Shown piece by piece: positions 1-46,886 of a DNA stretch of 46,886 nt. The position numbers were made by a program, and so were the translations under genes. Numbering within the stretch: the first letter of the stretch is position 1; each line of letters begins with the position of its first letter. The notes beneath the pieces are model-generated. The model was given only the letters and a program-made list of their open reading frames with translations. It did not search any database and had not been told where the DNA came from. This DNA is from a virus. The DNA lies in the IMG/VR virus record IMGVR_UViG_3300046505_000018, positions 1 through 46,886 of that record; one strand, 5' to 3'.

Positions 1-135
1 CTACATCGAGAGATGTTGCACGAGATCAGTCAGGCGGCATGGGCAACCTTCGAGGAAGGAGAGCTCCTGGAGGTCAAGAAGGGGAGGCTGGAGGCGATGT
101 TCACCGCCCTTATCCACCTCAACCAGGGGGCCTTG
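1..135. repeat. Terminal direct repeat, left copy
   Basis: Bases 1-135 recur at 46752-46886 with a single difference (G127 versus A46878). The same reading frame continues across the join, so this is either an assembly overlap of a circular or permuted genome or a short terminal redundancy. The mismatch could be a sequencing error or population variation. Confidence 0.95.
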
Positions 136-162
136 GATGACCTCGCCGAGGTGACTGAATGA
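1..162 (+). CDS. Small hypothetical protein, C-terminal part (continues from 46695)
   Basis: This is the C-terminal end of a gene whose start lies at 46695; the frame is open from base 1 to the TGA at 160-162. Joined across the terminal repeat the protein is about 73 residues, basic at the N-terminus and acidic toward the C-terminus (ends DDLAEVTE), probably helical. I do not recognise a family. It overlaps the next gene by ATGA, as is usual in this operon. The mismatch between repeat copies changes one residue (glycine here, arginine in the right copy). Confidence 0.75.
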   Translation, partial: LHREMLHEISQAAWATFEEGELLEVKKGRLEAMFTALIHLNQGALDDLAEVTE

Positions 163-299
163 GACCCTTCCTCTGGGTTGTGTATGGCCTGGCTGTCGTG
201 ATGGGCCTGCTGACCATTGTGGCGGGCAGTCTGCTGGGCAGTCTGCTGGGACAGTATGCCCATATAATCCTGTGGCGATGGCTCGGGTGGATCAAATGA
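159..299 (+). CDS. Small single-pass membrane protein
   Basis: A 46-residue protein starting in ATGA overlap with the previous stop. After MRPF there is a long hydrophobic stretch (about residues 5-35, with an internal GSLLGSLLG repeat) ending in a tryptophan- and arginine-containing tail (LWRWLGWIK). It should sit in the host inner membrane. Small phage membrane proteins of this kind include holins and accessory lysis proteins, but nothing identifies it as one. It overlaps the next gene by ATGA, so the two are probably translationally coupled. Confidence 0.6.
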   Translation: MRPFLWVVYGLAVVMGLLTIVAGSLLGSLLGQYAHIILWRWLGWIK

Positions 300-553
300 G
301 TGGCAAGGGCGACCGATACAGACCCGTGGACCAGAAGGCCTACGGCGACTCTTACGACAGAATCTTTGGCGTGAAACATAGGGTAAAATCCTACGGCACC
401 TGGCCACACGTCCGATGTTCCTGCGGGTGGAGTCTTGTGACTCTGTGGCCCCCCGAGATGGCCCGACAGGCTATTGAGAACCACTTGAAAGAGGTTGAAC
501 ATGGAAATGAAGGACAGCGGCGAGCGTCAGAAGTTTCAGACCGGAGCAGTTAG
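296..553 (+). CDS. Conserved small phage protein
   Basis: An 85-residue protein starting at an ATGA overlap; an in-frame upstream ATG at 272 is possible but would lie inside the membrane-protein gene. The N-terminus (MSGKGDRYRPVDQKAYGDSY) resembles a short conserved phage family with a GKGxxxRPxDxxxYxxxxDRIFG pattern, recognised from memory. CSCGW near the middle could be a partial metal site. The 3' end overlaps the next gene by 53 bases in another frame. Function unknown. Confidence 0.65.
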   Translation: MSGKGDRYRPVDQKAYGDSYDRIFGVKHRVKSYGTWPHVRCSCGWSLVTLWPPEMARQAIENHLKEVEHGNEGQRRASEVSDRSS

Positions 554-1619
554 GGACACAGCGACGGGGAAACCCCGGCCGGACCTGATCTCCCCCCACG
601 CGGCGATGCGTGAGGGCGTCTGGTTGGGCCTGGGTGCCGAGAAGTACCAGCCCCGGAACTGGGAGAAGGGGATTCCGATCTCCCGGTGCATCGCCTCGCT
701 GGAGCGGCACCTGGTAGCCTATAAGCTGGGGCTGCGGGACGAGGACCACATGGCCGCGGTGCGGACGAACGCCGGCTTCATCCTCCACTTCGAGGAGGAG
801 GTCAAGGCCGGCCGGCTGCCCGCTTCGCTGGATGACATGCCACACTACCTGAGCCAGCCGATGCAGACGCCGGCCGCCTGCTCGGACGACGCCAACATCA
901 AGCGTCGGCGTGACCTGCTCAAGCGGGTAGACAGCGGGGAGATGCTTAGCGACCGGGAGAACGGCGAACTCCACGTCAGTGGATGTGACAACGACGGGTG
1001 TGGTCTGGAGGGCAGGCTGTGCCCAGAGTGCATGGCCACTCTCAGCGAACGGATCGACAAGGGGGCCGCTCGGGTCATGGCGGGCCAGCAGAACGTCGCC
1101 ACCGGCTCCCCCGCCTGGTGGAATGAGGCCGATCCGAACGGGTCGATCCGTGGGATCAAGAAGCCCTTCACCGTCTACCTCTGCGGTCCGATAACGGGTG
1201 CCCCCATCGACCACAACTGGCGGAACTACGCGACTGACTTCCTGGTGAAGCACGGCATACGAACCCTGGACCCGCTTCGGGGTAAGAAATCCTGGAACAT
1301 CTCCAACCAGGGAATGAGTTACGAGGGCCAGTTGGCCTCGCCGGAGATGGCAGATCGGGATAACCTGGACGTGCAGGCGGCCGATCTAATCCTGGCCCAC
1401 TTCCCCTATGAGCCTCCGCGTCAGTCCATTGGCTCCCTGATGGAAATGGGTGGGGCCGCCGGCATTGGCGGGGCCAAGCCGAAGCCCATCGTTCTCTGTA
1501 CCGAGATTCCCGCGTTCAACGACCACCTTTTCACCCGCCGGTTCTGTATAATAGAACCTATGTTCCAGAAGGCTCTTGATCGTATCGTAGAGTGGTTTGG
1601 ACAGAGAGGACAAGCATGA
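501..1619 (+). CDS. DUF5664 (dATP/dGTP diphosphohydrolase N-terminal-like) fused to nucleoside 2-deoxyribosyltransferase-like domain
   Basis: A 372-residue two-domain protein. Residues about 10-105 match the DUF5664-type phage domain: TGAVRDTATGKPRPDLI, GAEKYQPRNWEKGIPISR, SLERHLVAYK and EDH followed by FEEE. The middle (residues about 130-185) has CDNDGCGLEGRLCPEC, possibly a zinc knuckle. Residues about 195-340 look like a nucleoside 2-deoxyribosyltransferase: VYLCGPITG near the start, an NW pair, DRDNLDVQAADLILAHF and then GSLMEMGGAAG. Known members of the two families act on deoxynucleotides or nucleosides, so a role in shaping the nucleotide pool is likely; no substrate can be read. ATG 501 is chosen because AGAGG lies 6-7 bases upstream; an in-frame TTG at 495 is less likely. 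Confidence 0.8.
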   Translation: MEMKDSGERQKFQTGAVRDTATGKPRPDLISPHAAMREGVWLGLGAEKYQPRNWEKGIPISRCIASLERHLVAYKLGLRDEDHMAAVRTNAGFILHFEEEVKAGRLPASLDDMPHYLSQPMQTPAACSDDANIKRRRDLLKRVDSGEMLSDRENGELHVSGCDNDGCGLEGRLCPECMATLSERIDKGAARVMAGQQNVATGSPAWWNEADPNGSIRGIKKPFTVYLCGPITGAPIDHNWRNYATDFLVKHGIRTLDPLRGKKSWNISNQGMSYEGQLASPEMADRDNLDVQAADLILAHFPYEPPRQSIGSLMEMGGAAGIGGAKPKPIVLCTEIPAFNDHLFTRRFCIIEPMFQKALDRIVEWFGQRGQA

Positions 1620-1801
1620 AGACATTACTCCCCAACTGGCTGTCACGGTGGCTCGCAGAGAAACTTTTTGGGGTCTACTACTGTACGAGATGCGGACAGT
1701 GGACCAAGACCCATCACATGAGGCAGACGGCCAACGGAACACCCGCCGGCTACTGGTGCCTGTGTAGCCGGCCGGCCCAGGCTCCCCAGGAGAAGAACTG
1801 A
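1616..1801 (+). CDS. Small zinc-ribbon-like protein
   Basis: A 61-residue protein preceded by AGAGAGGA and overlapping the previous gene by ATGA. It has a CTRC pair (about residues 21-24) and a WCLC pair (about residues 47-50), consistent with a four-cysteine zinc ribbon. The N-terminal LLPNWLSRWLAEKLFG segment looks amphipathic. It joins the following RNA ligase gene through a TGATG overlap. Function unknown. Confidence 0.6.
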   Translation: MKTLLPNWLSRWLAEKLFGVYYCTRCGQWTKTHHMRQTANGTPAGYWCLCSRPAQAPQEKN

Positions 1802-2340
1802 TGCCACCGGCTGAGTTCCAAGGCTTCGCCAAGATACACCGCCTGTCCCGGCCCTGCATCGTGACTGAGAAGATCGACGGAACGAACGCCCAGGTCTACA
1901 TCACCGAAGATGGGCAGATTATTGCCGGTAGTCGGACCCGGTGGATCACCCCGGAGAACGACAATTACGGATTTGCCCAGTGGGTCCAGGACCACAAAGA
2001 AGAACTACTTCTACTTGGCCCCGGACGGCATTTCGGAGAGTGGTGGGGCCAGGGGATTCAGCGGAACTACGGCATGACCGAGAAGCGGTTCAGTCTATTC
2101 AATGTGCAGCGGTGGACGGAGACGCCACCGCCGGGATGCTGTCATGTCGTCCCTATCCTAATGGCCGGGGATTTCTCGCAGCCCCTCGTGTGGTTGAAAG
2201 CAATGGGGCTATTGGAGAACGGGGGTAGTCTTGCGGCTCCTGGTTTTATGAAGCCCGAGGGGATCGTGGTCTACCATATCCAGGGTAATGTGGCCTTCAA
2301 AAAGACCTTTGAGAAGGATCAAGAAGGGAAGGGACAATAA
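1801..2340 (+). CDS. RNA ligase family protein
   Basis: A 179-residue protein with the nucleotidyltransferase motif I EKIDGTNAQVYI (lysine at about residue 22 is the expected adenylation site), a later GSRTRWI segment that fits the next ligase motif, a GEWWGQGI segment and EGIVVYHI near the end followed by FKKTF, which fits motifs IV and V of the RNA ligase / DRB0094-type family. It would join or repair RNA ends using ATP. At 179 residues it is a minimal catalytic core. It lies one small gene away from a metallophosphoesterase, a pairing seen in end-healing and sealing repair modules. Confidence 0.8.
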   Translation: MPPAEFQGFAKIHRLSRPCIVTEKIDGTNAQVYITEDGQIIAGSRTRWITPENDNYGFAQWVQDHKEELLLLGPGRHFGEWWGQGIQRNYGMTEKRFSLFNVQRWTETPPPGCCHVVPILMAGDFSQPLVWLKAMGLLENGGSLAAPGFMKPEGIVVYHIQGNVAFKKTFEKDQEGKGQ

Positions 2341-2495
2341 TGCAAGCCGCGGATAGGACGATTGATCTTCAACATCGTTTTGTGGAAGAAAGCCAGAAGT
2401 TAGGAGATTGCTTTCCAGAATGTAGAACCGAAAGCCAGGAGCGGATAGGGAATCTTCGTTTGCTCCTGGAGAAGATGCAGGAGGAGTTAGCATGA
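2340..2495 (+). CDS. Small hypothetical helical protein
   Basis: A 51-residue frame starting at the TAATG overlap with the RNA ligase stop and ending in an ATGA overlap with the phosphoesterase start. It is charged and probably helical (ends LRLLLEKMQEELA). The last codons contain the strong AGGAGG ribosome site of the next gene. The tight couplings on both sides are the main support that it is real; no family is recognised. Confidence 0.55.
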   Translation: MQAADRTIDLQHRFVEESQKLGDCFPECRTESQERIGNLRLLLEKMQEELA

Positions 2496-3352
2496 ATGCG
2501 TCGGGTAAAAGATATATCTGGCACCCCTCGCGGAGCGATGCCTTCAAACTGGTGTACTTCTCAGACATACATTGGTTGGCCGCTGCTTGTGCCGAGAAGG
2601 AGGTCATGCGGACGGTTGCCGAGATTCAGTCCGATCCCTTCACCTTCTGGATCGGTGGTGGCGACTACGGCGAGTTCATCGGCTTCGGTGACGCCAAGCG
2701 GTTCGACCCCGACGCCATCTCCGAGCGGGTATCGGTCAAGGACTTAGGCCGCCTCGGAAAGAAGACCTACGAGGGCATCCGGGACATCTTCGAGCCCATC
2801 AAGGACAAGTGCCTGGGCCTGATCGTTGGCAACCACGAGAAGCAGTACATGCGTCGGCAGCAGCAGGAAGACCTGCACGGCTGGCTCTGCACCGAACTTG
2901 GTGTCGCAGACCTGGGGTACTCTTGCTTCATGGACATCGTGTTCTGCCGCACAAGCCGGGCTAAGCGGCCGGCCCTACAGACTACGACCGCCCCGGAGAA
3001 CGCCAGCAAGTCCTTCCGCATCTGGTGCCATCACGGGGCCGGTGCGGCTGCGACCAAGGGCGGCAAGATCAACCGGCTGTCCAGCTTCATGCGGAACTTC
3101 GACGCGGACATCTTCTTCATGGGCCACGTCCACGACCAGATGGGGTGCCGGCTCCAGGTCTTGACCTCGAATGCGGACTGCACCAAGCTCTGCAACCGCG
3201 AGAAGATCGGCGTGGTCTCGGGGTCGTACCTCAAGACCTACGCTCAGGGCGTCATCAGCTACGGGGAACAGAAGGGCTACGAGCCGACGACCCTCGGGGC
3301 GGCCCATGTGATGATTAAGCCAGACACCCGAGAGGTTTGGGGGAGAGTATGA
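2492..3352 (+). CDS. Calcineurin-like metallophosphoesterase
   Basis: A 286-residue protein with the full metallophosphoesterase motif series: SDIHW (about residues 24-28), GGGDYGE (about 55-61), GNHEKQ (about 112-117), WCHHGAG (about 174-180) and GHVHDQ (about 207-212). These supply the two-metal site used to cleave phosphomonoesters or phosphodiesters. An AGGAGG site precedes the ATGA-coupled start. The neighbouring RNA ligase suggests action on RNA 2',3'-cyclic phosphates or 3' ends, but phage members of this family may also act on DNA ends or nucleotides, so the substrate is not established. Confidence 0.85.
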   Translation: MNASGKRYIWHPSRSDAFKLVYFSDIHWLAAACAEKEVMRTVAEIQSDPFTFWIGGGDYGEFIGFGDAKRFDPDAISERVSVKDLGRLGKKTYEGIRDIFEPIKDKCLGLIVGNHEKQYMRRQQQEDLHGWLCTELGVADLGYSCFMDIVFCRTSRAKRPALQTTTAPENASKSFRIWCHHGAGAAATKGGKINRLSSFMRNFDADIFFMGHVHDQMGCRLQVLTSNADCTKLCNREKIGVVSGSYLKTYAQGVISYGEQKGYEPTTLGAAHVMIKPDTREVWGRV

Positions 3353-3630
3353 CGACAGTGTATACGGAGGAGCGGGCAGAACTGATAGGGGAACTACTTG
3401 CGGAGGCGTTCCGAGGGTCGCTCTTATTCGGAACCAGACTGAGCGAACTAACGGCGAAGGCCCAAGCGGGGCTGTCGGAGAACGATTTCACCCACTACTG
3501 TAACATCCTACAGTTCCGTTTACAGTCTGAGGCTAGAGAAGCCCTGAGGCCTGAGCCACCGGCCAGAAGACCCTCCCGATGGCATAGCCTGCGTAAACAG
3601 TTATCCTTGGCCTATCACAGACTCAGATAA
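3349..3630 (+). CDS. Hypothetical protein
   Basis: A 93-residue protein in ATGA overlap with the phosphoesterase. The N-terminal two thirds look helical (TEERAELIGELLAEAFRGSL) and the C-terminus is basic and proline/arginine-rich (PEPPARRPSRWHSLRKQ), as in small nucleic-acid-binding proteins. The last gene before a promoter-like sequence and a palindrome. No family recognised. Confidence 0.6.
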   Translation: MTTVYTEERAELIGELLAEAFRGSLLFGTRLSELTAKAQAGLSENDFTHYCNILQFRLQSEAREALRPEPPARRPSRWHSLRKQLSLAYHRLR

Positions 3631-3641
3631 TCGGGTACAAT
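3614..3641 (+). promoter_or_regulatory. Putative promoter (ATCACA-16-TACAAT)
   Basis: The -10 element TACAAT (3636-3641) follows a 16-bp spacer after ATCACA (3614-3619, 4 of 6 consensus). The same -10 and spacer length occur at 34067 and 38340 with perfect -35 boxes. It would drive 3682-4626 and the genes after it. The -10 lies inside a palindrome. Confidence 0.45.
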
Positions 3642-3656
3642 GTATACACTGTACCC
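3633..3656. promoter_or_regulatory. 24-bp near-perfect palindrome, operator candidate
   Basis: Arms GGGTACA and TGTACCC flank a GTATAC centre; 22 of 24 positions are symmetric. It covers the -10 element of the putative promoter. No T-run follows, so a terminator is unlikely and a dimeric repressor or activator site is the better reading. Confidence 0.45.
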
Positions 3657-3681
3657 GACGAAAATCACTTTGGAGAATGAG

Positions 3682-4626
3682 ATGAGAAAGTATGCAACGG
3701 ACTCCGATATAGCGGCCTTCCTGTTTGGTGTCGCCTATGTGGCTCTTGTCATCGTGATCGGGGCACTTTGCTCCGGTTGTCAGACTGCCGATTACCAGGA
3801 GGCTGGCTACACGGGCCAAGGCCTCACGGCCAAATACGAGACGGCTCCCGTGCCTGGATATGTGGTGGCGATCCACGAGGATGGGACACAGACTGTAACC
3901 CCTTTGCTACCCTCATCCACGCTCTCCGGCCCTTTAACCGGGAAGAACGTGGCACGTTCCACTACGTCCCCGCCTCCCGTCCTACAGACCTCCCCCAACA
4001 AGAGCCCCGTGGTATCGACCCGGATTGTGAATCCCCAGGCGGGCGTCTCGGCGTACTACAATCTCACCCCTGAGGTCGTGAAGAAGGGCGACGGCTTCAC
4101 GGCCAGCCGGGTTATGTCCTGGTCGTCCAACGGCCCGAGCCGGGATGCCGCCAGTGTGGCGAACCAGAAGGTGAAGGATACCCATAACGCCTTGCCCACT
4201 ATCTCCATAGACGAGAAGGGTGTCCATATCGGCAAGGGCGGCGGGTCCACCGAGGACCAGGCCGGCATGTCCTGGTTCCAGCGGATCGGAACCTGGTTCA
4301 GTGGTGTCCTGTCGAGTTGGTCGATGTGGCTCTTGGTCATCGGGATCGGTGTCGCCGCCTTCTTCATTCTGCCGATCTTCCTGCCCTTCCTAGGGCCGGT
4401 CTTCGCCTCCCTGGCCGATGGCCTTCATAAGATGTGGGACTGGATGACCGGAGAGATTTCGAGGTTATTCGCATGGTTCAAAACTATCCCCGTGAAGAAG
4501 GCTGTGATGCCGGCTTCCTCTACGACGAGTCCGTCTGCCCCAGTCGCCCCTGCCGCACCTGCAAGCATAACCGAAGCGAGCGTGACCGGCAGCGGGGTCA
4601 AGACCGGGGACAAGCCCGGTGCATGA
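3682..4626 (+). CDS. Membrane protein with two hydrophobic segments
   Basis: A 314-residue protein. ATG 3682 is chosen because TTGGAG lies six bases upstream; an in-frame ATG at 3640 lies inside the promoter palindrome. Residues about 10-32 form an N-terminal membrane or signal segment ending in ALCSGC, which resembles but does not fully match a lipobox. The middle is proline/threonine-rich and presumably exported. A second hydrophobic span (about residues 213-245, MWLLVIGIGVAAFFILPIFL) and a lysine- and proline/alanine-rich tail follow. It could be an envelope or lysis protein (spanin-like topology is conceivable), but no family is recognised. Confidence 0.6.
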   Translation: MRKYATDSDIAAFLFGVAYVALVIVIGALCSGCQTADYQEAGYTGQGLTAKYETAPVPGYVVAIHEDGTQTVTPLLPSSTLSGPLTGKNVARSTTSPPPVLQTSPNKSPVVSTRIVNPQAGVSAYYNLTPEVVKKGDGFTASRVMSWSSNGPSRDAASVANQKVKDTHNALPTISIDEKGVHIGKGGGSTEDQAGMSWFQRIGTWFSGVLSSWSMWLLVIGIGVAAFFILPIFLPFLGPVFASLADGLHKMWDWMTGEISRLFAWFKTIPVKKAVMPASSTTSPSAPVAPAAPASITEASVTGSGVKTGDKPGA

Positions 4627-4975
4627 CATCCGAGACAGATCAGACCTGATCGCTCTCGTCGCCAAGCGAGCCCCGGTGGTGTCATGCCGCCGGGCTTGCT
4701 TGACGGATCGGGTGGAGAACCTGGGGGCGTTCCTATTCTACGGCACCCGAGGGGGTTGGGTGGTACGGGTACACACTACACGGGATCACTATGTCTCTGT
4801 CGTGCCCGGACGTTGTGGAGTCCAGGTAGGCGTCCTAGAACAAGTGCCCTGGGAAGTGTGGATCGGCGACCAGGGCGAGCAGATACTCTACCGGGGCGAT
4901 CACCCCGAGGAATACCGGAGGTTATGGGATGCTGCAAAAGCTGACGATGTTCGTTGTGACGTGGGACTCGCCTGA
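4619..4975 (+). CDS. Hypothetical protein (GTG start)
   Basis: A 118-residue frame starting at GTG 4619, eight bases before the previous stop, with ACCGGGGA about eight bases upstream as ribosome site. The ATGA at 4623 would give only eight residues and is rejected. It contains beta-rich segments (GGWVVRVHTTRDHYVSVVPG) and ends acidic. Function unknown. Confidence 0.55.
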   Translation: MHDIRDRSDLIALVAKRAPVVSCRRACLTDRVENLGAFLFYGTRGGWVVRVHTTRDHYVSVVPGRCGVQVGVLEQVPWEVWIGDQGEQILYRGDHPEEYRRLWDAAKADDVRCDVGLA

Positions 4976-5204
4976 GCTACCCATCCCCGAAGCGATCACC
5001 TGGGAGGAACTACACGAGGTCGTGCAAGCGGGAGCCGATCTACAGTGGGACATGCTCGGCGAGCGTCGAACGATACCTCTCTACATCGTGGACGACGTTC
5101 TGCGGGTACACGAGGGGAACTCGGCCCTCATCCGGCTAGGCCGATCCTCAGAAGTCAAGAAGGATCGCCCTCTCCACCGTGACCAGACCCTCTCCTATCG
5201 CTAG
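4929..5204 (+). CDS. Hypothetical protein, last gene of the plus arm
   Basis: A 91-residue protein with a good GGAGG site (4917-4921) seven bases before ATG 4929. It overlaps the preceding frame by 47 bases, which is more than usual here. The sequence has no recognisable domain (ITWEELHEVVQAGADLQWDM in the middle). Its TAG stop shares the CTAG at 5201-5204 with the stop of the convergent minus-strand gene, so the two arms meet without any spacer. Confidence 0.55.
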   Translation: MLQKLTMFVVTWDSPELPIPEAITWEELHEVVQAGADLQWDMLGERRTIPLYIVDDVLRVHEGNSALIRLGRSSEVKKDRPLHRDQTLSYR

Positions 5205-5491
5205 GGGCACGAGAATGCCTTGACCAACTGGGGACCGAATCGGATCGCAATCGTCCCGAAGAACCCGGCCACAGCAATCCCTCCGGCCACGGTCCACATG
5301 ATCCGGTTGAACTTCCGAGCCGAGCGAATGAGGGGGGCGAACCTCTCTTCGTGGGCGACAACGCTCTCGTCGTGAGCGAGCATGATGTGCTTCATCTGCG
5401 GGGGGAACACCTCGGTCAGATAGTGGTCGAAGTATTGGTGGATGGATAACTGGGCCAGGTCGATTACTTCTTGACGTTCTTGGGGGCTCAT
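5201..5491 (-). CDS. Small membrane protein with amphipathic N-terminus, holin-like candidate
   Basis: A 96-residue protein and the last gene of the structural arm. The first 55 residues are hydrophilic and helical (ending EERFAPLIRSARKFNRI), followed by one membrane span (about residues 64-86, MWTVAGGIAVAGFFGTIAI) and a short tail. This topology resembles single-span phage holins or haemolysin XhlA-like proteins, and the end of a late operon is a common place for lysis genes, but the assignment is inference. ATGA overlap with the upstream large protein. Confidence 0.6.
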   Translation of the reverse strand: MSPQERQEVIDLAQLSIHQYFDHYLTEVFPPQMKHIMLAHDESVVAHEERFAPLIRSARKFNRIMWTVAGGIAVAGFFGTIAIRFGPQLVKAFSCP

Positions 5492-8400
5492 TGAATTATC
5501 CCTCGTTTCCTATATTCCTCGATCACGCCCTTGGCCTTCAACGGACTGGACTTCACAAGACTTATTATATGCTGTAGCATCACGTTACGCAAGTCCGTCT
5601 TCTCCTCGGGGGTGGCCGAGTCATAGACTCGTAGACCTGTCTCGATGGGGAGATGGGAGACGGTGCGGGCCAGGTCACTCATCCCGGCTTCCTTGACGAG
5701 TTCATCGGCCCGCTGTTTGTTGATGTCCCCACGCTGGAGGGCTTCGATCAGCGGAACGTGATAGCCCGTAGTCCAAGCCTCCCGGTAGCCGTGTTCCGCC
5801 ACTGTCTGAGACATCTGTGCCCGAGTCTGATTCCCCTCAGGCACGGAAGCAGCGGCGGCCCGTGAGGCAATCTGCATAGCTACCGACTTGTTTGACTTCT
5901 CCTGGATAGCAAACTTGCCAACAATCGGGGACTCGGATATCCCAGTCAGGCGGGCAACGACGGGGTTGGCGGACTGAGCAGCGGCTTTCAAATGGGCCAA
6001 GGGGGCGTTCTCGTCAGAGGCCACCCTGGGTCCGACCGAGTATCCGGCCGTGTCTTTTCCGGTCGCAGCGATTGCCGCGGTGCGTACAATCGGCCCCTCG
6101 AACGGGCTCAGGGCCGAGGTGATGATGTCCTTGGCGGCGTCACTGGCCGTCTCGGAGGCGGTCTTGCCTTTACGTGGGCCTTCGATCAGGGCTCGGGCAC
6201 CGACAGCCCGCAGACCTCGGGTGACGTTCAGGAGGGAGGCCACATCGAAGTACCGGACCTTCCCGTCCTTGCCATCCTCCAGACGGACCGCACCAATAGG
6301 CACGTTGTCGCCGCCGTCCACTCGGCCCCACTTCATGTAGTTCACCAGGGCGACGGACCCCAGAATCGCCGCGAATCGACCGGCGACCATAACCCGGAGT
6401 TTCGCGGCATTCAAACCGGAAGTCGCCTTGAGACCAGGAGAGAAAGTCAGGGAACGGATGCCCTGAGCGTAGAAGTTCGTTCCGGCGGTGGCGAACGGGC
6501 CGATCCCGGTGTCGCGGACGAAGGCGATGAGCCGGCTCTGAGCCCGGCGGTTGTACTGACCCAACTGACTTACGAAGTCCCGTCGATTAGTATCGGTGTT
6601 TAGGGCGACTCCCTTGTCGGCGAACTTCTTGAAGGCGTCATCCAGGACCAGACGGCCGGCTTGGTCCATCGTACCCACGACCCGGCTCATTATGCCGAGG
6701 GTGTACTTATAAATCTTGCCGCCCATCTCCGGCGTCTCGGGAGTGTTTAAACGCCATGCTCCGAGTTTCGCCAATTCGGCCCCCTGCCGCATGATCTCGG
6801 GATCATGGATCAATAGGCCCCAGGTCTTGTTCAGGAGTTTCGGGATTACCAGCCCCGTGCCGGGAGATCGGACCAGGGTAGACGCCTGGTTGCCGATGTG
6901 GTATGCAGCCTCGGAGAGACTCACCAGGGCGGTCTTGTTGAACAGGTCCGCGGCTCCCTTGAGCATCCCATTGTATTCCTTGGAGTCAACGTCGAAGGAC
7001 GCACGGACCTCGCCGGCCACATCAGACCGAACATAGAGGTCGCTAACCGCTGTATGTGGAAGGGCCTTAGTTGCGTGTTCTCCGATGGAGACTAACTGAC
7101 CGCGGGCACCCACCTTGGCAAGGCCGGAATCCACCAGGGATTTGATGAAATCATTCTTGAACGAGGTATCCGCCGTCCGACCCAGGGAGTTCTTGATGAT
7201 CTCGGAGAATCGCCCCTCGTAGGCTTCGCCGGTGCCCTTGGCCTCTCGGGCGAACGGAGTGCTCCCTCGTTGGGTATTCCGCAAGCCGCCCGTCTTTGAC
7301 CCGGTGACGATCATACCGGCCTTGTCCGGGTCATTGGGGTCACGGGCCATAAGGTTCGTTCGTATGCCCGTCTGAAAACCACGCTGAGCCAACTCCGAAT
7401 TGGGGTCCAGATTCATAGCCTTGCGAAATAGGTCATCAATCAGAGGACCATAGTGTCGCTTGACCTTCGCCAGAGCTTCCTGAATTTTCGGGTCCGCGAG
7501 AGCGGCCTGGTACTCCTCCTCGGTTCGGAAGGGACTACCTTCCTTGCCGATGAAAGTATTGATCCGAAGGGCCTGTTCGATCTCGGCCTGGCTCGGTTTG
7601 GCCTCCTGGAGACTCTCCCGCGTGAACTTCCCGCCGGGGACGTTGACATCGGGTAGCTTGAGGGCCTTCGCTTTCAACGACCGAAGCTGGTCCTCGCTCA
7701 GGAGGGTGCCTACTTTGAGGTCAAGATCGGCGTCGCTACCAATGATCGTGCGAGCCAGTTCCGCGGACTTCTCCACGGCCCACACCTTCGCAGAGATATA
7801 GGTGCCGGCCTTCTCACCTGCAGTCCTAGCCAGCCGGGTCAGGGTTGGGAATATCTTGCCGGAGTAACGGTTGATGCCGTCCAGCATCGAGTGTGTGGCG
7901 TCACCCAGTTTCTCCCAGGCCGAACGGGAGTCGCCCGTGTATGCGTCTAGGACGGAGCCGGTGAGGGCTTTGCCGGCGTTATGGCTTGGATCGCCGGCCG
8001 GAGGGAGATCACCACCCATCGGCGGGGGCGGCTCGCTCGGAGGCCGGGGAGGGATGATCCCGTGTTCCGGTTCTACGACCTCGCCCTCTAAAGGGGGCGG
8101 CTTTGGTTGTCCGAGGTCGCCGCCCTGCTGGACTTCTCCCGGAGGCGGCTCCGCACCTACACTACCTGCACCACCTGCACCCTCTATACCTCCCATACTT
8201 GGTGAAGTGGGTGGGCGAACGACACCTTCGGGCAGCGTCGGAACACCCTCGGTAGGGCGAACGGAGCTAGTCGGAGTCTCAGGCGTAGGAGCAGTCCCGC
8301 GGGCCGCCATCGCTTCTGTGGCGTGGACAATGTGGTTCCCGATGGTCATGGCCGCCACGTTCAGGGCGGTCTCACCCAGACCTTCCTGCCACGGCCTCCC

Positions 8401-9318
8401 AGAAACAAGATTGTCCCCCACCCTACCAGACAACATAGCAACCATCGTAGGCGGAAGATTGATACCCGCCTTGAGGGCTTCCTGGGTCAGGAGTTGCGTA
8501 GCGGTAGCCTTCCCTCCCGCTTCTCCCACGGTCTTAAAATACTCAGCGAGTTGAGGTATTTTACTCGATAGACTTTTTGTGGCCCACTCAGCTAGTTTCC
8601 CACCGAGGAGAACAGAGCCGGCCGTGATCGCCCCATGTCCCGCAGCAGCCAACCAATCCTTCTCTCCCTTGGTGTCCTCGGAGTTCGCCAGGGATTCAGT
8701 CATCGACTGGAGACCGAATATCCCCGCCGCTCGACGGGCAAACACCTTGGCCCCCGCCTCAGTGAGAGATGCTGGACCACCTCCGGCCAGCAAGAGAGGC
8801 AGCGAGGCGATAGCCCCACCCGCCTTTCCACTCACCCGATCCGGGTCAAAGGGATTCATGGCGGCAATATTCTCTCGGGTGTGTTTCCCCCAGTCGGAGA
8901 AGACGAGATCGACCGCCGGGGCCACGAAGTTCACCGCTTGCCTCTCGAAGGCCGAGGAGGTGGATCGGGCCAGATTTAGGAGTTCTCCTTGGTGTTTGGC
9001 GATATGATCCTGGGCCTCCTTGAATGTGTCCACGTTCGACAGGGGGGCCAGTCCCGCAGCCCGGCGATAGGTGTCCATGATTGCGGCCTGTTCGTTCTGA
9101 TTCAGGTCCGTCCCGGTCTCCTGCCGTTCCTGGCGGGCCTTCTGGATTCTGATCGCGGCGATCTTGCCATAGTTCTCGGGGGTGATCGTGTTGCCCTGGG
9201 CCGTAGTGTGGTCAAACTGATCGGGGGACTCTACGGACTCCCAATCGTTCGTAGTAGGGGAGGAGAGTGCCGTAGGAACGGGCACAACCGACTCCCACTC
9301 TGAGGAGGCAGAAGTCAT
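5488..9318 (-). CDS. Very large internal virion / ejection-type protein
   Basis: A 1276-residue protein, the largest in the genome. The N-terminal quarter is polar, a glycine/alanine-rich, partly hydrophobic segment follows (about residues 165-350), then a long proline/glycine-rich linker (about residues 345-450), then a helical remainder. It follows fibre genes and two coiled-coil-like proteins at the end of the late operon. That position, the size and the composition match the large internal or ejected proteins of T7-like and other podoviruses. I could not see a transglycosylase, protease or other catalytic motif. Start by TAATG overlap with the preceding gene. Confidence 0.65.
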   Translation of the reverse strand: MTSASSEWESVVPVPTALSSPTTNDWESVESPDQFDHTTAQGNTITPENYGKIAAIRIQKARQERQETGTDLNQNEQAAIMDTYRRAAGLAPLSNVDTFKEAQDHIAKHQGELLNLARSTSSAFERQAVNFVAPAVDLVFSDWGKHTRENIAAMNPFDPDRVSGKAGGAIASLPLLLAGGGPASLTEAGAKVFARRAAGIFGLQSMTESLANSEDTKGEKDWLAAAGHGAITAGSVLLGGKLAEWATKSLSSKIPQLAEYFKTVGEAGGKATATQLLTQEALKAGINLPPTMVAMLSGRVGDNLVSGRPWQEGLGETALNVAAMTIGNHIVHATEAMAARGTAPTPETPTSSVRPTEGVPTLPEGVVRPPTSPSMGGIEGAGGAGSVGAEPPPGEVQQGGDLGQPKPPPLEGEVVEPEHGIIPPRPPSEPPPPMGGDLPPAGDPSHNAGKALTGSVLDAYTGDSRSAWEKLGDATHSMLDGINRYSGKIFPTLTRLARTAGEKAGTYISAKVWAVEKSAELARTIIGSDADLDLKVGTLLSEDQLRSLKAKALKLPDVNVPGGKFTRESLQEAKPSQAEIEQALRINTFIGKEGSPFRTEEEYQAALADPKIQEALAKVKRHYGPLIDDLFRKAMNLDPNSELAQRGFQTGIRTNLMARDPNDPDKAGMIVTGSKTGGLRNTQRGSTPFAREAKGTGEAYEGRFSEIIKNSLGRTADTSFKNDFIKSLVDSGLAKVGARGQLVSIGEHATKALPHTAVSDLYVRSDVAGEVRASFDVDSKEYNGMLKGAADLFNKTALVSLSEAAYHIGNQASTLVRSPGTGLVIPKLLNKTWGLLIHDPEIMRQGAELAKLGAWRLNTPETPEMGGKIYKYTLGIMSRVVGTMDQAGRLVLDDAFKKFADKGVALNTDTNRRDFVSQLGQYNRRAQSRLIAFVRDTGIGPFATAGTNFYAQGIRSLTFSPGLKATSGLNAAKLRVMVAGRFAAILGSVALVNYMKWGRVDGGDNVPIGAVRLEDGKDGKVRYFDVASLLNVTRGLRAVGARALIEGPRKGKTASETASDAAKDIITSALSPFEGPIVRTAAIAATGKDTAGYSVGPRVASDENAPLAHLKAAAQSANPVVARLTGISESPIVGKFAIQEKSNKSVAMQIASRAAAASVPEGNQTRAQMSQTVAEHGYREAWTTGYHVPLIEALQRGDINKQRADELVKEAGMSDLARTVSHLPIETGLRVYDSATPEEKTDLRNVMLQHIISLVKSSPLKAKGVIEEYRKRGIIQ

Positions 9319-10280
9319 TAATACACCAATGCGTTACCCTGGAGGTCCAGGTAGGGATTATCGGTTTGGGGGGAAGATGGATGAGCCGCCTGCCAGGCCG
9401 GAGTGATTCCTCCCGGAGGAGATAACTTTTGCGGAATAGGGGCAGACTGGGGAACCCAGGCTCCCTGTTGAAGAATCATTGTCTGTCCCGTCGTCTTGTT
9501 TCGCAGGATGTGGCCCTCCTCGAACTTGGACGGATCGGGTAGGCCGGGTATCATGGCCGGAGCAACCTGCCCCGCAGGGCGGATCGAGAGAGACCCAGGA
9601 GCCGCCGTAGTCGAGACGACTTTGCCGTTGAAGGACAGGGTGCCGGCCGGAGATGCGGCCTTCTCTGGGCCGGTCAACATCCCCATCTCCTCAGCCACAT
9701 TAGCGGCCAGTTCCTTCCTGATAGCCGCCTCCCGCACCTTGCCTTCGGACAGGGCGTCGGCAGGAGTCAACACGTTACTCCGGGCCACGTGAATCTGCCG
9801 GAGTTCGTTCTGGAGGGTAACGCGGTCGTCCCGCAACATCTGCACCCGAGCCGAGAATTGCGGCTTCTGCATAGGATCGGGCCGATTGCCCTGGAGAATG
9901 GCCTGGGCCGTCAGTTCCTTGGAGTCAGAGAGAACCCCTGCCATCGCCTGTTGGTATTGGTCGTCGGAGATTTGGCCCTTGGAGAGCATCCCGTCCAGGT
10001 GGGTCTTGATCACCGTTCGTTCCGCCTGTCGATTGGCGGTTTCGAGGTTCAGTCGCTCGGCAATATGATCGGCCGCAGGGGTGCGAGACTGCTCGGCCGC
10101 CTGTCGCTCGGCGTAGGCTTTCTGGAGGGAGAAGGCCTGATTCTGGGCCTGTTGGCGTAGGCCGAGATCGGCGAGTTGGAGGCCTTGAGAGAAGGAGGTT
10201 CTCTGAGCCTCGGCCTGGCCCGCACCCTGGGCCGCGGAGACTAAGGCACCAACGGGGGAGTAGTCGATGTTGATGGGCAT
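9318..10280 (-). CDS. Putative internal virion protein
   Basis: A 320-residue glutamine- and alanine-rich protein. Residues about 15-170 are strongly helical (QKAYAERQAAEQSRT, LNLETANRQAERTVIKTHL), and the C-terminal 120 residues are proline/glycine-rich with little predicted structure. It sits between two other proteins of similar style, with TAATG overlaps on both sides. The trio resembles the internal core protein cluster of podoviruses. Family not recognised. Confidence 0.55.
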   Translation of the reverse strand: MPINIDYSPVGALVSAAQGAGQAEAQRTSFSQGLQLADLGLRQQAQNQAFSLQKAYAERQAAEQSRTPAADHIAERLNLETANRQAERTVIKTHLDGMLSKGQISDDQYQQAMAGVLSDSKELTAQAILQGNRPDPMQKPQFSARVQMLRDDRVTLQNELRQIHVARSNVLTPADALSEGKVREAAIRKELAANVAEEMGMLTGPEKAASPAGTLSFNGKVVSTTAAPGSLSIRPAGQVAPAMIPGLPDPSKFEEGHILRNKTTGQTMILQQGAWVPQSAPIPQKLSPPGGITPAWQAAHPSSPQTDNPYLDLQGNALVY

Positions 10281-11047
10281 TATTGGCCCCCGAACATGGC
10301 GTCTTCCCAGTCAGGAGACTGGGTATCCGCACTCGCCCCCTGCCCGGAGAACGCTGGGTATCGTTGTCCATTCATACTGAGATAGGGATTACCGACCTGC
10401 CCCGAGTAGCCACCCCCAGTTTGTGCCGGGACGAGTCCGGGGGTTGAGGCCCCAGGTCCACGATACGAACTGCCTCCGTTGGCCCAAGAGGCGTAGGCTG
10501 CGGCATTGGCCGCATTCATGGCGTTTGCCCCGCCACTGGGGGAACCACCGGAACTTCCGCTGGAGAAACCACTATACGAGGGTCCAACAGTCTGTCGGGG
10601 CTGTGAGGCCATCTGCTGTAACAGACCAGAATAGAGACCGAGATTAGGTCCGGCGTCGGTCTTTCGCTCCATGACCCCGCCCTTCAACTGGGCGACGTTC
10701 TCCTGTAGACCCTGACGCTGGAGTTCGGCATCGTTAGCGATCCCGCGGTTCACAGAGGAGGTGACAGTCGTATTCCCCAGTCCTCGGGAGGTTAAGTCCT
10801 GGGTGCCCTTGGCCTGGGCCTGCTCCTCGCCCTGGCCAATCCTAGCCATTCCGGCCTGCCCCAAGTTGGAGTACATCCCAAGGATGTCATTGTACCGCTT
10901 CTCATTTGCCGCGTTGGCCTTGGCCTGGGCAGCCTTGAGTTGTGCTAGGATGTCGTTCAGCCCGGTGCCAGGTTGCTGGATCGGCGTAGATATTGAGTAG
11001 CCTCCGGCTTCCATTTTATCAAACCCGTAGTCACTGTCAAAACTCAT
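10280..11047 (-). CDS. Putative virion protein, helical N-terminus with Gly/Ser-rich tail
   Basis: A 255-residue protein. Residues about 30-130 form a probable helical region (LAQLKAAQAKANAANEKRYN, then GLGNTTVTSSVNRGIANDAE), a pattern I recall from many uncultured podovirus late operons. The rest is glycine/serine-rich and disordered. It is the first of three consecutive genes I group as internal or ejection proteins. A ribosome site is visible on the minus strand before ATG 11047. Confidence 0.5.
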   Translation of the reverse strand: MSFDSDYGFDKMEAGGYSISTPIQQPGTGLNDILAQLKAAQAKANAANEKRYNDILGMYSNLGQAGMARIGQGEEQAQAKGTQDLTSRGLGNTTVTSSVNRGIANDAELQRQGLQENVAQLKGGVMERKTDAGPNLGLYSGLLQQMASQPRQTVGPSYSGFSSGSSGGSPSGGANAMNAANAAAYASWANGGSSYRGPGASTPGLVPAQTGGGYSGQVGNPYLSMNGQRYPAFSGQGASADTQSPDWEDAMFGGQ

Positions 11048-11082
11048 AATAGTCTCCTGTCTCGTATAGTATACCCGGTTTT

Positions 11083-12462
11083 CTACCAGGCGTAAACCCT
11101 TACTTCCCCCCGCCCACCGACCCCACCGATACCTCCAATGGTAGTGCCCGCACCGCCACCACCGCCGCCTCCCCCCGAAGCACCACCAGCGGCACCGGCT
11201 GATCCTGTTCCGGCGGCGTTAGCCGACCCACCACCGCCACCAGTCCCCCCCTTTGTAGAGGTTCCATCGGTACCTGCGGTATCCGCGGCTCCACCACCTC
11301 CACCGACGGGACTTGTTGGACTATCATAGGAACCGACGCCCCCGCCGGAACCCGGAGTGTAGACTGTTGTGGTAGCGTTGATGGCCCCTCCCCCACCGCC
11401 GCCTCCTCCTCCAAATAGGGAGATACCGCCAGGACCAGCGTTTGCGTTATGGATAGCCCGCCCGCCTCCGGCACCGCCGTATTCCGCGGGATACGCTCCG
11501 ACCCCTCCAGCCGGGGAATAGGCCGTGCCTGCCCCGCCATTTCCGACACCGGGGGTTCCAGTAGAGGCATAAGTCGGGAGGCCTCCGAATGTGGAGCCGG
11601 CACTCAGACCCACCGAACCAGGTCCACCTACTCCACCTCCGCTACCCCCACTCGCGTTATTGGCACTGTTCTGGAGGCCGCCAAAACCGCCACCTCCCCC
11701 ATAGGCGGATAAGTAGGCACCAAAACTTGAGGTACCGCCAGTACCACCGGAACCCCCGTTACCGAGGGAACCCGCTGTCCCGGCCGTTCCTCCCGTTCCA
11801 ACTGTCACAGTGACAGGCGACGATAGATCAGTGATCTTGAAGGTTCGGTCAATGATAGCCCCGCCGCCACCGCCGGAACCCCCGTGTCTAGTGACTGCGG
11901 CATTACCAGACCCACCACCACCGCCACCGCCAGCACCGACACAGACAACTCGTACCATTGTTGCCCCACCGGGAGGGGTGTAAGTCCCGGAGGAGGAGAA
12001 CACCTGTGGGGTAACTCCCCCTCCCCCCGCTGGGGCCGCGGTGTTCACCCACTTCGATCCGTTATACGATAGAATCTGGGTATTTGTGGGAGCCGTGAGA
12101 GTTACATCGGCCAGCCCAGCGAGTGTGGGAGCCGCTGAGTTCACCCAATTGGTTCCATCGAAGGTGAGAATCTGGCCGGAAGTCGCGGCCGTAATGAGGT
12201 TCGTCTGCCCATTCCATAGTTGACTGTTCAGGTTCGGAACGACAGTTGTAGAGGACACCACGAAAGGGGGCGTAACTCCTGTCGCGGTAGAGATCAACTG
12301 GAGGCCCGTCAGGGTACTCAAGGTGACGAGGGGGAAGGCTCCGAGATCGACCCCCATCTCGGCCCCCGTATAAGGGACCAAGACCGGACGGCCGAGGCTT
12401 CGACGGAGCCGCACGTCTTCCTTCGGGAACCTGTCTGGTCTTGTCGCACCGATGAGGGTCAT
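11083..12462 (-). CDS. Glycine-rich tail fibre protein
   Basis: A 459-residue protein. The N-terminal 140 residues contain repeated units (ATSGQILTFDGTNWVNSAAP and a second TNTQILSYNGSKWVNTAAP), typical of virion-attachment stalks. From about residue 170 onward it is dominated by glycine runs separated by short hydrophobic motifs (GGGGGAIIDRTF, GGFGG, FGGGGGGGGG), as in glycine-rich phage fibre tips that pack as polyglycine helices and bind receptors. It ends GGRGEVRVYAW. It overlaps the nozzle-like gene by TAATG. It is the best receptor-binding candidate together with 26834-28045. Confidence 0.75.
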   Translation of the reverse strand: MTLIGATRPDRFPKEDVRLRRSLGRPVLVPYTGAEMGVDLGAFPLVTLSTLTGLQLISTATGVTPPFVVSSTTVVPNLNSQLWNGQTNLITAATSGQILTFDGTNWVNSAAPTLAGLADVTLTAPTNTQILSYNGSKWVNTAAPAGGGGVTPQVFSSSGTYTPPGGATMVRVVCVGAGGGGGGGSGNAAVTRHGGSGGGGGAIIDRTFKITDLSSPVTVTVGTGGTAGTAGSLGNGGSGGTGGTSSFGAYLSAYGGGGGFGGLQNSANNASGGSGGGVGGPGSVGLSAGSTFGGLPTYASTGTPGVGNGGAGTAYSPAGGVGAYPAEYGGAGGGRAIHNANAGPGGISLFGGGGGGGGGAINATTTVYTPGSGGGVGSYDSPTSPVGGGGGAADTAGTDGTSTKGGTGGGGGSANAAGTGSAGAAGGASGGGGGGGGAGTTIGGIGGVGGRGEVRVYAW

Positions 12463-15260
12463 TAGATTCTCCGGTGTTTGGTCCGGCCAGTCACGTCCGC
12501 GATCACGGCGACCGTCTCAAGAGCCCAACTTCGGAAGGATGACAGAACCCAGTCCGTCGTGTTTCCGGGTGGCGTCGGGTGTAGATCGGTCCCGCTATCC
12601 GTGCTGGTATGAACCGTCAACGAGACATAGGGGTTCCCGTCCGACGCAACGACCTGGCTCCCCACGATATAGTCTGTCCCGGTAGCCCAGGCCGCGGAGA
12701 AGGAGTCGTTGACGAACTCCAGAAGCAGGGTGTTCCCACTAATCCGCGGGATCGAGTACCGATCCACGGGCGAGAACAGATGGGACCAGGCTATCGTAGT
12801 GGATTTCACCGCCTCCTCTGGCGACTCCTCCGCATACACTCGGACGGACACGGGATCGCTGTCCTGGTCGAGCAGGGTTGTGACTCGGTTGACCCGGAAA
12901 CTCTGGTGGACACTACCAGGAGTCATCGGACCGAACTTGATCCGGCTCAGGATTGTAACGCCGTCATCCGTCTTCGAGGAGGCGTCCACCTGTCGAACAT
13001 ACCCATCCTGGCCCCCCAGAAGGAAGGCCCGGTCGTTCTGGGCATCAGCATCGAAGGCCAGCACCGCGGTAGGACCGTAGGAGTCCGGGTACTTTTCGGG
13101 CCAGAAGCTATCCGTCCGGGCGTCCCACCAGTAGTGGGCGGCCGGCCCGCTAACCGTGGGGGTGACGAAGATGTGGAGGCCATGGAGCATGTTGTCCCAT
13201 AGGAGTCGCATCGTATTGGTGGCGAAATCAATCGCTCCAAAGGTCTTGTCCATCCGTCCACGACTGAGAGGTGTTAATTCACCCTGGGGGGAGAGCCGCC
13301 ACAGAACCCCATCCCCGAAGAAGTAGAGGACGCTTGACGGGTCGTAAGCGGCGGCATCAGGTCCGATGATCCCGACCGAACTACTGATATTGTCGATCCG
13401 ACCACCGTCCGCGGGGTCTCCACGCATCATCCAGAGGGTGTGATCCCCGCCCATGACCATTAAATCGTCATTGGCCGGGGCGAGGCACGTTATCCGATCT
13501 CCGACGAGGCCAGCGGTGGAATTATTCCCCGCGACGGCCATGACGGCAGATGGGGTGGCCCCGTAGTTCCAATCAAGGGGGTCTCCGGCCTTTGACATAA
13601 ACCAATCCTGGGGGTCATCGGCGAGACCTGCCAGGACTATGCGGCCACGATACAGGGCAATGATCGTCGCCGCTAGGCTCGGATCGGACACACCCACAGG
13701 GAGTGTGTTGGCGGTCGGAACCCATGCCACAACGGACTGCGTGGCGGGATCGTAGACCTGATAGTGAGAGGTCACGCCATCGCAGAGGTAAACTTTCCCG
13801 AAGGCCGTTCTCGCCCGGATGATTCCGGCAGGGACGAAGGTGCCTCCGACTGTCCCCCAGCTTCCACCAGCCACGCCGGTAAAGAGCGTTCCGAGACTCG
13901 CGGCCAACAAACGGCCGCTACTGCCTGTGTTCGACGCGGCCCCTGAGACAGAGAAGTCTGAGAGGTCGTAGATATTTCCAGCGGTGGGGTTGGCGTAGGC
14001 CACGAACCCGGCGTACTTGTTGGTCGTGTGCCCCACCGTCCCGAGAATCTGGCCCACCAGAACTCCGTTCAGGTAGACTCTCATATTCGAGTCCTCTACC
14101 GCCACGACGAGTCGGACAGGGGTATTCTGGGTTGTCTGCCCAGGTGCGGCTCCATTGGGTGCCCAGGTCTGGGGGAACCCGCCGAGACTGGCGGTAAAGA
14201 CAGAGTTACCCAGTTCGTCATACACATAAATGAACGGGGGGGAACCAGACCCTACAACGGGACCCTGGTAAATGACTTGGTATCCCTGGAGCGACACCGG
14301 ATCAGCCCGCACCACTACTCCCAGGTAGCACGAATCGTCCACGACCCCGGAATGGGTGATCGTGATCCCAGCCGTCATGTCCCCCGTGGGCGTCGGTTTC
14401 TGGGCGATGTGCAGGGTTGGGGGGGCGGGGACCACATCCGTCACTTGGTACTTGTTCCCGACAATCGTGGCCGGATCAGCGAGCGGAGTGTATGCTTCCC
14501 AGCGAACCGCGGCAAGGTCGGTGGCGAAAGTTCCGCTAATGTGGGCGATGACACAAACGTAGGTAGACCCAGATTCTAAGACCTGATCTCCAACAACATA
14601 GGACTTCGCCGTGATCCACTCGATTGGATGGTACTCTTGCCAGTCCCCGTTCGTGAGGTCAGTCGCAAACGTACTGCTCGTGTGCAGGATCAGACAGATG
14701 TAATACTTCCCATCCGGGGCGATCACCTGTTTCCCAATAGCGTAGGAGTGGCTGGTGATCCAGGTCGTAGGGGAGTAGACCGCCAGGTTCGTCGCCGAGA
14801 AAGAGCCCCCGCTCGTGAAATTAGCCTTTACGATGTATTCCGTGGCCGAATGGGCAATCTGTTGTCCGATGACATAAGCCGTGTTCGCAGCCCATAGAGG
14901 GGGGAGAACCCCGCCGGCCGGCGTCCCAAACAGAGGGGAGAACGGGGAAGCGTAGTGCCGCCACGGGGCACCAATGGCATCGAAGATCGTGCCGTCCGCA
15001 TAGGGGAACGACTCGGTGAACCCACTCGCGGCCTTCGGCTCCTGGTGAAGAAGTTGGATGGGGTTCGATCCGTTCGGCTGAGTTGGAATATACTTCGACA
15101 CGCCGGCCCGTTGACCCCCACGAAGTCGCTGGCCCAACACATCGTAGGGCCGGACATTCAGACAATCGGGAGTGGTTCCCTCGGGCTGGACCTTATACGC
15201 CCAGTTCTCGTCGAACCCCTTGACAGGAAAGGAGAGGTCGATTGGTCTCTTGTCAGTCAC
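12462..15260 (-). CDS. Large tail protein, nozzle / tail tubular protein B-like
   Basis: A 932-residue, beta-rich protein with GTG start. The N-terminus (IDLSFPVKGFDENWAYKVQP, DCLNVRPYDVLGQRLRGGQR) and long stretches with recurring beta repeats (AYVIGQQIAHSATEYIVK, SYAIGKQVIAPDGKYYI, SYVVGDQVLESGSTYVCV) are seen. A central part with GRIVLAGL and CLAPANDDLMVMGG looks like a beta-propeller. In podoviruses the protein encoded between the adaptor and fibre genes is usually the tail nozzle, hence the name; this is position-based. The xYVxGxxV repeats resemble carbohydrate-binding repeats. Confidence 0.55.
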   Translation of the reverse strand: MTDKRPIDLSFPVKGFDENWAYKVQPEGTTPDCLNVRPYDVLGQRLRGGQRAGVSKYIPTQPNGSNPIQLLHQEPKAASGFTESFPYADGTIFDAIGAPWRHYASPFSPLFGTPAGGVLPPLWAANTAYVIGQQIAHSATEYIVKANFTSGGSFSATNLAVYSPTTWITSHSYAIGKQVIAPDGKYYICLILHTSSTFATDLTNGDWQEYHPIEWITAKSYVVGDQVLESGSTYVCVIAHISGTFATDLAAVRWEAYTPLADPATIVGNKYQVTDVVPAPPTLHIAQKPTPTGDMTAGITITHSGVVDDSCYLGVVVRADPVSLQGYQVIYQGPVVGSGSPPFIYVYDELGNSVFTASLGGFPQTWAPNGAAPGQTTQNTPVRLVVAVEDSNMRVYLNGVLVGQILGTVGHTTNKYAGFVAYANPTAGNIYDLSDFSVSGAASNTGSSGRLLAASLGTLFTGVAGGSWGTVGGTFVPAGIIRARTAFGKVYLCDGVTSHYQVYDPATQSVVAWVPTANTLPVGVSDPSLAATIIALYRGRIVLAGLADDPQDWFMSKAGDPLDWNYGATPSAVMAVAGNNSTAGLVGDRITCLAPANDDLMVMGGDHTLWMMRGDPADGGRIDNISSSVGIIGPDAAAYDPSSVLYFFGDGVLWRLSPQGELTPLSRGRMDKTFGAIDFATNTMRLLWDNMLHGLHIFVTPTVSGPAAHYWWDARTDSFWPEKYPDSYGPTAVLAFDADAQNDRAFLLGGQDGYVRQVDASSKTDDGVTILSRIKFGPMTPGSVHQSFRVNRVTTLLDQDSDPVSVRVYAEESPEEAVKSTTIAWSHLFSPVDRYSIPRISGNTLLLEFVNDSFSAAWATGTDYIVGSQVVASDGNPYVSLTVHTSTDSGTDLHPTPPGNTTDWVLSSFRSWALETVAVIADVTGRTKHRRI

Positions 15261-15278
15261 AGTTCACCCGAAAGAGAG

Positions 15279-15312
15279 TAGGGCCTGCCCGCTTTACCAC
15301 GAGCAGGCCCTA
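15279..15312 (-). terminator. Intergenic hairpin, weak terminator or processing site
   Basis: TAGGGCCTGC (15279-15288) and GCAGGCCCTA (15303-15312) form a perfect 10-bp stem with a 14-base loop between two late genes. On the transcribed strand a pyrimidine-rich CTCTCTTTC follows rather than a real T-run, so termination would be partial at best. Confidence 0.5.
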
Positions 15313-15327
15313 GGAAAGACGCCTTGA

Positions 15328-16023
15328 CTAACGCGAGTTTTTGTCCGTAAAGGCCAAATTGCTGCGATACCAGATCGAGATGCCGTAGATGTTGATGGCG
15401 TCCGTGGTGTGGGCCGAGGAGGTCAGCGTGACCTGAACGCAGTCGCCGGCCTGGAGGCTGACATCGCCCGTGCCGGTACGCTTCACCGTGCGGCGGGTGA
15501 AATCGGTCCAGTAGTCGGCATTGATCTCGACCCACTTGGTCAGCACGTTCGCCCCCAGGAGCGGGATCGTGTCCGTTGCGGCAGGGACGCCCAAGTCACC
15601 CGACAGAACCAGGCCGGCGGGGAAGGCGGTCGTTTCCGCGGGAATGATACTCGGGATCGGCCGCTTGCGGTAGATCGTGGGCGTGATCGTGACGCCAGAG
15701 TTCGTGGCACCGGCCATGTTGCAGGCCACACGAATACGAAGTTCGTCCTTGCTGTCGTCGTAGTCGGCAGGGACCGTCCAAGAGAACTTCCCCATGAATG
15801 TCGTGGAAGCGGCAGCCACGAGACCGATAAAGTTCGTCTCCAGGGCAGCGGGGGCCGGATTCGTGGCGGTCAGGGTGAGTCCGTTCCAGTTGGTCGGGAG
15901 ACACGGGCCGCCGTTGACTTCCCGGACGTTGGACAGAAGGTGGAGGTTGTGGGTCCGACGGAATCCGTCGCCCGTGGTGGCCTGTTCGATGGCCTTACAC
16001 ATATTGTGCGTGGAAAGTAGCAT
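15328..16023 (-). CDS. Virion structural protein, beta-rich
   Basis: A 231-residue protein between the adaptor and nozzle-like genes. It is rich in beta-type segments (SVNVREVNGGP-like start near residue 30, TFMGKFSWTVPADYDD, GDVSLQAGDCVQVTLTSSAH). It has its own leader with two hairpins upstream and a hairpin downstream, suggesting separate control of dosage. A virion decoration or tail component is likely from position; no family recognised. Confidence 0.5.
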   Translation of the reverse strand: MLLSTHNMCKAIEQATTGDGFRRTHNLHLLSNVREVNGGPCLPTNWNGLTLTATNPAPAALETNFIGLVAAASTTFMGKFSWTVPADYDDSKDELRIRVACNMAGATNSGVTITPTIYRKRPIPSIIPAETTAFPAGLVLSGDLGVPAATDTIPLLGANVLTKWVEINADYWTDFTRRTVKRTGTGDVSLQAGDCVQVTLTSSAHTTDAINIYGISIWYRSNLAFTDKNSR

Positions 16024-16040
16024 GGCTTGTTAGCCTTTCT

Positions 16041-16080
16041 GGGCCTATGGCCCTTCATACCTACTGGTGACAGCCACCAG
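16041..16080 (-). promoter_or_regulatory. Two small hairpins in a late-gene leader
   Basis: On the transcribed strand, CTGGTG/CACCAG (16064-16080) and GGGCC-ATA-GGCCC (16041-16053) form two short perfect hairpins 18-57 bases before the ATG at 16023. The ATA-loop hairpin is the same kind as GCCCC-ATA-GGGGC at 42821-42833. Confidence 0.45.
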
Positions 16081-16094
16081 ATTTACACGTAATT

Positions 16095-17375
16095 TCAGGT
16101 TCGGTAAGTCACGTTGGGCCTACGGAAGAATGATCTGAAATCCTTCAACGGAACGGTGGTAGAGCGGGGATTCCCGCAGTACCCCAGGTTCTTCGACGCG
16201 GCCCGCCCGTCGATCCGATACGAGTTCGGGAGGGCGATCTCACGGTAATACTTCATCGACCCGGCCAGCACGTCCTCGCCCTGTAGTTCCGCTTGGGCCA
16301 AGGCCGCGGCCTTCACCGCGTCATCATGCTGCACACCGGCAACGTGGTAGTCAGTCAGGTTGACAATCTTGTCGAAGTAGACAATGTACGGGAACTCAAC
16401 CCGATAGGTTCCGCCCGTATTCGGGTAGACCAGCAAATCCCACCTCCGCTGGTAGACGTTATTCCGACGTACCGCGGCGTAGTAGGGGTTGCCCGAGACC
16501 GAGTTCCAGTTCTCTCGGAGTCGGCGAATCTCCAACTCGCTCGTCCAGTTGATCGGGACGCCTCGGTTGGAACCGGCCTGATAGGTGATCTCACCAGCAA
16601 CCTCGCCACCGAAACTCGATGGGAGGGCGTATATGCCAAGGGAGGAGAGGTTGAAAGTTCTCGCCCCGGCACCCCAGGCAGTCGCAATCGCCCCGCCCGT
16701 GTCGGTGATCGTCATGGTCGTGTCACTGATGTAGTTCAACAAGGTGATCGCACCCGTCGAGAGATCGGTGACGAATAGGGTCTTCCCCTCGGTGCTGGGG
16801 TAGAATGTCCCGGCCGCAGCGGTGATCGTCGAGAGATTCGTGCCGACGCCGTTGTAGGCGATGGTCATCGTCGGGGCACCCGTGGGATCGGCGACGAGGA
16901 AGGTCTGCCCGCCGAGCCACGCGACGTTACCCGCCACCTTGACCGAGGTGGGGGTCAGGAAATCGGTGATGGTGAATAGGCCAGTCGCCCGGACGGCCAG
17001 AATGAGCCCGACCTGGGAGGCATCGAAGTATGCCGAGGTGGAGGTCACGACAGTCTTGGAGACGTTATCGTAGACCGCCGACACCATGCTCGGGCCGGCC
17101 GAGCCAGGAGGCATGGCGATACCCTTCTCGGGCCACAGGTCGATCTCGGCTAGGGGACGCTGCCAACGCCACCCGTTCGGAGGAGCATCGGCCATGAACA
17201 TTCGGATGCCGTCCTGGACGAACCTCTGGCACTTGTCCAGTTCGTAGGGCATCGTCGTGGCGTTCGGAATCTGGGCCTTCTCGTCGCCGTTGGGTCCGTA
17301 GTAAGCCACGCCCATACGTTCAGCGACGTTGAGAATGAGGTCTTGGTAGGTGAGTGCGGCAGTAACTTCGCCCAT
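16095..17375 (-). CDS. Head-tail adaptor / tail tubular protein A-like
   Basis: A 426-residue protein. The helical N-terminus (LTYQDLILNVAERMGVAYYG, CQRFVQDGIRMFMADAPPNG, WRWQRPLAEIDL) is typical of connector or adaptor proteins that dock under the portal. A beta-rich insertion (about residues 90-240) and a C-terminal helical part with VKAAALAQAELQGEDVLAGS follow. Its place after the capsid genes and before the nozzle-like gene supports the assignment. Start in TAATG overlap with the small gene upstream. Confidence 0.6.
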   Translation of the reverse strand: MGEVTAALTYQDLILNVAERMGVAYYGPNGDEKAQIPNATTMPYELDKCQRFVQDGIRMFMADAPPNGWRWQRPLAEIDLWPEKGIAMPPGSAGPSMVSAVYDNVSKTVVTSTSAYFDASQVGLILAVRATGLFTITDFLTPTSVKVAGNVAWLGGQTFLVADPTGAPTMTIAYNGVGTNLSTITAAAGTFYPSTEGKTLFVTDLSTGAITLLNYISDTTMTITDTGGAIATAWGAGARTFNLSSLGIYALPSSFGGEVAGEITYQAGSNRGVPINWTSELEIRRLRENWNSVSGNPYYAAVRRNNVYQRRWDLLVYPNTGGTYRVEFPYIVYFDKIVNLTDYHVAGVQHDDAVKAAALAQAELQGEDVLAGSMKYYREIALPNSYRIDGRAASKNLGYCGNPRSTTVPLKDFRSFFRRPNVTYRT

Positions 17376-17536
17376 TAGTCAAACGCCTTCTTGAGGTTCT
17401 TCTTTGCGTTCTTTACGGCCTTGTCCCGGACGTGGCCGGGCAACTTTCCAGGGTTATCGTAGTGGTGTTCCTTCATCCACTCCGGGCCGAACTTGGAGGC
17501 CAGGTAGCCCCGCTGTGCCTGACTCTTAGCTGGCAT
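17375..17536 (-). CDS. Small basic phage protein
   Basis: A 53-residue, lysine-rich protein starting MPAKSQAQRGYLASKFGPEW and ending AKKNLKKAFD. Short basic proteins with this MPAKSxAQ start are common in phage late operons (recognised from memory); function is unknown. Its TAA stop overlaps the ATG of the adaptor gene, supporting co-translation. Confidence 0.7.
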   Translation of the reverse strand: MPAKSQAQRGYLASKFGPEWMKEHHYDNPGKLPGHVRDKAVKNAKKNLKKAFD

Positions 17537-17562
17537 AATTCACCACTCCTAGTATACAAGAA

Positions 17563-17592
17563 GACGGGCCAGGATACAATCCCTGGCCCGTC
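17563..17592 (-). terminator. Rho-independent-type hairpin after the capsid-region genes
   Basis: An 11-bp perfect stem (GACGGGCCAGG / CCTGGCCCGTC) with an 8-base loop. On the minus strand TTCTTG follows; on the plus strand TTTATTT follows. It separates 17625-18497 from the small gene and adaptor, so it probably reduces transcription below the highly expressed head genes. Confidence 0.7.
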
Positions 17593-17624
17593 TTTATTTG
17601 CACCCGTCAGCATCGGGCGTCTAA

Positions 17625-18497
17625 CTAGATACTGATCTGGAGCATCACCATCGGGGGACCGCCCGAGGACAGGGTATCGTGCTGCAAAATGAACCCTGCG
17701 ACCTGGTAGCCATCGCCCAGTGTGACGGCTTTGGCCCCGTTGATCGAGCCGTCGCCAACGAACACAACTGTCCGCTCTTTGGCGACACCCTGGTTCGTCC
17801 AACCGCCGCCGGGGACCACCCACGTCGGACCCCAGGTCTGGAGCCAGAAATACTGACCCACAGTTGCCTTGACCGCCGGGATGCCCAGGTAGCACTCCAA
17901 GTTCGAGGCATCGCCCGGCTGGAGGTTACTGTATAGGTTGGGGATGAGTTCGATGTAGGTCGTGCCCGGAGTGACAGCGTAGGACAGGGACGCATCCAGG
18001 TACACCTGGATTGTTCCCGCCACACCCGCGGCCTTCGCCGTGTTGCCGATGATACCTCGGTTCTGCACCACCAGACCGGGACTCTCGTTTCCGATCACTA
18101 TATAGCCGCCGCGGAACGCATCGGCGAGGACAGCCCCGTCGTTCAGGACGCCGCCGGTGGCCGTACCCACCGTAACAGTGACGACGTTACTGCCCACGGC
18201 ACCCGTCGCTACGGACGGAACGCCGAGAATCGTGCTGGTGTCAGCGACCTGGGCCGGGGCCAAGGCCGAGATATTCACCTTGTTGTGCTGGGCCGCACCA
18301 CGATCATCCAATACGGTTCCCCCGGCCAAACCGTACCGGAACACCCGGCCGTCGGGAGTCACAACGCGGTCGCCCACGTTGTACTTCTGGTGCTTGGTCG
18401 TCGAGGCCTGGTAGATGAAGGACCAGAAGGGCTGATCGAGGACGGCCACCTCGCTGCCCTGACGAATGTATTCCACGTTGCCGATACCCTTAGTCAT
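17625..18497 (-). CDS. Virion structural protein next to capsid
   Basis: A 290-residue, mostly beta protein (GNVEYIRQGSEVAVLD near the start, later GSNVVTVTVGTATGGVLNDG and TIQVYLDASLSYAVTPGTTY). It lies directly downstream of the capsid gene and before a strong hairpin, the place of capsid decoration or head-stabilising proteins. Few charged residues and many glycines agree with an extracellular virion protein. No family recognised. Confidence 0.55.
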   Translation of the reverse strand: MTKGIGNVEYIRQGSEVAVLDQPFWSFIYQASTTKHQKYNVGDRVVTPDGRVFRYGLAGGTVLDDRGAAQHNKVNISALAPAQVADTSTILGVPSVATGAVGSNVVTVTVGTATGGVLNDGAVLADAFRGGYIVIGNESPGLVVQNRGIIGNTAKAAGVAGTIQVYLDASLSYAVTPGTTYIELIPNLYSNLQPGDASNLECYLGIPAVKATVGQYFWLQTWGPTWVVPGGGWTNQGVAKERTVVFVGDGSINGAKAVTLGDGYQVAGFILQHDTLSSGGPPMVMLQISI

Positions 18498-18544
18498 GTT
18501 CAGTTCTCCAAAATTAGCCCGAGGGCTAAGTCAGTCTTGGTTCC

Positions 18545-19621
18545 TTACCGGGGGTTGTGAATCACGAAACCCGCGGTGCGGCGGTTGAGACACAGGTTGT
18601 TGTGGGAGCCGTCCAGGTACACCGTGACGGTGGTGTGCTGGAGCCGGTCGGTCATCGGCTTGGACTCCTCCATCCAGAAACCTTCCTGGACGAACGGCAT
18701 GAACTTCTTGAAGTCCACGACGTAGATCGGGTTGTACGTCACGCCGTCCAGGTTCGGGATGTACTGGATCGGGATACGGTTGAAGTAGCACGTACCCTCA
18801 ACGTCAATCAGGGCCTTGCCGGCCAAGTCCTTGGGCTGGCTGGCGTCGTCCCGCTTGTCGGCCAAGTCCTGCAACTCGACGTTCACGTCCAGGTTGGCGT
18901 ACATCCGGCGGGTGCCAGGCTCGTCATTGCCGGGGGCCTTGATGAACAGCGGGGGACGGAACCGAGTCGCCAAGATGGCCCGACGCAGGGTACGCAGGAG
19001 CGTGTTGTCCACCTTGGTATAGGTGCCGGCGTAGTTCTTCCACTTGGCCTCGACCGAGGCGTCGATACCCGCACAGACGGTGCCCGTGCTGGCGTCCTGG
19101 TACACGATGGTCTGACCCGAGAAGCCGGCCTGAGTGACGCCCGTGTCCAGCATGTTCAGGTAGTACGGGACGCCGTAGGGGAACAGTTTGTCCGTGGCGT
19201 TGGTCGGGGTCTTCCAGGCACGATCTTCAATCAGATCGGCCAGGGACCACAGGCCATCCGTCCGACGGGACTCCATCAGGTTGATGTAGCCCTTGGCCGA
19301 GTTCTTGTTCCGCAGGATTTCCACGATGTCCCACGAATAGTTGGTGCCGATCTGGCACCAGGGAACGTCGATCTGACGCTGGACGTTCGCCACGCTGGGC
19401 TGGTCCACGTCGAACAGCTTGCGGTAGCTGGCGTTGCCGCTCTGGTCCAGCATGACGTTACGCTGGATGCTCGTGCCGCCGTCCACCTGCATACGCTCCT
19501 CTTGGTAGATGCGGCAGAACTCGTACTCCTGGTTTGTCCAGGCGACCTCGAAGGTCTGCTTGGGCAAGTCCTTGAGGGTGGTGGCGATCAGGTCGATCAG
19601 TTTGTCGTTGTCGATGCCCGT
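18545..19621 (-). CDS. Major capsid protein candidate (apparent ACG start)
   Basis: A 358-residue protein following the scaffold gene. It has the mixed alpha/beta composition of HK97-type capsids (WDIVEILRNKNSAKGYINLM, VVDFKKFMPFVQEGFWMEE) and a C-terminus ending AGFVIHNPR. There is no ATG, GTG or TTG between the upstream in-frame TAG and TTG 19567. AGGTAGGG sits seven bases before ACG (19619-19621), and translation from there gives a natural N-terminus, GIDNDKLIDLIATTLKDL. I therefore place the start at ACG; TTG 19567 (340 residues) is the alternative. Assignment as capsid rests on position, size and composition. Confidence 0.65.
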   Translation of the reverse strand, partial: TGIDNDKLIDLIATTLKDLPKQTFEVAWTNQEYEFCRIYQEERMQVDGGTSIQRNVMLDQSGNASYRKLFDVDQPSVANVQRQIDVPWCQIGTNYSWDIVEILRNKNSAKGYINLMESRRTDGLWSLADLIEDRAWKTPTNATDKLFPYGVPYYLNMLDTGVTQAGFSGQTIVYQDASTGTVCAGIDASVEAKWKNYAGTYTKVDNTLLRTLRRAILATRFRPPLFIKAPGNDEPGTRRMYANLDVNVELQDLADKRDDASQPKDLAGKALIDVEGTCYFNRIPIQYIPNLDGVTYNPIYVVDFKKFMPFVQEGFWMEESKPMTDRLQHTTVTVYLDGSHNNLCLNRRTAGFVIHNPR

Positions 19622-19664
19622 ATAAGTACCCTACCTTTCAGTAGTTACAGCTTTTGGGGACAGA

Positions 19665-20732
19665 CTAGCCGAAGACGCCTTGAAGCCGAGTCTGAGCCCG
19701 GCCGATGAGTTCGGCCCGGTCCCGAGGGGCAGCGTTCGGATCGGTACGACCTTGGGCGGTCGGCCGAAGAGTGATGCCCTTGGCTCGCTTCTGGACGCTC
19801 GTTCTAATCTGGTCCCTAATGATGGTTTCTTTGGTCCCGCTGGAGACAGAATCGTGAGCCAGCGTCAAGGCATCCTGGACGGACAACTGCCGTCCCTGAT
19901 AGGCGGCCCCGGCGATCAAGGCGTCAGCAGTCTCCAGTACCTTGCTGCGTGTCTCGATCTGGGCTGGCGTGAGCGTAGCCATCCCCTTGCCATAGGCTTC
20001 GGCAAACGGGGCCATGCTCTTGTCAGTGAAGAAATCCTGGACTACCTTACCCAGTGCTTCCTGCTGAGACCGGCGAGCCTGCTCCTGGGCCTGGGTCGCA
20101 CCCTGGATCAGGGGTTGCACCGCGGCAATCGCGGCGTTGACCGGGCCGGCTAGGGCTTCGATCAATTCCTGGTTCCCGAACTTCTCCACCATCTGTGCTA
20201 CGTTGATCGGTTGGAGACCGGCGGCAACAGCCGGGGCCTGGGCCTGGACAGGAGCCGAAGTTGTCCCCGCAGGAACAGAGGTAGACCCCTGTTGTCCACG
20301 AATCTTCCGGCCGAGTTCCGCCCATTCGTTGATCTCCTTCGAGCGGGAGTCGTGCATACGCTCGAATGTCTTGATCGCCAGGTCCGGGTTCGCCTTGGCG
20401 AAATCGGTGATCTCCTGGTCCGTCCAGCCTCGGGCTTTCGCCGTCCGAATGTACCCGGCGGGAAGGGTGGGCGTCTCAGCTACCTGTTCGGTAGCGGGGG
20501 CGGCTGCTTCCGCAGGGGTCTCGGCTGGCGTCTCCTCGGCGGGAGTTTCGACCGGAGTCTCGACTGGCGTCTCCACAGCAGGGGTGGCTTCGACTGCCGG
20601 GGTATCGGGGGTCTCGATGTCGTTGAAGGCGTCGAGGTGTGCTTGCACCGCGTCCACCACAGCGGGGGTATCGGAGGCCCGAGAAGCCGGAGCTTCGGCT
20701 GCCACTACTAGGTTGTCGGTCGTGTCTGCCAT
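19665..20732 (-). CDS. Capsid scaffolding protein
   Basis: A 355-residue acidic protein directly upstream of the capsid gene. The first 95 residues are a low-complexity region of repeated VETP/AETP units (VETPVETPVETPAEETPAE), then comes a helix-forming, glutamine/alanine-rich remainder (AIAAVQPLIQGATQAQEQAR) and a basic C-terminus (RDRAELIGRAQTRLQGVFG). Acidic repeats plus a basic C-terminal helix that binds capsid subunits are characteristic of phage scaffolds. The repeat units are nearly identical in DNA too and may vary in copy number. Confidence 0.75.
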   Translation of the reverse strand: MADTTDNLVVAAEAPASRASDTPAVVDAVQAHLDAFNDIETPDTPAVEATPAVETPVETPVETPAEETPAETPAEAAAPATEQVAETPTLPAGYIRTAKARGWTDQEITDFAKANPDLAIKTFERMHDSRSKEINEWAELGRKIRGQQGSTSVPAGTTSAPVQAQAPAVAAGLQPINVAQMVEKFGNQELIEALAGPVNAAIAAVQPLIQGATQAQEQARRSQQEALGKVVQDFFTDKSMAPFAEAYGKGMATLTPAQIETRSKVLETADALIAGAAYQGRQLSVQDALTLAHDSVSSGTKETIIRDQIRTSVQKRAKGITLRPTAQGRTDPNAAPRDRAELIGRAQTRLQGVFG

Positions 20733-20777
20733 GTTATTCCTCGTCTGCTGTCCGGTGTTCCCGGAGGTAGGAGACTA

Positions 20778-21302
20778 CTACATCAGATCAGATTCCCGAG
20801 AATCTGTCAAGAATTTCTTGTACCCCAAATTCGCATACCTCGAAGCTAGGCACAAAAGAGAGGCGGAAAAGATCACTACGCCCAGATACCATAGGGGTAG
20901 CCTGGTGAAGCCAAGTGAGATCGACCAGCCCGCGGGCCAGATCGTCCACTCGTCCACTTTGATCGGTCTCCACCGCGTCACAAACCATGTTATATCCTCA
21001 ATCAAGAGTGAGAGCGGGAGGGCCGCTACTCCCATAAGGATGGTGTACTTCTTCCGGTGACAGGCGATCCATTGGAGATGTAGGATCGCCAGGGAAAACG
21101 AAGCTACCATCATCAGCGAGAGAAGACAGAGGTGGTAATAAGCAAAATGCCCTCCAGTCCAGGGTATCGTCTTAAAGTTTCCACCATCGGTATTAATATA
21201 TACCGCTTCAAGAATCCCATAGGTGGTCCCCGCGGCGAACACCAGAAGGAGGAGCGTCACCAACTCGATCTCGTAGGAGAGTTTGGTCCATAGTCTACTC
21301 AC
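20778..21302 (-). CDS. Multi-pass membrane protein inside the head gene cluster
   Basis: A 174-residue protein with about four membrane spans (IELVTLLLLVFAAGTTYGIL, then LCLLSLMMVASFSLAILHL, a third around ILMGVAALPLSLLIEDITWF, a fourth around LPLWYLGVVIFSASLLCLA). GTG start in GTGA overlap with the zinc-ribbon gene. Multi-span proteins are unusual among head genes, and its DNA appears more AT-rich than that of its neighbours, which suggests later insertion. Possible roles include superinfection exclusion or membrane manipulation; no family recognised. Confidence 0.7.
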   Translation of the reverse strand: MSRLWTKLSYEIELVTLLLLVFAAGTTYGILEAVYINTDGGNFKTIPWTGGHFAYYHLCLLSLMMVASFSLAILHLQWIACHRKKYTILMGVAALPLSLLIEDITWFVTRWRPIKVDEWTIWPAGWSISLGFTRLPLWYLGVVIFSASLLCLASRYANLGYKKFLTDSRESDLM

Positions 21303-21646
21303 CGGAAGTCCTTCGTATCTGTCCAGCCAGCGGCCCGCATGTAGGCCCGTTTCTCCGAGAGACTGTGCATGACCGGGATCATGGACCCCTCCCTCATCAC
21401 CAGTTCGGTGTTCGGGAACCGCGAACGGTGTTCGGCCACGTCCTCGGGATCGGCCAGGAAACCCATCGACTGCAACTCAACCGGCTTGGTGTAGTTCCCC
21501 CGGACGGCTCCGCTCCGGGCGAAGGCGTTGAGCTTCAATTCGCCGCCGCAGTTCGGGCAGGGCGAGGGACTGTGGCGATCCGCGACATTATGGAACTCAT
21601 CCGTCTCGGTCTTGCAGCCATCGCAATGGTAGGTATATGTTGGCAT
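21299..21646 (-). CDS. FmdB-type zinc ribbon protein
   Basis: A 115-residue protein. The N-terminus MPTYTYHCDGC followed by CPNCGGEL is the standard FmdB/putative regulatory zinc ribbon (four cysteines at about residues 8, 11, 30 and 33). The C-terminal 75 residues are unrelated, with GFLADPEDVAEHRSRFPNTE and HSLSEKRAYMRAAGWTD. Such zinc ribbons occur in many phage late clusters and their function there is not known. It overlaps neighbours on both sides. Confidence 0.75.
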   Translation of the reverse strand: MPTYTYHCDGCKTETDEFHNVADRHSPSPCPNCGGELKLNAFARSGAVRGNYTKPVELQSMGFLADPEDVAEHRSRFPNTELVMREGSMIPVMHSLSEKRAYMRAAGWTDTKDFR

Positions 21647-22140
21647 TACGGCATCCCCATCGGCATCGGTGAAGTGGAGGCCGGTGCAGGAGCCGAAGCC
21701 GCCTGCGGAGCCGCCGTCATCCTCTGTGCTAATTTGTTCTGAACGTCCATCGCCCGCTGGTGAAGTGTATCCATCACCTGTTGATACGTCTGAACAGCCT
21801 GTACGTTTTTCACCTTCTTCGCTACGTCCTGTTCCTTCTTGAGAGAGTCAATTCGGTCCAGTATGTATTTGACGTACTGATTCGGTTGACTTTCCGGGTC
21901 AGGAGTAGTTTGTGACATTATGTGATCTGTCACCAACTGGTGCAGAGATTTAATATCTCCCTGTCCACTTGTAGCGGCCTGAAGGTTCTGTTGGGTGTTG
22001 GCGTTCATGGCGGCCTGCCGGGTCGCAGCGACCTGAGCCGCCCGTTTTGCCGGGTCGCTGAGAGCCATGAGGTCTTGCTGCATCTGGCCACCCTGCGGCA
22101 CACCCGCACCACCTGTACCTAGACTATCGTTGTTAGGCAT
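21646..22140 (-). CDS. Hypothetical helical virion-associated protein
   Basis: A 164-residue protein. ATG 22140 is chosen because GGGAG lies just upstream on the minus strand. A coiled-coil-like middle (KYILDRIDSLKKEQDVAKKV, TYQQVMDTLHQRAMDVQNKL) ends in an alanine/proline/methionine-rich tail. Located between portal and scaffold genes, so a head-assembly role is plausible. No family recognised. Confidence 0.6.
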   Translation of the reverse strand: MPNNDSLGTGGAGVPQGGQMQQDLMALSDPAKRAAQVAATRQAAMNANTQQNLQAATSGQGDIKSLHQLVTDHIMSQTTPDPESQPNQYVKYILDRIDSLKKEQDVAKKVKNVQAVQTYQQVMDTLHQRAMDVQNKLAQRMTAAPQAASAPAPASTSPMPMGMP

Positions 22141-22372
22141 TGTCACTCCCTTTGGGGAACGCCCCAGCCAGACCCTTCTTGACCTTCTCCTCCATGTCCA
22201 CCGCCGCCTGGACAGAGCCACTCTTTTGCTTCATATGTTTGAGGGCCGCCTGGTGACGCTTCTCGTTCATGCGAATCTCCTGGGCCAGGGTCAGATGCCG
22301 AGCGTCATCCTCGGCCTGAAAATCGTCGGGGACATTGGCGGTCGCACCGCCCAGAGTTGTTTTCTTCGACAT
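22133..22372 (-). CDS. Conserved small head-region protein
   Basis: A 79-residue, charged, helical protein starting MSKKTTLGGATANVPDDFQA. A small protein of this pattern (NVPDDxQAExDAR, then helices) is found beside portal genes in many phages, recognised from memory. It follows the portal gene and overlaps the next gene by eight bases. Function unknown. Confidence 0.65.
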   Translation of the reverse strand: MSKKTTLGGATANVPDDFQAEDDARHLTLAQEIRMNEKRHQAALKHMKQKSGSVQAAVDMEEKVKKGLAGAFPKGSDNA

Positions 22373-22381
22373 TGTGTTCTC

Positions 22382-24262
22382 CTAAATTGTCATTACCGAT
22401 TGGTTTGGTTGGGCATCGGCCGCCATGTCCATCGGACCAGCAGCAAAGTTCATGCGGGAGTCCGCACCGTTCATAGCCACGTTGCCTGGCTGGCCGTTTT
22501 GAAGAACGGCACCCATGCCCCCTCCGGCCCCCGCCACTTTCCCATTGTCCGGTTTCGGGGCCGAGTTCATCATCTGCAACATCTGGGCCTGGAAGTTGGG
22601 ATCATAGAACACCTCATCCATCCACTCCAGGTCCATTTCCTTCGCCAGTCGTATGACAAACTTCGGGAAGGAGAAGGGAACCTGCATCTGCTGACAGACC
22701 ATCGCGGCCTGGGCCGCAGCCGGCAGAACTTTGCCGGCGAACAACAGGGCCTTCTGCAACCGTTGTGCTGGGTCCATCCGGCTCATGGACTTCTCCTCGA
22801 TCTCGAAGTGGAAGTCCAGGAACTCACCCTGTCGAACGTCCGGGTTCAGAATAGCCTGCTGCTCAATCATCTTCGGAGGGACCAAGACCGGACCCATCGG
22901 AGACATTACCGTCTGAGCCGGGATCGGAGTCCGCTTGATAAGAGGCAATGCGATCAGAGGATCAGTGTGGAGATACCATGCCAGTTTCCGTTGGATGTTC
23001 TTGGTCCCCAGGTACACGATATCCCGCATGTCTTCCACGCGAACGCCCTGATTTCCCTGGAGGATATTCGCCTGGGTCGCTGTGTTGGCGTTGGAGGCGT
23101 TGCCGCCCAACTGGTCCGTGTTTCCCGAGGCCAGGTTGAACCAGTACGAGAGTTGCTGGAGGTGCGACTCGTTCGACCGTTGTTGGCCGCCGAAAGAGAA
23201 GACCTTGGCCCCGTCCGTGTCAGCCAGGCCGATGGCCTCGCCGTCACCTGCGTCGATGATCTCCTGGGCGTCGTCTGCGGCCGAGGGCTTGTAGCCCAGG
23301 ATGTCCTTCTGTCGCTCGGCCTGCTCCATGATCTTCTTCGCCATCTTGTTCGCGGCGATGTGGAGATCGAACCAGATGCCCACCGGGGCGATGGGAAGCG
23401 GGTTGTTGGGCATGGGAGGAGTCAGAGCCAGGTAGGTGTACGGCCCCTCGTCCGGGCCATCGTAGTCGTCCACCCGCAGGTAGTCGTCGAATACGGTCTG
23501 ACCGCAGGGCATGGTGACGATGGCCTGGGCCGCCGGCACCCATATCTCCCGCACGTCCACGAGGTCTTGGAGGTCCGCGACCTGTTCCGGGCTGACCTCG
23601 TGCTGCGAGATCGTCTCTACCTCCCGGCGGGAATAGGGGTCGCTCGTCGCGGTGTGGAGCCGCTCGATCAGGTCGTTCTTATAGAGGCCGCTGTCCAAGA
23701 GCATCTGGCGGGGCACCCGGACGCGGTGGCCCACGAAAGAAGCTTCCTCGATCCGTCGGGCCGCGGGGTCCAGAATGAAGTCGTCGAAGTCCACCGTATT
23801 GGCGTAGGGTCGGCCGGCGTCGATCCGAAGATCATCCGAGAACGTCACCAGGTCTTTGCTCGTGGCGATCCCGGTCTTCATAATCCCGATGGTGAACAGC
23901 GAGTCCACGATCCACCGGCGAAGTTCGGAGCGGAGGTCCATCTCTTTGGCGAGAAAATCCAGACCGAGGCCGAGAAGCTCGGCGTACCCTCGATAGACCA
24001 TAAACTTGGAAGTAACTAGCGTTTTAGGGAAGTTTGTTACAAGATTGGGGACCAGGACCGAGATGGCGTTGAAGATCATGTTGATCGGCTCGTTGCCGAC
24101 CGAGGCCGCACTCCGATCATAATACTGGCCGGCGAACTCCCGCAGGAACAGCATCCTCATGGCCCGGAAGTTTCGGAGTCGGTTCTCCCCAAGTTCCACG
24201 GCTTTGTACATCCGGCGACAAGTCACTTCTTTAGGAGCGGCCATAACTGCCCTTCCTGCCAT
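22382..24262 (-). CDS. Portal protein
   Basis: A 626-residue protein with GGAGG before ATG 24262. The N-terminal helical part (AVELGENRLRNFRAMRMLFL, FAGQYYD) and NMIFNAISVLVPNLV followed by VDFDDFILDPAARR match podovirus-type portal proteins. The middle has a long helical stem region and the C-terminus is glycine- and methionine-rich (AGAGGGMGAVLQNGQPGNVA). Next to the large terminase, with which its start overlaps by 32 bases. It would form the dodecameric DNA channel of the head. Confidence 0.85.
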   Translation of the reverse strand: MAGRAVMAAPKEVTCRRMYKAVELGENRLRNFRAMRMLFLREFAGQYYDRSAASVGNEPINMIFNAISVLVPNLVTNFPKTLVTSKFMVYRGYAELLGLGLDFLAKEMDLRSELRRWIVDSLFTIGIMKTGIATSKDLVTFSDDLRIDAGRPYANTVDFDDFILDPAARRIEEASFVGHRVRVPRQMLLDSGLYKNDLIERLHTATSDPYSRREVETISQHEVSPEQVADLQDLVDVREIWVPAAQAIVTMPCGQTVFDDYLRVDDYDGPDEGPYTYLALTPPMPNNPLPIAPVGIWFDLHIAANKMAKKIMEQAERQKDILGYKPSAADDAQEIIDAGDGEAIGLADTDGAKVFSFGGQQRSNESHLQQLSYWFNLASGNTDQLGGNASNANTATQANILQGNQGVRVEDMRDIVYLGTKNIQRKLAWYLHTDPLIALPLIKRTPIPAQTVMSPMGPVLVPPKMIEQQAILNPDVRQGEFLDFHFEIEEKSMSRMDPAQRLQKALLFAGKVLPAAAQAAMVCQQMQVPFSFPKFVIRLAKEMDLEWMDEVFYDPNFQAQMLQMMNSAPKPDNGKVAGAGGGMGAVLQNGQPGNVAMNGADSRMNFAAGPMDMAADAQPNQSVMTI

Positions 24263-26168
24263 AAACCTCCGGTCGGCCGGAGGTCAGGTCAATTCGACTA
24301 CCCCATTCTACCACACCCTTGCGTCCCTTGGACAGGGCCATTCTTCGGCGATATCCCAAGGATCGGCCCGGAGGAACCGGCTCGGTTGACTTCCCCGCCG
24401 GCATGTCCTCCACCCCGAGCAGGATCAGGGCATCCCCGATCACCCGGTCACCGTGGGTCATGCGGGCGTCCGCGGACTCCTTGACGAACTCAGCCGGCCC
24501 GATACTCCCGTCGTCGTAGTGGACGTAGGAGAGGGCCTCGGTGAGGGCCAGGTCCGAGTGGTTGATGATTCCGCCGTGGGCGTAGGCCCGGCGAAGGAGG
24601 CCTAAGAGTTGGGCCTTTTTCTCTTGGCTACTGTGCCAGCCATATCTCTTGCCAGCTTTCTCTCGGACGGTCCCGACCGCTTTATCCACATAATAATTCG
24701 GGTATTGCAACTGCTTGACCAGTACGCGACCAAAATCCCAACCTGGGGCACCATTCGCTTCCCAAATAACAAGCGGGTGGCCGCCATTGCGAGAGCCCCC
24801 AAACCAAACAGCGGCAGCAGCAACAATACGTGCCAGGTCGTAAGGTGGTACATTCGCATTGGCAAACTCCGCAATCTTCTCTCGGGTCTCGGCACACAGG
24901 ACGGAGACCACCGAGTTGGAGGCACCCTGCCCCTTCGAGATGTCCACTCCGAAGATGTAGTTCTTCGTCTGGTCAAGACGGCCAGGAACGTGGGCCGTCC
25001 AGAACTTCCAGGAGCCGCACTTCGTAATCTGCAACTGGTTGACCTGTCGGCGGGCGATGATCCCCGGCATGGCGTCCGCTGCGATCCCCTTTAGGAAATC
25101 GAAGTCGCGTGTAAACGTCGGCTCCTTGGCGAACAAAGCCCGGTGCTGCTCAATCGGGAAGGCGTCGAAGAACGTGGCCCCGGAGCCGACGTGATCCATG
25201 TCGATTTCCTGGGCGATCTCCTGCGGAGACCGGCGTTCTCCCTCGGCATCATACCAGGGAGACCGAATCTTCCAGGCCTTCGTCGTCTCGTCCTGGACGC
25301 AATACCGGCCGCGTCCCTTCTCGGGGTGACTCCACCAAGGCAGTTTGAAGACCTTGATCTGGCCGGACTGGACCCACTTGCTGTACTCTGTGCCGGCACC
25401 GGCTGGGGTGGAGTTCACCAGACGGCAGGCCGTCACGTCGGACGTGGCCCATCGCATCTTGGTGCCCTGCTCGACCTTGGCGAACTCGTCTAGGAGAACT
25501 GCCCTTCTTCGGTCGCCCGACGCAGCATTGGAGTTAGCAGATTCACCGTCGATTTTGGACCCGTTAGCGAGGTTGGAGAAATGCATCGCCGTATCCGAAA
25601 TCGGGGGAAGCATCCACGTCGGCAAGAATTTTCGTATGTAGCGGTGCTTCCAGAATAGAGATTTAGGATTATCTGAGCGATCAACATATTCCTCGGTACG
25701 AGAAATTTCAAGGAACATCGAGTCCGGTCGGAACAAAAACTGATGCTCGAAGACAAGGATATGGTTCCAGGACGCCCCCATCTCTCGGGACTTATCTGTC
25801 GCAAGGTCAAAGCCCTCGCTGATAGCCCTCTCGATCTCCAATATGTGCTGGTCTTGTATCTGCCAGGTGACGTAGGGTGCATTGACCGAGACAGCCTGGC
25901 GTTGTTTTCCCTCCCCATCCACCTCTCGCAACTTGAATGTGAACGCAAAGGCGTTGGTCCAGAACAGAACGGAGTCCCGACAAGCTGCCAACAGGTCTTG
26001 TTGGAGGGATACGTCCTCGTCGGCTTCCCGCAGGATTCGGGCTCTATATTCCAGATTCTCCTGTATTCCCTTTGGGACTTTTAACCCTGTGATCGGGCAG
26101 GTCCACACGCGGGGCGTGTCGGGGAAGGGCGTTGAGAGTTCTGGCTTATGAGTCTCCAGGCTCATCAT
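24231..26168 (-). CDS. terL: Terminase large subunit
   Basis: About 645 residues. DLATDKSREMGASW fits the Walker A-like ATPase loop (K, R and G conserved), and RRAVLLDEFAKVEQG fits Walker B with the catalytic glutamate, followed by a coupling-type motif around CRLVNSTPAG. The C-terminal nuclease shows FGVDISKGQGASNS with the first metal-binding aspartate and VGTVREKAGKRYGWHSS downstream. ATG 26168 follows AAGGA closely; ATG 26165 or an upstream ATG at 26189 are alternatives. It packages genomic DNA through the portal. Confidence 0.9.
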   Translation of the reverse strand: MMSLETHKPELSTPFPDTPRVWTCPITGLKVPKGIQENLEYRARILREADEDVSLQQDLLAACRDSVLFWTNAFAFTFKLREVDGEGKQRQAVSVNAPYVTWQIQDQHILEIERAISEGFDLATDKSREMGASWNHILVFEHQFLFRPDSMFLEISRTEEYVDRSDNPKSLFWKHRYIRKFLPTWMLPPISDTAMHFSNLANGSKIDGESANSNAASGDRRRAVLLDEFAKVEQGTKMRWATSDVTACRLVNSTPAGAGTEYSKWVQSGQIKVFKLPWWSHPEKGRGRYCVQDETTKAWKIRSPWYDAEGERRSPQEIAQEIDMDHVGSGATFFDAFPIEQHRALFAKEPTFTRDFDFLKGIAADAMPGIIARRQVNQLQITKCGSWKFWTAHVPGRLDQTKNYIFGVDISKGQGASNSVVSVLCAETREKIAEFANANVPPYDLARIVAAAAVWFGGSRNGGHPLVIWEANGAPGWDFGRVLVKQLQYPNYYVDKAVGTVREKAGKRYGWHSSQEKKAQLLGLLRRAYAHGGIINHSDLALTEALSYVHYDDGSIGPAEFVKESADARMTHGDRVIGDALILLGVEDMPAGKSTEPVPPGRSLGYRRRMALSKGRKGVVEWGSRIDLTSGRPEVYGRKGSYGRS

Positions 26169-26565
26169 CTTCCTTTGGTGCCGCAGCATCCGCCAGGGCG
26201 TTAATCTTCGCCTTACCGAGATCGGAGACCTTATCGGCTAGACTCTTGCCCTGATCCTCGATCACAGCCACAGGGATTTTCCCTTCGATCCTGGAGTACA
26301 GCAGGTCAATGGCCGTCCAGTTGGGTCGGTTGACCGTCTTTTCGCCCGTCTTCACATCCTCCTCGGTGAACCCGAGGGCGTGTTTCCAGACGAGGCCGGC
26401 GAGGGCCTGGGCCTTCGTGATCGGGTCTCCATCCTCGTTGCAGGTCTCCACGTCCAGGGCCAGGGCACGGAGGTACTTGGAGAGAATCGCACCCGTCGGA
26501 ACTTTGAGACTTCTCTCTGACTTAGCCACGGATTTTCTTCTTCCTCGTTTTACGGCGATAACCAT
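26146..26565 (-). CDS. Terminase small subunit candidate
   Basis: A 139-residue protein immediately upstream of and overlapping the large terminase. A lysine/arginine-rich N-terminus (VKRGRRKSVAKSERSLKVP) is followed by helical segments (LSKYLRALALDVETCNEDGD, KAQALAGLVWKHALG) and an acidic C-terminus. Position and charge pattern fit a DNA-recognising small terminase, but I cannot see a classical helix-turn-helix, so this is position-based. Confidence 0.5.
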   Translation of the reverse strand: MVIAVKRGRRKSVAKSERSLKVPTGAILSKYLRALALDVETCNEDGDPITKAQALAGLVWKHALGFTEEDVKTGEKTVNRPNWTAIDLLYSRIEGKIPVAVIEDQGKSLADKVSDLGKAKINALADAAAPKEDDEPGDS

Positions 26566-26794
26566 CCTGCCATAGGACAGCGGTTATCTCTTTGGCGATC
26601 TGACAAACCCGTTTCTCGGTCCACCGCCAGTTGATTGCGTGGGCGACTTCGTGGATCAGCGTGTCGAGTCTCTGTTTCGGCGGTTGGTTCTTGGCAAGTT
26701 CGATGAGACGGCGGGACCAGGTGCATTCGCCAAGGTTATCGGTAAGGAGGGCCTCACGCACTGTCCAGGACTTACCTCTAATCTTGACCCGCAT
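26522..26794 (-). CDS. SprT-like zinc metalloprotease-type protein
   Basis: A 90-residue protein with LIHEVAHAINW, an HExxH zinc motif (about residues 47-51), in a helix following a basic region, and a strongly basic C-terminus (YRRKTRKKKIRG). The residues match small phage metallopeptidase-like proteins. No signal peptide. It is one of two HExxH proteins in the genome (the other is at 32644-33225). Target unknown; in a late operon it could process a virion protein. Confidence 0.7.
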   Translation of the reverse strand: MRVKIRGKSWTVREALLTDNLGECTWSRRLIELAKNQPPKQRLDTLIHEVAHAINWRWTEKRVCQIAKEITAVLWQDGYRRKTRKKKIRG

Positions 26795-26833
26795 ACGTTC
26801 TGTCCTCTCACCTTAGAACCGATGATGCCCATC

Positions 26834-28045
26834 TTATCCCCCGATCACTCGGGCCTGGCCCGTGCCCGAGGCATTCAGCGTGCCCTGTGCCGGAGGAACC
26901 CCAACGGGGGTGCCCGACCGAACATCACCAGCCGCAGGGAGGATCACCTGGCCCGTCAGACTGTTACTGGGACCGAAAGTGATGGTACTCAGCACACTGG
27001 TCGTAGCCGGCAGGACCACGTTTCCCGTCGATCCACTACTGGGACCGAAGGTGGTTCCGCTCAGGACGGTACTTGTTGATGGAAGAACCACATTTCCCGT
27101 GAGACCACTACTGGTTCCGAAGGTTACGCCGGAGACCACATCACTCACGCCCGGCAGGACCACCAGACCGGCCGACCCGCCGGTGTAGTTGTCATGTCCC
27201 GCCAGAACATAGTTGGCCGAAACGACCCCCGAGTAGAAGGGAAGGAGTGCCCCGGCTGAGTTACTGAACTGTAGGAGGACTCCGGCGGCAACCTTGAGAT
27301 AACCGGAGGTAGTGCCCGCAGGATAGCCCACCCCTGTTAGGTCGGTCCCGTTCAGAATTATGGTACATATCACGTCGGCCGCGGCCCCGAGGGCTCCGAA
27401 GACAGAACCACCTTTGGCGACCCCCACCGTGACTGTGCCGGCACTCGACCCGTACAGGGCGTATACCCCATGTGCCCCCACGGCACTTCCTCCGACAGCC
27501 CTGTCTACGGCGACCGTGCAGGAGGAGGTATTTACCGCCACACCAGCCACATTACCCACCGACCCACCCGTAACTGTTCCGTGGACGACGAACGATCCCC
27601 CATTACCTAAGACAACACCACTCGCCGTAGACCCCGCCGTCAGATTGCCCGTCAGGGTGAAGGAAACCTGGCCTCCCCAGTTGATGATCCCCCCCGATAA
27701 GGAGGATAGATTTCCGACTACACTCCAGGTTGTATCATCATTCGCTCCGGGGTAGATGACTCTATCCAGTCCCGCGACAATGTTGGTCGGTGTCCCCACA
27801 GTCCCGATGTTTACCGTGGTAATCCCATCTAGAATAACTATAGTTCCGTGGGCGGGAGTCGTCCCGTTCGAGGCACACCCAGATATGGACCCGCAGATGT
27901 AGGTGAACCCGTCAATCTCGTCGAGGGTGAAACTGTGACCGTTTAGGTAGATGTTGTCCGTCGTACCGGGGGGACTCCCCGGTGTCCCGTTCCCCGTTCC
28001 CAGGGTGGACCAGTAGCAGTTAGCCGTCAGGGTTATGTTGGCCAT
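26834..28045 (-). CDS. Repeat-rich tail spike / adhesin-like protein
   Basis: A 403-residue, serine/threonine/glycine/valine-rich protein predicted as beta-solenoid. The first 110 residues contain ITLTANCYWSTLGTGNG and NIYLNGHSFTLDEIDGFTYI. The C-terminal 100 residues are tandem units of about 21-23 residues with the pattern GNVVLPxTxxVLxxxTFGxS, also visible as repeated DNA at 26940-27140. This architecture is usual for phage tail spikes. It lies near the start of the late operon, away from the other fibre gene. Confidence 0.65.
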   Translation of the reverse strand: MANITLTANCYWSTLGTGNGTPGSPPGTTDNIYLNGHSFTLDEIDGFTYICGSISGCASNGTTPAHGTIVILDGITTVNIGTVGTPTNIVAGLDRVIYPGANDDTTWSVVGNLSSLSGGIINWGGQVSFTLTGNLTAGSTASGVVLGNGGSFVVHGTVTGGSVGNVAGVAVNTSSCTVAVDRAVGGSAVGAHGVYALYGSSAGTVTVGVAKGGSVFGALGAAADVICTIILNGTDLTGVGYPAGTTSGYLKVAAGVLLQFSNSAGALLPFYSGVVSANYVLAGHDNYTGGSAGLVVLPGVSDVVSGVTFGTSSGLTGNVVLPSTSTVLSGTTFGPSSGSTGNVVLPATTSVLSTITFGPSNSLTGQVILPAAGDVRSGTPVGVPPAQGTLNASGTGQARVIGG

Positions 28046-28068
28046 CGGAGTCCCTCTCTACTCAGGAC

Positions 28069-28272
28069 TCAGGGGGCGACCTGGGCACCAGACGCGGGGT
28101 TGGCTAACGCCTTACGTGCGTCGTCCAGACTCTTCGAGGAATCATCCAAGGCCGCGGTGTACTGGGAGGGCAGATTCCGGTCGGGAAACTGGGCCTCCAG
28201 AGAGGCAACCACCTTGGCGGCTTCGTTCTCGTCTGCTACTTCCAGGTCCAGTATGATTCTGACGGAGGGCAT
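28069..28272 (-). CDS. Small hypothetical virion-type protein
   Basis: A 67-residue protein starting MPSVRIILDLEVADENEAAK with a beta strand then helix, ending in an alanine-rich tail (DARKALANPASGAQVAP). Encoded between two structural-type genes in the same direction. No family recognised. Confidence 0.55.
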   Translation of the reverse strand: MPSVRIILDLEVADENEAAKVVASLEAQFPDRNLPSQYTAALDDSSKSLDDARKALANPASGAQVAP

Positions 28273-28289
28273 AGTTGGTCTCCAGATGG

Positions 28290-28670
28290 TTAAACTTTCG
28301 TGAGGTTCCCAGTGACGATCAGGTCCACGGCACCCGTGGCGGCAATCAGGGCCGCACCATACCCCTTGGGGCCAGTCACGGGCGTCTCGAAGTGATGGGC
28401 CAGGCCACCCTTGGCATCGGCGATGCCCTTGGCGATCCGCAGGCCGGCCCCATCGGCGATGGTTCCCGTAGCCAGGGAATAGAAGACCAGGTTGTAGGTG
28501 CCCCCGTCCGTGGAGATCAGGATGAGATCGGTGATGGTTAGGAACTCATCAGAGGTCTGGGTACGGGCCGTGGCTGTACCGGCGTCGTACAGCGTGACCG
28601 CGATACTCGTCGCCCCGCTCGCTCGGACTACCTCACCTTTGACTGGATCGCCTTGGGCCGAAAAGCTCAT
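28290..28670 (-). CDS. First gene of the late arm, small structural-type protein
   Basis: A 126-residue beta-rich protein (GEVVRASGATSIAVTLYDAG, FLTITDLILISTDGGTYNLV, ATGAVDLIVTGNLTKV). An AGGAG site precedes ATG 28670 on the minus strand, and a strong promoter lies 37-65 bases upstream. The fold type and composition resemble small capsid decoration or fibre-associated proteins. Function unknown. Confidence 0.6.
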   Translation of the reverse strand: MSFSAQGDPVKGEVVRASGATSIAVTLYDAGTATARTQTSDEFLTITDLILISTDGGTYNLVFYSLATGTIADGAGLRIAKGIADAKGGLAHHFETPVTGPKGYGAALIAATGAVDLIVTGNLTKV

Positions 28671-28706
28671 GTAGTGTCTCCTAAGGAGTTCAACTTCGAC
28701 TCACCC

Positions 28707-28735
28707 ATTATCCCGGAACCAGGAAGAAGGTGCAA
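28707..28735 (-). promoter_or_regulatory. Late-arm promoter (TTGCAC-17-GATAAT)
   Basis: Read on the minus strand: -35 TTGCAC (plus 28730-28735), 17-bp spacer, -10 GATAAT (plus 28707-28712, 5 of 6 consensus). It points into the whole structural block and lies beside the 31-bp direct repeats, which could bind a regulator. Confidence 0.65.
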
Positions 28736-28740
28736 CCACT

Positions 28741-28878
28741 AAAAGAATATTCGGATTCATATTTCCGTCCGCGTGTGGGGCCAGGACGAAAAGAATGTTC
28801 GGAAATGAATTTCATAAGCGTGTGATGGCCGCGAGCGTTTATTAATGTTCGGAAATGAATTTCATAAGCGTGTGGTCC
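28741..28878. repeat. Three direct repeats at about 50-bp spacing in the divergent control region
   Basis: A 31-bp unit at 28794-28824 is repeated perfectly at 28844-28874 (period exactly 50 bp). A diverged third copy begins at 28741, sharing AAAAGAAT, TTCGGA and the GCGTGTG end. Each perfect copy contains the dyad GAAATGAATTTC. No gene is supported here. Likely regulator or initiator binding sites between the two arms. Confidence 0.8.
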
Positions 28879-29052
28879 CTAATCAACTTCCCCGATCACG
28901 CATTCGAGATTCGGCATGTGCCACCGGGGGGTCTCAACCCTGACGCCTATCCTCTTAGTGTGCCATTGTCAAGAACTATTTTATTTTTCCCCTTGCATTT
29001 GCTTGCCTGTGTTGTATTGTTCCATTGGCAATTACGCCATAGGAGTAAAGCA
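28879..29052. other. Non-coding stretch between repeats and first plus gene
   Basis: AT-richer than the flanks, with no supported gene. A frame is open from ATG 28855 inside the third repeat, continuous with the gene at 29053, but it lacks a good ribosome site. No confident promoter was found, although one must exist here for the plus arm. Confidence 0.5.
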
Positions 29053-29208
29053 ATGAGATACGGGATACACCAAAGCGAGAATCACTGGTATTGGATGTTT
29101 GACGATACGTGGTCAAATATCCTGGCATGGTGCCTAGAATTGTGCCTCATAGGGGCGTTTATTTGCCACGGCCTAGTTGTTGCCCACTATCTTGGCTGGA
29201 TTAACTAG
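29053..29208 (+). CDS. Small membrane protein
   Basis: A 51-residue protein preceded by AGGAGTAAAGCA, a strong ribosome site. It is aromatic-rich at the N-terminus (HWYWMFDDTWSNILAW) with one membrane span (CLELCLIGAFICHGLVVAHYLG). The frame is open upstream to ATG 28855, which would add 66 residues including another hydrophobic segment; I prefer 29053 because of the ribosome site. Confidence 0.5.
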   Translation: MRYGIHQSENHWYWMFDDTWSNILAWCLELCLIGAFICHGLVVAHYLGWIN

Positions 29209-29228
29209 CCCTTATTAGGAGTAAAGCA

Positions 29229-29282
29229 ATGGACCAGTGGCTAACTGGGTATTGGGTTATGCTTCCCTTGTCAGGAGAATGA
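29229..29282 (+). CDS. 17-residue peptide
   Basis: ATG 29229 is preceded by AGGAGTAAAGCA, identical to the ribosome site before 29053. The peptide is MDQWLTGYWVMLPLSGE. The end of the frame contains the AGGAG of the next tiny frame. Could be a leader or coupling peptide rather than a functional protein. Confidence 0.4.
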   Translation: MDQWLTGYWVMLPLSGE

Positions 29283-29283
29283 A

Positions 29284-29340
29284 ATGCTAACATTGTGTGC
29301 CTTGTGTCTTTGGCTCCTTTTGAGAGGATCAGAACAATGA
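29284..29340 (+). CDS. 18-residue hydrophobic peptide
   Basis: ATG 29284 lies eight bases after AGGAG of the previous frame. The peptide MLTLCALCLWLLLRGSEQ is a short membrane-type helix. Its stop overlaps the next ATG as ATGA, so it may serve translational coupling to 29337-29663. Confidence 0.4.
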   Translation: MLTLCALCLWLLLRGSEQ

Positions 29341-29663
29341 ATATCAGGCTAATTATCCCGAATTGCAATCGTAACGTATCTCCCCTTGTCGCCTATAGGA
29401 AGAGAATCGCCGACATTGCGGGCGGATTCACCGCATGGCAAGCCACTGGCGGATGGATCGGCGGGAATGGTCTATGCGTCGAATTGGTTACTGTGTTCGA
29501 TTGCAGCGTAGCGGTATACTACGGCCAGTCGCGTAGAACATGCCTGAACGTGCCAAAGCCAATTCAACTGTTCCGTCAACTTGCCGCCGACATCGCCCGC
29601 GACCTGAATCAGGACTGTGTGTACCTGAGCATCGACGGCGTGGTCGAATACGTCAAGCGATAG
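29337..29663 (+). CDS. Hypothetical protein
   Basis: A 108-residue mixed alpha/beta protein. It starts MNIRLIIPNCNRNVSPLVAY and has a conserved-looking glycine- and tryptophan-rich core (GGFTAWQATGGWIGGNG) before VELVTVFDCSVAVYYG. GAGGATC upstream serves as ribosome site and a very strong terminator follows 20 bases after the stop. Not recognised. Confidence 0.6.
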   Translation: MNIRLIIPNCNRNVSPLVAYRKRIADIAGGFTAWQATGGWIGGNGLCVELVTVFDCSVAVYYGQSRRTCLNVPKPIQLFRQLAADIARDLNQDCVYLSIDGVVEYVKR

Positions 29664-29683
29664 GGATCGGGATCGGTCGAATG

Positions 29684-29715
29684 GAAGGCTGGCCTTTGGG
29701 CTGGCCTTCTTTTTT
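29684..29715 (+). terminator. Strong Rho-independent terminator
   Basis: GAAGGCTGGCC and GGCTGGCCTTC pair over 11 bp (two G-T wobbles) with a TTTG loop, followed by a run of six T. It ends the short first plus transcript (29053-29663) and isolates the AT-rich island beyond. Confidence 0.9.
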
Positions 29716-29796
29716 GTCTACTCGGATTCGCGGCGTCGATTTTGTGGCGTCGCGGGCGGTGTGCCAGTCAACACGGGGGGCAAGGATTCAAATGAC

Positions 29797-29828
29797 CATT
29801 TCAAACAAGCATTTGAAATGATTGTTTG
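29797..29828. repeat. Nested inverted repeats
   Basis: CATTTCAAA (29797-29805) and TTTGAAATG (29812-29820) are perfect 9-bp arms around CAAGCA. An overlapping pair CAAACAA (29802-29808) and TTGTTTG (29822-29828) permits an alternative fold. No T-run follows. Confidence 0.65.
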
Positions 29829-29970
29829 CTGTCGGGCACTAATTAGGTTAGAAGATTGTATTTTTGGTGTTTTTTCTAACATTTTTCTAACCTTTTTGGC
29901 TATATGGCCTTGCGGTCCATACGCTTGCGGCGTTAAAACCCAAAGTTAGACGATACTCTAACTTACTAGC

Positions 29971-29996
29971 GTGTGTGTGTGTGTGTGTGTGTGTGT
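29971..29996. repeat. (GT)13 dinucleotide run
   Basis: Thirteen GT units directly after the GTTAGA/TCTAAC pair and before an alternating pyrimidine/TA-rich segment. Such runs can adopt Z-DNA or slip; it may be length-variable. Confidence 0.9.
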
Positions 29997-30120
29997 TCTC
30001 TCTATATAGTTATTCTCTCTGTACTGTCTTAAGCTAGAACCAGTCTACTCTGTCTATATACTCTAATGGTATAGGGTTCAAAGACTTAGGAATTAAATGT
30101 TAGAAGGCTAGAAAATATCC

Positions 30121-30149
30121 TTGACATTTCTAACCTGTCATGGTACCGT
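30121..30149 (+). promoter_or_regulatory. Plus-arm promoter with embedded TCTAAC boxes
   Basis: Perfect -35 TTGACA (30121-30126), 17-bp spacer and a weaker -10 TACCGT (30144-30149). One TCTAAC is in the spacer and another begins at the last base of the -10, so a protein bound there would block the promoter. AGGAGA and ATG 30168 follow. Confidence 0.6.
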
Positions 30150-30167
30150 CTAACACAGGAGAAACAT

Positions 30168-30407
30168 ATGAAAAACTGCCCAAAATGTGAGAAGTGGTAT
30201 GAACTGGAGGAATACGGCACACAGACCTATTGCCGTACATGCTGGCGGGAATATGACGCAAGAAAGCGGAGAGAGAAAACTACCCGCCGCAAAGGAGACA
30301 CAGGAAGAAGGCAGTTAGAAGATAGCATAGCCTACATGCTGGAACAATACGGCCAGGACGCGGCCGATAAACTCCGGGCGAAGCTGGAAGCGGAGGGCCG
30401 TCTATGA
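30168..30407 (+). CDS. Small zinc-ribbon protein, first gene after the island
   Basis: A 79-residue protein: MKNCPKCEKWYELEEYGTQ with CPKC, then YCRTCWREYDARKRREKTTR giving the second cysteine pair (about residues 22 and 25), and a helical C-terminus. Four cysteines and a basic helix suggest a nucleic-acid-binding early protein, perhaps a regulator. Strong AGGAGA site seven to eight bases upstream. No exact family named. Confidence 0.65.
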   Translation: MKNCPKCEKWYELEEYGTQTYCRTCWREYDARKRREKTTRRKGDTGRRQLEDSIAYMLEQYGQDAADKLRAKLEAEGRL

Positions 30408-30577
30408 GACCCTGTGCTTGCATAGCCTGTGCCAAACCCATTCCGGCCGATGATGACGCCCGATGGTTGAAGTATTGCACCCCCTGTTGGAAAGTCTTTG
30501 CCCTATCCTGCCCTGTGTCGGCACAAAGATACTTCCGGGCCAAAAGGAAATTGGCCAAGGAGAAGGGCATATTGTAG
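30404..30577 (+). CDS. Small cysteine-rich protein
   Basis: A 57-residue protein in ATGA overlap with the zinc ribbon. CACIACAKP and YCTPCW supply four or more cysteines in two knuckles, and the C-terminus is basic (AQRYFRAKRKLAKEKGIL). Likely a second zinc-binding protein of the same operon. It ends 20 bases before the next ribosome site. Confidence 0.6.
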   Translation: MRPCACIACAKPIPADDDARWLKYCTPCWKVFALSCPVSAQRYFRAKRKLAKEKGIL

Positions 30578-30597
30578 GCTTTCACTGGAGGTGTGAC

Positions 30598-30657
30598 GTG
30601 GAAGAATATCGAAAATTGTTCTGGTTTTGTGTGGCCGCGTTCCTGATGATGATGTAG
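30598..30657 (+). CDS. 19-residue membrane peptide (GTG start)
   Basis: GTG 30598 is seven bases after GGAGG (30586-30590). The peptide MEEYRKLFWFCVAAFLMMM has a charged head and a hydrophobic tail. The good spacing to the ribosome site is the only support; a leader peptide is possible. Confidence 0.4.
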   Translation: MEEYRKLFWFCVAAFLMMM

Positions 30658-30677
30658 ACTTCTTTTGGAGGTGTAAT

Positions 30678-30863
30678 ATGGATGCTGTCAGTTTCATCAT
30701 GGCCTATGAACAAGGCGACTGTTCTAAGGAAGAAGTGATCGAAGGCTTTCAAGCCCTGATTGATAGCGGCCTTTGTTGGCAGCTACAGGGCAGTTACGGC
30801 CGCATGGCTACCCGTCTGATAGAGGCGGGCTACTGCCATGCCGCCAAGGTGGAGGGGGAGTAA
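30678..30863 (+). CDS. Widespread small phage protein
   Basis: A 61-residue protein (MDAVSFIMAYEQGDCSKEEV, ending in a segment with QLQGSYGRMATRLIEAG). This pattern of an IMAYE start followed by E(E/V)IIEGFQxLIDSG and LQGSYGR is common in many phages, recognised from memory, and has no established function. TTTGGAGG precedes the ATG. TAATG overlap with the next gene. Confidence 0.75.
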   Translation: MDAVSFIMAYEQGDCSKEEVIEGFQALIDSGLCWQLQGSYGRMATRLIEAGYCHAAKVEGE

Positions 30864-31240
30864 TGGCCTATATCTATTGTGCCAACTTGTGGTGCGACTC
30901 TTGCGGCAAGGCTATCATGGCTGACCTGGAAAAGGAGTTTACGCCAGAACAGTTGCAAGGCCGCCAGCAGTCAGGAGACTCCGATGACTGGCCGCAACAC
31001 TGTGGCGATCTTGGAGAATCTGATTCTCCTTCCCACTGTGGAGCAAATGAAGAATGTTTAGAGGCAGAAGTACTGCCCAGCGGCCGGAAGATAGGCTCCC
31101 TTCTTTCCACCGACCTGACTTACTATGGGGCCGATTATGTGGCTGATGCAATCAAAGAAGGCGGTGAGGTGGCGGAGTTCTGGCGGAAAGCCTTCTCAGA
31201 CTATCCCCAAGTTGCCGCCCAAGTGGAGGAAAAGACATGA
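30863..31240 (+). CDS. Hypothetical protein with N-terminal cysteine pair
   Basis: A 125-residue protein beginning MAYIYCANLWCDSCGKAIM, then an acidic serine-rich middle (SGDSDDWPQHCGDLGESDSP) and a C-terminal helix (VADAIKEGGEVAEFWRKAFS). Similar phage proteins carry CANLYCEDC-type starts and may bind zinc. Overlaps both neighbours (TAATG and ATGA). Confidence 0.6.
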   Translation: MAYIYCANLWCDSCGKAIMADLEKEFTPEQLQGRQQSGDSDDWPQHCGDLGESDSPSHCGANEECLEAEVLPSGRKIGSLLSTDLTYYGADYVADAIKEGGEVAEFWRKAFSDYPQVAAQVEEKT

Positions 31241-31419
31241 GGTTTCATCATCAAAGTGGCGACCCTTGGGGACGTGGATCGTATACTATCCCCGAATACG
31301 CCGTAGTCGGATCGTCCGATTGCGGCACCGCCCCGAGGCCCTGGGGATGGACTCCGAAGATAATTTCGGAAATTAGTTGCCTGGATCGGATTCATGGTGT
31401 ATGCTCCCTTTGTGCCTGA
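31237..31419 (+). CDS. Small hypothetical protein
   Basis: A 60-residue frame in ATGA overlap with the previous gene, rich in tryptophan, proline and cysteine (RFHHQSGDPWGRGSYTIPEY; ends DRIHGVCSLCA). The overlap supports reality; no family. A promoter-like sequence lies within its last third. Confidence 0.5.
   Translation: MRFHHQSGDPWGRGSYTIPEYAVVGSSDCGTAPRPWGWTPKIISEISCLDRIHGVCSLCA
31377..31405 (+). promoter_or_regulatory. Weak promoter candidate (TTGCCT-17-TATGCT)
   Basis: TTGCCT (31377-31382), 17-bp spacer, TATGCT (31400-31405). Its spacer shares the 12-mer CGGATTCATGGT with a similar site at 39602-39629. It would drive 31451-31588 and the following genes. Confidence 0.3.
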
Positions 31420-31450
31420 GACGTTTAAACCTTTTCCTGGAGGATCGGCA

Positions 31451-31588
31451 ATGAAGAAGTGGTCAAAGGATCGGTACGCGAAGGAACTGGCGGCGGTCAA
31501 GGCTAATGGCAAGTACGGGCTCAATCTGCCCAATCCGCACCCCAAGGGCGAACTGCTCAGGGGCGGCAAGCTGATCGACGCCCGGTAG
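31451..31588 (+). CDS. Small basic hypothetical protein
   Basis: A 45-residue protein with CTGGAGGATCGGCA as ribosome site. It is basic and short (MKKWSKDRYAKELAAVKANG, ends LRGGKLIDAR). A tRNA-like element begins six bases after the stop. No family. Confidence 0.5.
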   Translation: MKKWSKDRYAKELAAVKANGKYGLNLPNPHPKGELLRGGKLIDAR

Positions 31589-31593
31589 TACCT

Positions 31594-31663
31594 GGGCCTG
31601 GGAAGGCGGTTTTACTCCTTTACCGCCCGGCCCTAATCGCGGGTCCGACTCCCGTGAGGCCCT
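31594..31663 (+). tRNA. tRNA-like element (degenerate)
   Basis: GGGCCT (31594-31599) pairs with AGGCCC (31657-31662). A T-arm GCGGG-TCCGACT-CCCGT precedes the 3' strand. In between, AAGG/CCTT could be a D-stem, but a GGCGGT/ACCGCC hairpin competes with it and no normal anticodon arm can be drawn. About 70 bases, no encoded CCA. It sits between a stop codon and the TTTGGAG ribosome site of the next gene. Probably not a working tRNA. Confidence 0.4.
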
Positions 31664-31676
31664 TTGGAGATGTAAG

Positions 31677-31862
31677 ATGATTCAAAAGGCAAAGACAAAA
31701 CGTGAAAAGGCTTTGGTCCTGGCGGCAAGGTGTGCCCTGGCCGATCTGGAAAACTATCGGGATACCATCGGGGTTGACGAGAGGTGGCCCGATGACTACC
31801 CGGCTCAGGTGTCCATACGGGAGTTGGAAGCGGCCCTGGCTCTATGGGGAGGTGTCAAATGA
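31677..31862 (+). CDS. Small hypothetical helical protein
   Basis: A 61-residue protein with TTTGGAG seven bases before ATG. Helical and basic at the start (KAKTKREKALVLAARCALAD), acidic later (VDERWPDDYPAQVSIRELEA). Starts 14 bases after the tRNA-like element and overlaps the next gene by ATGA. No family. Confidence 0.55.
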   Translation: MIQKAKTKREKALVLAARCALADLENYRDTIGVDERWPDDYPAQVSIRELEAALALWGGVK

Positions 31863-32080
31863 CCAAGCTACTCAAGAACGTGTGGCGTGAAACCGGCCGC
31901 GTCTATGATCGGGGCCGATCTCTGATCGTGACCCTGGAGCCCGGCGACGTTATCGGCTTCCGGGCCAAAGGGACGCGGAAAACCTGGAAGACAACCTTGT
32001 ACTCCTGCTTTATCATGGCGGTCAAGGCCCGGGTGGAAGCGGACAAGGCGGCGAAGAAGGCCGCCCGGAGGTCGAGATGA
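31859..32080 (+). CDS. Small basic hypothetical protein
   Basis: A 73-residue protein in ATGA overlaps on both sides. A beta-rich first half (RSLIVTLEPGDVIGFRAKGT) and a helical, lysine/alanine-rich C-terminus (ARVEADKAAKKAARRSR). Such phage proteins are common but uncharacterised. Confidence 0.6.
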   Translation: MTKLLKNVWRETGRVYDRGRSLIVTLEPGDVIGFRAKGTRKTWKTTLYSCFIMAVKARVEADKAAKKAARRSR

Positions 32081-32301
32081 TCGGTGGACACAGAACAAAC
32101 GAGGTCGATACACTGGCCCGGCGTCTCTCGGATGCAGAGTCGTTCGCCCGAGATGCCTTCCAGAACATGATCTCGGACGCCAGCTTCTCGAACGCTGGCA
32201 CCTTTACCGCGTCGATGTGTACCTGGAGAAACGCCCACAACAAGGCTGCCGCCATAGCCGAGGAGTTAGCCCGGCTCAAGAACAGGATGGTCCCCGTATG
32301 A
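32077..32301 (+). CDS. Small hypothetical helical protein
   Basis: A 74-residue, largely helical protein (LARRLSDAESFARDAFQNMI, NAHNKAAAIAEELARLKNRM). ATGA overlaps with both neighbours indicate co-translation. No domain recognised. Confidence 0.6.
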   Translation: MIGGHRTNEVDTLARRLSDAESFARDAFQNMISDASFSNAGTFTASMCTWRNAHNKAAAIAEELARLKNRMVPV

Positions 32302-32651
32302 TGACCGCCAAAGACTTTGCCAAGTACGCCAAGGCCCTGCCCTCGCCGTTGAAGCCGCTGCCCCGTTACCTCTCCGAGGATGTGATCTTCCGCGTGTGGC
32401 GAGGCTCCACCGGCGGCGTGATTGCCCTGTGGCCCGCCGAGCATGACGGCTTCCAGCGTCGTAATATGTGCCGGTCGTTCGAGCATTTCGGCCAGCATGG
32501 TGCGGCCAACTATGGGGTCGTGATGGCCCGGACGCGGCCCGCCAAAGGAGCAGAACACCATGCCCTGCTGGCGGAACTGCGGCAGAGAGGCTACAGCCCC
32601 AACGTGATCCAGCGGGACACCGCTGCTCATCGGCGGCTACGCAATGGCTAA
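32298..32651 (+). CDS. Hypothetical protein
   Basis: A 117-residue protein starting MMTAKDFAKYAKALPSPLKP. The middle has a compact beta-type segment (VIFRVWRGSTGGVIALWPAE), and histidines and arginines increase toward the end. The pattern suggests a small folded cytoplasmic protein; family unknown. It overlaps the next gene by eight bases. Confidence 0.55.
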   Translation: MMTAKDFAKYAKALPSPLKPLPRYLSEDVIFRVWRGSTGGVIALWPAEHDGFQRRNMCRSFEHFGQHGAANYGVVMARTRPAKGAEHHALLAELRQRGYSPNVIQRDTAAHRRLRNG

Positions 32652-33225
32652 GGCCCTGCCCAAGTACGCCACGAGAGAGGAATGGCTGGTCGCCCTGGTC
32701 GAGGCCCTGCGGCCGATGTTCGCCGACCACGGCTACGAGATACCGGGCTGCCCGATCTCGTGCGGCTGGCCGTCGAGGAGCGTCCGCAAGGCCCTGGGCC
32801 AGTGTTTCTCCTCAGGATCGTCCGAGGACGGCACCAGGGCGATCTTCGTCTCCCCCAAGATGGGGAAGGCGGACGAGGTTGCTGGCGTGGTGGTCCATGA
32901 GGTTCTCCATGCCTGCCTGCCTGACGGCACCGGCCACAAGGCCCCGTTCAAAAAGGGCATGAAGGCCCTGGGCCTGGAGGGCAAGGCGACGGCGACCGAG
33001 GTCGGCGAGGAGTTGCAAGAGCGTTTAAACACTATCTGTTCGGACCTGGGGGAGTACCCTCATGCCGCCCTGTCGCTGGCCGATGGGCAGAAACGCCAAG
33101 GAACCCGTATGCTCAAGATGAACTGCCCCGGCTGCGGCTACGTGCTGCGGACGACGGCCAAGTGGATCGACCTGGGCCTGCCGACGTGTGTCTGCGGGTC
33201 CGAATTTGAACTGGAGGAGAAGTGA
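32644..33225 (+). CDS. SprT-like metalloprotease-type protein with C-terminal zinc ribbon
   Basis: A 193-residue protein. VVVHEVLHACLPDGTGHKAP contains HExxH (about residues 89-93) plus a later histidine that can complete the zinc site, as in SprT-like proteins. A C-terminal ribbon with CPGCGY (about residues 160-165) and CVCGSEFEL near the end supplies four cysteines. SprT-family proteins act on DNA-associated proteins, so a role in protecting or remodelling host or phage nucleoprotein is possible. It precedes small genes and is not in the replication block proper. Confidence 0.75.
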   Translation: MAKALPKYATREEWLVALVEALRPMFADHGYEIPGCPISCGWPSRSVRKALGQCFSSGSSEDGTRAIFVSPKMGKADEVAGVVVHEVLHACLPDGTGHKAPFKKGMKALGLEGKATATEVGEELQERLNTICSDLGEYPHAALSLADGQKRQGTRMLKMNCPGCGYVLRTTAKWIDLGLPTCVCGSEFELEEK

Positions 33226-33416
33226 TGACCCGGAAAGACTACGTTCTGATCGCCAACTGTCTGCGGATCACCCTGAATCGGGCAACGGTCGTAACAGATG
33301 GAGAATCGGCTCACGCCATTCGAGGTGTGATTGATGATCTGGCCGTCGAGTTGCAACGGAACAACCCCCAATTCAATCGGGGAAAGTTCCTGGCGGCCTG
33401 CCGAGGTGAGGAATAA
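33225..33416 (+). CDS. Conserved small phage protein
   Basis: A 63-residue protein (MTRKDYVLIANCLR, then VIDDLAVELQRNNPQFNRGK). The MTRKDYxxIA(N/R) start and the N(P)xFxxxxFLxAC end are common to a large family of small phage proteins of unknown function, recognised from memory. TGATG overlap with the preceding gene; GGAGGAG upstream. Confidence 0.7.
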   Translation: MTRKDYVLIANCLRITLNRATVVTDGESAHAIRGVIDDLAVELQRNNPQFNRGKFLAACRGEE

Positions 33417-33556
33417 TGTACCCCGAACCAAATATGGCGAGGTTTATCCTGAAAGAGTTTGATCTGCCTCTTTGGGAGAAGTGTTTCTGGTGGATAAAGG
33501 CGGGGATCGTTGATCTGTTGGATATGGTATATCTCCGTTGGAGTAATAAGCTATGA
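33416..33556 (+). CDS. Small hypothetical protein
   Basis: A 46-residue protein beginning at the TAATG overlap and ending in ATGA overlap. Rich in tryptophan and hydrophobic residues (LPLWEKCFWWIKAGIVDLLD), possibly membrane-peripheral. The couplings on both sides are the chief evidence. Confidence 0.5.
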   Translation: MYPEPNMARFILKEFDLPLWEKCFWWIKAGIVDLLDMVYLRWSNKL

Positions 33557-33777
33557 ATACTCCCCCCAAGATTACCGGCCCCAAGCCGAGCGGCAAGAAG
33601 TACCTCCGCGTGGAGGCCCGCAACATCGGCGACGTGGAAGACTTCATCGACGACCTCCGGGAGGCCCTCCAGTCGGCCAAGCAGGACGGAGGCACCCGCA
33701 GTGCCTTTCTCCACTTACCCGGCGGCGTGAATGTTTTGCAAGTGGAAGTAACGTGCCATTTAGGAGCGAAGAAATGA
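33553..33777 (+). CDS. Small hypothetical protein
   Basis: A 74-residue mixed alpha/beta protein with a basic proline-rich start (PPKITGPKPSGKKYLRVEAR), a helix (DVEDFIDDLREALQSAKQDG) and terminal strands. ATGA overlaps on both sides. No family. Confidence 0.55.
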   Translation: MNTPPKITGPKPSGKKYLRVEARNIGDVEDFIDDLREALQSAKQDGGTRSAFLHLPGGVNVLQVEVTCHLGAKK

Positions 33778-34070
33778 GCGAGAAGCTGCCCTGGTTATGG
33801 TTGGAGACGGACGGCAACCCGGACGGCCAGCCCGAGATGATCGGGAAGGCTGCCTGCGGCTGCAAGCTCTATCGGTTCTATAATGGCTCCGGCGACCCCG
33901 CCTTCGAGATGTGCCCGATGCACAAGGCCGCCCCAGAGATGCTCAAGGCCCTGCGGGAGATGTCGTTTGACAATCCCGAGGTGCCCAACAACCCCCAGGC
34001 CCAGGTGTGCATTTGCCTGACGGCCCGGCTCTGGAGAAAGATTCGTAAGATCGTCAAGAAGGCCTCTTGA
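33774..34070 (+). CDS. Small hypothetical protein, last gene before a promoter
   Basis: A 98-residue protein with several cysteines (ACGCKLY, EMCPMHKAAPEMLKALREM), resembling phage proteins of the type HxAAPExLEALKxL, which are common and uncharacterised. The C-terminus is basic (RLWRKIRKIVKKAS). Its stop codon lies inside the -35 box of the next promoter. Confidence 0.6.
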   Translation: MSEKLPWLWLETDGNPDGQPEMIGKAACGCKLYRFYNGSGDPAFEMCPMHKAAPEMLKALREMSFDNPEVPNNPQAQVCICLTARLWRKIRKIVKKAS

Positions 34071-34094
34071 CAATCTCTGGCCCCGTGGTACAAT
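34067..34094 (+). promoter_or_regulatory. Strong sigma-70 promoter (TTGACA-16-TACAAT)
   Basis: Perfect -35 (34067-34072) and TACAAT -10 (34089-34094) with a 16-bp spacer. It drives the tRNA-like element and the genes from 34212. The same three-part pattern recurs at 38340. Confidence 0.8.
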
Positions 34095-34123
34095 CGGGGC
34101 CAGAATCCTAGGCAACGCCTAGG
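34077..34123. promoter_or_regulatory. Two palindromes over the promoter and leader
   Basis: CTGGCCCCG and CGGGGCCAG (34077-34103) are perfect 9-bp arms with the -10 TACAAT in the loop. CCTAGGC and GCCTAGG (34107-34123) follow around AAC. The first looks like an operator or a terminator for upstream reading; the second would be in the transcript just before the tRNA-like element. Confidence 0.6.
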
Positions 34124-34127
34124 CGGA

Positions 34128-34199
34128 AGGGCGATAGTTCAACTGGCAGAACCTTGGCATAGTAGCCGAGAAGTGTGGGTTCGACTCCCACTCGCCCAA
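34128..34199 (+). tRNA. tRNA-like gene with abnormal anticodon arm
   Basis: GGGCGA (34129-34134) pairs with TCGCCC (34192-34197); position 1:72 would be an A:A mismatch. TA, then D-stem GTTC/GAAC with loop AACTGGCA, and T-arm GTGGG-TTCGACT-CCCAC are all canonical. The anticodon arm is CTTGGC/GCCGAG around ATAGTA: a six-base loop (or eight with a five-bp stem), so no anticodon can be assigned; AGT is one reading. No CCA is encoded. A strong promoter precedes it and a ribosome site follows at once. Confidence 0.65.
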
Positions 34200-34211
34200 G
34201 TGGAGGTTCAA

Positions 34212-34457
34212 ATGAAGCTGAACGGATATCTGATTATGGCCCGATGCACCGTTTACGACATACCGATGGGCTTCTTCGCCGACAAGGGCGAGGCCCGCAA
34301 GTTTGGCACCGGGATCAAGCCCGGTATGGTTGGCGTCGAGGCCGACGCTATCGGATATGAGCGTTCGACTCCGCTGACTATCGATCTCATTCCATTCGTG
34401 GACCAGATTCCGGGCAAGCACACCATCCTCCGGTATTTTGACCAGGAGGATTGCTGA
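34212..34457 (+). CDS. Small hypothetical protein
   Basis: An 81-residue beta-rich protein (LNGYLIMARCTVYDIPMGFF, GERSTPLTIDLIPFVDQ-like C-terminal half). TGGAGG lies immediately after the tRNA-like element, so its ribosome site would be next to that structure in the transcript. TGATG overlap with the next gene. No family. Confidence 0.55.
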   Translation: MKLNGYLIMARCTVYDIPMGFFADKGEARKFGTGIKPGMVGVEADAIGYERSTPLTIDLIPFVDQIPGKHTILRYFDQEDC

Positions 34458-34663
34458 TGGGTGCGGCGTGGGCGAAGGCGAAGGCCGAGGAGGCGAACTT
34501 CTGGCTGGCCGCCCAGGCTGCTTGGCATGTGGCTGCGGTAGCCGAGGCCGAGGCCCGTAGGCTGGAGGCCCTGGCCCACGAAGCCGCCGCCCGAGCCTGC
34601 CAAGCACGGGCCGACGAAGTACGATCCCGTATCCCCACACACCGTGAAAGAGGGACAGAATAA
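34457..34663 (+). CDS. Alanine-rich helical protein
   Basis: A 68-residue protein, more than one third alanine, forming one long charged helix (KAKAEEANFWLAAQAAWHVA, EAEARRLEALAHEAAARACQ). Probably coiled-coil. Overlaps both neighbours (TGATG, TAATG). Function unknown; low complexity leaves some doubt about conservation. Confidence 0.5.
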   Translation: MGAAWAKAKAEEANFWLAAQAAWHVAAVAEAEARRLEALAHEAAARACQARADEVRSRIPTHRERGTE

Positions 34664-35088
34664 TGGCGAATGCACCCCGTCTTCCCGGCCCCGATAGGGC
34701 ACCCCCGACACCCGAGGCCCCGAAGGACATGCACTACAAGGAGCGGCTGATCCTCCTGGCCGCTGCGATGGCACAGCAGACCTCATCGAACCTGGACCGA
34801 CAGAAGTTCCTGGCCTTAATGGACTACATCCAGTCCACCAAACCTCTGCCAGAGTTCCGGGCCGATGGGAGGTCGAGGCAACCCAATCGCACGGCGATAA
34901 TCTACTCCTGGATGCTCTGGATCATCGCCCAGGTCCGAGGTGGAGTTCTGCCTGAGGCGGCCTCGACAGTCAACAAGGCCCTGGCCCTGGCCGAGAAGGC
35001 CGCCGCCTGCTACCTGCCTGGCGTGGATTTCGAGATCGTCGGCTCGGTAGCTGCGGGCTGGACCCTGGAGGTCAAGTCATGCGGATAG
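34663..35088 (+). CDS. Hypothetical protein
   Basis: A 141-residue protein: proline-rich start (APRLPGPDRAPPTPEAPKD), then helices (ERLILLAAAMAQQTSSNLDR, FLALMDYIQSTKPLPEF) and a C-terminal alanine-rich part. GAGGG upstream and TAATG overlap. It overlaps the next (secreted) protein gene by 10 bases. No family recognised. Confidence 0.55.
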   Translation: MANAPRLPGPDRAPPTPEAPKDMHYKERLILLAAAMAQQTSSNLDRQKFLALMDYIQSTKPLPEFRADGRSRQPNRTAIIYSWMLWIIAQVRGGVLPEAASTVNKALALAEKAAACYLPGVDFEIVGSVAAGWTLEVKSCG

Positions 35089-35684
35089 TCACTCTCCTAG
35101 CCCTCCTGGTCTTGTCGAGCCTGGCCTCTGCCGCGATGTGGTGTCCTGTGATTGACTACACGGGGAACTCCTTCTATCTTTCGGAGTCTCTCAATCAGTC
35201 GATGACCGCCCCGGACGCGGCGATGCAAATCGCTACGTTGAATGCCATTACTGGCTATTCCGATCTCTACTTCATGCCGACCTATGCCCAGTTACAGGCG
35301 GGGGAGGCTGAGGACGGCCTGCCCATCTTTGATTCCCAGTGGTGGCAAGAGACGATGGGGAACTCGGGCACGGCCTATTGGCGACTCGGGATGAGAGCCT
35401 TAGCCATGCCCCACGACGGTGATGCCAATAACGACGGCAGAGTGGACGTGGTAGACCTAGGAATCCTCGCCAAAAACTACGACGGCTTCGGGAAAAGCTG
35501 GGGCGAGGGGGACTTCACCGTGGGAGGCCTCGTTGACGTGGTGGACCTGGGCATTCTTGCCAAGAACTACGATTGGGTGGGCACACCGCCGAGTGATGTG
35601 ATGCTACCCGAGCCGTGCGTGTTTGGGCTTATGCTCGGCCTTCTGGTCCTGGGTCACAAGAGAGGCCGGGCCACCAGTATATGA
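35079..35684 (+). CDS. Secreted dockerin-type protein with PEP-CTERM sorting signal
   Basis: A 201-residue protein. Residues 1-19 are a signal peptide (RIVTLLALLVLSSLASAA). Residues 20-110 are an unrecognised exported domain rich in aromatics. Residues 113-166 hold two dockerin-type repeats: GDANNDGRVDVVDLGILAKN has intact calcium ligands D115, N117, D119 and D126; the second (DFTVGGLVDVVDLGILAKNY) has lost most ligands. A PEP motif (177-179), hydrophobic helix and basic HKRGR tail form a PEP-CTERM signal for exosortase processing. The architecture is a planctomycete-style cell-surface protein. Role in the phage unknown. Confidence 0.8.
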   Translation: MRIVTLLALLVLSSLASAAMWCPVIDYTGNSFYLSESLNQSMTAPDAAMQIATLNAITGYSDLYFMPTYAQLQAGEAEDGLPIFDSQWWQETMGNSGTAYWRLGMRALAMPHDGDANNDGRVDVVDLGILAKNYDGFGKSWGEGDFTVGGLVDVVDLGILAKNYDWVGTPPSDVMLPEPCVFGLMLGLLVLGHKRGRATSI

Positions 35685-36232
35685 AATTGCCACCGCCCGT
35701 CATCACCCCGGCTGTACCCTCCCCGGCCACCTCCACCGGGACAGCCAACGACGGGCGGTGGCCTAATTCTAAGAAATGTTCTCGCTGTAAGCGTACCCTC
35801 CCGTTGGGAAACTTCTGCAAGAACAAATCTACGCCGACGGGTCTATCATGGAACTGCCGAGAGTGTAAGGCTGACTATTCGGATCAGCCGGGGGCAAAAC
35901 AGAGCCGTAGGGACTACTGGATAAAACACAGGGCTGTGGCTGCCGAGAGATGCCGAGACTACAATCTACGACACAACTACGGAACTAACCTCGTAGAAGT
36001 GGCGTCCATGTTCAACAAACAGAGCGGTCTATGTGCAATATGCGGGGCCACCCTCGTTCTCCCTGGGCCTTCCACTAAGAAAAAACCAACAACGGCACAT
36101 GTAGACCACGACCACAGGACGGGCAATATTCGAGGGCTGCTGTGCCATTACTGCAATCTCGGGCTTGGTCACTTCAAAGACTCAGCGGAGATCATGCGAG
36201 CGGCGATCCTCTATGTAGGGGGTAGGATATGA
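35681..36232 (+). CDS. Recombination endonuclease VII-like protein
   Basis: A 183-residue protein. CSRCKRTL followed by WNCRECKADY forms an N-terminal zinc ribbon (about residues 33-66). The C-terminus has CAICGATL and the nuclease core AHVDHDHRTGNIRGLLCHYC, followed by NLGLGHFKD, the endonuclease VII / HNH signature with catalytic aspartate and histidines. Such enzymes resolve branched DNA before packaging. ATGA overlap with the dockerin gene. Confidence 0.85.
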   Translation: MKLPPPVITPAVPSPATSTGTANDGRWPNSKKCSRCKRTLPLGNFCKNKSTPTGLSWNCRECKADYSDQPGAKQSRRDYWIKHRAVAAERCRDYNLRHNYGTNLVEVASMFNKQSGLCAICGATLVLPGPSTKKKPTTAHVDHDHRTGNIRGLLCHYCNLGLGHFKDSAEIMRAAILYVGGRI

Positions 36233-38220
36233 TGCCGCCGCCTCCGATACCGGACCCACGGGTGAGCGATGACCGCTGGGTACATATGCTCAAGAAAGCA
36301 GGTTGGCCCACCACGGTGGTCGTGGTTGATTTTGAGTGTTACTTCTCTAAGACCTATCGAATGTTGAAAAAAGGCGGGACGGGGCTACCGACAATCTGTT
36401 ATGTCATGGACCCCAGGTTCGAGTCCCTGGGCGTCGGCACTGTCGAGATGGACGGCAAGCTGCCGTTCTCCCCCCGTCAGTCGGTCTTCTGGCACGATGC
36501 TCGGGAGCAGTTCGAGTACCTCCAGGGCCGGTATGGGGAGAACCTGGAGGGGTGCGTCGTCGCCGGCTGGAACCTTCGGTTTGACGGCACCGTCCTGGCC
36601 CGCAAGCACGGGATCGTCCCCCGCTACGCCATCGACATCATGGCCCTGTCTCAACGCCTGGACGCCAGAGCGAAGCACAACCTCCGGGATGTCTGCGAAC
36701 GGCATGGTCTGCCGCCCAAGGGCGACACGATGGAGTTTGAGGGCCTTCATTGGGCCGATATGGACGAGGAGAAGCGGAAGAACCTTGCCATCTACTGCAA
36801 CAATGACGTGGAGCGGGAAGCCGATCTGCTGGTCATGCTCCTACCCGAGTTGGATAGGCCCGAGGTGGAGCTACCCCTGATCTGGCACACTCAACGGCTG
36901 TTCTGGGAACCCGACCTGGATTTCGACGCGGCCGAGGCCGACCGGTTGATCGGGCTGATGGGAGCCCAGGTCGCTGTGGACTGCGGCGAGTGGACCCCGA
37001 AAGAGATCGGCGGCGTGGCCTCGTTCAGCCGCCTGCTCGGTGAGGCCCTGGCCGAGACGGGCGAGAGCATCGCCATGAAACAGGGCAAGAAGAAAATGAT
37101 CGTCGCCCTGGCGAAGGATGACGAAGCCCTCAAGGCCTACCGCGTCCATTCGAACCCCCGCGTTCGAGCCCTCATCAAGGCCCGGACGGCGGTCAAGTCC
37201 TGGCCGCTGCACATCGGACGGCTGGTGTCGATGTCGAAGCAGGCCAAGGCCTCGGGCGGCCGGCTCTGCAACCCTATAAAGTACAATGGAGCCCATACGG
37301 GCCGATGGACAGGGGGGGAGGGCATAAATACGTACAATTTGCCCACCCGTGGCACCGGGCTCCAGGTCGAGATGAAGCACTGTCTGCGGGCTCCCGAGGG
37401 CCACATCCTCGTAATGGGGGACGCCGCCCAGATCGAAGCCCGAGGGACGGCATGGCTGGCCGGGCAGACCGATCTCATCGAAGCGTTTACACGAGACGAA
37501 GATGTCTATTCCCAGTTCGCCGCCGAGGTATTGGCAGCTCCGTGCCGGAAGCCCCGCAAGAGCGACCCGCCTCCGGTGGCGAAGCTCTACGGAGCCCGCA
37601 GGGCCATCGGCAAAGTCGGCATCCTTGGCATGGGCTACAACATGGGGCCGGATCGTTGCATGGAGTATATGCAGACCTACCCCGAACTAGAGCCCAAAGT
37701 CGCCTCGGGCGAGATCGACTTCCTATTCTGCAAGAACTTGGTGGATGCCTATCGCTCGAAGTATTACATGATCCCTCGATTCTGGAGGTCGCTGGAAGAT
37801 GTTTTTAGATTCACTACTCGTTATGGCACACCTCAAACCGTGCGGGGCCTGGGTCTGTCCCGTGATGGGTCCACTACGGTCGTCACTCTGCCCTCTGGCC
37901 GGCGTCTGTTCTATCCCCACGCCGCCGTCGATGTCGGTGGAGACCTCCGATACCACTGGGGAAAGCTCTACGGCGGCATCCTGACCGAGAACATCGTTCA
38001 GGCCATGAGCCGGGACGTGTTGGTCGAGGCCCTGCTGTTCGTCGAGGAGCGAGGGTTCCGGGTGGCTCACCACGTCTATGACTCACTGGTGGTGGTTGCC
38101 AAGGAGACCGAGGATACCCTCGCCTATTCGTGCGTGACTGAGGCGTTGAAGCAAGTGCCGGCCTGGGCTACGGGCTGGCCGATGGGAGCCGAGGTGACAC
38201 TCGGGAAGCGGTATGATTAA
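36229..38220 (+). CDS. DNA polymerase I-like (family A) replicative polymerase
   Basis: A 663-residue protein. The N-terminal 3'-5' exonuclease has VVVDFECYF (D34, E36), NLRFDG (D119) and YCNNDVE (Y189, D193). The polymerase part has NPIKYNGAHTGRWTGGEGIN (349-368), motif A DAAQIEAR (398-405), motif B RRAIGKVGILGMGYNMG (457-473) and motif C HHVYDSL (614-620), with D398 and D618 as metal ligands. The usual HDE of motif C is YDS here, a known phage variation. It would copy the phage genome. ATGA overlap upstream. Confidence 0.9.
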   Translation: MMPPPPIPDPRVSDDRWVHMLKKAGWPTTVVVVDFECYFSKTYRMLKKGGTGLPTICYVMDPRFESLGVGTVEMDGKLPFSPRQSVFWHDAREQFEYLQGRYGENLEGCVVAGWNLRFDGTVLARKHGIVPRYAIDIMALSQRLDARAKHNLRDVCERHGLPPKGDTMEFEGLHWADMDEEKRKNLAIYCNNDVEREADLLVMLLPELDRPEVELPLIWHTQRLFWEPDLDFDAAEADRLIGLMGAQVAVDCGEWTPKEIGGVASFSRLLGEALAETGESIAMKQGKKKMIVALAKDDEALKAYRVHSNPRVRALIKARTAVKSWPLHIGRLVSMSKQAKASGGRLCNPIKYNGAHTGRWTGGEGINTYNLPTRGTGLQVEMKHCLRAPEGHILVMGDAAQIEARGTAWLAGQTDLIEAFTRDEDVYSQFAAEVLAAPCRKPRKSDPPPVAKLYGARRAIGKVGILGMGYNMGPDRCMEYMQTYPELEPKVASGEIDFLFCKNLVDAYRSKYYMIPRFWRSLEDVFRFTTRYGTPQTVRGLGLSRDGSTTVVTLPSGRRLFYPHAAVDVGGDLRYHWGKLYGGILTENIVQAMSRDVLVEALLFVEERGFRVAHHVYDSLVVVAKETEDTLAYSCVTEALKQVPAWATGWPMGAEVTLGKRYD

Positions 38221-38413
38221 TGCAAGTGGAAGATCACTCTGGTCGTCCTGTCGTTCGTGCCGGAAGTCTTTTGACGTGACGCTGGAGATTCTCCGAAGGG
38301 AGTCTATCCCGGAATTTTGTCCCGAATGTGGATTGATCGTTGACAAGAAGACGGGCTCTGCTACAATGATCCACGCCGTCAACGTGATCGGCCTATTTAC
38401 TTGGAGGAACTGA
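38213..38413 (+). CDS. Small zinc-ribbon protein
   Basis: A 66-residue protein with CRSCRKSFDV (about residues 13-16) and FCPECGLIV (about 36-39), a four-cysteine zinc ribbon. It overlaps the polymerase gene by eight bases. A strong promoter lies within its second half. Function unknown. Confidence 0.65.
   Translation: MINASGRSLWSSCRSCRKSFDVTLEILRRESIPEFCPECGLIVDKKTGSATMIHAVNVIGLFTWRN
38340..38367 (+). promoter_or_regulatory. Strong sigma-70 promoter (TTGACA-16-TACAAT)
   Basis: TTGACA (38340-38345), 16-bp spacer, TACAAT (38362-38367), identical in boxes and spacing to the promoter at 34067. It lies inside the zinc-ribbon gene and drives 38413 onward. Confidence 0.75.
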
Positions 38414-38691
38414 TGACCGTCATTGAACAAGAAGAACTCTTTGTCTCCCTCAAGAACTCCCATCCGGCCTGGACCGACAAGTTCTGCTCGGGCTATGTGG
38501 CTGGCGTTGTGGACGAGGCCACCCAGTCAAAGCCGAAGGCGGAACTCGCCCGGCGTCGGACGGAACTCGACCACTACGCCCTGGGCTACCTGACCGGCTT
38601 CGCCATGCACCGGGGCCAGGACGCGGAGACAGAGCCCTGGTTCGGCTTCGTGGGCAACCTCGTGAAGGGCCTCAAAGATGCCGAGTCATAG
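38413..38691 (+). CDS. Hypothetical protein
   Basis: A 92-residue protein. ATG 38413 is chosen because TTGGAGG (38401-38407) is six bases upstream and the ATG overlaps the previous TGA. Mostly helical (VGNLVKGLKDAES at the end) with two similar segments, SGYVAGVVDEA and LGYLTGFAMHR, which may be an internal repeat. No family recognised. Confidence 0.6.
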   Translation: MTVIEQEELFVSLKNSHPAWTDKFCSGYVAGVVDEATQSKPKAELARRRTELDHYALGYLTGFAMHRGQDAETEPWFGFVGNLVKGLKDAES

Positions 38692-38926
38692 GCTGACAAA
38701 GCGGGAGCGGGTCCAGGTGATCGCCGCCCTGCGGTATTTTGGGCGGGCTGCTGAGTGCATCGCCCGACCGGGAGGGCATCCGGCCGATCACCCTATGGTC
38801 GTGGATCGCTTCAAGCAGGCCGATGTCCTGCCGATGACCCTGGACGAACTGGAGACGCTGATCGGCCGGCTGGATGGGTCGCTGCCCACGGGCCGCCGCC
38901 CCTGGAACCCACACAAATGGCTATGA
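38678..38926 (+). CDS. Small hypothetical protein
   Basis: An 82-residue protein, helical and charged (RLTKRERVQVIAALRYFGRA, LPMTLDELETLIGRLDGSLP). It overlaps the previous gene by 14 bases and the next by ATGA. Possibly DNA-associated given its basic start; no family. Confidence 0.55.
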   Translation: MPSHRLTKRERVQVIAALRYFGRAAECIARPGGHPADHPMVVDRFKQADVLPMTLDELETLIGRLDGSLPTGRRPWNPHKWL

Positions 38927-39129
38927 GACCTAACCGGCTTCGGCAAGCGATGATCGACCAGAAGGCCGCCGCCCGTGTGGGTGGCCGGTACTACGCCGCC
39001 ATCCAGGGTGGCAAGGCCTTCCGTGCCGGCATCCTGGCCGATGAATGTCCCTATGACGACAGCCGAAAAGCTGCGTGGATGGTCGGCTGGAACGCCGCCC
39101 AGGATCGGAGAAATGATGAAACACCCTGA
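38923..39129 (+). CDS. Ribosome modulation factor / CrpP-like small protein
   Basis: A 68-residue protein. The C-terminal half shows the RMF-type pattern: GGKAFRAGILADECPYDDSR then KAAWMVGWNAAQDRR (G..A...G.....CPY......W..GW..A). RMF dimerises ribosomes in stationary cells, and CrpP-like relatives occur on mobile elements. The phage copy could alter host translation, but the short motif could also belong to an unrelated phage family. ATGA overlap upstream. Confidence 0.55.
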   Translation: MRPNRLRQAMIDQKAAARVGGRYYAAIQGGKAFRAGILADECPYDDSRKAAWMVGWNAAQDRRNDETP

Positions 39130-39259
39130 GAACGTGAAGCCAATCTGGTTGATCGGACTGATACTCATGGCGTCCTTCGCCCCTAGCCCATGGGGTGGGT
39201 TCTCCGTAGGTGTGGCCCTGGTAGTCACCGCGATCTTCGACACAGGGGAGACCAAGTGA
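39113..39259 (+). CDS. Small membrane protein
   Basis: A 48-residue protein with a hydrophobic body (VKPIWLIGLILMASFAPSPW, GGFSVGVALVVTAIFDTGE) that could span the membrane once or twice. It overlaps the previous gene by 17 bases and the following gene by GTGA. Function unknown. Confidence 0.5.
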   Translation: MMKHPENVKPIWLIGLILMASFAPSPWGGFSVGVALVVTAIFDTGETK

Positions 39260-39609
39260 GGCTCTCTGAGGTGTTCCCCGACAAGCCCCGCCGCCCTCGG
39301 GGCAAGCCCGAGAAGCAGGTCCAGAAGGAGATCGGCGTGTGGTTGGCCCAGAAGGGTATTCCCTTCGCCGTCACCGACGCGGGCGTCCTGTACGGCGTGT
39401 CGGCCGGCATCCCTCGGGGCTGGCCGGACATCACCGCCTGCTGGCCCGGCGGTCGGTTCGTGGGGATCGAGTGCAAGGCAGCAAAGGGCCGGCAGTCTGA
39501 GGATCAGGCGGTGTACCAGCGTGACATCCAGGCCCAAGGTGGCCGATACGTGCTGGCCCACTCGTTCGCAGAATTTCTTTCAGAATGTTCGAGATTGGGG
39601 CTTGCGTAA
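39256..39609 (+). CDS. VRR-NUC domain nuclease (GTG start)
   Basis: A 117-residue protein. EKQVQKEIGVWLAQKGIPFA, then GIPRGWPDITACWPGG with the catalytic aspartate, FVGIECKAAKGRQSEDQAVY with the ExK pair and an invariant glutamine, and GGRYVLAHSFAEF form a complete VRR-NUC PD-(D/E)xK fold. Such stand-alone domains cleave branched or flap DNA in phages. GTG 39256 overlaps the previous TGA. Confidence 0.85.
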   Translation: MRLSEVFPDKPRRPRGKPEKQVQKEIGVWLAQKGIPFAVTDAGVLYGVSAGIPRGWPDITACWPGGRFVGIECKAAKGRQSEDQAVYQRDIQAQGGRYVLAHSFAEFLSECSRLGLA

Positions 39610-39629
39610 ATTCGGATTCATGGTAGAGT
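39602..39629 (+). promoter_or_regulatory. Weak promoter candidate (TTGCGT-16-TAGAGT)
   Basis: TTGCGT (39602-39607), 16-bp spacer containing CGGATTCATGG, TAGAGT (39624-39629). It lies at the end of the VRR-NUC gene in the 40-base gap before the next gene and is similar to the candidate at 31377. Confidence 0.35.
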
Positions 39630-39649
39630 AGGACCATTGGAGGTTTGAG

Positions 39650-40831
39650 ATGACTGTTGAAGTGAAACACGTATCCGCGTCGTCGATTGCCAGCTTCAAA
39701 CGGTGCCCAATAGCGTACAAGATCGCGTATGTCGATATGCTGCGGCAGGCCGAGGAAGCGGCTCCCCTACGGATCGGTACGAACTGGCACATGGGCGTCG
39801 AGATTCTGGAGGCAGGCGGCACGGTCGAGGAGGCCATCGCTGCCGCGACCGAGGGTTACAACACGATCCCTGATGGCGTTGACCCGACTGACTGGGCCGT
39901 CGAGCGTGAGGTGATCGCCAACGCCATAGCGGCCTACGCCTGGCGGTACGGCGAGGCCCAGGACTTCGAGACCGTGGCGAACGAGCTTGAGTTCGAGCTT
40001 CCCCTGGTCAACCCCGAGACGGGTCACTCGACCCCGAACTTCGTGCGGGTAGGCCGGATCGACCGGATCGTCCGATCCCGCCTGACAGGTGCCCTGCTGG
40101 TGCGTGAGGATAAGAGTACCTCTCGACCCATCGACTCGGGATCGACCTACTGGAACCGCCTGCGGAAGGATACCCAGTCGAAGTTCTACATCCTGGCAGC
40201 CCGTTATCTCCAGAATAGTAGAAATCTCAGGTTCGGCAAGAACGAGGAGGATTGGAACGCCTATCCGACGATCTCCGGCCTCCTCCACTGTGTCTTCCGC
40301 AAGCCCTCGATCAGCCCCAAGAAGCTGACACAGGCTGAGTCGGCAAAGTTCGTGGAGACCGGCGAGTATTGCGGGCAGAAGTTCGTGGTCAAGTGCATAT
40401 TTGACTGGCGGGATATGTGCATAGATGAAGTTAGGGCCGAGGTCGAGATTGGCAAGAAACCGGGCACCTTCGCCCTCCGGGAGACCCCGGCGATGTACGG
40501 GGCACGGCTGTTCGAGGACATGACCACGACCGACGACGACCATCACGGGCCGGACTGGTACTTCGCCCGCAAGGAGGTCGCCTTCACCGACGCCGAGATG
40601 ACGGACTTCGCCTATCAGGTCTGGAACATCCAGAAGACGATGGCCGAGATGACCCGCACCGGCCGGTTCTACGAGAACGAGTCCCAGTGTGAGCCGACCG
40701 GCGGCTTCAAGTGTCCCTACTGCCCGATCTGTTTCAATAACGTGGACCTCTCCACCGGCCTCGTCCCTCCAGGGTTTAAACGCCTGGAGCGGAAGGTCGC
40801 GGAAGAAACCACAACGGAGGTAGGCGAATGA
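39650..40831 (+). CDS. RecB/Cas4-like PD-(D/E)xK nuclease
   Basis: A 393-residue protein. VSASSIASFKRCPIAYKIAY is the typical N-terminal motif with the first cysteine, LRIGTNWHMGVEIL follows, RVGRIDRIVR gives the catalytic aspartate and LLVREDKST the E-x-K pair. DTQSKFYILAARYL supplies the conserved glutamine/tyrosine motif. FKCPYCPICFNN near the C-terminus adds cysteines that, with the N-terminal one, could hold an iron-sulfur cluster. In phages such nucleases work with annealing or recombination ATPases, here the Sak4-like gene two genes on. Confidence 0.85.
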   Translation: MTVEVKHVSASSIASFKRCPIAYKIAYVDMLRQAEEAAPLRIGTNWHMGVEILEAGGTVEEAIAAATEGYNTIPDGVDPTDWAVEREVIANAIAAYAWRYGEAQDFETVANELEFELPLVNPETGHSTPNFVRVGRIDRIVRSRLTGALLVREDKSTSRPIDSGSTYWNRLRKDTQSKFYILAARYLQNSRNLRFGKNEEDWNAYPTISGLLHCVFRKPSISPKKLTQAESAKFVETGEYCGQKFVVKCIFDWRDMCIDEVRAEVEIGKKPGTFALRETPAMYGARLFEDMTTTDDDHHGPDWYFARKEVAFTDAEMTDFAYQVWNIQKTMAEMTRTGRFYENESQCEPTGGFKCPYCPICFNNVDLSTGLVPPGFKRLERKVAEETTTEVGE

Positions 40832-41373
40832 AGTACGTAAGCATCGACATCGAGACGACAGGATTGGACTGGATGCGTTGCCAGGTTCTCCAGGTGGCCT
40901 GCGTCATTGACGACACGGATCACCCCGAGATTCCGGTGGACGATCTTCCATCGTGGTGCAACTACGTGCAGCACGACGAACTACGTGGAGACCCGATGGC
41001 CCTAGCCATGAACCGGAATCGTCTGGAGGCTATCGCCAAGGGTGCGGGACTTCCTCCGACGCACATCTATCCGGCTATCAGCGGATGGCTGGAGCGTCAC
41101 GGACTCGGGACGAGGGGGGTTACAGCCGCCGGCAAGAACTTCTCCGGGTTCGACCGGATATTCTTGAATCGTATGGACGATCAGTTCGTTTGCCTGTTCC
41201 ACCATCGCTCTATCGACCCGACAGTGTGGTTCTGGGAGAAGGACGATCTGGTACTTCCTAGTATGTCAGAGTGTTGTAAGAGGGCCGGCATCCCCTATGA
41301 GGGGACACACGATGCCCTGGACGACGCGAGACTCGTAATCCAACTGGTACGCAAAGGAATGGAGAAACCATAA
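40828..41373 (+). CDS. DnaQ-like 3'-5' exonuclease
   Basis: A 181-residue protein. The DEDD exonuclease motifs are IDIETTGLDW (D7, E9), AAGKNFSGFDRIFL (middle aspartate) and GTHDALDDARLVI (histidine and last aspartate, DEDDh type). Such proteins trim DNA or RNA 3' ends. It is separate from the exonuclease domain of the polymerase. ATGA overlap upstream and TAATG downstream. Confidence 0.85.
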   Translation: MKYVSIDIETTGLDWMRCQVLQVACVIDDTDHPEIPVDDLPSWCNYVQHDELRGDPMALAMNRNRLEAIAKGAGLPPTHIYPAISGWLERHGLGTRGVTAAGKNFSGFDRIFLNRMDDQFVCLFHHRSIDPTVWFWEKDDLVLPSMSECCKRAGIPYEGTHDALDDARLVIQLVRKGMEKP

Positions 41374-42296
41374 TGGCTACCCCGCCCCCCATCAAAGCAG
41401 CGACCCGTGTGCCCCCCAAGGCCACGGCCCCGTCGCCCCAGGCCGCCCCGGTGTCGAACAAGACCTTCACCGTCTCCCCGTGGGACGGTGCCGGCGAGGG
41501 GCAGAAGGTCGTGATCTACGCCGGCTCCGGCAAGGGCAAGACGACCCTGGCGTCGATGGCCCCGGCCCCCGTGTTCATAGGCCTGGACGACGGCGGCCGG
41601 ATGGTTCGCAACCCGATCACTGGGCAGGCCATCGACCACATCTCCGGGATCAGTTCCTTCCGGGATGTACGTTCGGCCCTGTCCCAGCGTGACCTATTCA
41701 CCCCGTATAAGTCGGTGGTGATCGACACGGGCACGATCCTGGAGCTTCTCGCCATCCAGTACGTGCTTGAGACAATCCCGCACGAGAAGGGTGCGAAGGT
41801 CGAACACCTGGACGACTACGGCTATGGCAAGGGCTACAACCACCTATTCGACACGATGCGGCTGTTCTTCGCCGATTGCGACGGCCTGGTTCGCCAGGGG
41901 AAGAACATCATCTTGGTCTGCCAGGAGTGCCCCGTGGTGATCGCCAACGCTGCCGGTGGGAACTACCTCCAGGATGGGCCGAAGCTCTACGCCCCCGGCC
42001 CGGACTCCAAGCAGTCGTTCACCATCCGGGGCTTCTGTTGCGAGTGGGCCGATCATGTTCTTCGGATCGGCTACCTCAAGCAGCAGGTGATCGGTGCCCG
42101 TATGGAGGAACGCCAGGGCAAGGTGAAGGAACACGCCGGCAAGGTGATCGGTGACACTCAGCGGGTCATCTACACGATGCCCACGGACCCGAGCTACTTC
42201 GCCAAGACTCGGACGCTGACCGAGCCCCTGGTCTCGTTCGAGACCCAGGCCGACGATTCCATCTGGAAGATGTTGTTCCCTAACGAATACCAATAG
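41373..42296 (+). CDS. Sak4-like recombination ATPase
   Basis: A 307-residue protein with a proline/alanine-rich start (about residues 1-35), Walker A YAGSGKGKTTLA (about residues 49-60), Walker B SVVIDTGTILE (about 112-122) and IILVCQE further on. The pattern matches the AAA/RecA-core phage nucleotide-binding family that includes the Sak4 annealing proteins. It would promote single-strand annealing together with the SSB-like protein at 42847. Located in a run of recombination genes. Confidence 0.8.
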   Translation: MATPPPIKAATRVPPKATAPSPQAAPVSNKTFTVSPWDGAGEGQKVVIYAGSGKGKTTLASMAPAPVFIGLDDGGRMVRNPITGQAIDHISGISSFRDVRSALSQRDLFTPYKSVVIDTGTILELLAIQYVLETIPHEKGAKVEHLDDYGYGKGYNHLFDTMRLFFADCDGLVRQGKNIILVCQECPVVIANAAGGNYLQDGPKLYAPGPDSKQSFTIRGFCCEWADHVLRIGYLKQQVIGARMEERQGKVKEHAGKVIGDTQRVIYTMPTDPSYFAKTRTLTEPLVSFETQADDSIWKMLFPNEYQ

Positions 42297-42304
42297 GAGG
42301 TATC

Positions 42305-42664
42305 ATGTTCAAACCGCTACATTCCCTCGTGACCGTCATCCTCGACCCCAAGAAGGGTCGCACCGATGGCGGCCTGGTCATCCCCGATGTCTGCGAGGCT
42401 GCGTTCCGTACCGGCGTAGTCCGGGCCGTCGGCCCTGGTCCGACGATGGATGTACCATCGGAGGATGGGGGGGCCATGTACGCCGGCCTCCCGGTCAAGC
42501 CAGGCGACCATGTGGTGATCGGCGTCCAGAAGAACCAGGCTGGCCGGCCGGTCAACCTGGGTGGCATGATCGACGACGATGGCGTCGAGGTCGTCCTGGT
42601 CAACATCCAGGACATCTGGGGCACCATCGACAAGGCCCCGACTGATCTTGCCATCGTGAACTAG
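42305..42664 (+). CDS. GroES-like co-chaperonin
   Basis: A 119-residue protein. FKPLHSLVTVILDPKKGRTD, then GGLVIPDVCEA, GVVRAVGPGPTMD and VKPGDHVVIG follow the GroES/Cpn10 order (PLxDRVxV, GGIxIPD, VxAVGxG, V(K)xGDxV), ending with a strand pair. The region between GGLVIPD and the glycine motif corresponds to the end of the mobile loop. GGAGG and ATG at good spacing. It would cap the host chaperonin, probably to fold capsid or other large phage proteins, like T4 gp31. Confidence 0.8.
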   Translation: MFKPLHSLVTVILDPKKGRTDGGLVIPDVCEAAFRTGVVRAVGPGPTMDVPSEDGGAMYAGLPVKPGDHVVIGVQKNQAGRPVNLGGMIDDDGVEVVLVNIQDIWGTIDKAPTDLAIVN

Positions 42665-42846
42665 GAACAGAGTCCGCGTGGCTAAGGCGAAAGCCGAAGG
42701 ACAAGAGACGGGTGGGCCATCACGAACCCGTCCACAAATGAGGCTCTGACAGTAGGCCAACGGTAGGCCAAACCTCATCACCGAGGCAGCCGGGAGAGAC
42801 CGGCAACTTTGAACTTTACCGCCCCATAGGGGCAGAGGATATGCAG
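42665..42846 (+). ncRNA. Five-hairpin structured leader or RNA
   Basis: No gene fits. Hairpins are: GTCC/GGAC (42672-42702) enclosing GGC-GAAA-GCC; GACGGGT/ACCCGTC (42707-42732); ATGAGG/CCTCAT (42738-42778), with GTAGGCCAA twice in its loop (42752 and 42763); GCCGG/CCGGC (42789-42804); GCCCC-ATA-GGGGC (42821-42833). AGAGG and the start codon follow immediately. The density of perfect stems argues for a functional RNA or translational control element. Confidence 0.65.
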
Positions 42847-43704
42847 ATGAATGCTATTGATCGTCCCGGCACGTTCCGGGGAAAGCCCCTGGAGTGGGGT
42901 GTGTCTGAAACCAAGAACGGTTTTCCGCAGTTCGTGGTCCGATTCCAGGCCACAGAGTTCTACGATGAGGAGGCCGGTGCCTACATGCCGTGGGCCGAGT
43001 ACGACCAGGAGGCGACGGCCTTCCTCGTGCTGTTCACCAAGAAGGACGAACAGTGGGTCGAACTCCTCAACGCCGCCCAGGTCAAGAAGGTGTTTGGCTG
43101 GGATGGACTGACCTTCGAGTCCCTGGCGAACGGGAAATATGAGGGCCTGACGGTTCTGTTCCGTGTGGAGCCCAACACCTACAACGGCCAGACCACCCTC
43201 AAGGTGACGTGGATCGACACGGCGGATTCCAATCCGACCAAGACCCTGACCAAGTACGACTCGTCGAAGCTGGCCGCCATGACCCAGGCCATGAGCGGGG
43301 CGTTGAAGCCCTCGACCCAGGCTCCTGCCCCGGCAAAGGCCCCGGCGAAGGCACCGGCTCGTGGTCCGGGCCGCCCCCCAAAGTCTACCCTGCCGGCGTC
43401 CCAGGCCGCTCCCGCCGGGGCGAAGCCCGGTGCCCCCTCGACGGCCACACCGCCGCGTGTTTCACCTGCACCCGCACCGGCTGCCCCCTCTGGCAACCCA
43501 CCCCCGGTGAACCCGGTGATCTGGACCCAGGAGACGGCCTGGAATGCGGTGAATGAGATGAAGTCGAAGGACGTGACCGACGAGAAGTTGGCCGAGGTAT
43601 GGGTCGCCGAGGGCGGCAAGATCGGCAAGACCGAGGACAAGTTCACGTCGGCCGACTGGGAGGCCGTCAAGGTTGCCGTGCAGAGTCAGACGGCAATCTT
43701 CTAA
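42847..43704 (+). CDS. SSB-like / DUF669-type DNA-binding protein with Pro/Ala linker
   Basis: A 285-residue protein. Residues 1-135 look like an OB-fold-type beta domain (RPGTFRGKPLEWGVSETKNG, FPQFVVRFQATEFYDEEAG, TTLKVTWIDTADS). Residues about 155-230 are a proline/alanine-rich linker with an AT-hook-like GRPPK, and the last 60 residues form a helical domain. A single-strand-binding role fits its place after the Sak4-like and nuclease genes, but is inferred. ATG 42847 has AGAGG eight bases upstream; ATG 42841 is too close. Confidence 0.55.
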   Translation: MNAIDRPGTFRGKPLEWGVSETKNGFPQFVVRFQATEFYDEEAGAYMPWAEYDQEATAFLVLFTKKDEQWVELLNAAQVKKVFGWDGLTFESLANGKYEGLTVLFRVEPNTYNGQTTLKVTWIDTADSNPTKTLTKYDSSKLAAMTQAMSGALKPSTQAPAPAKAPAKAPARGPGRPPKSTLPASQAAPAGAKPGAPSTATPPRVSPAPAPAAPSGNPPPVNPVIWTQETAWNAVNEMKSKDVTDEKLAEVWVAEGGKIGKTEDKFTSADWEAVKVAVQSQTAIF

Positions 43705-43708
43705 GAAC

Positions 43709-43800
43709 TGACCCGCCTCAAGATCGGGTCACAGGCAGGGTGCGGGCTCTGGGTGCCTAGCTGGCGGACGCACTAGGAGAACACCCATCCCGGCCCTGCC
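43709..43800 (+). ncRNA. Hairpin plus long rod-shaped RNA structure
   Basis: GACCCG/CGGGTC (43710-43730) is followed by a rod from 43734 to 43800 with stems GGCAGGG/CCCTGCC, CGGG/CCCG, TGGGTG/CACCCA and an apical CCTAG/CTAGG, 22 pairs in all. Only small bulges interrupt it. There is no T-loop sequence, so it is not a tRNA. The next gene's TTGGAG starts four bases later. Confidence 0.65.
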
Positions 43801-43815
43801 ACATTGGAGAACACA

Positions 43816-44004
43816 ATGCCACGCAGACGCAAAGATGTATCCGAGGGCCAGCGGAACTCGATCAAGGCCTGGTACGAGCAGGGCCAGGGCTTGAAGGCGA
43901 TCTCCCTCAAGTTAGGTCACAACATGGAAGTGATCCGCCGCGTCCTCGTCGAGATGAACGTGACGATACGGCCAGTCGGCCGCCCCTCGCAACTGGCCGA
44001 CTAG
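43816..44004 (+). CDS. Small helix-turn-helix protein
   Basis: A 62-residue basic protein. SEGQRNSIKAWYEQGQGLKA then ISLKLGHNMEVIRRVLVEM reads as a helix-turn-helix of the resolvase/Psq type, with RPVGRPSQ as an AT-hook-like tail. It may regulate phage transcription or recruit replication proteins. It lies between two structured RNA elements. TTGGAG precedes the ATG. Confidence 0.65.
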   Translation: MPRRRKDVSEGQRNSIKAWYEQGQGLKAISLKLGHNMEVIRRVLVEMNVTIRPVGRPSQLAD

Positions 44005-44007
44005 CAT

Positions 44008-44123
44008 CCGGCGGTAGCCCAACGGGAGAGGCAGCCTGACAAGGGAGAGTGGCCAGGACGGAACCACCGAATACTCGGTCGTGTCCGTATCGCCTAGTGT
44101 GGGTTCAAATCCCACCCGCCGTA
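44008..44123 (+). tRNA. Oversized tRNA-like element (about 115 bases)
   Basis: CGGCGG (44009-44014) pairs with CCGCCG (44116-44121). TA and D-arm GCCCAACGGGAGAGGC are followed by T-arm GTGGG-TTCAAAT-CCCAC (44099-44115). The 66 bases between them are too long for a normal anticodon and variable arm and contain ACCGA-ATAC-TCGGT inside GGAC/GTCC. No anticodon can be assigned. It could be an intron-bearing tRNA or a tRNA mimic. Position 1:72 is again mismatched (C:T). Confidence 0.5.
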
Positions 44124-44134
44124 TTGGAGATCGA

Positions 44135-46384
44135 ATGGGCCTCGACGATGATCTGATTTTGTTTCAGAAGAACGCCTGGCCGGCGATGGTGGCCGATCTA
44201 GCTCACGACCTGGGAGTGTCACCCGAGTCCCTGACCGCACTGGGGATCGGGTGGATGCCGGCCGAGGCCTGCTGGGTGTTCCCCGAGCGGGATGCCGAGG
44301 GCCAGGTTGTCGGCCTGTCTCGCCGATTCAAAGACGGGAAGAAGCTGTCCACCAAGGGCAGCAAGAGAGGACTTACTTATGCCGTGTCGCCGGAGTGGGA
44401 GATCGGGTCGAAGGGCGAAGCGTACACCCCAGGCCCGCACAACTGGGTCAAGGTCGAAGCGGCCGGCGTCGAGTGTCCTATCTGCGGGCACGACAATTGG
44501 TGCTTGGTGTCTTCGGAAAATCCGTCTGATCCAAAGGCGGTCATCTGCGGCAGAACTGCGGAAGGTGCGAAACAGCCTCTCGGAGATGCGGGATACTTGC
44601 ATATCCGCAAATCTGACGGTAACGTGTCCCGTCTGGAATCTGTGCTCCCAATGTCAGATTTGCCTGTTGTCGTTGTCGAAGGTCAGAGCGATGTTGCAGC
44701 GGCCCTCACTCTCGGGTTCGTCGGAGTTGGAAAACCTTCGGCGTCTGGCGGCCTATCGACTCTCGGGGCTCTCCTGGTAGGTCGAGAAGTCGTGGTCATC
44801 GGGGAGAACGACGCCGGGGCCGGCCGCCTCGGGATGGAGAAGACCTTTGAAGCACTCAAGCCCAAGGCCAAGAAAGTTATCAAGCTCATGCCGCCGGAGG
44901 GGATCAAAGACCTTCGGGCCTGGATTCGGGCTGGTCTTAATCAAGACGACCTCCTCGCCGCCATCGCCCTCGGGGAGACCACAAGCTCCTCTGACCTTCT
45001 TGAATCAACCGCTCCAATGGACATCTCCGACCGCTGGTTGCGTGATCGGCACTCTATCGGCGATCTGCCGATCCTTAGGATGTACTCCGGGAACTGGTTT
45101 CGATTCGACGGCAAGAAGTACGCGAAGGTCGAGGACAAGACCTTCGTCCGGGGCGACCTCTACCGCTTCCTCAAGGGGAAGAACGCGAAGGTGATCGGGT
45201 CCAAGGGCGAGGTATCGGTCAAACCATACGAGGCCGATGCCCACCGGGTCAGCGACATCTTGGACACCCTGACGACAGTGTGCCCCGTGTACGAGGACGC
45301 CCCCTGCTGGCTGGACGGCGACGACCATCCCCGGACAGAGAACATCGTCAGCTTCGACAACGGGCTCCTACTCCTACCGGACCTGGACCTGGACCCTTCA
45401 TCGCCACAGTTCTTCTCGATGACGGCCATGCCCTACAGTTGGAGCAAGTCGTCACGTTGTGACCGATGGCTACAGTTCCTAGAGGAGGTGTTCCCCAATG
45501 ACCCGCAAGAAGCGGCCTTGCTCCAAGAGTGGTTCGGCTACAACCTCGTCGCCGATACATCCGAAGAGAAGCTCATGTTTTTTGTTGGACGACCTGGAGC
45601 AGGAAAGGGAACGGTGCTTGAAGCACTTCGAGCGATGCTTGGCCCAGGGCAAGTTGCATCTACCTCCTTCGACTCCCTCGTGGGTGACTTCGGCCTCCAG
45701 CCTCTCCTGGGAAAACTCGCCGCGATTATGCCGGATGCTCACATTACTAAGAGGGGTGATCCGGCTAAGGCCCTCCAGGTTTTGAAGGAGATCAGCGGCC
45801 GGGACTCGGTGAGCATCAACCGCAAGAACAAGGACTTCCTCAGTGACCATAAACTGTCGTGTCGTTTCACGATCTCCGTCAACTCGATGCCTGACCTGCC
45901 CGACCATGAGCGATCCCTCGACCGCCGACTGCTATTGCTGCACTTTGGCGAGTCGTTCGCGGGTCGAGAGGACACTGGCCTCAAGGACACGATCCGGGAA
46001 GAAGCGGCCGGGATCGCGGTCTGGGCCGTCCAAGGACTCCTCCGACTGAGGGAACATGGCTGGACCGCCCCGGAGTCGGCCAGGCCGGTGATCGAGGAGT
46101 TCCGTAAGCAGTCCTCGCCGATCTCCGAGTTCGCGGGCGAGTTCTGCGTGACGGATAAGTCGGCGATGGTCCCGAGCCTGATGGTCTACGACGCCTACCT
46201 CCACTGGTGCAAAGACCAGGGGGCATTCGCCGGCTCACAATGTAGGTTCAGTCAGAGGTTTTTACTCTTGCATCCTGGCGTTCGACCGGATAGAATACCC
46301 TGGCAAGGGAAACAAGTCCGCGGGTTCCTGGGGGTGAAGCTGACCCAGGAGGCCGTGGAGAGATATTTGATCGGTAGGAGGTAG
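44135..46384 (+). CDS. Primase-helicase (Toprim plus D5-like SF3 helicase)
   Basis: A 749-residue protein. CPICGHDNWC (114-123) and C138 form a zinc site. The Toprim part has PVVVVEGQSDVAAA (from 177) and VVIGENDAGAGRLG, then GIKDLRAW. The middle is a D5_N-type domain. The helicase has Walker A GRPGAGKGT (485-493), AIMPDAH in the Walker B place, and FTISVNSMPDLPDHERSLDR with sensor asparagine and arginine finger. It would unwind DNA and make primers for the polymerase at 36229. TTGGAG (44125-44130) sets ATG 44135. Confidence 0.9.
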   Translation: MGLDDDLILFQKNAWPAMVADLAHDLGVSPESLTALGIGWMPAEACWVFPERDAEGQVVGLSRRFKDGKKLSTKGSKRGLTYAVSPEWEIGSKGEAYTPGPHNWVKVEAAGVECPICGHDNWCLVSSENPSDPKAVICGRTAEGAKQPLGDAGYLHIRKSDGNVSRLESVLPMSDLPVVVVEGQSDVAAALTLGFVGVGKPSASGGLSTLGALLVGREVVVIGENDAGAGRLGMEKTFEALKPKAKKVIKLMPPEGIKDLRAWIRAGLNQDDLLAAIALGETTSSSDLLESTAPMDISDRWLRDRHSIGDLPILRMYSGNWFRFDGKKYAKVEDKTFVRGDLYRFLKGKNAKVIGSKGEVSVKPYEADAHRVSDILDTLTTVCPVYEDAPCWLDGDDHPRTENIVSFDNGLLLLPDLDLDPSSPQFFSMTAMPYSWSKSSRCDRWLQFLEEVFPNDPQEAALLQEWFGYNLVADTSEEKLMFFVGRPGAGKGTVLEALRAMLGPGQVASTSFDSLVGDFGLQPLLGKLAAIMPDAHITKRGDPAKALQVLKEISGRDSVSINRKNKDFLSDHKLSCRFTISVNSMPDLPDHERSLDRRLLLLHFGESFAGREDTGLKDTIREEAAGIAVWAVQGLLRLREHGWTAPESARPVIEEFRKQSSPISEFAGEFCVTDKSAMVPSLMVYDAYLHWCKDQGAFAGSQCRFSQRFLLLHPGVRPDRIPWQGKQVRGFLGVKLTQEAVERYLIGRR

Positions 46385-46386
46385 AG

Positions 46387-46698
46387 ATGTCAGACGTGTT
46401 GATTCGAGCATACCGTGACCCGCTCAGTCGTAGTGTATCTGTGGTCGCAGTTGGTCAAGGACCAGCGTATTGCGTGGCCGAACCACTGGTAATGAGGACA
46501 GTTCCAGCGGGGACACTCCTCCGTCCTATGTGCCACCTCGATCCCAACGAGGCTCAGACACTCATGGACGACCTATGGCAGGCCGGCCTCCGTCCCTCAG
46601 AGGGCTCCGGTTCCGCCGGCTCCCTGGCCGCCACCGAGCGTCACTTGGCCGATATGCAGAAGATCGCGTTCAAGTTCCTGGAAGGAAAGACCGTATGA
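46387..46698 (+). CDS. Conserved phage hypothetical protein
   Basis: A 103-residue protein. The N-terminal half is beta-rich (VLIRAYRDPLSRSVSVVAVG), and the C-terminal half has a segment ending LMDDLWQAGLRPSEG and a helix beginning ATERHLADMQKIAFKFL. The pattern (Q(x)LMDxLWxxGxRPxEG ... HLxDMR) is known from many phages without function. TAGGAGG precedes the ATG; ATGA overlap downstream. Confidence 0.75.
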   Translation: MSDVLIRAYRDPLSRSVSVVAVGQGPAYCVAEPLVMRTVPAGTLLRPMCHLDPNEAQTLMDDLWQAGLRPSEGSGSAGSLAATERHLADMQKIAFKFLEGKTV

Positions 46699-46886
46699 CA
46701 CTTAGAGAGTTCATGGCCCGGCGTCAGATGAGTAGCCGTCGTTCCCCCTCTCTACATCGAGAGATGTTGCACGAGATCAGTCAGGCGGCATGGGCAACCT
46801 TCGAGGAAGGAGAGCTCCTGGAGGTCAAGAAGGGGAGGCTGGAGGCGATGTTCACCGCCCTTATCCACCTCAACCAGAGGGCCTTG
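46695..46886 (+). CDS. Small hypothetical protein, N-terminal part (continues at 1-162)
   Basis: ATGA overlap with the preceding gene. The frame (MTLREFMARRQMSSRRSPSL) is open to the window end and continues in frame at base 136 of the left end through the terminal repeat, giving about 73 residues. Basic N-terminus; function unknown. It shows that the two window ends belong together. Confidence 0.75.
   Translation, partial: MTLREFMARRQMSSRRSPSLHREMLHEISQAAWATFEEGELLEVKKGRLEAMFTALIHLNQRAL
46752..46886. repeat. Terminal direct repeat, right copy
   Basis: Identical to 1-135 except A46878 versus G127. See the left copy. Confidence 0.95.

Follow-up and report, generated by a model that had tools for sequence, protein, structure and literature searches.

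A compact Rnl2-like ligase in a phage nucleotide-metabolism operon as a candidate stand-alone RNA nick sealer

A published account (PMC7824862) treats the Rnl ligases of phages as tRNA-repair enzymes. It describes phage RNA ligases as acting together with kinases, phosphatases and RlaP, and the ATP-grasp RNA ligases of phages as requiring 5'-phosphate and 3'-OH ends. It also states that 5'-OH ends would result from cleavage by metal-independent nucleases, and that a few jumbo phages may use calcineurin-like domains to remove phosphate from RNA ends. For the calcineurin-type phosphatase of CthPnkp, the histidine of the GNH[D/E] motif is reported (PMC3407115) to be required for 2',3'-cAMP hydrolysis. 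RNA cut by AriB, the nuclease of PARIS, has 3'-OH ends, and 5'-phosphate is expected on the other side of the cut (PMC12409363). Here, we compare with these systems a phage locus in which an RNA ligase gene lies close to a gene for a metallophosphoesterase (MPE).

The ligase and phosphoesterase genes

The window, the whole stretch of DNA analysed, is one IMG/VR virus record (IMGVR_UViG_3300046505_000018) of 46,886 bases. Its first 135 bases recur as its last 135 with 1 mismatch, and because of this imperfect end repeat the record is probably a near-complete phage genome in which the right end continues into the left. The open reading frames (ORFs) that the earlier note had assigned to a ligase, a 51-residue protein and a phosphoesterase were present with the motifs it described (Table 1), and every junction from the dATP/dGTP diphosphohydrolase-N and nucleoside 2-deoxyribosyltransferase-like gene (hereafter the dGTPase gene) through the MPE is a start/stop overlap. 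The note had called its three genes translationally coupled. The overlaps are real (1 nt, TAATG, between the ligase and the 51-aa ORF; 4 nt, ATGA, between the 51-aa ORF and the MPE), and coupling across them may occur, but overlaps were found in 21 of 39 tabulated adjacent same-strand gene pairs of this genome, 14 of them of exactly 1 or 4 nt. Overlaps are thus routine in this genome and no special sign of a ligase-MPE pair; where a phage operon is this compact, neither adjacency nor an overlapping start is evidence of a joint pathway.

Table 1. Coordinates of the genes and tRNA-like elements in the window.
Feature	Position	Strand	Basis
dATP/dGTP diphosphohydrolase-N + nucleoside 2-deoxyribosyltransferase-like gene (dGTPase gene)	495..1619	+	PF18909 E 7.9e-18, PF05014 E 2.2e-6
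61-aa Zn-ribbon-like small ORF, between dGTPase gene and ligase	1616..1801	+	ORF list; longer GTG form 1592-1801
Compact Rnl2-like, putative ATP-dependent RNA ligase, 179 aa, nucleotidyltransferase domain only, EKIDGTNAQ	1801..2340	+	PF09414, phrog_548, predicted fold
51-aa small ORF between ligase and MPE	2340..2495	+	ORF list; no database match
Calcineurin-type metallophosphoesterase (MPE), 286 aa, SDIH / GNHE / GHVH	2492..3352	+	phrog_7339 E 7.1e-18
72-nt tRNA-like element, 8-nt (or 6-nt) anticodon loop	34128..34199	+	ARAGORN 'tRNA-???'; RF00005 43.2 bits
116-nt tRNA-like element, canonical acceptor/D/T arms	44008..44123	+	RF00005 29.2 bits, cut-off 29

The ligase matched the Pfam RNA_ligase family above its cut-off (E 8.5e-12; 46 bits against 27) and the PHROG RNA ligase family at E 4.7e-33. 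Its motif I reads K24-x-D26-G. When the window ligase was aligned with those of 36 of 45 loci, leaving out duplicates, truncated copies, L027 and L042, residues G27, E80, E153, G154 and K167 were found in all 37 sequences, and K24, D26 and R45 in at least 90%. The window copy has an open frame and retains K24, D26, R45, E80, E153 and K167, residues of the nucleotidyltransferase motifs that include the catalytic lysine. An AF2 model of the ligase (pLDDT 94.7) had as its best solved matches the nick-sealing Naegleria Rnl (VIA Z 12.8) and T4 Rnl2 (VIA Z 12.6), with DNA ligases scoring lower (Z about 10.5); Foldseek also placed the Naegleria and T4 Rnl2 RNA ligases first. A profile of the compact family reached T4 Rnl2 at E 6.5e-8, and the ligase missed the cut-off of the NCBIfam Rnl2 equivalog TIGR02307 (23.6 vs 197.15 bits). 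The protein stops just past motif V, and among the 37 aligned ligases only that of L051 continues for another domain's length. Full-length T4 Rnl2 bears an extra C-terminal domain, which the compact ligase is missing. By sequence and predicted fold, therefore, it is an Rnl2-like compact RNA ligase and not a canonical Rnl2, and it probably re-seals RNA.

The PHROG family matched by the MPE is labelled 'DNA repair exonuclease'. Against Pfam Metallophos the protein scored 18.3, under the curated cut-off of 21.5, and no NCBIfam family matched; 19 of 22 aligned MPE relatives matched Metallophos at E<=1. That alignment (the window, 4 close relatives, 16 of 20 distant ones with L096 and L108-L110 out, and L021) has 14 invariant columns, including D25, H27, D58, N114, H115, H181, H212 and H214, and the calcineurin-type metal-ligand motifs DxH, GD, GNH[D/E], H and GHxH are all present. 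A search of the PDB with the MPE profile gave nothing under E 0.17. Compared by hhalign with four reference phosphoesterases, the profile aligned best with the N-terminus of T4 gp47 (probability 93% over 98 residues), followed by CpdA (33%), E. coli SbcD (4%) and ApaH (1%). AF2 run on 5 close MPE sequences reached a pLDDT of 34.7, and this model was kept out of the fold searches.

Pfam scans of the window covered 66 of its 117 ORFs, those omitted being mostly overlapping alternative frames; the set was completed with the 51-aa ORF and with the primase read from its probable ATG. The SbcC family was absent from the 24 Pfam families found in the 66 ORFs; one ORF gave an AAA_29 match at E 7.9e-4. 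The scanned ORFs also contained no 5' polynucleotide kinase or 3' phosphatase and no DNA ligase family.

Distribution of the two families and their neighbours

We found MPE relatives 74-78% identical in 6 IMG/VR records. In all six, the MPE follows the same dGTPase gene; the ligase was found in none by whole-record protein search and tblastn of the flanks. Two of the records are only 10.7 and 11.0 kb long, one of them ending inside the MPE, and the interval from the dGTPase gene to the MPE is present in every one, so that six syntenic relatives show the absence of the ligase directly. Primase, exonuclease and polymerase genes are common to the window and these relatives as far as each record reaches, and virion genes are shared with the longer records. 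A primase search for more members of the group returned three records only, all within the known set.

Beyond this group, a family alignment located 28 MPE loci. The ligase lay in the fetched flanks (up to 6 kb) of one of them, in the same record as ligase locus L021. The two families stand about 2 kb apart in record G020. phrog_7339 was matched in 5 of 50 ligase records (E<=0.001), strongly in three: G020 and the near-duplicates G031 and G032, whose MPEs are identical. The 78 ligase loci in a genome collection gave one borderline MPE match (E 9.7e-4), and a plasmid search for the MPE gave none.

The earlier note had proposed the two enzymes as an RNA-repair pair, and this pairing did not survive the co-occurrence profile. 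A dedicated repair pair is unlikely because sister phages retain the MPE without the ligase. In such a scheme, the MPE would remove a 2',3'-cyclic phosphate from cut RNA before the ligase seals it. The genes are adjacent and overlapping, G020 also holds both families, the calcineurin-type phosphatase of CthPnkp does such chemistry (PMC3407115), and for a few jumbo phages it has been suggested that calcineurin-like domains dephosphorylate RNA ends (PMC7824862). Against these points stand the 0/6 and 1/28 counts, the single borderline match in 78 loci and the lack of a 5' kinase among the scanned window ORFs to deal with the 5'-OH expected after metal-independent cleavage (PMC7824862), and we regard two-gene repair as improbable.

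In the ligase-less relatives G001, G003 and G004, a small ORF (62, 58 and 58 aa, respectively) runs into the beginning of the MPE at the same place; G002, G005 and G006 have no small ORF there. By position, the 51-aa gene belongs with the MPE and not with the ligase, so that on the simplest reading only the ligase and the 61-aa ORF were inserted. The cysteine pattern of the 61-aa ORF looks Zn-ribbon-like; this ORF had no match in the six relatives, in phages (tblastn E<=1) or in viral_contigs and was seen in the window record only. Pfam, PHROG and a search for relatives likewise gave nothing for the 51-aa ORF. A link of the ligase to either small neighbour is unsupported, no relatives of either having been found by search.

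The MPE is a core gene of the lineage. Its conserved dGTPase neighbour suggests that its substrates are nucleotides or the DNA of the phage. In L092, whose MPE is 52% identical, a dGTP-diphosphohydrolase match is likewise found nearby. The alignment of MPE neighbours covered 87 of 116 ORFs; those of L108-L110 were omitted, as were several that were small or on the opposite strand, and no clean ORF came from L104.

The compact ligase occurred in 92 of 50,697 phage records (E<=1e-5), and a pattern search gave 45 IMG/VR loci. Its closest relative found is 69% identical and lies on contig L008, which gave no match to any of 11 further window proteins tested; the ligase is likely to have been acquired horizontally. 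An alignment of its neighbours (144 ORFs from 38 of the 45 loci) gave mixed replication and nucleotide genes among the families listed, the first 25 of 49. In bacterial genomes no conserved neighbourhood was found: a ligase ORF was present in 75 of the 78 loci, and the largest neighbour cluster comprised 6 loci.

These neighbours bear on a second reading, in which the enzyme has its place in DNA replication or nucleotide metabolism and seals RNA/DNA nicks that arise in replication, not RNA cut in defence. Replication or nucleotide genes often flank it, and no DNA ligase family appeared among the scanned window ORFs; however, the nearest folds are those of nick-sealing RNA ligases (Z 12.8, against about 10.5 for DNA ligases), and some relatives sit in Pnkp, Rnl1 or RlaP settings. 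We consider a replication role a doubtful proposition. We give similarly little credence to the idea that the phage picked up the ligase recently, as a passenger that has no selected function there: the gene is present in only one of the 7 related records, but the frame is open with K24, D26, R45, E80, E153 and K167 intact, and the identical compact architecture recurs across many unrelated phages.

The repair settings are as follows. On L150, a contig of a cyanobacterial MAG, three consecutive genes encode a kinase with HAD-PNKP, a ligase of Rnl1 type and a compact ligase that shares 51% identity with that of the window. L172 has Rnl1 and RlaP upstream of the compact ligase, and L166 has Rnl1 near it. 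Caulobacter phage CcrBL9 carries Pnkp, Rnl1 and RlaP, all scattered; the assignment of its gp509 as RlaP was rejected. We scanned 38 plus 5 named ligase-bearing phage records, 21 MPE-only records, the window and 4 of its 6 relatives. RlaP was found in 3 of the 43 ligase-bearing records (G016, G046 and CcrBL9), HAD-PNKP in 1 (CcrBL9) and Rnl1 above its cut-off in 1 (CcrBL9), with a weak match in G039; the 21 MPE-only records contained none of the three. The window has no RlaP, HAD-PNKP (PF25109), Rnl1 or AAA_33 kinase (PF13671; scanned in the same records minus CcrBL9). Some members of the ligase family thus belong with RNA repair, and most stand alone. Of the RNA-repair idea in the earlier note, what stands is the ligase, which by itself is a credible gene for sealing RNA and countering nucleases and has relatives beside Pnkp, Rnl1 or RlaP; the partnership with the MPE falls away.

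tRNA-like elements of the phage group

The ligase had also been described as lying alongside tRNA-like RNAs, possible decoys or repair products. Even with the ends joined through the end repeat, the 72-nt and 116-nt elements lie about 14.4 and 4.4 kb from the locus, respectively. In the larger one, 66 nt with a composite hairpin replace the anticodon arm (constrained fold -44.1 kcal/mol), and 11 nt separate the element from the primase ATG (44135); read as a tRNA gene, it has no 7-nt anticodon loop on a 5-bp stem between its D and T arms. An RF00005 search of the six relatives gave exactly one match each, of 71-75 nt, where blastn with the two window elements had found nothing. In G003, G004 and G005 the match is followed by the primase gene after 12-18 nt; in G001, G002 and G006 the distance is 394 to about 1,100 nt. 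By eye, the anticodon arms have a C at position 33 in G003 and G004, AAU with a mismatched stem in G001, G002 and G006, and ACA with a mismatch in G005. Because all the ligase-less relatives have them, the tRNA-like RNAs are not tied to the ligase, and we judge both window elements to lie outside any ligase-MPE system.

Anticodon-loop changes in phage tRNAs have been proposed as evasion of anticodon nucleases (PMC10264068); the tRNA-like elements of the window and its relatives would also fit such evasion. This series with irregular anticodon arms is the oddest leftover of the analysis and the most deserving of its own study.

tRNA carriage was higher in ligase records (19/42) than in MPE-only records (3/21; p=0.024), a comparison confounded by record length and relatedness. 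Median lengths were 41.5 and 30.7 kb, and within 24-55 kb the counts were 13/24 and 3/16 (p=0.047). The ligase side comprised 38 of 45 records (G019, G028, G029, G032, G035, G041 and G051 out; the ligase copy of G041, although distinct, is altered at its N-terminus) plus 4 of 5 named ones, and the MPE-only side 21 of 28, excluding the six close relatives and ligase-bearing G020.

That the abnormal tRNA-likes encoded by the phage itself are the substrates of the ligase, which would splice the 116-nt one or maintain them as decoys, is very unlikely: the sole ligase record of the group does hold its sole enlarged primase-side element (116 vs 71-75 nt), and one of the 33 tRNA matches counted in G016, another ligase record, is a tRNA-like element of 122 nt, but this is n=2, ligase-less relatives too have odd anticodon arms, ARAGORN with introns allowed gave no tRNA in the 116-nt element, no exon pair restored the anticodon stem by eye, and no splicing endonuclease appeared in family scans of the window ORFs. 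Just as remote is the combined scheme in which the primase-side element, its anticodon arm selected to be unusable in translation, is a decoy or sink for anticodon nucleases and the ligase was recruited to reseal or mature the form with the 66-nt insert.

A proposed lone nick sealer among known repair systems

The explanation we prefer, at somewhat better than even chances, is that the ligase was horizontally acquired as a stand-alone RNA nick sealer against host defence cuts, with the MPE a separate core enzyme that has a task of its own next to the dGTPase. The nucleotide-metabolism operon is conserved, and the ligase and the 61-aa ORF would have entered it downstream of the dGTPase gene and upstream of the MPE. 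The enzyme would self-adenylate on Lys24, transfer AMP to a 5'-phosphate and join it to a 3'-OH. Host two-metal-ion defence nucleases that cut tRNA or other RNA would leave 3'-OH/5'-phosphate ends for the ligase to rejoin, and no kinase or phosphatase would therefore be needed. VapC/PIN toxins leave such ends. A lone ligase would also suit cuts of the AriB type (PMC12409363) without helper enzymes. The activity, substrate and anti-defence role are predictions.

For this lone-sealer explanation count the family and fold of the ligase, its patchy distribution (0/6 MPE relatives; a 69% relative on contig L008), the retention of the MPE at 74-78% identity in its absence, the repair settings of some compact ligases, the end requirements of phage Rnl ligases and the higher tRNA carriage of ligase records. 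Against it, the repair association rests on few loci, 40 of 43 ligase-bearing records lacking RlaP and 42 of 43 lacking HAD-Pnkp and Rnl1 above its cut-off, and the replication and nucleotide neighbours among the families listed also fit a DNA-linked role. The locus raises the question of whether the many phages with a lone compact ligase use it to counter nucleases that leave 3'-OH/5'-phosphate ends, such as PARIS AriB (PMC12409363), against which end-healing enzymes would be superfluous.

Compared with Mre11/SbcD nucleases such as T4 gp47, the MPE shares the calcineurin-type motifs, with an hhalign probability of 93 for the gp47 N-terminus, but it is short, has GNHE rather than GNHD, and reaches a probability of only 4 with E. 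coli SbcD. T4-type Pnkp/ligase, bacterial Pnkp-Rnl-Hen1 and CthPnkp repair share with the window an ATP-dependent RNA ligase, and the CthPnkp phosphatase is, like the MPE, of the metallo-dependent superfamily (PMC3407115); unlike these systems, the window has no kinase, HAD-Pnkp, RlaP or Rnl1, and its MPE is not co-inherited with the ligase. With the nick-sealing, Rnl2-like T4 Rnl2 and Naegleria RNA ligases (PF09414), the window ligase shares the KxDG nucleotidyltransferase fold and motifs; at about 180 aa it differs from full-length T4 Rnl2 and scores far under the TIGR02307 equivalog cut-off. Phages of Rhizobium, Caulobacter and Mycobacterium have 'RNA ligases' of the same compact form, 46-60% identical over 96-99% among the 40 matches listed, in other neighbourhoods, beside dNMP phosphatase, ThyX, RNR or DNA methylase genes. 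Overall, the ligase family is already known, and the window ligase is a further member with a plausible role on its own.

Terminal repeat and co-chaperonin gene

Because a 135-nt imperfect repeat is found at its two ends, the window record probably represents a complete genome that was assembled in circular form. Its replication gene cluster includes a GroES-like co-chaperonin gene (Cpn10), for which tblastn returned matches in all six relatives.

Features located in the window and in other phage records
Feature	Record or locus	Position	Details
Imperfect terminal repeat	window	1-135 and 46752-46886	135 nt; one mismatch
Cpn10 gene	window	42305-42664	
Long imperfect hairpin	window	43735-43803	GGCAGGG...CCCTGCC, with CCTAG/CTAGG within; found by eye
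Primase-side tRNA-like element	window	44008-44123	116 nt
Enlarged tRNA-like element	L115	G016:C1:88498-88619	minus strand; 122 nt
Ligase relative	L012	4998-5528	TEMIDGTN

tRNA-like elements and neighboring hairpins

We observed that one tRNA-like element was kept near the primase gene in seven related phages: the window and its relatives G001-G006 (L053-L059). Its sequence and anticodon varied among these phages, and the anticodon arm was irregular in all seven. The long hairpin of the window occupies the gap that holds the tRNA-like element in G001, G002, and G006; a second window hairpin (CCTAGGC/GCCTAGG, also by eye) immediately precedes the tRNA-like element at 34128. The enlarged element in G016 encodes its CCA end and carries ∼50 nt extra between the D arm and the T arm; G016 itself bears a ligase gene, and 33 tRNA hits were counted in this record.

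Ligase relatives in other phages

In the L012 relative, the catalytic lysine is replaced by methionine, and this protein is possibly an inactive homologue. In Rhizobium phage RHph_X66 (L076), the gene directly after the compact ligase has matches to deoxyribonucleoside monophosphate phosphatase PHROGs, and an RtcB ligase lies ∼5 kb downstream. In Caulobacter phage CcrBL9 (NC_048047.1; L207 and L210), HOU02_gp517, annotated as "ATPase", matches the PNKP phosphatase family; this gene, Rnl1, RlaP, and the compact ligase make up a dispersed RNA-repair set.

Follow-up and report, generated by a model that had tools for sequence, protein, structure and literature searches.

Exosortase-dependent sorting is widespread among environmental Gram-negative bacteria, and little is known of its physiological roles. 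Phages also place proteins at the surface of the cells that they infect, and Llp of phage T5 is a surface protein of this kind that serves superinfection exclusion. Ltp of phage TP-J34 is likewise surface-exposed and acts in superinfection exclusion (PMC3952083). The exosortase EpsH has been proposed to process PEP-CTERM proteins and sort them to the surface or the outside (PMC1569441), and planctomycete cohesin and dockerin modules have been proposed to build non-cellulosomal surface complexes (PMC6461901). Searching the open-access literature by title and abstract, we found no description of a phage-encoded PEP-CTERM or dockerin protein, nor, in the literature searched, of exosortase-based anchoring of a phage exclusion protein. 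Here we analyse g48 (35079–35684, plus strand), a phage gene that encodes a PEP-CTERM/dockerin-like protein of 201 amino acids predicted to be exported.

The window, by which we mean the whole stretch of DNA analysed, comprises a 46,886-base virus record. Its two ends (1–135 and 46752–46886) form a direct repeat of 135 bases with one mismatch, which is either a genome end or an overlap from circular assembly. The window encodes a portal protein, large terminase, family A DNA polymerase, primase, Sak4-like annealing protein, exonuclease and RNA ligase, together with a weak major-head match, and therefore belongs to a tailed phage. The window genes searched included no integrase. A tRNA-like gene at 34128–34199 (43 bits, Rfam) has an abnormal anticodon loop and could not be assigned an amino acid by ARAGORN, while a second tRNA-family match at 44008–44123 is weak (29.2 bits) and contains a long insert. 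The product of 3682–4626, a probable membrane protein or lipoprotein, has a strong hydrophobic segment followed by a lipobox-like LCSGC, as well as a second membrane segment; it is common to two relatives at ~43%.

The g48 frame, delimited by ORF calling and the module HMM described below, opens with a predicted signal peptide, MRIVTLLALLVLSSLASA (residues 1–18; 35079–35132; this and all following parts of the gene lie on the plus strand). Hydropathy and inspection reveal a basic n-region, an h-region spanning residues 3–17 (Kyte–Doolittle mean of 2.41 over 15 residues) and a predicted cleavage region, A-S-A-A, of the A-x-A type; the signal region ends in ASAAMWC and, by inspection, lacks a lipobox. 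Residues 19–111 (35133–35411) form an orphan N-terminal domain for which searches found no relative. Calcium loop 1, DANNDGRVDVVD (residues 115–126; 35421–35456), supported by the module HMM and an AlphaFold model, is canonical and matches the pattern D-x-N-x-D-G-x-V-x-x-x-D. Calcium loop 2, DFTVGGLVDVVD (residues 145–156; 35511–35546; module HMM), retains D1, G6, V8 and D12 but no longer has ligand residues at positions 3 and 5. The PEP-CTERM-type sorting signal, located by HMM and hydropathy (35607–35681), comprises PEP at residues 177–179, the hydrophobic helix CVFGLMLGLLVLG and a basic HKRGR tail at the extreme end. An earlier note on this DNA had listed a signal peptide, one calcium-type loop, a second degenerate copy and a PEP motif with helix and basic tail; sequence and hydropathy bear out this anatomy, and the missing ligands confirm that loop 2 was correctly called degenerate.

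We then compared the tail with a profile of 30 planctomycete dockerin-pair and PEP-CTERM tails from which g48 was left out. The profile aligns to g48 in a single stretch starting at loop 1 and ending in the basic tail (residues 115–197) at 95.6 bits (E = 1.5e-28), a very large margin over the controls even for a profile somewhat biased towards g48, its tails having been retrieved with g48 as the query. The best of 2000 shuffled sequences reached 8.7 bits and the best other ORF of the window 8.5 bits; since no shuffle exceeded 8.7 bits, the tail is not a chance resemblance. Public models gave a different picture, with Pfam Dockerin_1 scoring 10.1 bits on g48 against a cut-off of 22.9 and the curated PEP-CTERM models PF07589 and TIGR02595 returning no match. 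The positive controls, three host proteins whose dockerin and PEP-CTERM tail is beyond doubt, scored 19.3, 16.4 and 33.7 bits with Dockerin_1 (same cut-off) and 19.9 bits, no match and 19.6 bits with PF07589 (cut-off 20.7), and TIGR02595 was barely passed by two and did not match the third. Because genuine host tails also fall at or below the cut-offs, the negative result for g48 is weak and non-decisive evidence; the comparison with public models that the earlier note had proposed is formally negative without settling the matter. The tail of g48 is almost certainly the planctomycete dockerin/PEP-CTERM module, and both its identity and its origin are well supported.

Structure prediction agrees with the dockerin assignment. 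An AlphaFold model of the repeat pair, built with nine sequences, has a pLDDT of 86.3 and a pTM of 0.73, and dockerins account for 20 of the 21 PDB matches in a structure search with it. The best match is 2y3n_B (TM 0.72/0.81, probability 1.00, E 1.3e-3). The predicted fold is a duplicated calcium loop plus helix in which the second loop is degenerate. Thus the dockerin repeats claimed from the letters hold for fold and loops, but not at the Pfam Dockerin_1 cut-off. A model of the whole protein from its single sequence reached a pLDDT of only 39 and was set aside.

The tail points to Planctomycetota of the Pirellulales. Among genome contigs, the closest match to the g48 repeats is a locus of a Pirellulales metagenome-assembled genome (MAG) at 56%. 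A search of the whole genome of this MAG (G022) with the g48 protein returned 69 matches, nearly all confined to the tail (best 8.2e-20), and the matching proteins that were read out end in PEP, a helix and a basic tail. G022, the nearest MAG and not necessarily the host, encodes two exosortases (PF09721). Tails matching at E ≤ 1e-12 occur in only 4 of 392 genomes drawn from the phylum, and the g48 module is at most ~64% identical to known host copies. The kinship extends to DNA: positions 35417–35569 (plus strand) are 71% identical to a G022 contig over 156 bp (E 5e-13), and G022 is the sole genome with a DNA match to the gene among 222 of the order. On the same contig, three clustered genes at 12366–16149 carry the same dockerin/PEP-CTERM tail. 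From the tail copies and the DNA match, the donor or host of g48 is probably a relative of G022, not necessarily G022 itself.

Other links to a host were sought over window positions 25001–45000. Apart from the dockerin stretch, the DNA matches to the 222 genomes of the order were limited to a tRNA, GT repeats and short chance-like ones, and no CRISPR spacer matched. The two loci inspected for repeats contained no repeat-spacer array. The phage terminase has only distant matches (~32%) in the 392 planctomycete genomes and so gives no prophage link. Hence the earlier note was right that the protein points to a host, in that the G022 protein and DNA matches indicate a Pirellulales-like host or donor, while the spacer comparison it recommended connected the phage to none of the 222 genomes.

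Several features place g48 firmly in the phage. The gene lies in the replication arm, with the virion genes on the opposite strand. The stop codon of the conserved phage gene upstream, g47 (34729–35088, plus strand), overlaps the g48 start, and a Shine–Dalgarno GGAGG (35066–35070, plus strand) stands just before the g48 ATG within the 3′ end of g47. Downstream, the ATG of an HNH-type endonuclease VII gene (35681–36232, plus strand; PF02945, 3.2e-19) overlaps the g48 stop (ATGA), and its stop is overlapped in turn by the ATG of the DNA polymerase A gene (36229–38220, plus strand). The GC content of g48 (0.586) and its GC3 (0.733) fit the phage means of 0.602 and 0.740. These neighbours, small genes upstream and endonuclease VII downstream, are as described before; the genome around them, with its portal, terminase, DNA polymerase and primase, is genuinely that of a phage, and g48 lies away from the virion-gene arm. 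With its strong Shine–Dalgarno sequence, frames overlapping on both sides, phage-like GC and GC3, and position in a variable slot between conserved phage genes, g48 is a phage gene. An assembly chimera with a planctomycete contig might be suspected, as the module is host-like down to the DNA level and no second contig covering the gene was found. Yet the phage genes on either side are syntenic with those of relatives, the g48 frame overlaps each of them, and similarity to host DNA is limited to 156 bp at 71%, so that we regard a chimera as barely credible.

The presence of g48 is lineage-specific. We recovered ~20 related viral contigs through the terminase and polymerase, several of them fragments, and none has a match to g48. 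The full protein and its repeat part found no relatives in the viral contigs, and 50,697 phage records searched with the whole protein and the host module gave no match; g48 is a single instance. The slot between the g47 homologue and the polymerase holds differing optional content in four relatives: a 79-residue membrane-type protein (L016), an HNH_3/AP2 endonuclease (L018), a coiled-coil-like protein (L031) and nothing clear (L017). Such differences define it as a variable slot.

The L018 endonuclease (9000–10100) copies, in its first 36 residues, the N terminus of a related phage polymerase (L017, 3769–3900). None of 2000 shuffles aligned as well over these 36 columns, and the alignment suggests that a nuclease element inserted at the 5′ end of polA and captured its start. 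The endonuclease VII of the window resembles the polymerase N terminus weakly (36/2000 and 23/2000 shuffles as good).

These observations bear on whether g48 is a recently captured host fragment, free of selected function, that entered the slot before the polymerase with or through the neighbouring nuclease gene. Its absence from all relatives examined, its degenerate loop 2 and its orphan N-terminal domain would fit, as would its position beside an HNH/endonuclease VII gene, in the slot where L018 has an HNH_3/AP2 endonuclease copying a polymerase N terminus. Phage nuclease genes have also been reported at boundaries of genetic exchange (PMC10448857). Against this reading, g48 has a 201-codon intact frame with a strong Shine–Dalgarno sequence and overlaps on both sides, a phage-like GC3, and a preserved PEP and basic tail. 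The identity of at most ~64% to host copies also implies either that capture was not very recent or that the true donor is unsampled. We consider such a fragment unlikely, if well short of negligible.

The remaining half of the protein is of a different character. Residues 19–111 have no relative in the PDB, PHROGs, viral contigs, 392 genomes of the phylum or 119 genomes of the MAG's family. A motif resemblance to Lcl_C/DUF1566 (GYSD..PT..QL) was rejected, as its 7.7 bits were exceeded by 3 of 5000 shuffles and its hhalign score of 15.3 was equalled by about 10 of 200. A Pfam bpX1 match (E 0.0025) falls below the cut-off and partly over the signal peptide, and was taken as chance. The domain is either phage-born or from an unsampled host. 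The suggestion that the phage had captured a host exosortase substrate therefore stands for the planctomycete-type tail and not for the whole gene, whose N-terminal domain is without relatives.

We propose that g48 is an accessory gene (moron) whose C-terminal half derives from a planctomycete exosortase substrate, and whose product would be handled by the host exosortase and displayed on the infected cell. Following the role proposed for PEP-CTERM signals (PMC1569441), the C-terminal helix would retain the protein in the membrane, with cleavage near the PEP and sorting by exosortase to the surface or the outside; display would then be expected. The folded dockerin-like pair could serve as a display stalk or, given the planctomycete cohesin/dockerin surface complexes (PMC6461901), as a docking module. 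The orphan domain would be the working part, most likely blocking a receptor, or the adsorption or entry of competing phages. By analogy, superinfection exclusion or receptor masking is the function with the best precedent for a small phage protein that is exported and encoded outside the virion module, and we put it forward as a hypothesis; the N-terminal domain, having no relative, contributes nothing positive to it. The surface uses suggested in the earlier note, namely receptor masking, superinfection exclusion or attachment, likewise have the standing of an inference. Taken whole, with interference against other phages included, this proposal is tentative, and we place it somewhat short of an even chance. 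Counting against it are the public models that g48 does not pass, the degenerate loop 2, the single instance and the lack of a spacer match.

Two other roles would use the same tail differently. As a decoy substrate, g48 would bind or saturate the exosortase of the host, or else a cohesin-type partner, and block the installation of host surface proteins during infection. The protein is short with a complete sorting signal, and dozens of proteins in this type of host use the pathway, but a decoy would need neither a distinct 93-residue domain nor a folded dockerin pair, and loop 1 and the PEP look more like those of an ordinary substrate than like an inhibitor; we give it only a small chance. 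Alternatively, g48 could be a virion or adsorption component whose dockerin-like pair fastens it to the phage particle or to scaffolds on the host surface. Dockerin-like loop pairs do occur in other viral contigs (L126, L127, L131, L132 and L133), apparently in small conserved families, and all such pairs outside contig L125 lack a PEP-CTERM. Against this role, g48 lies in the replication arm on the strand opposite to the virion genes, and a signal peptide with a C-terminal membrane helix is unexpected in an assembled virion protein, which makes it very improbable.

The accessory gene with an exosortase-sorted product, if correct, would have wider meaning. A phage that supplies its own exosortase substrate would demonstrate the importance of the pathway during infection, and g48, if a true exosortase substrate, would be a small natural one for study. 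Its tail also suggests Pirellulales-like Planctomycetota as the host lineage of an uncultured phage group with no known host. More generally, planctomycete phages may use host-derived dockerin/PEP-CTERM tails to display effectors of their own via exosortase, for superinfection exclusion or surface remodelling, a generalization towards which we incline less than towards the case of g48 itself.

Like Ltp and Llp, g48 is small, phage-encoded and predicted to be exported, a likeness of predicted location rather than of sequence. Unlike these exclusion lipoproteins, it has no lipobox and bears an exosortase-type C-terminal sorting signal in place of a lipid anchor. In IMG/VR, one other contig, L125, carries the same tail, in a 1257-residue protein (4530–8303) with PATR repeats, a dockerin pair and a PEP-CTERM downstream of a phage small-terminase gene. 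The two proteins share their tail architecture, and each is encoded on a contig with phage genes, but the L125 protein is large and host-type and lies at the contig end, so both phage cargo and the host flank of a prophage are possible. Compared with dockerin domains (PF00404; PDB 2y3n type II, CelS), g48 has the same two loop-helix units and canonical loop 1, and its predicted fold superposes with theirs; it differs in a loop 2 that lacks some calcium ligands and in a score below the Pfam cut-off. Planctomycetota exosortase substrates (TIGR02595, PF07589) differ from g48 in that g48 is phage-encoded, falls below the curated HMM cut-offs and is similar to them in the tail only. With these substrates g48 nevertheless shares a signal peptide, a diverse middle and the PEP, helix and basic tail, and in g48 as in the substrates of the Pirellulales MAG G022 the dockerin-like pair stands immediately before the PEP.

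Follow-up and report, generated by a model that had tools for sequence, protein, structure and literature searches.

A covarying hairpin RNA, widespread in phages of many bacterial phyla, in a gap upstream of an SSB-like gene

The window, meaning the whole stretch of DNA analysed here, is a single virus record of 46,886 bases. We focused on a gap within a run of genes ordered PD-(D/E)XK exonuclease, RNase T, Sak4, GroES-like, gap, SSB-like, small HTH gene, tRNA-like element and D5-type primase. A preliminary description counted 176 gene-free bases here, and the reading frames agree. The last base of the GroES-like stop codon is 42664, and the SSB-like gene has its first ATG at 42841.

42305..42664, + strand: GroES-like gene (Pfam PF00166 (Cpn10), 6.5e-9)
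42665..42840, + strand: gene-free gap, 176 nt
42841..43704, + strand: SSB-like gene (resemblance to the Tunturi_2 SSB; Sak4 precedes the SSB gene in relatives)

Family searches with the SSB-like product gave no match. In a single comparison, the product aligned to the annotated SSB of phage Tunturi_2 (28% over 47 aa, E 0.001). A second ATG, at 42847, may be the true start, and its spacing to the ribosome site AGAGGA is better. The operon had been called otherwise gap-free. This is not so, because 43705-43816 and about 44005-44134 are likewise gene-free and structured. The former, between the SSB-like and HTH genes, is strongly structured (fold of 43700-44130: z -2.60). A tRNA-like element (44008-44123; Rfam tRNA, 29.2 bits) immediately precedes the primase start at 44135; it has a large insertion, since it is 116 nt long. 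In 7 of 34 relatives (L008, L009, L021, L023, L026, L027 and L037), ARAGORN places tRNAs or odd tRNA-like genes no more than about 50 nt before the primase. Two more relatives (L033, L034) have ARAGORN tRNA-like genes further upstream of the primase (tRNA-Pyl call, anticodon cta). Elsewhere in the window, 34128-34199 is a degenerate tRNA with a good T arm, a six-nt anticodon loop and a two-letter ARAGORN anticodon. An AT-rich noncoding region at about 28793-28876 has two copies of a sequence of about 30 nt, ATGTTCGGAAATGAATTTCATAAGCGTGTG. Read by eye, the translation of 35079-35684 looks dockerin-like with a PEP-CTERM-like tail, motifs that hint at a planctomycete host.

All five stems proposed previously could be located in the gap by their coordinates.

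42686-42695: hairpin 1, GGC-GAAA-GCC (GAAA tetraloop)
42707-42713 with 42726-42732: hairpin 2, GACGGGT/ACCCGTC
42755-42769: hairpin 3, GGCC/GGCC
42789-42804: hairpin 4, GCCGG-GAGAGA-CCGGC
42821..42839, + strand: hairpin 5, GCCCC-AUA-GGGGC (42821-42833), with the ribosome site AGAGGA (42834-42839); outside the RNA family described below

Hairpin 5, with its ATA loop, indeed abuts the ribosome site. In L008 and L009 we found, by eye, a comparable small hairpin ahead of the Shine-Dalgarno sequence of the SSB gene. The duplicated 9-mer reported earlier is GTAGGCCAA, at 42752-42760 and 42763-42771; such a short repeat would not impress taken alone. The gap has a predicted fold of -64.1 kcal/mol (z -1.89), with 9 of 200 shuffles at least as stable. 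By itself, this computed energy is only modestly unusual.

Known RNA families do not account for the gap. Neither Rfam nor ARAGORN called a tRNA in 42665-42840. Rfam 15, at gathering score, gave no match at the element defined below, either in the window or in the other loci searched, and relaxed thresholds returned only snoRNA- or miRNA-like chance matches in the gap. Resemblances to cobalamin and glycine riboswitches, group I and II introns and hammerheads were considered, then dropped for want of an Rfam match. As a separate observation, one phage contig (L391, 6274-6437) carries two suhB/mmgR-like sRNA matches, one of them above the Rfam gathering score.

Searches by primary sequence returned little. 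BLAST found no DNA relatives of the window in 50,697 phages. The whole 182 nt gave nothing significant by blastn or nhmmer against the loci gathered at that stage. Distant BLAST in phages and plasmids recovered short pieces only, and three independent phage pieces, from unannotated stretches of unrelated phages, fell on one hairpin. The shared element consists of (U)G[A/G]CAG, five stem pairs whose sequence varies, a GARAGA loop and then CA. Among the best 35 rows for a hairpin probe, several of which are duplicate records, 30 lacked an annotated feature, 3 were in hypothetical genes and 2 were in unannotated records. The pattern TGACAGNSSGGARAGACSSNCA, in which the stem letters were left free to mismatch, occurs in at least 120 viral contigs and at least 120 bacterial-genome contigs. 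The reversed pattern, used as a control, occurs in 1 viral contig. Among the matches listed, hosts named in record titles include Proteobacteria, Clostridia, Bacteroidota, Spirochaetes, Planctomycetes, Chloroflexota, Acidobacteriota and others. Isolated phages with copies include Cronobacter phage CS01, Stenotrophomonas phage Pokken and Synechococcus phage MinM2.

We tabulated copies from 80 of the at least 120 stretches in each set. In 82 of 85 viral copies the three free pairs all form, 70 of these being purely Watson-Crick and 12 containing a G.U; the genome set gives 79 of 83 copies, and many stem sequences are represented. A separate scan for the GGCAG...CAAC type, to which the window belongs, found 36 contigs, and 37/37 copies were paired. 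Hence, the stems covary in viral, genomic and GGCAG-type copies, and the covariation across phages that the preliminary description asked for is present. The RNA family is almost certainly real. A single noncoding or tRNA region, in phage or genome contigs, can contain several copies (L117, L103, L473, L266). One CRISPR array of Anaerolinea thermophila (L301), with 62 repeats in the stretch examined, has two spacers (877-912 and 1683-1718) carrying the element or a close variant. This is consistent with the element's presence in phages that attack that host.

In one subfamily, found in many phages, the hairpin is the 3' end of a larger RNA of about 150 nt, with four helices and conserved unpaired strings. 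Strong members of the family include L119, L227/L244 and L099. The layout in the alphaproteobacterial set is GCGAAA, helix P2, GAGUAGG, helix P3, AACG...CGUGACAG and P5. We tabulated 184 copies including that of the window, of which 60 have a GAGAGA loop. The stem A-ACGNN...NNCGU directly precedes GACAG in 43 of these 60, compared with 21 of the 124 copies with other loops. We also scanned with a long-form pattern that fixed the outer P4 pairs and specified no letters of the P5 stem or loop, nor of P2. It matched 98 stretches. A hairpin of at least 4 bp follows in 57 of the 80 rows tabulated, nearly always with a GAGAGA loop; most of the remaining rows look like chance matches. P2 was assessed in 45 rows with GCGAAA or ACGAAA upstream and a GAGAGA loop. 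Of 270 positions, 234 were paired, where shuffles averaged 135. For the 28 distinct combinations the count was 147 of 168, against 84 on shuffling (shuffle maximum 100).

An alignment of 30 non-redundant rows (A4), each of at most 170 nt and excluding the window, gave the same picture. Cells paired in 92.6% of cases versus 73.4% when shuffled, and covariation was 0.432 versus 0.121 (0/500 shuffles). We built two RNA models, both with the window excluded. Briefly, R1 describes the two-stem core and R2 the full-length RNA. R1 was aligned from 33 of 37 rows, with L226, L233, L108 and L167 omitted for their long loops; P4 pairing in this alignment arises partly by construction, because the training rows were chosen for having P4. 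R1 gave 0 matches at E<=0.1 in 52 unrelated primase loci and phage loci (543 kb). R2 gave one match at E<=1, in L019, across 80 loci (925 kb).

Both models find the window copy.

42681..42815, + strand: R2 match (30.6 bits, E 5e-7, model positions 1-160), the sole match at E<=5 in the window
42754..42809, + strand: R1 match (27.7 bits, E 1.8e-6); next best in the window, 8.6 bits
42785..42807, + strand: shared element, consisting of GGCAG, stem GCCGG/CCGGC (42789-42793, 42800-42804), loop GAGAGA (42794-42799) and AAC
42760..42784, + strand: P4, ACGGU (42760-42764) with ACCG (42780-42783), and A.A in place of the usual closing A-U
42751..42758, + strand: AGUAGGCC, counterpart of the family's GAGUAGG, overlapping the first GTAGGCCAA copy (R2 alignment, weak alone)
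42687..42692, + strand: GCGAAA, counterpart of the family's invariant 5' GCGAAA (R2 alignments with and without the hairpin, weak alone)
42668..42748, + strand: predicted 7-bp junction-closing helix, CAGAGUC (42668-42674) with GGCUCUG (42742-42748) (MFE and centroid fold)

Bases 42785-42805 show GRCAG, a 5-bp stem, a GARAGA loop and CA. The 5' strings align in family order, and the P2 pairs of the R2 model are broken in the window. The predicted 7-bp helix may occupy the place of P2, although R2 does not align it as such. An analogue of the window's P4, AACGGU..ACCGU-GGCAG, is present in L455. Membership of the window copy is firm through the 3' hairpin, and the 5' part (GCGAAA, AGUAGGCC and P4) is weakly consistent with the family, because R2 with the 3' hairpin removed scores 1.0 bit (E 0.11) at the same place and bare hairpins elsewhere reach about 20-22 bits. 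The match of the window's hairpin to R1 and R2 is partly circular, since the family was reached from that very hairpin; the 5' part provides the independent test, and it is weak. We conclude that the window copy very probably belongs to the family.

Relatives were gathered through a primase alignment of the window and four phages, which yielded 80 viral loci. In the 34 best matching (L008-L041), the order is mostly exonuclease-Sak4-(GroES)-SSB-primase, and 33 of 34 have an SSB match. Neither R1 nor R2 detected a copy upstream of SSB in any of these 34. The preliminary description had looked to conservation of the stems in homologous intergenic regions; 0 relatives have the element between GroES and SSB. 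In 33 relatives sharing the replication genes there is no copy at E<=1. L019 is the sole relative with the element, which lies some 3 kb past the primase (33.5 bits, E 3.4e-7 with R1; 21.3 bits, E 0.0026 with R2). This copy (11291-11382) has a compensated stem, UGUAGG/CCUACA, absent from the training rows. The closest relative, L008, has in its GroES-SSB gap (4717-4788) a sigma70-like promoter (TTGACA, 17 nt, TAAGAT; by eye) in place of the element.

These comparisons bear on two explanations. In the first, SSB would bind its own mRNA, as in a gp32-like autoregulatory leader. The element does lie directly upstream of the SSB-like gene, and the SSB family PF00436 is downstream of 1 of 44 other copies. 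However, none of the 34 relatives, in 33 of which an SSB homologue is detectable, carries a copy in this position, and other copies precede capsid, polymerase and tRNA genes. Autoregulation by SSB is most improbable, and we dropped it since the leader is not conserved with the SSB gene in relatives. In the second, the element would belong to a mobile RNA that moves into the spaces between genes, in some cases together with an HNH nuclease. The gap is empty in relatives, several genomes among the matches listed have copies on different contigs, and L090 has two copies with an annotated HNH gene downstream. Against this, no boundary sequence or linked gene is common to the family, and mobility is very unlikely. 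An HNH-linked element as a general rule, suggested by L090, was rejected for its diverse neighbours.

Viral copies fall inside a chosen ORF less often than random positions do (27 of 85, compared with 417 of 600). For genome copies the figure is 32 of 83 (5 sense, 27 antisense). Relative to the local gene strand, viral copies are on the same strand in 54 cases, opposite in 11 and unclear in 20 (n=85); genome copies are the same in 30, opposite in 11 and unclear in 42 (n=83). Members of the subfamily frequently begin exactly at the stop codon of the gene upstream. Downstream, a start preceded by a Shine-Dalgarno sequence lies 17-29 nt away in 15 of 85 viral copies (14 ATG, 1 GTG), and a tRNA gene begins 2-6 nt past the element in L112, L135, L166, L100, L104 and L232. 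In three sets of copies, the commonest neighbouring gene family accounts for 4/44, 4/20 and 6/22. Head-tail adaptors are neighbours of 4/44 and 4/20 copies, and other families have mostly one or two members. The element cannot be a specific regulator of SSB or GroES, because conserved copies sit in unrelated places. The earlier proposal of an undescribed cis-regulatory RNA holds in part. An undescribed structured RNA is borne out by covariation across phages and the lack of an Rfam match; a cis-regulatory role is conjectural.

The same counts weigh on a protein-binding hairpin that would control RNA stability or translation through a phage or host RNA-binding protein. Protein-binding sites are typically short hairpins in which, as here, loop and flanks are invariant and the stem is free, and some copies lie ahead of ribosome sites. 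Conversely, no single neighbour family stands out, and a host partner would need conservation from Proteobacteria to Chloroflexota. We consider this unlikely, while counting it among the two main rivals to the reading that follows.

With a probability of about 0.4, we favour an intercistronic RNA-processing site in phage transcripts, perhaps a ribozyme. This would best explain an element that is gene-independent and placed exactly between transcript units. The polycistronic transcript would be cut at or near the element, whether the RNA cleaves itself or a nuclease common to all hosts does so; as the hosts span many phyla, a host-specific partner is unlikely. The message upstream would thereby be detached from the ribosome site or tRNA that follows. 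For the window, SSB could then be expressed and decay independently of the upstream recombination genes. The wide variety of flanking gene families is as expected for a generic element. The strand bias and low ORF overlap of the viral copies, the subfamily starts at stop codons, the spacing to start codons and tRNA genes, and the regions with several copies also speak for such a role. Conservation points to no cleavage site beyond the conserved CA. The weaker strand bias of the genome set, and its many antisense ORF overlaps, count against processing. A more specific version is unlikely: here the element would be a new class of self-cleaving ribozyme, distributed among the phages of most bacterial phyla and cleaving their polycistronic transcripts between genes and tRNAs, and the window copy would be a divergent one.

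Copies just before terminators (L116, L120 and L179, by eye) are easier to reconcile with antitermination or 3'-end protection than with processing. They bring in the other main rival, a put-like RNA. Here, nascent hairpins would bind host RNA polymerase and suppress downstream termination and pausing without a phage protein. Copies occur in operons, sometimes just before terminators, and RNA polymerase is universal. Two adjacent stem-loops make up put RNAs (PMC9378689), and P4 with P5 is a similar arrangement. However, R1 has no match at E<=5 in HK022 20000-40700 (20.7 kb; put is assumed to lie inside from the paper and gene order). Moreover, put sites are near early promoters but copies of the element occur anywhere, and antitermination needs no multiple copies per region. 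A put-like role is also unlikely, and processing remains our preferred reading.

As an RNA family, the element matches nothing in Rfam 15, and our literature searches found no paper describing it. Fremin and colleagues have reportedly published a list of candidate structured RNAs of phages, in which it may be an unnamed entry. An RNA that covaries, is missing from Rfam 15 and occurs in hundreds of phage and prophage contigs, with hosts ranging from Proteobacteria to Chloroflexota, would rank among the more widespread structured phage RNAs. It offers a compact and testable way to study how phages divide up their polycistronic transcripts and tRNA clusters.

Several known systems invite comparison. 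Hammerheads and other small self-cleaving ribozymes in phages have short conserved strings and variable helices, and are intergenic, beside unrelated genes. The element is likewise intergenic, with short conserved strings joined by variable helices. It differs in sharing no common core and in having no Rfam ribozyme match in the copies searched, and its cleavage is putative. In tRNA punctuation by RNase P, RNA structure lies between the genes of a transcript. The element too is RNA structure between genes; it is not a tRNA, and Rfam tRNA matches adjoin it without covering it. GOLLD and ROOL are large structured RNAs of phages, often near tRNAs. They are much larger than the element, which has no Rfam match; both are structured phage RNAs often found near tRNAs (see also PMC12286853). 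The put RNAs are gene-independent, about 70 nt long and made of two adjacent stem-loops (PMC9378689). The put RNA of HK022 is unlike the element in placement and breadth, and in the R1 result given above. It resembles the element as a cis RNA of phages, with adjacent stem-loops and independence of any particular gene.
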